Positions 1 to 20,686 of a stretch of DNA of 20,686 nt are shown one piece after another. Every line of letters starts with the position of its first letter. Position 1 is the first letter of the stretch. The stretch is from a virus, in the IMG/VR virus record IMGVR_UViG_3300042345_000372, positions 1-20,686 of that record; one strand, given 5' to 3'. The position numbers and the translations under genes are program-made. The notes beneath the pieces were generated by a model. The model did not search any database. It was not told where the DNA came from and saw only the letters and a list, made by a program, of their open reading frames with translations.

Positions 1-440
1 GCTGATTCTTCATCTCCAAAGTTCTCTAATATATTCCTTGAGTGTGGAGATTCCGAACTAAAAGCAATCATTCTATTAAACTTAGAATACAACACAAACA
101 ATGGGTTTTTATCTTCATCATATATTGTAGTGCCGTCTTCATTTGGCTTCTCTTTATTCAAGTACAATATACAAGTTATATCTCCCATCATTTCATCTGT
201 ATGTATGAAATTGGGTTCTTCTTGATTTAATGGTGACTTTCTAACAAAGTTCCAATTAACTGCATATCCCGGAAAAGCTGAAAGCATATACTTTGCAAAC
301 TCGTCATCAGGATTTCTGAATTGAATATTCTTAAATTTATTTTCTCCTGCATCCTCAATATCCCTAAACTCATTGTTCTTTATTTGCTCAAGGTATTTAT
401 TTGGATTTTTAATTACATTGTCTAAAGTTAATAAATGCAT
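1..440 (-). CDS. 2OG-Fe(II) oxygenase-like protein, 3' end cut by window
   Basis: The reverse complement from the ATG at 440 stays open to the left edge, giving 146 residues with the C-terminus missing. Residues 78-82 read NFIHTD, followed by a hydrophobic strand (ITCILYLN) and later, at 129-136, SESPHSRN. The spacing H80-x-D82 ... H133-x-R135 is the iron facial triad plus the 2-oxoglutarate-binding Arg of the Fe(II)/2-oxoglutarate dioxygenase fold (prolyl-4-hydroxylase-like). Such enzymes hydroxylate proteins, nucleic acid bases or small molecules; the substrate cannot be told here. It is the last leftward gene seen, one base after the GroES-like gene at 442. Phages often carry such oxygenases near tail genes, so a virion or host protein target is possible but is inference. 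Confidence 0.72.
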   Translation of the reverse strand, partial: MHLLTLDNVIKNPNKYLEQIKNNEFRDIEDAGENKFKNIQFRNPDDEFAKYMLSAFPGYAVNWNFVRKSPLNQEEPNFIHTDEMMGDITCILYLNKEKPNEDGTTIYDEDKNPLFVLYSKFNRMIAFSSESPHSRNILENFGDEES

Positions 441-441
441 A

Positions 442-1008
442 TTAATTTAATTTCATTGTTATTTGATTGTCTATTATCCTGTACATTTTTACATCGTCAA
501 TAGTAAACTCATATTCGCTGTCGGGAGAAAAACATACTGTATCTCCCTTGTTTATTCCTTTACTAATTAAATAATCATTTGGATATAGCATCTCACCCAT
601 TAAAGGTTCATCACTAAATGGTTTCTTTATATAAGAGTCAATAGCATCTATTGGCTTAACAAAACAATACTTGTCGTAAGAATACCATGTGTCATCTTTT
701 TTATACATATAGAATTGGTCGGGTTCAATAAAGAACTTGTCGTCTTTAAAAAAACTCTTTCCGCTTTTTTGATTTCCCTTCATGTCATAATAGTACTTAA
801 ATACATTATGATGAACAAGCAATGTGTCGCCTGAAGATATTGGACCTTTATAACCTAATGGAACTTCTATTACCTTAGCAAATCTATTTGAAGATATATA
901 GTCTTCCTCAGATGTACTTGTAATAATTTCTAGTCCACTGATGGTTTTTGTATTGTTGTACCTCTTATTTATTAAAGATTCAACAATAAAATAAAATGGG
1001 GATTTCAT
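442..1008 (-). CDS. conserved phage protein, putative tandem GroES-like co-chaperonin
   Basis: This 188-residue protein resembles the clear GroES of this window (9964-10221) in two places. Its N-terminal half has YFIVES, then SGLEIITS (GroES: SGLILSGDD), then RFAKVIEV and GDTLLVHHNVFK (GroES: KRAVV and GDEIYYDKG). Its C-terminal third has KGDTVCFSP followed by TIDDVKMYRIIDNQI, against EGDEIYYDK and IINDVQCTVITENDV in GroES. It may therefore hold two GroES-type beta-barrels, or one with a large insert. The pattern is seen in the sequence; the co-chaperonin role is inference, since by length it is about twice a GroES. It overlaps the start of the oxygenase operon segment closely and begins at the stop of the 75-residue gene upstream. 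Alternative: an unrelated beta-rich virion protein. Confidence 0.6.
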   Translation of the reverse strand: MKSPFYFIVESLINKRYNNTKTISGLEIITSTSEEDYISSNRFAKVIEVPLGYKGPISSGDTLLVHHNVFKYYYDMKGNQKSGKSFFKDDKFFIEPDQFYMYKKDDTWYSYDKYCFVKPIDAIDSYIKKPFSDEPLMGEMLYPNDYLISKGINKGDTVCFSPDSEYEFTIDDVKMYRIIDNQITMKLN

Positions 1009-1235
1009 TAATAAAATATATTGTATTCAATAGAGATTGGAATAGTTTGTGTAAATTCTTTCCATAAAAGAATCTCATTTAATTCGTTTATGATGAATAT
1101 TTTTATAGATTGAGTAAAGTCTTCAAGTTTAATTAGATGTATTTCATATGTGTCACCTAAAACTTTTTGCCCTACTATGTAATGCATTGCTCCCCCTTTA
1201 TAGTCAGGACCAACAGAAATTTTTCTTATTTCCAT
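1008..1235 (-). CDS. small conserved phage protein, unknown function
   Basis: A 75-residue protein with no recognisable catalytic motif. It begins MEIRKISVGPDYKGGAMHY and alternates hydrophobic and polar residues in a way typical of a small beta-rich fold; the C-terminus ends with ISIEYNIFY. Its single-base start/stop overlaps with both neighbours mean that translation is probably coupled. It lies between a C1q-like structural protein and the GroES-like protein, so a minor virion or assembly role is plausible. I recall similar small proteins in phages of Bacteroidota but cannot name a family. Confidence 0.8.
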   Translation of the reverse strand: MEIRKISVGPDYKGGAMHYIVGQKVLGDTYEIHLIKLEDFTQSIKIFIINELNEILLWKEFTQTIPISIEYNIFY

Positions 1236-1849
1236 TAAACTTGATTTAATGTAACAATAATACTTGGACTTATAGGATGAACTGCAGTTGCCGGACTAGT
1301 TATCATTGTAATGTTAGTAGAGGTAGCAGTCCACATAAGATAAATATAATCACCTGCATTTAGTGCAATAAAATAATTCCAAGCAGCCATAACAAAACTT
1401 GAATTTGATTGAAGCTGAACTTTTCCTGTTGTATCAGCAACGTTGAATGCTGCAGTCGCACCATTTTTACGCAACCAAAAATCTACTGTCTGTGCTGAGC
1501 CTCCCGAGTTTGCTAACTGAGCTGAAAATAATAAATTATAAACACCTGTATTAGCTACGGTAATTCTTGTCAAGTTAGTTCCATCAGTTACAACAGAAAT
1601 TCCATTAGTAGCAGATGTATCTGTTGAATTAAGTCTAACAGGCACTGCTACGTTTGCTCCTCCTGTTAAAGTTTGAGTAAAATTATCGTAGAAAGAACCT
1701 TTGTATAGATTTAATGTTGATGGTGCAAGACTTAATATATCGCTAATTAAGAAATTTTTAGTTTCATTATTTGGAGTTACATCAGTACCAATTAACTTAT
1801 CTGTTGCTGTAGGTGTTGATAAAACTGAATATGTACTTATTTTTCCCAT
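1235..1849 (-). CDS. virion structural protein, C1q/TNF-like jelly-roll C-terminus
   Basis: This 204-residue protein starts MGKISTYSVLSTPTATDKLIG, a short N-terminal motif seen on phage tail or head fibre proteins of this host group. After about residue 50 it reads as a Ser/Thr/Asn-rich beta sandwich: FTQTLTGGANVAVPVRLN, then ITVANTGVYNLLFSAQLAN, then a strand with VDFWLRKNG, then WNYFIALNAGDYIYLMW. That order (Y-x-V/L-x-F-S-x-Q, V-x-x-W-L-R-K-N-G, L-x-x-G-D) is typical of trimeric C1q/TNF-like jelly rolls on virion fibres. It probably forms a surface trimer for binding or decoration. Assignment to tail or capsid is not possible from sequence alone. Confidence 0.72.
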   Translation of the reverse strand: MGKISTYSVLSTPTATDKLIGTDVTPNNETKNFLISDILSLAPSTLNLYKGSFYDNFTQTLTGGANVAVPVRLNSTDTSATNGISVVTDGTNLTRITVANTGVYNLLFSAQLANSGGSAQTVDFWLRKNGATAAFNVADTTGKVQLQSNSSFVMAAWNYFIALNAGDYIYLMWTATSTNITMITSPATAVHPISPSIIVTLNQV

Positions 1850-1855
1850 TTTGCT

Positions 1856-2107
1856 TTATTGTTTTTTAGTTATCTCTCCTGTCTCAATGTTTATTACAGC
1901 ATCTTCGCCGTATTTTTCCATTAGTATCTTTTCGTGTTTTGAAAATACATCCTTAATACTGTCTATGTATTTTATTAAGCTTTGCTTCTGCAATTCTAAA
2001 TCACCGAGATTCATTTTTGCCTTAGAAAAATCAGAATTCATTTCTCTAATGTTTTTTAATTCTTCTTCTGTTGCAAAAATAATGTCTTGAATATTATTGT
2101 CTTTCAT
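1856..2107 (-). CDS. coiled-coil conserved phage protein
   Basis: An 83-residue protein, mostly alpha-helical and charged, with a heptad-like stretch from about residue 12 to 65 (EEELKNIREMNSDF, DLELQKQSLIKYIDSIKDVF). It ends in the segment EKYGEDAVINIETGEITKKQ, a short beta hairpin. There is no enzyme motif. Similar short coiled-coil proteins with a C-terminal I-N-x-x-T-G-E hairpin sit in tail/lysis regions of Bacteroidota phages; the job is unknown (scaffold or tail assembly is a guess). A weak promoter-like octamer lies just upstream at 2130-2137, inside the end of the preceding gene. Confidence 0.8.
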   Translation of the reverse strand: MKDNNIQDIIFATEEELKNIREMNSDFSKAKMNLGDLELQKQSLIKYIDSIKDVFSKHEKILMEKYGEDAVINIETGEITKKQ

Positions 2108-2126
2108 TTTATTTAATTTAAGTTAG

Positions 2127-2549
2127 TTACAAATGTAATACTTTTTTAACAAATATTTTCCAAAGCAATGAAATTAATACTCCCACTAAAACTCCAATCC
2201 AAAATAAATTCTTTTTTGGTTGATTTTTTTTGCCTTCTGCCTTAGCTTGAGCCTTCTCAACTATCCTATCTTTGTATATAGTTTTAACCTTTAACTTGTA
2301 CTCTATTCTCTTCTCCTGCCTAGTCTTAGGGACATAGACAGTATTGTATTTAATAATGGTATCTTTAGTAGTGATGAATTTTTCCCACACTATTGTATCA
2401 TTTATGATAACAGGGATGGAATCTAACGTCGTTATACGAATAGTATCTCCTGTTTGCTCACATGTATAGCCTTTCTTAATTGCTTTGTTTAAATGGTACT
2501 GTGCAGAACAACTATACAACACAAATAATAATAATAATATTTTAAACAT
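2127..2549 (-). CDS. lipoprotein with C-terminal membrane helix, candidate unimolecular spanin
   Basis: This 140-residue protein opens with a short signal, MFKILLLLFVLYSCSAQ, with a lipobox ending at Cys14 (LYSC), so it should be lipidated. The middle is rich in beta-prone Thr/Ile/Val segments (DTIRITTLDSIPVIINDTIV, KDTIIKYNTVYVP) followed by a basic helix. Residues about 114-132 (NLFWIGVLVGVLISLLW) form one strong transmembrane helix near the C-terminus. A lipid anchor for the outer membrane plus a C-terminal inner-membrane helix is the architecture of unimolecular spanins such as T1 gp11, which fuse the two membranes at lysis. It lies downstream of the holin and endolysin genes, which fits. 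The function is inferred from topology and context, not from family homology. Confidence 0.62.
   Translation of the reverse strand: MFKILLLLFVLYSCSAQYHLNKAIKKGYTCEQTGDTIRITTLDSIPVIINDTIVWEKFITTKDTIIKYNTVYVPKTRQEKRIEYKLKVKTIYKDRIVEKAQAKAEGKKNQPKKNLFWIGVLVGVLISLLWKIFVKKVLHL
2130..2137 (-). promoter_or_regulatory. possible weak -7 promoter element
   Basis: On the minus strand this reads TACATTTG, matching the Bacteroidota -7 consensus TAnnTTTG. It overlaps the last codons of the spanin-like gene and would start RNA about 15 nt before the coiled-coil gene at 2107. No -33 TTTG is evident, and it codes for the C-terminal residues HL, so it may be chance. Confidence 0.25.
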
Positions 2550-2552
2550 GTT

Positions 2553-2837
2553 TTATTTTTTAAAGAAATTATTTGATTTATCACTTCTGTTTTTAGATTG
2601 CGATTGAGGAACTGTTTTCTTTTTAGAAACATGCGCATTGTCTATACCATCGTGGTTGCCACTTGTACCATTTTTTCTATTAATGCGCTCTAAGTCTCTT
2701 CGGTATTTTCTACGCTCTTCAGTGTCATGATACTTCATATCATACTTCACCTTCTTTTTTCTTGCTTCAGGATGTTCTTGATAATACTTTGCTGTCTTTG
2801 ACTTTCCTGTCTTTGTTCCTGCTAAATCATTTCTCAT
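2553..2837 (-). CDS. basic hypothetical phage protein
   Basis: A 94-residue, very Lys/Arg-rich protein with a central segment EARKKKVKYDMKYHDTEE and RRKYRRDLERINRKNG, predicted helical and nucleic-acid-like in charge. No domain is recognised. Its ATG overlaps the stop of the 45-residue basic gene upstream (ATGA), and it ends 3 bases before the spanin-like gene. Similar basic peptides occur in lysis/tail regions of phages in this group; binding DNA or RNA during packaging is conceivable but unsupported. Confidence 0.7.
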   Translation of the reverse strand: MRNDLAGTKTGKSKTAKYYQEHPEARKKKVKYDMKYHDTEERRKYRRDLERINRKNGTSGNHDGIDNAHVSKKKTVPQSQSKNRSDKSNNFFKK

Positions 2838-2971
2838 TTTCCTTGTCTTGAATAAGTTTTCTTATAATTTTTACTTGACTTCAATTTAGAAGTTTTGCTT
2901 TTTGCGTGTACGTTTGTACGCTTAACTTTAGGTTTAACCTTTTTTGTTATTTCTAGTTTTATTTTTGCCAT
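2834..2971 (-). CDS. 45-residue basic peptide
   Basis: An ORF of 45 codons read from the ATG at 2971 to a TGA at 2834-2836. It starts [18 protein letters not shown] and ends SSKNYKKTYSRQGK; nearly a third of the residues are Lys or Arg. The start overlaps the endolysin stop by one base (TGATG) and the stop overlaps the next start (ATGA), which is the packing used by every gene of this block and argues that it is translated. The C-terminal K-N-Y-K-K-x-Y-x-x-Q-G motif looks familiar from other small phage proteins of Bacteroidota, but no function is known to me. Confidence 0.72.
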   Translation of the reverse strand: MAKIKLEITKKVKPKVKRTNVHAKSKTSKLKSSKNYKKTYSRQGK

Positions 2972-3435
2972 CAGTTTTTTATTTCAAAGTGCATCCAATC
3001 AAAATTCTTTTCACGACCCAAAGATATAAATCCATGCTTGTAAAAAATATCTATCATTGGCTTGTATTCAGGTCTTGCAAATCTAGCAGTCTTAGATGAC
3101 TCCTTAAGTAAGTTTCTAGCAGGATCTAAGTCTATTGCAATACCCCATGAGTGCATGGATAGTGCTGTACCTCCCCTCATCTTCCTGTAGTTAAAACAAC
3201 CACCAAATAAGTCTATTCCTAACTCCTTAATCTTATCGTATCCATAGGTAGATAGTAGTTCATTGAATACAGATGTGAAATTATCAGCCACTAGTTTATG
3301 ACACATCATAGAATTTACCGAGCTGTCTAAGTCCCAAGCTATTCTCATAGGATATGGTAGTTTAATTTTCACTAAGTAACCTGCACCTGTGATATTAGCT
3401 GTACCGTATTTTTTTGTTGCTTGTTGTGTTGTCAT
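2971..3435 (-). CDS. endolysin, M15-family (VanY/M15C-like) peptidase
   Basis: This 154-residue enzyme cleaves peptidoglycan stem peptides at lysis. The zinc site of the M15 (LAS) fold is visible: [13 protein letters not shown] gives His95 and Asp102 as the first two ligands, and DWMHFEI gives His149 as the third, with Asp146 placed as the likely catalytic acid/base. FNYRKMRGG (residues 81-89) is the conserved upstream segment with the substrate-binding Arg. No signal peptide is present, so export should depend on the holin encoded directly upstream (the two genes overlap by 4 bases). The length is that of a single-domain phage M15 endolysin without a cell-wall-binding domain. D-Ala-D-Ala carboxypeptidase or L-Ala-D-Glu endopeptidase specificity cannot be separated here. 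Confidence 0.9.
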
Positions 3436-3893
3436 TTAATTTTATTTATGTCGTCTTTGATGTCCTTTGCTCTTGCAAACAACAACTTCATTGACTGCCA
3501 TAGGTCTATCCCTTTTACTACTTTGTAGTTCTCATTAATAGACATTACCTCAATACTTGCCAATACCAATGCCACTACTTTAGTGAGCATGAATGGTACA
3601 CTAAAGAACGTAAGGATGATATCATTTAGTATGAATTGGTCTATTAAAAAGAACATAATAACTGTAATTTCATACAGTGCCAACTTACTTATAATAGATG
3701 ATAGTTTTCTGCTAGTTATTTTTTCTTCTAATTTATTAGCCTTCCAAATACCTGTAAAAGTATCAATAGATATTAGCACTCCAATCATTATAAGTATACC
3801 ACTTATTGGTATAAAGAATGCAAAACATATAGATACAATTGTCAATAGTTCTTGTTGTATAGATATTAATAGTAGGGATAGTTGTGTTTTCAT
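3432..3893 (-). CDS. phage holin, multi-pass
   Basis: A 153-residue membrane protein with hydrophobic segments at about residues 16-45 (probably one long or two short helices), 70-90 and 96-117, and a charged C-terminal tail ([17 protein letters not shown]). The segment [25 protein letters not shown] between the first and later helices is the hallmark D-x-x-T-G-x-x-x-A ... S/T-S-x-K/R loop of the toxin-secretion/phage-lysis holin family (Phage_holin_4-like). It would make the inner-membrane lesion that releases the adjacent M15 endolysin. It overlaps the endolysin start by 4 bases and its own ATG overlaps the stop of a two-TM peptide gene. Confidence 0.88.
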
Positions 3894-4054
3894 GAGTCTA
3901 ATTCTTCAATAGCTTGAGTTAAGGTAAAAGTTAAATAAAAAAATAATGTTATACCGCCCAAAACAATGTAATTTTTTTGTCCTTGAAACATCATAAACAT
4001 AGAAGTTAAAAAACCCGATATAAAATAAAGTGATGCTAAAATATTTGTTTTCAT
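3890..4054 (-). CDS. 54-residue two-helix membrane peptide
   Basis: An ORF from the ATG at 4054 to a TGA at 3890-3892 encodes MKTNILASLYFISGFLTSMF, then MMFQGQKNY, a second hydrophobic stretch IVLGGITLFFYLTFTL, and a short acidic tail QAIEELDS. Two transmembrane helices joined by a short polar loop are evident. Its stop overlaps the holin ATG (ATGA), so the two are probably co-translated. Size and position suggest a second small holin, a pinholin or an antiholin partner, but topology alone does not decide this. Confidence 0.75.
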   Translation of the reverse strand: MKTNILASLYFISGFLTSMFMMFQGQKNYIVLGGITLFFYLTFTLTQAIEELDS

Positions 4055-4058
4055 ATTC

Positions 4059-4364
4059 TTAATTATGTCCTAAAAAAACGTGTTTTGGGTTGTTTACTTC
4101 TATTGAGTTACTTCCAAAATCTATGTCTTGCTCACACATCACATCGTAATGGTAGCCATCAGCATAGATAGGAGGAGTAAGCTCATTACCTTCCTCATCA
4201 TAAGTGCCATCAGTAGTAATAATTTTACCTATATCAACTACTGCTTGTATGCCCGTGCCGTATGTTAGACCTTCTTCAGTCTCTACATAAACGCCTTTTT
4301 CTTTAAGGTTTTTTTCAGCATCTGCTTTAGTTGTGTATTTGAGTTTGTAGATGTGATATCTCAT
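4059..4364 (-). CDS. conserved small tail-region protein
   Basis: A 101-residue protein with an N-terminal helix/strand (YHIYKLKYTTKADAEKNLKE) and a beta-rich C-terminal half containing YADGYHYDVMCEQDIDFGS and NNPKHVFLGHN. The motif D-G-Y-H-x-D-V-M ... D-F-G is one I associate with small unknown proteins next to phage tail fibre genes. It may be a tail-fibre-associated or assembly protein. In most relatives it would presumably follow the tail gene directly; here the GIY-YIG gene intervenes. Confidence 0.72.
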   Translation of the reverse strand: MRYHIYKLKYTTKADAEKNLKEKGVYVETEEGLTYGTGIQAVVDIGKIITTDGTYDEEGNELTPPIYADGYHYDVMCEQDIDFGSNSIEVNNPKHVFLGHN

Positions 4365-4939
4365 TATGCATAAATTAAGTTTGTTTTATTTTTAAATCTT
4401 CCTGATAACATACCTTTTAATGTGCTTAAATTTATATTAAAAGTTTTACTAGCAATTAATATGCTGTCATAAAATATACCTGTATTTAAATCTAACAATA
4501 TTTTGCTTCGTTTTAAAGATATTTTATTTTTTGTTTCATCTGAATGAATATAACCTTTTTTTGAATTAACTCTTTTATTTATATGTTCATCACTTTGTTT
4601 TTTACCTTTTCTAGCAATACTCATTTTTTCCCTAACAGATATAGAAAAAACTGATTTTTTATCTGTTGTTTTAGTTAATATACAATTAAGTCCATTTATA
4701 ATAACACTATAAAAATCTTGCCAATATCTTTCACGACAATTTAAATCTAAAATAGTACATTCTTCTAATATTTCAATTTTATGATTTTCTATACCATATT
4801 TTATAAAAGAATTAAATAATTTTGGTTGTCTATCACAATTTTTTTGTTTTGTATATTCTAATAATCTTTCTTCTAATCTTATAGATTGTCCTATATATAT
4901 TCTATTAGAAGGAGAAGTAATTTTATATATTCCTATCAT
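4364..4939 (-). CDS. GIY-YIG homing endonuclease with C-terminal DNA-binding repeats
   Basis: This 191-residue protein shows the GIY-YIG nuclease core at the N-terminus: IGIYKITSPSNRIYIGQSIRL gives GIY (3-5), YIG (15-17) and the catalytic Arg a few residues on; CRERYWQDFY near residues 68-77 carries the metal-binding Glu. The C-terminal half (SVREKMSIARKGKKQSDEHI, then YIHSDETKNKISLKRS, then ILIASKTFNINLSTLKGMLSG) looks like NUMOD3-type helices followed by a NUMOD1/IENR-type helix-turn-helix. It is a free-standing homing endonuclease that cuts an allele lacking it and spreads by repair. It sits exactly between two tail-region genes, with 1-base spacing or overlap at each end, and is visibly more AT-rich than the tail genes beside it. 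Confidence 0.92.
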   Translation of the reverse strand: MIGIYKITSPSNRIYIGQSIRLEERLLEYTKQKNCDRQPKLFNSFIKYGIENHKIEILEECTILDLNCRERYWQDFYSVIINGLNCILTKTTDKKSVFSISVREKMSIARKGKKQSDEHINKRVNSKKGYIHSDETKNKISLKRSKILLDLNTGIFYDSILIASKTFNINLSTLKGMLSGRFKNKTNLIYA

Positions 4940-4940
4940 A

Positions 4941-6188
4941 TTATAGAGTTGTTAAGGTTGCTAATTGTGCATTAGTTAATCTTGTAGGGAATACAGTTGC
5001 TAATTCAATTCTATCATTAAAAAAATCAGCAGTACTTGAAGAGCCTATACCAATTTGACTTGGTGCTACAGCAAAAGCTCCTGTACTTGCACTTGTTCCT
5101 ATTTGCGTACCATTTAAGTATACAGCTGAATTACCTGTTTTGTATGCAATAGCAATCTTATTATTCCCATTTAAAACAGATATATTTGATTGAGTATAAA
5201 CATCTACACTATTAGCTCTCCATTTTGCAGTATATTTATTTGAACCTGATTCTTTCCTTATCCATACTTCATTGTTAGCATCTGCAAATATTCTCATAAC
5301 ATAACCTGTTGCAGAATATGTCATCAAAGTATTATTAATTTCTGCATATATTGTACCCTCTGTTGGACCTATCAAACTACTTATTCCTGTCTTACTAATT
5401 ACATCAGCATTACGAGTTGCTATAGCTGCTATTGTTGGAATATAGGATGTTGGGGATGAGCCGATTTCTAATTGAGCACCGTAGATTAGGATTCCGCTCG
5501 TTCCGTTCCCCGTATGGTTTGCGTTTCCTGCAGCATCGGTTGTGTTAATTGTTACCATAAAATCTAAAGTGTTATTTTGAGAGGTTGCAGTTAAAATAAC
5601 TCGAAACCATCCATTACCATAGTTTTGGGTAGATGCACTTAAACCTGCACTAACAAGAGCTACCGCACCATTTGTTAAGTTTACCTGTGCGAGAAGTTGT
5701 GTTCCGCTAAACGTGTTACTAAAATTCGGTATACAAAAGCCTATTTCATCCGCCTTTGCAAAAAAGGAAAAGGTGTAAGGCGTGAGAGCAGATTTTGAAG
5801 TAAGTTGCGTCAAACTATGAAATCCGCTTACTGCAGTAGAAATAAGTTTTTTAGCATTTGCATAGCCTTCGGGAGAAATCGCAGCATTTGCAGTAACGAT
5901 TACTGAGTTTTTTGTCCAAATACCATTATCAAACTGATTCGAATAAGTTAATGAATTAGTTTTCTGCGGCTCTACCAATATACTTGGACAACTACCTAAT
6001 GTATAATCTAAACGTGGAACATTGATCGCAACACTTTCTATAAGTCCTGCACTATTTACCCTTGTAGCTGTTGTTGCTCTTACAATATTCATATCGCCCA
6101 AAACTGTGTTTGGAATAACAGAATATAACTTGCTTGCCTTATAAGCGTTGGGTGTTACAATTAAACTTGCATCTGTTAATAAACTCAT
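4941..6188 (-). CDS. tail/adhesion protein with LamG-like carbohydrate-binding domain
   Basis: A 415-residue virion protein. Residues about 60-250 follow a layout common in phage receptor-binding proteins: SCPSILVEPQKTN, then SNQFDNGIWTKNSVIVTANA, then a jelly-roll carbohydrate-binding module (KSALTPYTFSFFAKADE ... GNGWFRVILTATS ... GAQLEIGSSPTSYIPT). Residues about 270-415 form a LamG/concanavalin-like sandwich (GTIYAEIN, NEVWIRKESG, NKIAIAYKTGNSAVYLNGTQ, then IGIGSSSTADFFNDRIELA). Such proteins bind surface glycans. The base composition is less AT-rich in 5440-5760 than in the flanking small genes, compatible with modular exchange of fibre domains. It shares a base with the end of the DUF285 repeat protein upstream. 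Confidence 0.85.
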   Translation of the reverse strand: MSLLTDASLIVTPNAYKASKLYSVIPNTVLGDMNIVRATTATRVNSAGLIESVAINVPRLDYTLGSCPSILVEPQKTNSLTYSNQFDNGIWTKNSVIVTANAAISPEGYANAKKLISTAVSGFHSLTQLTSKSALTPYTFSFFAKADEIGFCIPNFSNTFSGTQLLAQVNLTNGAVALVSAGLSASTQNYGNGWFRVILTATSQNNTLDFMVTINTTDAAGNANHTGNGTSGILIYGAQLEIGSSPTSYIPTIAAIATRNADVISKTGISSLIGPTEGTIYAEINNTLMTYSATGYVMRIFADANNEVWIRKESGSNKYTAKWRANSVDVYTQSNISVLNGNNKIAIAYKTGNSAVYLNGTQIGTSASTGAFAVAPSQIGIGSSSTADFFNDRIELATVFPTRLTNAQLATLTTL

Positions 6189-7927
6189 TATATATTATTT
6201 AAAAGTGTTAATTGAGCTAGTATACAAGGTTCAGCCTCGAACACACCTCCATCAGCTAATACTCTTGCCTCAAAAGAATCAACAATGCTAGTAACTAAAT
6301 TGTCTCCTCCATCAATTATAAACCAAGAATAAGTTGTGGTTAATGTTGCTCTAGCTGATGCTCCTGCTGCTGTATATTGAGCACTTCCAAAAGATATATC
6401 TACCCCAAATATTATTCCTGCTGTTGTACTCCAACCATTATAGATAGCATCTAAGTTAGCTGTTGAGAATGTTGCAGGTGTTTTGGTAGCCATAAAATCC
6501 CCTGCAGTAGTAAGGCTTGATACATTCCACCCTCCTATATTTTGATTGAATGCTGTTGCTCCATAAAACATCCCATTCATATATTGGACTGCTGCTGTGT
6601 TAAATGATAATGGTTGATTAAATACTGTTGCTTCATTAAACATATAACTCATCTCAGTAACTGCTGCTGTGTTAAAACTTAAGGGTTGATTGAATGATGA
6701 GCAAAAAGTAAACATATCACCCATATTAGTAACTGCTGAAGTGTTAAATGATAAGGGTTGATTGAATGCTGAGCAACTACCAAACATCTCAAACATACTA
6801 ACAACTGCTGCTGTGTTAAAACTTAAGGGTTGATTAAATGCAGTGCAACCACTAAACATACTATTCATATATTGAACTGCTGCTGTGTCAAAACTTAATG
6901 ATTGATTGAATGAAGTACAACCACTAAACATATAACTCATATCATTAACTGCTGAAGTATTGAAACTTAGTGGTTGATTAAATGAAGTACAATTACTAAA
7001 CATATAATTCATCTCAGTAACTGCTGCTGTGTTAAATGATAATGATTGATTGAATGATTGGCAAGAATTAAACATACTAATCATATCAGTAACTGCTGCT
7101 GTATTAAACGATAATGATTGATTGAATGAAGTACAACCATTAAACATGTCACCCATATTAGTAACTGCTGCTGTATCCAATTCATTAATTCTACTGATGG
7201 TCGTGAGGGATGTGCAATTTATAAACATTTGAGCCATACTAGTTACTCCTGTTAAATCAAGGACATCAGATACTGTAGATAGGTCTAAGTTAGAACAGTT
7301 TCCAAAATAACCTCCTAAGTTATATGTACCTCCTGCTGTTAATTTCAACTGTCCCCACCATTCTACTGATGTAATAAATCCACTTCCACCTATTTGGTTA
7401 AAATTCCACCCATCACAATTTCCATTTATTACTACAGTATAAGTTCCTGATGTTGCGTAGGTGTGAGTAGTTACAGTACCATCATTAACACTTGTCGTGC
7501 TATCCCCCCAATTAATAGTTCCTGAGTAAATTCCTGTAGGTACATAAGGTAAGGTAATAGTTTGATTTGGAGCTGTAGTAGTCCATGTAGTAGTGAATAG
7601 TGCAACAGGTATAATATAATTGCTAGACGCAAAAGCTGAACCATAGGCATTACTTGCCTGTACTTGACAAATCACCTGTAACCCTACATCTGCTGACTGA
7701 GTAATATAAGTTGTAGATGTTTGCCCTATAATCTCTGTTACTCCTCTATACCATTGATAGGTGTATGTAATTGGGGCTGCACCTGTATATGAGCCTACAC
7801 TTGTAAGAGTGAGAGTAGAACCTATAGTTGTATTACCTGATATTACAGGTGCAACCGTGTTAATAGGGTTAGGTGGTGGACCTGATGTTCGTGCTCCCTT
7901 TACAGCTATGTTTATGCCTATCTGCAT
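6188..7927 (-). CDS. BspA/DUF285 leucine-rich-repeat surface protein with Ig-like and PKD-like domains
   Basis: A 579-residue protein, probably a tail fibre tip or receptor-binding protein. A short N-terminal peptide (MQIGINIAVKGARTSGPPPN) precedes a bacterial Ig-like domain at about 22-108 (PVISGNTTIGSTLTLTSVG ... YTYQWYRGVTEI), a PKD-like domain at about 113-170 (TINWGDSTTSVNDG, then HTYATSGTYTVVI), and an array of MF-x-x-C-x-x-F-N-Q-P-L-S-F-N-T-A-A-V repeats from about 234 to 477. Eight units (261-452) are exactly 24 residues long. The C-terminal part (about 480-579) resembles the end of other DUF285 proteins, with a strand-rich cap. BspA repeats mediate adhesion to host or matrix proteins; no signal peptide is present, as expected for a virion protein. 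Confidence 0.9.
   Translation of the reverse strand: MQIGINIAVKGARTSGPPPNPINTVAPVISGNTTIGSTLTLTSVGSYTGAAPITYTYQWYRGVTEIIGQTSTTYITQSADVGLQVICQVQASNAYGSAFASSNYIIPVALFTTTWTTTAPNQTITLPYVPTGIYSGTINWGDSTTSVNDGTVTTHTYATSGTYTVVINGNCDGWNFNQIGGSGFITSVEWWGQLKLTAGGTYNLGGYFGNCSNLDLSTVSDVLDLTGVTSMAQMFINCTSLTTISRINELDTAAVTNMGDMFNGCTSFNQSLSFNTAAVTDMISMFNSCQSFNQSLSFNTAAVTEMNYMFSNCTSFNQPLSFNTSAVNDMSYMFSGCTSFNQSLSFDTAAVQYMNSMFSGCTAFNQPLSFNTAAVVSMFEMFGSCSAFNQPLSFNTSAVTNMGDMFTFCSSFNQPLSFNTAAVTEMSYMFNEATVFNQPLSFNTAAVQYMNGMFYGATAFNQNIGGWNVSSLTTAGDFMATKTPATFSTANLDAIYNGWSTTAGIIFGVDISFGSAQYTAAGASARATLTTTYSWFIIDGGDNLVTSIVDSFEARVLADGGVFEAEPCILAQLTLLNNI
6572..7147 (-). repeat. eight tandem 72-bp coding repeats (DUF285 units)
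   Basis: Residues 261-452 of the surface protein are eight consecutive 24-residue units beginning MF-x-x-C/A and continuing F-N-Q-(P/S)-L-S-F-(N/D)-T-(A/S)-A-V. At the DNA level this is an array of 72-bp units with near-identical cores, flanked by one longer divergent unit on the N-terminal side (234-260) and a degenerate one on the C-terminal side (453 on). Such arrays can gain or lose units by slippage or recombination. Confidence 0.93.
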
Positions 7928-7930
7928 GGT

Positions 7931-8437
7931 TTACCAAAGGGCTATAATATTATCAGCAGAACCGAACGGCCTAACTTTTGTTACTTGAATTGGAAGAAAT
8001 GTTCCTGAAGGAACATTAAGAAGTGTTACCTGTTCCCCACCTGCAGTAATAATATCTAAATCTCCTCCTATACCAATATATAATACACATGGCTCAATTG
8101 AGCCTGCAATATTTGTACCTGAATATAATGTGTAAGAACTCCCTACTACTGTAAATATATCTGCATTTAAAGTTAACTGTGTAGCACTATCTACTTTTAC
8201 AACTTTTGCTGCAGATTGTGGTGATGAGCTGAAGTTATATACAATATCTCCAACTTGTACATTTAATTTGTTAGCTCCAACTGAAGAAAAATTCTTTGTT
8301 GAGTCTATAAGTTTATTTGTAGTAAGTGCCCCTGTTATTGAACTAAATGGAACAACCTCATTAGGCATTGGGATATTTGTATTACTTGAAGGTATAACAC
8401 TTAATGCTCTACTTACCTGAAGTTTTAAATTTGGCAT
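7931..8437 (-). CDS. small beta-rich virion protein
   Basis: A 168-residue protein starting MPNLKLQVSRALSVIPS. The middle has VGDIVYNFSSSPQSAAKVVK and SATQLTLNADIF, a beta-barrel-like pattern of a small adaptor or decoration domain. The C-terminal segment LYIGIGGDLDIITAGGEQV followed by VPSGTFLPIQVTKVR and ADNIIALW is a pattern I recognise from small structural proteins in many tailed phages. It lies 3 bases upstream of the DUF285 fibre gene and may connect or decorate it. Exact location in the virion (tail, spike or capsid surface) is unknown. Confidence 0.75.
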   Translation of the reverse strand: MPNLKLQVSRALSVIPSSNTNIPMPNEVVPFSSITGALTTNKLIDSTKNFSSVGANKLNVQVGDIVYNFSSSPQSAAKVVKVDSATQLTLNADIFTVVGSSYTLYSGTNIAGSIEPCVLYIGIGGDLDIITAGGEQVTLLNVPSGTFLPIQVTKVRPFGSADNIIALW

Positions 8438-8440
8438 ATT

Positions 8441-8620
8441 TTATTTTTTATTGTTAAACATTTTATTTACAAGTAGGTTAGGATTGTTTAGTGCTTCTTT
8501 TCTTTTAGCACATCCACAATCTTTACCTGTTGCTTTTGAAACAGTATCTACTACTTTTTTAATTCCTGTTGCTGTTGTTATCTTTTCAATAACATCACCC
8601 ATTCCTTTAGTCTTTCCCAT
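8441..8620 (-). CDS. 59-residue DCGC-motif phage peptide
   Basis: An ORF of 59 codons from the ATG at 8620 to the TAA at 8441-8443. It reads MGKTKGMGDVIEKITTATGI, then KKVVDTVSKATGKDCGCAKR, then KEALNNPNLLVNKMFNNKK. An amphipathic repeat (V-x-x-x-T-x-A-T-G-I/K occurs twice) is followed by the D-C-G-C-x-K-R-K-E-x-L-N motif, which I recognise from short virion-region proteins of marine and gut Bacteroidota phages; function unknown. The stop is 3 bases from the next ATG, and a good -7 promoter element lies 18 bases upstream of the start. Confidence 0.82.
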   Translation of the reverse strand: MGKTKGMGDVIEKITTATGIKKVVDTVSKATGKDCGCAKRKEALNNPNLLVNKMFNNKK

Positions 8621-8637
8621 TTGATTTTATTTTTTCA

Positions 8638-8645
8638 CAAAGTTA
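8638..8645 (-). promoter_or_regulatory. -7 promoter element before the structural/lysis block
   Basis: The minus strand reads TAACTTTG, a full match to the Bacteroidota -7 consensus TAnnTTTG, in an AT-rich gap 18 bases upstream of the 59-residue gene. The same octamer occurs upstream of the 82-residue gene at 12827-12834. No clear -33 TTTG is seen, so phage-specific activation is possible. Confidence 0.5.
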
Positions 8646-8699
8646 AACAAAATTATCTTATACTTTTGAAACTTTTCTGCCCATACCAACTCTTTTCAT

Positions 8700-8990
8700 T
8701 TAGTATTTACCTCTTCGATTACTTGGATTGCTTGTTGTTGAACCACCCGGTCCTGCCCATAGATTTTTGCAGGCCCAATATCTTGGTGTTAATTTATCAT
8801 TTGCAGTATCACAACTGTGTCGTGCTTTAAAACTCTTTCTTGCCGCAGCGCTATAGTTATTGCCATAGCCCTTTGCTCCAAAGTGTAGCAATTTCTCTGT
8901 GCCATTGCTACATGCCTTGACCATTTTCTTTTTGCCCGCCCTGTTTGAAGGAACAGGACTATTGCACTTCATGTTTTCTTTATTTGCCAT
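8700..8990 (-). CDS. conserved phage protein, DUF5872-like basic C-x-W fold
   Basis: A 96-residue basic protein. The core GAKGYGNNYSAAARKSFKAR, then HSCDTANDKLTPRYWACKNLW matches a motif common in phage proteins: K-S-F-(R/K)-A-R-H-x-C-(D)-x-A-x-D-K-x-T-x-R-Y-W-x-C-(K). I associate it with the DUF5872-type small proteins encoded near structural genes. Cys and His spacing could bind a metal. Function is unknown. It shares one base with the upstream gene's stop and is likely co-transcribed with the two small genes before it. Confidence 0.75.
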   Translation of the reverse strand: MANKENMKCNSPVPSNRAGKKKMVKACSNGTEKLLHFGAKGYGNNYSAAARKSFKARHSCDTANDKLTPRYWACKNLWAGPGGSTTSNPSNRRGKY

Positions 8991-9256
8991 TAGCTAGAAA
9001 GTCCATCACCTTGAAAAGGTCGGTTAAAAGTTGATAGCCCTACTAATCTAGTCCTACCGCTACTACCTGAATCTCTATTTGCTCGTCTTCGTGCATATGA
9101 GGCAGACGCAATCTCTTTATTTTTTATTCTTTCCGCATCTCTTGTAGCAGCATTTTTAGCAATCGCCTCAACAGCCTTGTTATTAAACGCAAGTTTGTCA
9201 GCAGTGATTTTTTCCTGCTCTGCAGTTGTCTTAACTGATTTATCTTTATCGCCCAT
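8990..9256 (-). CDS. small charged helical protein, unknown
   Basis: An 88-residue protein that is Lys/Ala-rich and probably helical for residues 1-60 (AEQEKITADKLAFNNKAVEA, then ATRDAERIKNKEIASASYARR), with a glycine/serine-rich basic tail (RDSGSSGRTRLVGLSTFNRP). No family is recognised. It is the second gene after the leftward promoter at about 9500 and ends on the first base of the DUF5872-like gene, indicating operon structure. A virion-associated or assembly role is a guess from position only. Confidence 0.7.
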   Translation of the reverse strand: MGDKDKSVKTTAEQEKITADKLAFNNKAVEAIAKNAATRDAERIKNKEIASASYARRRANRDSGSSGRTRLVGLSTFNRPFQGDGLSS

Positions 9257-9266
9257 TTTAGTTTAT

Positions 9267-9461
9267 TTAAAAATTAGAAGGAGGTAATGGAGTATCTCTT
9301 TCCTTTAAATTAATTATACGGTTCTCAACTCTCGCTGCTCTTCCTAATAATCTATCGGCTTTTCTTTCTCTTCCTTCATCTACAGCTTTTTTGCCTCTGC
9401 TTACAAGTTTAGCTTCTTTCTCTTTTAATCTTTTGATTTTTTTTTCGTCATCAAATGGCAT
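9267..9461 (-). CDS. small basic coiled protein, unknown
   Basis: A 64-residue protein, almost entirely charged helix (DDEKKIKRLKEKEAKLVSRG, then KKAVDEGRERKADRLLGRAA, then RVENRIINLKER) ending in PLPPSNF. The E/K/R heptad pattern suggests a coiled coil. It is the first gene of the leftward block, 36 bases downstream of the -7 element. Function is unknown. Confidence 0.72.
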   Translation of the reverse strand: MPFDDEKKIKRLKEKEAKLVSRGKKAVDEGRERKADRLLGRAARVENRIINLKERDTPLPPSNF

Positions 9462-9489
9462 GGCTTTTGTTTTTTAAGTTATTATGAAT

Positions 9490-9497
9490 TAACTTTA
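9490..9497 (+). promoter_or_regulatory. near-consensus -7 element for the rightward regulator gene
   Basis: TAACTTTA differs from TAnnTTTG only in the last base and lies 28 bases before the ATG at 9526. The surrounding 13 bases, AATTAACTTTACA, recur exactly at 13937-13949 in front of another rightward gene. It abuts the opposing leftward element at 9498-9505. Confidence 0.35.
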
Positions 9498-9505
9498 CAA
9501 AAGTA
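9498..9505 (-). promoter_or_regulatory. -7 promoter element of the leftward virion operon
   Basis: The minus strand reads TACTTTTG, a full match to TAnnTTTG, 36 bases upstream of the first leftward gene (start at 9461). It is directly adjacent to the rightward -7-like element, so the two transcription starts face apart from the same few bases. Confidence 0.5.
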
Positions 9506-9525
9506 ATAAAATAAAATCTAATAAA

Positions 9526-9969
9526 ATGAAAAAAATAGGTAATGACTATCTAAAATATTGGCGTGTAATAAGATATTACATCAAAAATAAGTATGGTTTG
9601 ACACAAGCAGACCTTGATATACTGCTTTTTTTGTACTCAGAACAGTATTTTACAAAAGATAAGTTCAAAGAGTTCGATGCACTTGTTAGTTGGAACGTAA
9701 ATAGGTTCGATACCCTGCTAAGAGATGGGTGGATAGTTGTATTTCGTAGGGGATTTAAAGGAAGTAGGGCAATATATGAGCTGCCGTACAAAACAAGCAG
9801 GATGATCACCTCAATATACAAAAAACTTAGCGGTGAAGAGATACCAATGGGTAGTGGCAACACTATGTTTGAGAAAAATGTGAAGTATACCGACAAGGTA
9901 TACCGAAATATGATTATGGAGATGAACAAGTCCTTTAAAGGTAAGGAAAGGACAGTAAATAAACTATAA
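9526..9969 (+). CDS. winged-helix-like DNA-binding protein, putative phage regulator
   Basis: A 147-residue protein and the only rightward gene in the left two-thirds of the window. Residues about 20-75 read as a helix-turn-helix with wing: KNKYGLTQADLDILLFLYSE, then FTKDKFKEFDALVSWNVNRF, then DTLLRDGWIVVFRRGFKGS, similar to MarR/PadR-type winged helices (helix 2-3 then a beta wing with F-R-R-G). The C-terminal part (TSRMITSIYKKLSGEEIP to the end) is helical and basic. Its promoter overlaps that of the leftward structural operon, so it could control its own and virion gene transcription; that is inference. Its 3' end overlaps the convergent groES end by 6 bases. Confidence 0.7.
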   Translation: MKKIGNDYLKYWRVIRYYIKNKYGLTQADLDILLFLYSEQYFTKDKFKEFDALVSWNVNRFDTLLRDGWIVVFRRGFKGSRAIYELPYKTSRMITSIYKKLSGEEIPMGSGNTMFEKNVKYTDKVYRNMIMEMNKSFKGKERTVNKL

Positions 9970-10221
9970 TACCACCACTACATCGTTCTCAGTGATGACT
10001 GTACACTGAACGTCATTGATTATCATGGTAAAACTACGACCCTTGTCGTAATATATCTCATCACCCTCGTTGATGACCAACACATCTGTGCCTGATTTTT
10101 GCACAACGGCGCGTTTATATCTCAGTTGATTGGCATCGTCACCCGATAAAATCAATCCCGACTCAGTTTTAATCTCTTCGTCAATGTTTTTTACTACAAT
10201 GTATTTTCCAATTGGTTGCAT
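9964..10221 (-). CDS. groES: phage GroES co-chaperonin
   Basis: This 85-residue protein has the GroES layout: PIGKYIVVKNIDEE, then the mobile loop with the GroEL-binding hydrophobic tripeptide (SGLILSG, compare G-G-I-V-L in E. coli), then KRAVVQKSG, then the second barrel half INEGDEIYYDKG and the closing strands VQCTVITENDVVVVL. It caps the GroEL ring and forms the folding chamber. It is slightly shorter than bacterial GroES (about 95) with a reduced roof loop, as often in phage versions that must enclose large capsid proteins. The order here is groEL, HNH gene, groES, leftward, unlike the groES-groEL order of bacteria. Confidence 0.95.
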   Translation of the reverse strand: MQPIGKYIVVKNIDEEIKTESGLILSGDDANQLRYKRAVVQKSGTDVLVINEGDEIYYDKGRSFTMIINDVQCTVITENDVVVVL

Positions 10222-10706
10222 CTTTTGTTTTTTATGTTTTTAGCTCTAAAGTTGTCCGTTTGTGAGTGACAGTTCGGACAAAGTATTTGTAAATTTTGTA
10301 ACTCGTTGTTCTTATTGTTGCCATCTATGTGGTGTACCTCAAGCGTTATAGGGTTATCTAACCATTTTGAAGTGTTACATAGCTCACAACAATTCTCTAC
10401 GTCTACTATTAATATCTTTCTTAAGGTTTGTATGTGTAACTTCTCTCCATTAAATAGTCTATCGTAAGCTTTTTTCTTCCAAGACTCAAGTTGCTTGAAC
10501 CTCTTCTCTTCAGAACCATTCGCCTTGTCCCAATCAACCAAAGAATAAGTCCCATCTAACCACTTTCTTTTAGTTATACAGCTCTTCTTCTCCTTTGTTT
10601 GGGCTGAAAAACTCCGCGTGTTCCTGCAAGATATGCTACAATAGTTTATCGTTCCTTTTTTAGGAACAAACTTCTTATCACACTTCCTACAATTATTGTG
10701 ACTCAT
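10194..10706 (-). CDS. HNH endonuclease inserted between groEL and groES
   Basis: From the ATG at 10706 the protein has 170 residues. It starts MSHNNCRKCDKKF with a C-x2-C ... C-x3-C zinc finger (residues 6-27), then a basic helical linker, then an HNH nuclease core: CELC (107-110), EVHHIDGNNKNNELQNLQIL with the catalytic His pair, and CPNCHSQ (143-149) completing the beta-beta-alpha-metal site. It is a free-standing homing-type HNH enzyme. Its 5' end overlaps the end of groEL by 14 bases and its 3' end overlaps the groES start by 28 bases. An in-frame ATG at 10727 would add seven residues (MLQWRGH) inside groEL; the later start is chosen because MSHN-C-x2-C is a natural N-terminus for such fingers. 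Confidence 0.93.
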   Translation of the reverse strand: MSHNNCRKCDKKFVPKKGTINYCSISCRNTRSFSAQTKEKKSCITKRKWLDGTYSLVDWDKANGSEEKRFKQLESWKKKAYDRLFNGEKLHIQTLRKILIVDVENCCELCNTSKWLDNPITLEVHHIDGNNKNNELQNLQILCPNCHSQTDNFRAKNIKNKRCNQLENTL

Positions 10707-12303
10707 ATGTCCTCGCCATTGTAACAATAGCGTTTGTACTTAGTATTGTAGTTGCCACACTTACAGCGTTCTGTAGTGCACTTCGGGTTACTTTTAGTGG
10801 GTCAATGACACCCATTGAAATCAAGTCCCCCATCTCCATTGTCTTTAAGTTGTATCCAAAGCCATTCGCTTCATCACCGTTATATATACTCTCAACAGAT
10901 AGCCCTGCATTTCTTAGTATCTGAGTCAAAGGTTCTTGTAATGCCGTCTTAAATATATTACACGCTATGCTATGCTCTTCGCTACCTACTCCATTAAGCA
11001 ACTCGTCGAAGCTTATCTCGTACAATGACTTCCCTGCACCTGACAATATACCCTCCTCCAAAGCAGAACGTACTGCACAGACTGCGTCATCAACTCGGTC
11101 ATACAACTCCTTTTGCTCCAAGTCAGTATTGCCACCAACAAAGATTACACCTATACCACCTGTTAGAGATGCGATGCGTTCAACAATAAAGTCTTTGTCA
11201 TTCTTTTGCTTTGCTAGTTTATGGGCATCCCACAGTTGCTTTACACGCTCGTCAATCTCGGATTGGTTTACGTTCTCGTTTGACTTTAGTATCACCGTCT
11301 TGTCACGACCAACAATTACCTTCGCCGCATGTCCTAAGTCGTCATAAGTGATATGACTCAAGTCGTCTCCTGTACCTTCACTGAAGTAAGTAGCCCCAAC
11401 GCTAATGGCAATATCTTGCATTAATTCGTGTTGCTTGTATCCAAAGTTTGGAGGAGCTACTACACATATCTTTAAGTTACCCTTCATGACATTTGCCGCC
11501 AATGTGTTTACAACATTTGCATTGCAAGGAGCTATGATTAATAACTTCTTACCTTCGTTAATGATTGGTTTCAACACGTTCTCTATCTGAAGGATGTTGT
11601 TTATGTCCACGTCAGCCACTAGTATCATTGTGTCCTCAAATACACACTCGTCACGTTTTTGGTCGTTTATAAACAATGGAGAGGTATATCCTCTGTCTAC
11701 TTTTATTCCTGTTGTTGTTTCTGAATATGTATCCGAAGTCTGTGAACGCTCAACAGTCACCATACCGGTTTTGCCAACGTTATTATATACATCCGATATT
11801 ATCGTTCCAATACTTCTATCATTGTTTGCAGAGATAGTTGCAACGTCAACAATCATGTTATCCGTTACATCCGTAGACTTCTCCTTTAACTTCTCCACCA
11901 CCTTAGTAGTTATCTCCGATATGTTTCGCAGAACCTCTGTTCTATTGTGCTTGTCTGTTATTAACTCAAGACCACCTAATACTAAAGACTCCGTTAAGAC
12001 AATCGCTGTAGTCGTTCCATCTCCGGCACTCGTTGCCGTTTGGTCCGCTGCTTCTTTCATCATTCTTACGGCAAGGTTCTCAACAGGGTCTAATAAGTCA
12101 ATAGACCGAGCAACAGTTACACCATCCTTAGTAACAGTTATACCACGCAAGTGGTTGACCGACTCTATTAGGACAGTATTACCACCCGGGCCTAATGTGC
12201 TCTTAACAGCATTAGACATTGTCGTAACTCCTTTGATTAATTTCTTTCGACCTTCTTCACCGAAATGTAAGTTCTTGGGTGAGTACCCTGCACTATCTAT
12301 CAT
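10693..12303 (-). CDS. groEL: phage GroEL chaperonin (group I)
   Basis: This 536-residue protein is a full-length chaperonin subunit. The N-terminal equatorial domain carries TLGPGGNTVL (37-46), TKDGVTVA (58-65) and SAGDGTTTAIVL (92-103), the ATP/Mg-binding and hydrolysis motifs including the two essential Asp residues (60 and 95). The apical domain is present, and the C-terminal equatorial part has YDRVDDAVCAVRSALEEGIL followed by SGAG, containing the third catalytic Asp of VxDA. It ends ARTYESQ without the flexible GGM tail of bacterial GroEL. Sequence departs clearly from bacterial GroEL, so it is a phage lineage, presumably folding capsid or other virion proteins with the phage GroES. A TAnnTTTG element lies 27 bases upstream. 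Confidence 0.98.
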   Translation of the reverse strand: MIDSAGYSPKNLHFGEEGRKKLIKGVTTMSNAVKSTLGPGGNTVLIESVNHLRGITVTKDGVTVARSIDLLDPVENLAVRMMKEAADQTATSAGDGTTTAIVLTESLVLGGLELITDKHNRTEVLRNISEITTKVVEKLKEKSTDVTDNMIVDVATISANNDRSIGTIISDVYNNVGKTGMVTVERSQTSDTYSETTTGIKVDRGYTSPLFINDQKRDECVFEDTMILVADVDINNILQIENVLKPIINEGKKLLIIAPCNANVVNTLAANVMKGNLKICVVAPPNFGYKQHELMQDIAISVGATYFSEGTGDDLSHITYDDLGHAAKVIVGRDKTVILKSNENVNQSEIDERVKQLWDAHKLAKQKNDKDFIVERIASLTGGIGVIFVGGNTDLEQKELYDRVDDAVCAVRSALEEGILSGAGKSLYEISFDELLNGVGSEEHSIACNIFKTALQEPLTQILRNAGLSVESIYNGDEANGFGYNLKTMEMGDLISMGVIDPLKVTRSALQNAVSVATTILSTNAIVTMARTYESQ

Positions 12304-12329
12304 ATTGTTATTTAATTAAATTGTTGATG

Positions 12330-12337
12330 CAAAGATA
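12330..12337 (-). promoter_or_regulatory. -7 promoter element of the groEL operon
   Basis: The minus strand reads TATCTTTG, a full match to TAnnTTTG, 27 bases before the groEL ATG and followed by an AT-rich leader. It would give groEL-HNH-groES a transcript independent of the small gene upstream, which ends in a hairpin. Confidence 0.55.
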
Positions 12338-12511
12338 TAAACTAAATTGTAATAAAAATATTTTTTTTAAAATAATCAGATGTCAATTTAATTTTTCCCT
12401 ATATATATATATATATTATATTAATATATGTGTATTTCTCTCACTGTATTTTCTTTTTAAAATCGACATAATCGACATTAAAAGAATAAAGTATTAATTA
12501 CTAATTAGTTA

Positions 12512-12552
12512 CAAAAATAAAAACGACACAGAATTAACACTAATTAGTGTCG
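12512..12552 (-). terminator. hairpin terminator after the 82-residue gene
   Basis: On the minus strand, CGACAC (complement of 12547-12552) pairs with GTGTCG (complement of 12524-12529), with an A/T-rich loop, and is followed by TTTTTATTTTTGT. The stem has six pairs and starts four bases after the stop of the leftward gene at 12557. It is short, so termination may be partial; the inner palindrome ACACTAATTAGTGT offers a competing fold. Confidence 0.5.
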
Positions 12553-12556
12553 ATAA

Positions 12557-12805
12557 TTACTTTCTACCCTTAAAAGACATCATTACTTCCATTCCTTCTT
12601 CTCTCATCTCTGCTTTCATGTCTCCTAATGCAACAGCCTCAGAATACATTTCTATCTTCTCAGCTCTCTTCATAGCCTTTCTTAACTCCGCAGCTTTCTC
12701 AATTCCATTCTTACCATCAGGTCGGTTATTGATTAATCTACCATCTTTTACTGTTAGTCCGTCATTCATTAAACTATAAATGCTACCAAATTTTTTTCCA
12801 ATCAT
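12557..12805 (-). CDS. small hypothetical protein
   Basis: An 82-residue protein starting MIGKKFGSIYSLMNDGLTVK, with DGRLINNRPDGKNGIEKAAE, then a charged helix ELRKAMKRAEKIEMYSEAVA, and ending MSFKGRK. No domain is recognised; the C-terminal helix could be a short oligomerisation or nucleic-acid-binding element. It is the only leftward gene between groEL and the divergent non-coding region, with its own TAACTTTG promoter element and its own hairpin downstream. Confidence 0.68.
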   Translation of the reverse strand: MIGKKFGSIYSLMNDGLTVKDGRLINNRPDGKNGIEKAAELRKAMKRAEKIEMYSEAVALGDMKAEMREEGMEVMMSFKGRK

Positions 12806-12826
12806 GTCTCTTGTTTTAGTGAGTTA

Positions 12827-12834
12827 CAAAGTTA
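12827..12834 (-). promoter_or_regulatory. -7 promoter element of the 82-residue gene
   Basis: The minus strand reads TAACTTTG, a full match to TAnnTTTG and identical to the element at 8638-8645. It lies 21 bases upstream of the ATG at 12805. Confidence 0.5.
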
Positions 12835-13250
12835 TAAAATTTTATCAGATAATAGGAGGTGATGGGTTATGGTATGGTATGGCGCCGCCGATCCACGTGG
12901 GAAACTCGATTTTTTCGAGGTGGGTGGGGGGCAAATTTCGAAAATCACTTGCGTTTTTTTTGGCTTTTTATAGTGCATTCGAGTGCACAAAATCATTAAT
13001 TGCCCCGAATCGCTGTAACCCACGCCCACACTACGATACAGCCCGTTTGCCGTTACTCCCTTTGCTCCTTTATCGCTACACTATTACACGCTGAAAGTCA
13101 ATAGGGACGGGCGATTGACTCCATCCTATTCATTTAATCACTTAACAAAGCATAGTGACAAAAAAATAATTAACCCCTCAAACCCTTATAGATACTACGT
13201 TCTTGTTTGTGTGAAAACAACATCTTATTAAATATAGTTCTTTATACAAC
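12835..13250. other. non-coding divergent region with GC-rich block and hairpins
   Basis: About 500 bases separate the leftward 82-residue gene from the rightward operon. The part 12850-13130 is clearly more GC-rich than its surroundings. It holds GGCGCC (12881), the palindrome CCACGTGG (12893-12900), a hairpin CTCGA-TTTTT-TCGAG (12905-12919), a G-run whose GGGGCAA can pair with TTGCCCC near 13000, the first, imperfect copy of the 18-bp palindrome (12972-12989), and an AGTCAAT/ATTGACT hairpin (13096-13120). An exact anti-Shine-Dalgarno match AGGAGGTG at 12854-12861 leads only into a 34-codon frame. No tRNA or known RNA family is recognised. It could be a structured RNA, a replication or control region, or a mobile repeat. 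Confidence 0.55.
12972..12989. repeat. 18-bp palindrome family, copy 1 (imperfect)
   Basis: AGTGCATTCGAGTGCACA differs from the consensus AGTGCACTCGAGTGCACT at two positions (7 and 18). It lies in the non-coding GC-rich block, upstream of the rightward operon, and is followed by ATTAATT as most other copies are followed by similar A/T motifs. Confidence 0.8.
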
Positions 13251-13259
13251 TATTATACC

Positions 13260-13267
13260 TATATTTG
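13260..13267 (+). promoter_or_regulatory. -7 promoter element of the rightward operon
   Basis: TATATTTG matches TAnnTTTG and sits 68 bases before the ATG of the first rightward gene (13336), giving a leader of roughly 60 nt. The region immediately upstream is A/T-rich with no obvious -33 TTTG. Confidence 0.5.
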
Positions 13268-13335
13268 TTGACGATTGGTCGAGGGCATCAATTATAATTT
13301 AACTTAATAGGTTGTGACTTACCACTAAAGAAAAG

Positions 13336-13908
13336 ATGAATAATGCAATTAAGAGAATCAGTGAAACAAGTGTATTAAAGCCGTTAATGATAACGGAAAT
13401 GCAAACGGCAAGAACGCAAGTTAAAGCAAAAACGAAAAGTGCATTTGAGTGCACTTTTAAGTTCGCAAGACTTGTTAAAGAATCAGCCGACTATTTTAAG
13501 ACAAAGCAATGCAAGTCGGACTTAAACGATATCAGCGTAACGTGGACAATGAAAGAGTTTTTCGACAATTTAGGTGAGGGCTTCGGTAAAGAGTGGTGTT
13601 ATAGATTGATTAAAGCCGTTAAACTTGAGTTCAAAACTATTGTAGTAGATGGTAAGGAGGTTAAAGTCAATATGCTTGAAAAGTACCTTGCGACTCAGTC
13701 AAACTTTAGTATTGCAGAATTTATCAAGTTTGCGAGTGACATTAAGGAGGAGAAGGAGAAGGAGGAGTTCAAATTGAAATTGGTGTTCAACGATATCAAG
13801 TTGAGTATCAATTCAAAGGATGAACTTACTACTGACTTGACAAAAGCCGAAATCAAATCGATAATGGTTTTGCTACAACGCAAGATGGATACGATGACTG
13901 AAAAGTAG
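13336..13908 (+). CDS. hypothetical protein, first gene of rightward operon
   Basis: A 190-residue protein of unknown function, mostly helical. Residues 35-40 (SAFECT) are encoded by a copy of the 18-bp palindrome. The central part VTWTMKEFFDNLGEGFGKEW, then CYRLIKAVKLEFKTIV looks like a compact helical domain; a highly charged run KEEKEKEEFKLKL follows, and the C-terminus has TDLTKAEIKSIMVLLQRKM. Its position right after the divergent control region is where phage regulators often sit, and it could be the protein that reads the palindromes, but no helix-turn-helix can be asserted. The start at 13336 follows an A-rich stretch (AAAGAAAAG). Confidence 0.8.
   Translation: MNNAIKRISETSVLKPLMITEMQTARTQVKAKTKSAFECTFKFARLVKESADYFKTKQCKSDLNDISVTWTMKEFFDNLGEGFGKEWCYRLIKAVKLEFKTIVVDGKEVKVNMLEKYLATQSNFSIAEFIKFASDIKEEKEKEEFKLKLVFNDIKLSINSKDELTTDLTKAEIKSIMVLLQRKMDTMTEK
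13438..13455. repeat. 18-bp palindrome family, copy 2 (in CDS)
   Basis: AGTGCATTTGAGTGCACT differs from the consensus at two positions (7 and 9). It lies inside the first rightward gene and is translated as SAFECT; the preceding bases ACGAAA resemble the ACCGAAA or ACCAAA before the perfect copies. Confidence 0.85.
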
Positions 13909-13918
13909 TTCTATCAAA

Positions 13919-13936
13919 AGTGCACTTGAGTGCACT
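13919..13936. repeat. 18-bp palindrome family, copy 3
   Basis: AGTGCACTTGAGTGCACT has one mismatch (position 9). It lies 10 bases after the stop of the 190-residue gene and 3 bases before a TAACTTTA promoter-like element, so a protein bound here would touch the promoter spacer. Confidence 0.88.
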
Positions 13937-13939
13937 AAT

Positions 13940-13947
13940 TAACTTTA
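13940..13947 (+). promoter_or_regulatory. -7-like element downstream of palindrome copy 3
   Basis: TAACTTTA is one base off TAnnTTTG. It is part of a 13-bp sequence AATTAACTTTACA that is identical at 9487-9499. It could drive the lipoprotein gene at 14012 with a leader of about 60 nt, and it directly abuts the palindrome at 13919-13936. Confidence 0.35.
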
Positions 13948-14011
13948 CAGAATTTGCACTTACTTTGGTAGGTGCATTTTTTGTTGCTATAAACTTTTTT
14001 AAAAAACAAAG

Positions 14012-14176
14012 ATGTCACATAAACAAACAAACAACTTTTTTATTATTGCCATTGGATTGATTTTATCCATAGCAATTTTTGTAAGCAGCTGCGAATCGCT
14101 ATCACGGAATAGCTCCGTCAAGTCGCTTAATGAACCGAAAAGTGCACTCGAGTGCACTATTAATAATTTAATATAA
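14012..14176 (+). CDS. 54-residue lipoprotein ending in the palindrome-encoded SALECT
   Basis: An ORF from ATG 14012 to the TAA at 14174-14176. It begins MSHKQTNNFFIIAIGLILSI and continues AIFVSSCESLSRNSSVKSLN, then EPKSALECTINNLI. The hydrophobic core and FVSSC lipobox give a lipoprotein signal with Cys27, leaving a mature peptide of only 28 residues. The last third is encoded by the ~68-bp repeat (14091-14158), including SALECT from the palindrome. A tiny lipoprotein made early by a phage could act in superinfection exclusion, but the mature part is almost entirely repeat-derived, so it may have no specific function beyond membrane anchoring. Confidence 0.6.
   Translation: MSHKQTNNFFIIAIGLILSIAIFVSSCESLSRNSSVKSLNEPKSALECTINNLI
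14091..14158. repeat. ~68-bp repeat, unit A
   Basis: Begins GCGAATCGCTATCACGG and ends with the palindrome. It aligns without gaps to 14260-14327 with roughly a dozen mismatches over 68 positions. It contains a small hairpin GCTAT-CACGGA-ATAGC whose stem is kept in unit B, and CTTAATGAACC before the palindrome. Confidence 0.85.
14141..14158. repeat. 18-bp palindrome family, copy 4 (perfect)
   Basis: AGTGCACTCGAGTGCACT, a perfect palindrome built of two AGTGCACT palindromes 10 bp apart. It encodes SALECT at the end of the lipoprotein and is followed by ATTAATAATTTAAT, as is copy 7. Confidence 0.95.
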
Positions 14177-14186
14177 AACAAACAAA

Positions 14187-14495
14187 ATGAACTACTTAAA
14201 TCTAAATTGGAACTACGGATACGAGGTATCTGAAGAATGCGAAATGTACGAGTTTGAAGGCGACTCGCTATCACAGGATAGCTACGACCTGTCGATTAAT
14301 GAACCCGAAAGTGCACTCGAGTGCACTCTTTATAAGTTAATGGAGATAAAGCAAGTTGAAAATGGAGAGTATGTATTACTCAAGGACAACAAAGTTGCTG
14401 AGAGAGGCTCATACAGAAAATGTAATGAAATGCTTGACGCTTATATTGATGTCTACGAGTGGATAAATGGAATAAGTAATAAGTTAAACCAATAA
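14187..14495 (+). CDS. hypothetical protein with internal SALECT, paralogue of the gene at 14859
   Basis: A 102-residue acidic protein. Residues 1-30 are Tyr/Glu-rich (NYLNLNWNYGYEVSEECEMY), residues 27-47 (DSLSQDSYDLSINEPESALE and CT) come from repeat unit B, and residues 52-102 form a small domain: KQVENGEYVLLKDNKVAERG, then SYRKCNEMLDAYIDVYEWIN. That domain matches the 73-residue protein at 14859 in the pattern (V)-E-x-G-x-Y-x-L-L-x-x-N ... G-x-x-x-x-C and Y-E-W. An in-frame ATG at 14340, just after the repeat, would give only the 51-residue domain; so the longer protein may be a chance fusion through the repeat. Function unknown. Confidence 0.65.
   Translation: MNYLNLNWNYGYEVSEECEMYEFEGDSLSQDSYDLSINEPESALECTLYKLMEIKQVENGEYVLLKDNKVAERGSYRKCNEMLDAYIDVYEWINGISNKLNQ
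14260..14327. repeat. ~68-bp repeat, unit B
   Basis: Begins GCGACTCGCTATCACAGG, carries the same GCTAT/ATAGC stem plus a second stem CGAC-CT-GTCG, then TTAATGAACCCGAAA and the palindrome. It lies 101 bases after unit A and is inside the 102-residue gene. The start GACTCGCTATCAC is repeated again at 17282-17294. Confidence 0.85.
14310..14327. repeat. 18-bp palindrome family, copy 5 (perfect, in CDS)
   Basis: AGTGCACTCGAGTGCACT, encoding SALECT in the 102-residue protein. Followed by CTTTATAAGTTAATGG, where a new in-frame ATG begins at 14340. Confidence 0.95.
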
Positions 14496-14500
14496 AAAAA

Positions 14501-14506
14501 AGGAGG
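14501..14506 (+). promoter_or_regulatory. strong Shine-Dalgarno, unusual in this genome
   Basis: AGGAGG lies 6 bases before the ATG at 14513. Most other starts here have only A-rich upstream sequence, as is usual in Bacteroidota, so this site stands out and fixes the start of the 113-residue gene. Confidence 0.7.
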
Positions 14507-14512
14507 CAGATT

Positions 14513-14854
14513 ATGTATGTAAGAATGAAAGTAGAAAACGAAATGTTACAAGACGCTAAAATGGAGGCGTGGATTCATTATGATGACATGTATCAAGTTA
14601 TAACTTCTAAAGAAAACCAAAAAGTATGGGCTAAAATCATCGGAATAGATGAGAATGGACGCTTTGAAGACTTATTAGGTAGGACTTGCGAGAGTATTAT
14701 TCAAAAGGAGTTTGAAACACTAAGAGAAGCTTTGTATTGGTTAGACGAAAAATGTAAAGCCTTAGTACTCGAGGATTTATCTATCGTAGCATGGAGAGGT
14801 AAACGTGCTCAAGAAAAAATTGATGAGATTAATGAAAATGGATTTTATTTATAA
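14513..14854 (+). CDS. hypothetical protein
   Basis: A 113-residue, mixed alpha/beta protein: MYVRMKVENEMLQDAKMEAW, then IHYDDMYQVITSKENQKVWA and KIIGIDENGRFEDLLGRTCE, then a helix with FETLREALYWLDEKCKALVL, then LSIVAWRGKRAQEKIDEINE. No family is recognised. It is preceded by an exact AGGAGG, unlike its neighbours. A 4-base gap separates it from the next start at 14859. Function unknown. Confidence 0.72.
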   Translation: MYVRMKVENEMLQDAKMEAWIHYDDMYQVITSKENQKVWAKIIGIDENGRFEDLLGRTCESIIQKEFETLREALYWLDEKCKALVLEDLSIVAWRGKRAQEKIDEINENGFYL

Positions 14855-14858
14855 GAAA

Positions 14859-15080
14859 ATGAAGATAATTAAAGTAGAAGGTGGAAAGTATCAGTTACTC
14901 AACCACAATGGAGAGTTAATGTTTCAAGGCACAAAAGACCAATGCTACCTTGTAAGGCAAAATATGATGGATATATCACCAAACTATGAATGGGAGTATA
15001 TGGATAGGATTAGGAATGGTTATCACTCTCACGAAAAGCCGAACAATGAAACCAAAAGTGCACTCGAGTGCACTAATTAA
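14859..15080 (+). CDS. hypothetical protein ending in SALECT, paralogue of the 14340-14495 domain
   Basis: With the start at 14859 the product has 73 residues: MKIIKVEGGKYQLLNHNGEL, then MFQGTKDQCYLVRQNMMDIS, then PNYEWEYMDRIRNGYHSHEK and a tail NETKSALECTN encoded by palindrome copy 6. An upstream in-frame ATG at 14805 would overlap the preceding gene by 50 bases and add a low-complexity stretch (MLKKKLMRLMKMDFIYKK), so the later start is preferred. The body resembles the C-terminal domain of the 102-residue protein. Function unknown. Confidence 0.65.
   Translation: MKIIKVEGGKYQLLNHNGELMFQGTKDQCYLVRQNMMDISPNYEWEYMDRIRNGYHSHEKPNNETKSALECTN
15057..15074. repeat. 18-bp palindrome family, copy 6 (perfect)
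   Basis: AGTGCACTCGAGTGCACT at the 3' end of the 73-residue gene, read as SALECT two codons before the stop, then AATTAATAATTAAAAA. Upstream TCACTCTCACGAAAAGCC and GAAACCAAA resemble the longer repeat in degraded form. Confidence 0.95.
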
Positions 15081-15092
15081 TAATTAAAAAAG

Positions 15093-15130
15093 TGGAAGCC
15101 GAAAAACTTAAGAGTAGGCACAATTAAATT
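15093..15130. repeat. degenerate ~38-bp repeat, copy X
   Basis: Shares GGAAGCCGAAAA, AGAGTAGGC and AATTAAATT, in this order and nearly the same spacing, with 18909-18946. At 18909 the sequence is the 3' end of the 86-residue gene plus its downstream spacer; here it is non-coding, between the 73-residue gene and the amidoligase gene. It may be the leftover 3' end of a lost gene of that family. Confidence 0.65.
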
Positions 15131-15139
15131 CAATTTATT

Positions 15140-16360
15140 ATGAGTAAAAATGAAAATGTAGTAACATTAAGAAATGGGGAAGTACACCCTCAAGAATTAT
15201 GTGTATTCACTCACGAAGAGCAGTGGGAGTTAAGAGAGGATTGTGTCCTTACAAGTATGGAGCGTGAGTGGGCGTTGAATGATGAAGTCCATACTGAGTA
15301 CTATGGTGATACATTCATTGAGGGCAATGAGGATGTGGAATGGTCAGAGTGGCACAATGAGTATATCAATACACAACATAGTAGTTGTAGGTACGGATAT
15401 TATGGTCGAGGGAGTGATGAAACGTACTTTGACTATGGCGATTGTGTTTATTGTGGTGGGGAATACTATGTGAATTGTGATGTGGCTGAATGCCACGACA
15501 TAATTTACAGCGATAGGGCAGGAGAGTATGTCCATAGAGATGATTATGAGGATGATTTGACGAATAACAATGCTAGGTATCAATCACTCTCACGAAGGGA
15601 CAAGACCACTGACAAGACAATGGTGAGGGTTGGCTTTGAAATCGAGAAGGAAGATGATGAGGGGTGTGGAATACACTACGAAGACTTGTACGATAAAACA
15701 GGTTGGGCTAAGGAGTGCGATGGCTCGTTATCGGATTCAAATGGCTATGAATTAGTCAGTCCTACCTTCGACCTATTCACCGATGATATGGACAAGGACA
15801 TCAATGACAATGAGGAATTGAGGACACTGATTAATGCAGACCATTCAAGCAGTTGTGGTGGGCATATCAACATATCTCACGCCAAATATTCGCCTGATGA
15901 ATTGTTTGAGGGGATGTGTGGCTTCGTGCCATTGCTATACTCAATGTATGAGCATAGGCTCGATAAGACATACTCACAAGCCAAAAAGAAGTATGAGTAT
16001 TTCTATACGAGAGATAAGTATTCATCGTTCTACATCAAAAACAATCGTGTGGAGTTGCGATTACCTCCCGCAGTCAAGAGTGTACGGAACTTATTGTGGA
16101 GGCGTGATTTGATGCGAATCATTATGACCAACATCAATGCTTCAGAAATTGATGTACTCAAGATGATTGTCAATCAGAAGAGTAAATTATACAAACACTT
16201 GAGGGTTATTTACACTCAGAGTGAGGTGTTGAGTAAGATTGAGAAGTTTATAATGTACTCTAAGATGTACAATAATAAGGTCATTGACCCAATATGTACG
16301 AAGAACATCAAGTGTGATGGTATGAATGACTCGATAAATCAAAATGAATTAGGAGCATAA
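15140..16360 (+). CDS. putative amidoligase (Amidoligase_2-like, COOH-NH2 ligase)
   Basis: A 406-residue protein with an acidic, Cys/Tyr-rich N-terminal part (about 20-140; CVYCGGEYYVNCDVAECHD at 102-120 could bind zinc; GEYVHRDD at 128-135 is typical of phage members) and a catalytic domain from about 160. The domain shows VGFEIEKED (164-172), W189 and ECDGSL (192-197), NGYELVSP (201-208), SCGGHINIS (238-246) and the basic NNRVELRLPP (301-310). These are the G-F-E-(I/V)-E, D-x-S, E-(V/L)-(V/I)-S-P, C-G-x-H-(V/I)-(N/H) and R-x-E-x-R motifs of the glutamine-synthetase/ATP-grasp-like amidoligase superfamily (Iyer, Aravind and colleagues). It probably forms an amide bond on a peptide, protein or cell-wall substrate. 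The class II amidotransferase gene directly downstream supports this. Confidence 0.82.
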   Translation: MSKNENVVTLRNGEVHPQELCVFTHEEQWELREDCVLTSMEREWALNDEVHTEYYGDTFIEGNEDVEWSEWHNEYINTQHSSCRYGYYGRGSDETYFDYGDCVYCGGEYYVNCDVAECHDIIYSDRAGEYVHRDDYEDDLTNNNARYQSLSRRDKTTDKTMVRVGFEIEKEDDEGCGIHYEDLYDKTGWAKECDGSLSDSNGYELVSPTFDLFTDDMDKDINDNEELRTLINADHSSSCGGHINISHAKYSPDELFEGMCGFVPLLYSMYEHRLDKTYSQAKKKYEYFYTRDKYSSFYIKNNRVELRLPPAVKSVRNLLWRRDLMRIIMTNINASEIDVLKMIVNQKSKLYKHLRVIYTQSEVLSKIEKFIMYSKMYNNKVIDPICTKNIKCDGMNDSINQNELGA

Positions 16361-16385
16361 TTAATAATAACTTAAAATAAATAAT

Positions 16386-17282
16386 ATGTGTATAGCGATT
16401 TTAAATACAAAGGGAGCAACTCTAAAGAAGGGTATACTCAAGAATTGTTGGGACAACAATGGCGATGGTGCAGGTTTGTTGTATATCAACGATGATAAAC
16501 AAATGATGACATTCAAGGAGATGAAGAGCTTCGATGCTTTCTATGAGGAGTATGGTAGAGTCAAGAAACTATATGGTAGTAGAAATATTGTGCTACACTT
16601 TAGGATTAGCACTCACGGAAAGGTTGATGAAACAAATTGTCATCCGTTCTTAGTCAGTGAGAAATTAGGGTTCGTGCATAATGGAATGATATACGATGTG
16701 CCTACAAGCACAGACTATTCAGATACCTATATGTTCAACGAAACAGTATTAAAGTATCTTAACGATGGCTTTGAGTACAACGAGGTCATACTTGATATGA
16801 TGGAGGGATTCATAAATAGTAGTAAGCTTATCTTTCTCAATAATGAAGACCACTATGCTATTGTCAACGAGAAAGCAGGGCATTGGAGCAATAAGTGTTG
16901 GTTCTCTAATAGTTCGTATAAGCAAGTCAATAACTATGTTGATTATGGAGGCATTAAGAAATACAAAAATGATTGGGGTTATGGTTATGGAGCGGGAAAT
17001 ATATATGGGCAGTCGTGGGGCAATTCATATGAGCCGTATGTTTATACCCGTGAGCCTAAACAAGTCGAGCGAGATGAGGAGGAGTTGTTGTGTTACGAAT
17101 GTGGTATGCACTTGTATGACAAGGATGAGATAAACTTCGGCACTTGCACTTATTGTCAGATGGAGCAACACGAGCATTTAAACGATGAGTGCGAGGGTTG
17201 TTTAGGTACAGGTGGGAAATATAATGAGGATTGGAAAGCTATGCTTTGCGAAACCTGTGACAAAGACTTATTATTGGTATAG
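16386..17282 (+). CDS. class II glutamine amidotransferase with C-terminal zinc fingers
   Basis: A 298-residue protein. Met1 is followed by Cys2, the N-terminal nucleophile of Ntn-type amidotransferases after Met removal. DGAGLLYIN (27-35), HFRISTHGK (71-79), NCHPF (84-88) and FVHNGMI (96-102) are the family's glutamine-binding and oxyanion motifs, and the second half of the domain ends near 170. Residues about 236-298 are Cys-rich: CYECGMHLY, TCTYCQMEQH, CEGCLGTGG and CETCDKD give at least four C-x2-C knuckles, likely two zinc ribbons. It should release ammonia from glutamine; with the amidoligase 25 bases upstream it can form a two-gene amidation or ligation system. Such pairs have been described in phages; the substrate is unknown. 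Confidence 0.88.
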   Translation: MCIAILNTKGATLKKGILKNCWDNNGDGAGLLYINDDKQMMTFKEMKSFDAFYEEYGRVKKLYGSRNIVLHFRISTHGKVDETNCHPFLVSEKLGFVHNGMIYDVPTSTDYSDTYMFNETVLKYLNDGFEYNEVILDMMEGFINSSKLIFLNNEDHYAIVNEKAGHWSNKCWFSNSSYKQVNNYVDYGGIKKYKNDWGYGYGAGNIYGQSWGNSYEPYVYTREPKQVERDEEELLCYECGMHLYDKDEINFGTCTYCQMEQHEHLNDECEGCLGTGGKYNEDWKAMLCETCDKDLLLV

Positions 17283-17367
17283 ACTCGCTATCACGAAGGG
17301 GGGTGTCGCATCCATAACGCACAAGAACCAAAAGTGCACTCGAGTGCACTATTAATAATTAAAAATT
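17283..17367. repeat. spacer with a degraded long repeat ending in palindrome copy 7
   Basis: The 85-base gap opens with GACTCGCTATCACGAAGG (from 17282), the same start as repeat unit B, and ends with GAACCAAA, the perfect palindrome (17333-17350) and ATTAATAATTAAAAATT. The middle differs from units A and B. No gene fits; a stop codon precedes the SALECT frame and there is no ATG. Confidence 0.75.
17333..17350. repeat. 18-bp palindrome family, copy 7 (perfect, intergenic)
   Basis: AGTGCACTCGAGTGCACT between the amidotransferase gene and the 72-residue gene. It is the rightmost copy; none is seen in the following 3.3 kb. Confidence 0.95.
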
Positions 17368-17586
17368 ATGATGACATATGACACGTTCTTATTGTCTTGC
17401 CTGATGGTAGATATGGGAATAAATGTGAATGGTATATCTTATGAGTCACTCCCATATGATGTTCGGTTTGACGATGCAAGGAAGACATACAAGATTTTCA
17501 TCTATAGTCCTTCAAATGTACTATCGGAGAATGCATATGAGTGTATGGTAAATTTTTTAAAGGATAATAAAAACATAGAGCTATGA
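17368..17586 (+). CDS. hypothetical protein
   Basis: A 72-residue protein (71 if the second Met of ATGATG is used): TYDTFLLSCLMVDMGINVNG, then ISYESLPYDVRFDDARKTYK and IFIYSPSNVLSENAYECMVN. It looks like a small alpha/beta domain; no family recognised. Its stop overlaps the next start (ATGA), marking a run of coupled small genes that reaches 18178. Confidence 0.68.
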   Translation: MMTYDTFLLSCLMVDMGINVNGISYESLPYDVRFDDARKTYKIFIYSPSNVLSENAYECMVNFLKDNKNIEL

Positions 17587-17786
17587 AAAAACTACTTGAA
17601 ACAGACTTTGTTCTTCACGACAAAGCAAACGACACATTAGTTAAATGGAGTTGGAATGATGATGTTATTATTTTTGGAAGCAAAGAAGAAGCCGATGTCG
17701 ATTGCAGAGGCAATGAAAGTGTAGTCCGATGCACAGAACTATCGGAATATTGGACAAATATATTACTAACCCAAATAAATAAATAA
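17583..17786 (+). CDS. hypothetical protein
   Basis: A 67-residue protein, MKKLLETDFVLHDKANDTLV, then KWSWNDDVIIFGSKEEADVD, then CRGNESVVRCTELSEYWTNI. It seems to be beta-rich then helical; two Cys residues are present. The pattern D-D-V-I-I-F-G-S-K-E-E-A looks like a common small fold (strand, turn, helix) but no named domain is recognised. Coupled to the gene before it by an ATGA overlap and followed 6 bases later by the next gene. Confidence 0.68.
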   Translation: MKKLLETDFVLHDKANDTLVKWSWNDDVIIFGSKEEADVDCRGNESVVRCTELSEYWTNILLTQINK

Positions 17787-17792
17787 ATAATT

Positions 17793-18017
17793 ATGAAACA
17801 AGTAATCAAATTAACAAACATGAATGGAGAAGCTATCTTAATTGGAGTTGAGTCCATTATTAGCGTAAAACTAATTAAAGTCACAGACTCCTCAAAAAGC
17901 ATAGAAAGTGGACTACGAGAAAGCTTCCAAACTAAAATAGAAAGTAGAGGGGCAATGATTAGCACCAACTATGTAAAGGAAAGTGTTGAGGAAATTTATG
18001 AACTAATAAACCAATGA
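17793..18017 (+). CDS. FlbD-like small protein
   Basis: A 74-residue protein: IKLTNMNGEAILIGVESIIS, then VKLIK, a variable segment, then GAMISTNYVKESVEEIYELI. The pattern I-x-L-T-x-x-N-G-x-x-x-x-(I/V) ... T-x-x-x-V-K-E-S-V-E-E-(I/V)-x-x-(L/I)-I matches the FlbD/YvlB-type short beta-alpha fold known from flagellar operons and from many phage genomes. The phage role is unknown; a DNA- or protein-binding module is possible. Its stop overlaps the next start (ATGA). Confidence 0.65.
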   Translation: MKQVIKLTNMNGEAILIGVESIISVKLIKVTDSSKSIESGLRESFQTKIESRGAMISTNYVKESVEEIYELINQ

Positions 18018-18178
18018 TGGAACGTCAATATATTTTCAAGATATATTATTGTGGCGACTTCTTATGTGAGATGATTGCTCACACAAAATGGGAAGCAATA
18101 GATAGAGCCTTCAGCGAGTACGTTGGGAGTATTGACAATTTAACGAGGGAGAAAATAATTGCTAAAAAATTAGGATAA
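18014..18178 (+). CDS. 54-residue hypothetical protein
   Basis: An ORF from ATG 18014 to the TAA at 18176-18178: MMERQYIFKIYYCGDFLCEM, then IAHTKWEAIDRAFSEYVGSI, then DNLTREKIIAKKLG. It has a strand-turn-helix look (YIFKIYYCGDF then T-K-W-E-A-I-D-R-A) reminiscent of small single-stranded-nucleic-acid or adaptor folds, without a named family. The double ATG allows a 53-residue form. The ATGA overlap with the gene before it supports translation. Confidence 0.65.
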   Translation: MMERQYIFKIYYCGDFLCEMIAHTKWEAIDRAFSEYVGSIDNLTREKIIAKKLG

Positions 18179-18193
18179 GTCAATCATTAGTAT

Positions 18194-18201
18194 TACCTTT
18201 G
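18194..18201 (+). promoter_or_regulatory. -7 promoter element before the RadC-like gene
   Basis: TACCTTTG matches TAnnTTTG and lies in the 58-base gap after the gene ending at 18178, 36 bases before the ATG at 18237. It would start a second rightward transcript covering 18237-20572. Confidence 0.45.
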
Positions 18202-18236
18202 TTTCAGTTGAGTATAATTATTAATTAAATAAATAA

Positions 18237-18686
18237 ATGAAGACATATAAATCAGATACACCCGAGATTACGCTAAAGTATAAACATTCGGGCATAGTAA
18301 AGACCAAAATAACAAACTCAAATGATTCGTATTCCTTGCTTAAAGGTATGTTTGATGCAGACACATTAGAGTATTGCGAAAGTTCAGTAGCAATATATTT
18401 AAACAGAGCAAACAATACAATAGGGTGGCAGAAGATTTCTCAGGGTGGCATAACAGGTACAATAATAGATGTTAGAGTTGTTTTAGCAACGGCACTTAAA
18501 TGTGGTGCAACGAACATAATTATAAGCCATAACCATCCAAGTGGGCAATTAAAGTCAAGCGAACAAGACGATGCCTTAACTAAAAAGTTAAGTGATGCGT
18601 GTAAGATAATGGACATAAGGCTATTAGACCACGTTATAATAACAAGCGAGGGATATTATTCATACTCAGATGAAGGGAAAATATGA
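18237..18686 (+). CDS. RadC-like JAB/MPN+ domain protein
   Basis: A 149-residue protein with the JAB metalloprotease-like core of RadC: CESSVAIYLNRANNTIGWQK (Glu48 as the general acid), GGITGTIIDVRVVLATALK, then IIISHNHPSGQLKSSEQDD with His98, His100 and Asp111 as zinc ligands, then LLDHVIITSEGYYSYSDEG. All metal-site residues are present. It lacks the N-terminal helix-hairpin-helix domain of full RadC (about 220 residues), like many phage and mobile-element copies. The biochemical role of RadC proteins is unsettled: nuclease, helicase-assisted recombination and anti-restriction roles have all been proposed. Confidence 0.92.
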   Translation: MKTYKSDTPEITLKYKHSGIVKTKITNSNDSYSLLKGMFDADTLEYCESSVAIYLNRANNTIGWQKISQGGITGTIIDVRVVLATALKCGATNIIISHNHPSGQLKSSEQDDALTKKLSDACKIMDIRLLDHVIITSEGYYSYSDEGKI

Positions 18687-18943
18687 AGAAAGTAGTGTGT
18701 ATAAATGACAAGAACCTACCACAAGGAGCAGAGGTTGTAAACGGAAAAGAGTATTATGTTGTCAATGAGTTTGTAAATACCTTTGACCAAAGGGTGTTTA
18801 TAATATCGGGCATAGTAAACAAGGGGACAACAAAATTTGGGCTTAATTGGTTAGGGTATTGCTCAAGTAGATTTGCAGATTTAGATGACATATCAATTGA
18901 ATATGAATGGGAAGCCGAAAACACTAGAGTAGGCGTTAATTAA
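18683..18943 (+). CDS. conserved phage protein, unknown function
   Basis: An 86-residue protein: VVCINDKNLPQGAEVVNGKE, then YYVVNEFVNTFDQRVFIISG, then GTTKFGLNWLGYCSSRFADL. The combination C-I-N-D-K-N-L-P-x-G-A-x-V-x-x-G-K-x-Y-x-V and G-L-x-W-x-G-Y-x-x-x-R-F-A is one I recognise from many short genes in Bacteroidota and their phages; it looks like a small beta-barrel (SH3-like) fold. Start overlaps the RadC-like stop (ATGA). Its last codons belong to a sequence that recurs at 15093-15130. Confidence 0.75.
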   Translation: MKKVVCINDKNLPQGAEVVNGKEYYVVNEFVNTFDQRVFIISGIVNKGTTKFGLNWLGYCSSRFADLDDISIEYEWEAENTRVGVN

Positions 18944-18946
18944 ATT
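18908..18946. repeat. degenerate ~38-bp repeat, copy Y
   Basis: End of the 86-residue gene (codons for W-E-A-E-N-T-R-V-G-V-N) and the spacer after it; matches 15093-15130 in three blocks of 9-12 bases. See copy X. Confidence 0.65.
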
Positions 18947-18959
18947 AAATTATAAGATT

Positions 18960-19319
18960 ATGGGAAGGTATTACAGTGGCGATATCAATGGTAAATTTTG
19001 GTTCGCCTTACAATCAAGTGATGCAGCAAGTAGGTTCGGTGGCTATGAACATTCACCGAGTGTAATTGAGTATAGCTTTTACGAAGATGAACACCTCAAG
19101 GGTATTGAGGATGAGATAAAGGAAATAGAAGATAAGTTAGGCGAGAAGCTAAGTGTTATCGAAAAGTTCTTTGAAGACAACAATGGCTACAATGATGAGA
19201 TGATTAAGCCATACTTTACTACTGAACAGTTGCGAGACTATGCAGACTTACTATTGGGTAGGGAAATAAGGGATTGTGTTAAGGAGCATGGACAGTGTAA
19301 TTTTGATGCAGAGCTATGA
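18960..19319 (+). CDS. conserved phage protein, unknown function
   Basis: A 119-residue protein starting MGRYYSGDINGKFWFALQSS, a highly characteristic N-terminus that I associate with small conserved phage and Bacteroidota proteins, then DAASRFGGYEHSPSVIEYSF, a long charged helical region (KGIEDEIKEIEDKLGEKLSV), and a C-terminal DYADLLLGREIRDCVKEHGQ. The N-terminal aromatic-rich module (R-Y-Y-x-G-D-I-x-G-K-F) could bind protein or nucleic acid. Function unknown. Its stop overlaps the next start (ATGA). Confidence 0.75.
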   Translation: MGRYYSGDINGKFWFALQSSDAASRFGGYEHSPSVIEYSFYEDEHLKGIEDEIKEIEDKLGEKLSVIEKFFEDNNGYNDEMIKPYFTTEQLRDYADLLLGREIRDCVKEHGQCNFDAEL

Positions 19320-19597
19320 AAAAGAATGCGATTGGAGTTCTGTTCTCAGCAGACAATAGTATAAAAGCATTAGAGTTCAAGGGGTCGCATGTAACCCTTA
19401 AGGAAATGCAAAAATGTGTAGGTGGATACATTGAGTTTATTTACTTAAATGATGGTATGGTGTTAGTTGTAAATGAAGAAGGATTGATACTTAATCTACC
19501 TTACAACGAGAGAGCCACGAACACTGCCTTAGCAGAAGGTAAGAAGCATCATATTGTTGGTGATGTATTATTAATTGGTACTAATTTTATAAAATAA
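19316..19597 (+). CDS. DUF3846-like protein
   Basis: A 93-residue protein: KALEFKGSHVTLKEMQKCVG, then GYIEFIYLNDGMVLVVNEEG, then LILNLPYNERATNTALAEGK and HHIVGDVLLIGTNFI. The order (L-x-x-(M/L)-Q-x-x-V-G-G-x-(I/L)-E ... (V)-x-N-E-E-G-x-x-x-x-L-P-x-N-x-x-A-T ... I-x-G-(D/N)-V-L-(L/V)-(I/V)) matches DUF3846, a small family spread among phages and plasmids. Function unknown; anti-restriction links have been suggested for neighbouring families but not for this protein. Start overlaps the previous stop (ATGA). Confidence 0.8.
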   Translation: MKKNAIGVLFSADNSIKALEFKGSHVTLKEMQKCVGGYIEFIYLNDGMVLVVNEEGLILNLPYNERATNTALAEGKKHHIVGDVLLIGTNFIK

Positions 19598-19602
19598 AAG
19601 TT

Positions 19603-19944
19603 ATGTATAAAGAGAGAAGGTTGTCAATACAACCAAAAAGTTTAGTATTAGATTGGTGGGATGAGGTTAAAAAACTTAACTTCACCCTTGAATGTAATTG
19701 GTTCTTTAAGGACTACGATGAACAAAAAGAATACGCATATATTGAACTTGAGGTTGTGTCATCACAATCGTATGACGACAATGAGTTGTGGGTAGATGAT
19801 GTATCGCTATCAGATAAGTTCCTCGCAGACCTGTGCCTCGAAGCTGAGGAAGAAATTAATAATGACTTGCAGACTTACGAGATGTGGGATTGGTGGATGC
19901 AGAAGCGTGAAATAGATAAAGACTACTACAATGAAATATGGTAA
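19603..19944 (+). CDS. acidic hypothetical protein
   Basis: A 113-residue, strongly acidic and Trp-rich protein: LVLDWWDEVKKLNFTLECNW, then FFKDYDEQKEYAYIELEVVS, then NELWVDDVSLSDKFLADLCL, then TYEMWDWWMQKREIDKDYYN. No family recognised. Acidic small early phage proteins can act as DNA mimics against host defence, but charge alone is weak evidence. It ends 14 bases after the start of the next gene. Confidence 0.65.
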   Translation: MYKERRLSIQPKSLVLDWWDEVKKLNFTLECNWFFKDYDEQKEYAYIELEVVSSQSYDDNELWVDDVSLSDKFLADLCLEAEEEINNDLQTYEMWDWWMQKREIDKDYYNEIW

Positions 19945-20116
19945 TAGGACAACGCTCTTTGACCAATTAGATTGGTGGGAGCGACAATGGAGAGGTGACT
20001 TTGATATGGGGTTATACCTTGAAGTATGTAGAGCAAAAAGAAACCAAATAAATTCAGGTAAAGATGAAAAAGAAAAAAGAAAATTGGGTCGTAAGTTGGT
20101 CAAGCAAATGGACTAA
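19931..20116 (+). CDS. small hypothetical protein overlapping both neighbours
   Basis: A 61-residue protein: MKYGNRTTLFDQLDWWERQW, then RGDFDMGLYLEVCRAKRNQI, then a basic tail EKEKRKLGRKLVKQMD. It overlaps the gene before by 14 bases and the next by 53 bases (different frames). No domain seen. The N-terminal part is credible; the tail may exist mainly because of the overlap. Confidence 0.55.
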   Translation: MKYGNRTTLFDQLDWWERQWRGDFDMGLYLEVCRAKRNQINSGKDEKEKRKLGRKLVKQMD

Positions 20117-20327
20117 GGACAATTTAAGTTCACCCGAAGTGAAAGGTGATACAATAGTTGAAGATGTAATTAACAAGTTCCGTAAACGCTCAGAAGCAGG
20201 AATGTTAAAATACAATACAACTCTTGATAGAACTGATTTGAGTACGTTAGATTGGATTACACATCTACAGGAGGAACTGATGGATGCTATTTTATATGTT
20301 GAACGATTAAAAAAAGAAATCAAATGA
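20064..20327 (+). CDS. conserved helical phage protein, MazG-like motif
   Basis: An 87-residue protein. VKGDTIVEDVINKFRKRSEA, then GMLKYNTTLDRTDLSTLDWI, then THLQEELMDAILYVERLKK make a two-helix core with K-Y-x-T-T-L-D-R-x-D-L-x-x-L-x-W and Q-E-E-(L/x)-M-D-A-x-x-Y-x-E. I recognise the latter from a small phage family whose E-E-x-x-D-A is like the metal-binding helix of MazG/dUTPase-type all-alpha NTP pyrophosphohydrolases. Nucleotide hydrolysis is therefore possible but unproven. The first ~18 residues (KKKKENWVVSWSSKWTK) overlap the previous gene; a shorter start has no good candidate. Confidence 0.75.
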   Translation: MKKKKENWVVSWSSKWTKDNLSSPEVKGDTIVEDVINKFRKRSEAGMLKYNTTLDRTDLSTLDWITHLQEELMDAILYVERLKKEIK

Positions 20328-20572
20328 AAAAATTAATTATTGCAATCGCACTATTCAGTGCTACTTTAACTTCTTGTAAGAAAGAAGATATTACTTGTGA
20401 ACCTACAAGCTGTGGAGCTATAGTTAACGATGGTATAACAGATGGTTGTTATTGGCTAGAGATAGAGAACGATTGCTCAGGCAACAAGAAGAAGTTCTGC
20501 TTTGATCAAAGTGTATGGATGAATGCATACGTTGGCACTAACTTTTGTGTTGAAGGTGTGCAACCTTGGTAA
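20324..20572 (+). CDS. Cys-rich lipoprotein
   Basis: An 82-residue protein starting MKKLIIAIALFSATLTSCKK, a clear signal with lipobox LTSC and Cys18, so a mature lipoprotein of 65 residues. The mature part has five further Cys (CEPTSCGAIV, DGCYWLEIENDCSGNKKKFC, NFCVEG at the end), probably in disulfides, pointing to a periplasmic or surface location. The KKED after the Cys is charged, which in Bacteroidota can influence surface export. Early phage lipoproteins are known to block superinfection; that role is inference. Last gene of the operon, ATGA overlap with the one before and a terminator 9 bases after the stop. Confidence 0.8.
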   Translation: MKKLIIAIALFSATLTSCKKEDITCEPTSCGAIVNDGITDGCYWLEIENDCSGNKKKFCFDQSVWMNAYVGTNFCVEGVQPW

Positions 20573-20581
20573 ATATCTATT

Positions 20582-20616
20582 GGTATGGATAAGCCAAAAC
20601 TTGTCCATACCTTTTT
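20582..20616 (+). terminator. strong intrinsic terminator ending the rightward operon
   Basis: GGTATGGATAAG pairs with CTTGTCCATACC over 12 positions (one T-G wobble), loop CCAAAA, followed by TTTTT. It lies 9 bases after the lipoprotein stop. This is the clearest terminator of the window. Confidence 0.9.
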
Positions 20617-20686
20617 GGATGGTAGGTCATGTACATCTTTCAACAAATGTATATGCTGACATCCATGAGATACTAATGTCCTGTGG
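20617..20686. other. end of window, nothing assignable
   Basis: The last 70 bases show no start of a gene. GGATG ... CATCC and ATGTACAT ... ATGTATAT could form an imperfect stem, so a small RNA or a further hairpin is possible, but the window ends too soon to judge. Confidence 0.3.

Follow-up and report, generated by a model that had tools for sequence, protein, structure and literature searches.

A dispersed set of operator-like palindromes, spelled differently from phage to phage and probably read by a linked protein

The window analysed here, a virus record of 20,686 bases that is itself a fragment, contains seven copies of an 18-bp palindrome, all within 12972-17350 and none elsewhere in the 20.7 kb. 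A scan of the window found the 18-mer perfect at 14141, 14310, 15057 and 17333, with one change at 13919 and with two changes at 12972 and 13438, which confirms all seven copies and their changes as given in the preliminary description; 100 dinucleotide shuffles of the window put the chance expectation at 0.01 matches. Neighbouring sites are irregularly placed, 169-2276 bp apart, with A-rich sequence (ATTAATAATTAA) after them, and their flanks are unrelated except in a 101-nt duplication (79% identical) that holds copies 14141 and 14310; these two are therefore not independent.

The dyads, to which no strand is assigned, surround and follow the gene of a 190-aa protein, P190 (13336..13908, + strand). 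This gene opens the rightward early block, and its product, with a predicted helix-turn-helix (HTH), is the proposed cognate DNA-binding protein of the sites. Site 1 (12972..12989, AGTGCATTCGAGTGCACA) precedes the start codon of P190 by 347 bp, site 2 (13438..13455, AGTGCATTTGAGTGCACT) lies within the gene and site 3 (13919..13936, AGTGCACTTGAGTGCACT) 11 bp past its stop. The other four are perfect: site 4 (14141..14158) is at the 3' end of the open reading frame (ORF) 14012-14176, 28 bp before the ATG at 14187; site 5 (14310..14327), in the second half of the duplication, is inside ORF 14187-14495; site 6 (15057..15074) encodes the last residues of ORF 14805-15080; and site 7 (17333..17350) is intergenic, 50 bp past the stop of ORF 16386-17282. 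A candidate -7 element of the P190 promoter (TATATTTG, 13260..13267, + strand) fits TAnnTTTG, the Bacteroidota-type consensus for this promoter element. The same candidate element occurs 39-90 bp before the P190 gene in many relatives, and the site upstream of P190 mostly does not overlap this candidate promoter but precedes it by ~150-200 bp. Further left is a 147-aa winged-helix-like ORF (9526..9969, + strand; phrog_17028).

The exact 18-mer was found in one other IMG/VR contig among those searched, L001, which is ~90% identical to the window. At the position of window copy 15057, L001 carries AGTCTGTTTAAACAGACT in conserved flanks, while the place of copy 17333 is taken by AGTGTCTTTAAAGACACT in G002 and by GTGGCGTTAACGCCAC in G010, a 61-kb contig in which a variable-stem pattern search found AGTAACCTCGAGGTTACT in the same flanks as in the window. 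The replacements in L001 and G002 indicate that place and symmetry persist while the sequence changes. Site 2 is matched in position and frame by a site in both L001 and G010, the G010 version using that contig's own half-site GTGGTT, and G010 has four copies of GTGGTT-TYRA-AACCAC. A GroEL search led to the complete genome MW202828.1 (60,850 bp), whose early block contains 15 copies of GTGTCG-TTAA-CGACAC, 14 of them perfect. Alignment of the 147-aa protein identified 248 IMG/VR relatives, 80 of which were fetched; many of these have a set of their own, and the half-sites across the group include GTGTCT, GTGTCG, GTCCGT, GGGGGT, GTGGTT, ATCCGT, GTATCC, GTCTGT, GTGTGC and others. Sets comprise 4-19 copies per genome (shuffles reach a maximum of 2-4), and three-copy sets are marginal (L155, L168, L170, L175, L178-L180). 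The palindrome of the window is its own edition of a dispersed operator-like set found in a group of ~60-kb phages, in which the spelling differs from phage to phage.

Comparison of the sets also changes how the window sites are to be read. The common layout is a 6-bp half-site, a 4-bp centre (usually TYRA) and a second 6-bp half-site, so that what is conserved is a single dyad of 16 bp, which in most relatives reads GT-NNNN-TYRA-NNNN-AC. The two 8-bp palindromes one helical turn apart described earlier are literally present in the window, but only the GTGCAC spelling gives a self-palindromic half-site (AGTGCACT). Two stacked dimers, which had been proposed to bind one face of the DNA, are therefore not implied; the half-sites of relatives (GTGTCT, GTCCGT, GGGGGT and so on) lack this internal symmetry. 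The trend from deviating copies on the left to perfect copies on the right is not general either, since L001 copies at 9617, 10098 and 10318 deviate too. Confinement to a 4.4-kb stretch holds for the window but not for whole relatives, several of which have sites extending, more widely spaced, into the late region.

L001 and G010 carry perfect palindromes of other spellings next to their main sets. The odd L001 site has the spelling of L195 and L200, and the single G002 site has the common GTGTCT spelling; odd spellings were thus likely imported by recombination between phages, as judged from these sequence matches. A single specificity would not account for the off-spelling palindromes of L001 and G010 unless they are recent imports. 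Outside the group, megablast of the early region against phages gave no match, GTDB genomes contain 15 scattered matches to a degenerate 18-mer pattern, which is about chance level, and Rfam returned a single, unrelated DUF805b element. Neither the sites nor P190 were found described in the literature searched, which included few subscription papers.

The gene and the sites occur together. An iterated HMM search identified P190 in every examined genome or locus that has a set and covers that region, with orthologs 54% identical in G010 and 21% identical in MW202828.1. Among 43 loci that extend 5 kb or more rightward from the 147-aa gene, with sets called automatically, 32 have both the P190 gene and a set, nine have neither, two have the gene only and none has a set only; no formal probability is attached to this count because the loci are related. 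The two gene-only loci are L200, a truncated one, and L183, in whose whole genome 8 sites are present. P190 is flanked by sites on both sides in nearly all of 27 genomes, most relatives having one site 0-40 bp past the P190 stop and usually another ~200-300 bp upstream. The association of P190 with the sites is thus well supported. The sequence tag was seen in no phage that lacks the P190 gene, and P190 probably reads it.

Gene and sites are also absent together in close relatives. Over 3492-12970, L146 and the window share 97.4% identity, after which homology is lost two bases before the first palindrome; homology of L144 and L138 to the window breaks at the same point (12969-12970). Neither L146 nor L144 contains P190 or any site. 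L146 retains orthologs of two genes that adjoin sites in the window: its ortholog of ORF 14805-15080 stops ahead of the palindrome-coded tail, and no palindrome precedes its ortholog of ORF 17368-17586. Loss of the copies in close relatives had been named as part of a possible refutation; the outcome is informative, as the copies vanish together with the 190-aa gene.

The spelling of the sites diverges with the protein. When GroEL is controlled for, half-site distance tracks the distance between predicted P190 recognition helices, with a partial Mantel r of 0.41 (p 0.0004), or 0.45 (p 0.002) after dereplication. Controlling for the rest of P190 as well leaves a modest helix signal (p 0.005; dereplicated 0.02; 0.16 without the GGGGGT group). 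Among distant phages the mean helix distance is 0.47 for pairs with the same half-site and 0.75 for pairs with different ones, these pairs not being independent. G021 is a counter-example: it has GTGCAC as in the window, yet a different recognition helix.

AlphaFold models of P190 (mean pLDDT 86 for the window protein and 88 for the G015 ortholog) predict that the N-terminal part is helical, two of its helices being arranged as in an HTH, and that a linker joins it to a small C-terminal beta-beta-beta-alpha domain; the putative recognition helix lies at about residues 84-96. P190 and its orthologs match no Pfam family, and P190 matches no PHROG or NCBIfam family. A BFVD fold search returned four relatives only, all without a name, and PDB fold searches gave no significant match (best E 0.15); the HTH function of P190 therefore rests on predicted secondary structure.

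Across 27 genomes, 46% of 228 sites are intergenic, against a background of 10.5%, and intergenic sites between co-directional genes have a median position 12 bp past the stop and 47 bp ahead of the next start. Spacing in the early block, typically ~1 kb, varies less than random placement would give (mean CV 0.50 versus 0.78, sd 0.05). Read on the coding strand, the centres of intergenic sites are TCAA in 27 cases and TTGA in 12 (p 0.02), a bias that shared ancestry may partly explain.

From these patterns we infer that the palindromes are binding sites for P190, one dyad per dimer, through which it damps early transcription, a reading to which a probability of about 0.6 is given. One P190 dimer would read the dyad GTGCACTCGAGTGCAC through its predicted HTH, the GTGCAC half-sites surrounding a flexible T-pyrimidine-purine-A centre. 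As sites lie before, inside and just after P190, the protein probably regulates its own gene. The usual distance of the upstream site from the candidate promoter and the irregular spacing in the window count against the reading. The remaining sites, which often follow a stop directly and are typically separated by 0.2-1.5 kb, would extend the action of P190 along the early block: P190 made early in infection would bind them and damp or block passing transcription, as stoperator repressors do. The preferred outcome is that early genes are shut down or balanced during lytic growth, each phage presumably having a private pair of P190 and half-site. Among the candidates offered in the preliminary description, the stoperator-like operator family of a phage regulator is the one favoured by the evidence. 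The 16 relatives searched contain no integrase, serine recombinase or ParA (PF00589, PF00239, PF13614); the role of a lysogenic repressor is therefore unsupported, and the missing genes argue against classical lysogeny or partition.

The main rival to transcription control is genome handling, in which P190 would bind the dyads in a ParB-like manner to mark, condense, segregate or position the genome, or to time its replication or packaging. The top PDB fold match, found with the G015 ortholog, is P1 ParB on DNA (1zx4; E 0.15, probability 0.69, not significant), and the architecture of an HTH, a linker and a small C-terminal domain points the same way. The regular ~1-kb spacing, the late-region sites of several genomes and the location of P190, which adjoins a long stretch without genes where the GC skew switches, are further points in favour. 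However, P190 has no ParB-type Pfam domain, ParA is missing from the 16 relatives, and the sites cluster in short post-stop gaps and in the early block, which fits transcription control; genome handling is accordingly held to be unlikely. A related and similarly doubtful proposal is that P190 represents a new class of DNA-binding protein without a solved relative, which would mark its own genome about once per kb in apparently non-temperate phages. With a lineage-private spelling and protein and sites that change together, such a mark might serve self-recognition or a chromatin-like role and not that of a classical repressor.

Another phage or host protein might read the dyads, P190 being merely linked to them. 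One candidate is the nearby 147-aa winged-helix-like protein, whose ortholog in MW202828.1 is annotated 'repressor protein'. This protein is conserved across different spellings, its distance is uncorrelated with half-site distance (r about 0, p about 0.5), and it is 99-100% identical to that of the window in the site-less phages L146 and L144. As a reader of the dyads it was therefore discarded; of the two proteins previously put forward for gel-shift assays, the 190-residue one fits and the 147-residue one does not. A host reader is hard to square with the joint loss of sites and P190 in near-identical phages, and a reader other than P190 is considered quite improbable.

The sites could alternatively act as RNA, hairpins with a 7-bp stem and a 4-nt loop in early transcripts that would determine where messages end or how they are processed or translated, whether or not a protein takes part. 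RNA folding of the arms is good (z -2.9 to -4.0 in three of four), many sites lie between a stop and the following start, stems show compensatory changes between relatives, and on the local coding strand wobbles outnumber A-C mismatches (23 versus 10). Good RNA folding of the arms is expected of any palindrome. Against hairpins, 24 further asymmetries are non-wobble mismatches, and the sites are followed by A-rich sequence with no U-tract of an intrinsic terminator. The half-sites of G015, G016 and G017 vary at the position adjoining the centre, and mixed-half sites that would break the loop-closing pair are about as common as expected of independent halves without pairing (observed versus expected 12 versus 8.7 in G016, 5 versus 6.8 in G015 and 6 versus 6.1 in G017). 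Recognition as DNA is therefore favoured over RNA pairing, and the suggestion that RNA hairpins are the recognised form lost ground on this count and on the missing U-tract. As structure alone would also leave unexplained both the single spelling per genome and the joint loss with P190, a hairpin function is very improbable.

A mobile palindromic repeat (REP- or RPE-like) spreading within phage genomes, the remaining earlier candidate, would suit the varying copy number among phages and the several copies in frame within coding sequence, but it is next to negligible, given flanks that are unrelated apart from one local duplication, positions kept while the sequence alters, regular spacing and strict linkage to P190. 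Two further candidates were rejected. An in-frame peptide tag (K-SALECT-N/INN) fails as the main explanation, as noncoding copies exist and the frame varies among MW202828.1 copies. A cassette for modular shuffling, which we liken to T4-type PeSL, would fit the breaks in homology near some sites, yet it leaves the P190 linkage and the change of specificity unexplained.

If P190 reads the sites, a gene without annotation gains a functional hypothesis in a large, mostly metagenomic phage group (248 IMG/VR loci with the neighbouring regulator). The group would then offer dozens of natural protein/site pairs in which to follow how a binder and its 4-19 scattered sites shift specificity together. 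Most of what is known about dispersed operators comes from temperate mycobacteriophages. That phages with no detectable integrase or ParA show a similar layout makes one ask what role these sites have in a lytic cycle.

Among annotated phages, the P190 ortholog of Caudoviricetes sp. ctfjg026 (MW202828.1) is the hypothetical protein UOF82534.1, and its 15 GTGTCG dyads lack annotation. The Flavobacterium phages of the genus Elemovirus have GroEL in common with the group and a distant homolog of the 147-aa protein; both P190 and a set are missing from Elemovirus elemoF and from Maribacter phage Panino. Cluster K mycobacteriophages carry 11-19 SAS/ESAS repeats per genome at gene junctions (PMC3203893). 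However, SAS is a 13-bp asymmetric repeat of the GGGATAGGAGCCC type tied to start codons, which differs from the present sites in sequence and symmetry, and ESAS consists of 17-bp inverted repeats with a variable spacer, whereas the dyad here has a fixed 16-bp length and a fixed 4-bp centre.

Closer parallels exist in two systems. Cluster A mycobacteriophages (L5, Bxb1, TipsytheTRex) have many short stoperators genome-wide, often in short intergenic gaps, with a consensus particular to each phage group and a matching protein (PMC6550527, PMC9283540), and the many dispersed copies of a phage-specific site described here are alike in this respect. Stoperators are, however, asymmetric 13-bp sites that a monomer binds and that mostly share one orientation, whereas the sites here are 16-bp dyads with what may be a weak orientation bias. 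The bound Cluster A repressor halts elongation and confers immunity; it belongs to the L5 Rep family while P190 matches no known family, and Cluster A phages have lysogeny genes where none was found in the 16 relatives. The operators OB of RK2 KorB and the parS sites of P1 ParB are dyads, as the present sites are, and serve one ParB-type protein that acts over a distance; KorB acts on promoters up to 1.5 kb away (PMC11790492). ParB and KorB have a ParB N-terminal (CTPase) domain and a ParA partner, in contrast to P190, which has no Pfam match and for which no ParA was found in the 16 relatives, and the spelling of the sites here varies by phage. The P190 system would thus work like stoperators or KorB sites, yet belong to neither.

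The early block, the rightward genes starting at P190 (the proposed reader of the palindromes), is mostly replaced between the window (12970-19588) and L146 (9481-15188), a close relative without P190 and without the sites. To the left of the replaced block the two sequences are 97% identical, and the break in homology adjoins the first palindrome. A long non-coding region lies between the GroEL side and P190 (12840-13330); it contains a G-run, T-tracts and C-rich stretches, has similar counterparts in many relatives, and is where the GC skew switches. This region is a possible replication origin.

Sites 4 and 5 both lie inside a 101-nt duplication (14091-14191 and 14260-14360) whose copies are 79% identical; the segment GACTCGCTATCAC, common to both copies, occurs again near 17283. 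A match to the DUF805b cis-regulatory RNA (Rfam RF02914; 15089-15120, plus strand) starts 15 nt 3' of site 6, upstream of the ORF at 15140-16360. In the 61-kb relative contig G010, the protein encoded at 21499 (flipped coordinates) has a palindrome-coded C-terminal tail, IKCGFETTINN, whereas its ortholog in the window (18683-18943) lacks it. This difference is a site gained or lost at the gene end.

The 298-aa protein encoded at 16386-17282 (plus strand) has a class-II glutamine-amidotransferase-like region at its N-terminal end. The HNH endonuclease-like ORF at 10194-10727 (minus strand) is weakly similar to the HNH region of IscB, and the complete genome of a related phage, Caudoviricetes sp. 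ctfjg026 (MW202828.1), carries an HNH gene at the equivalent position.
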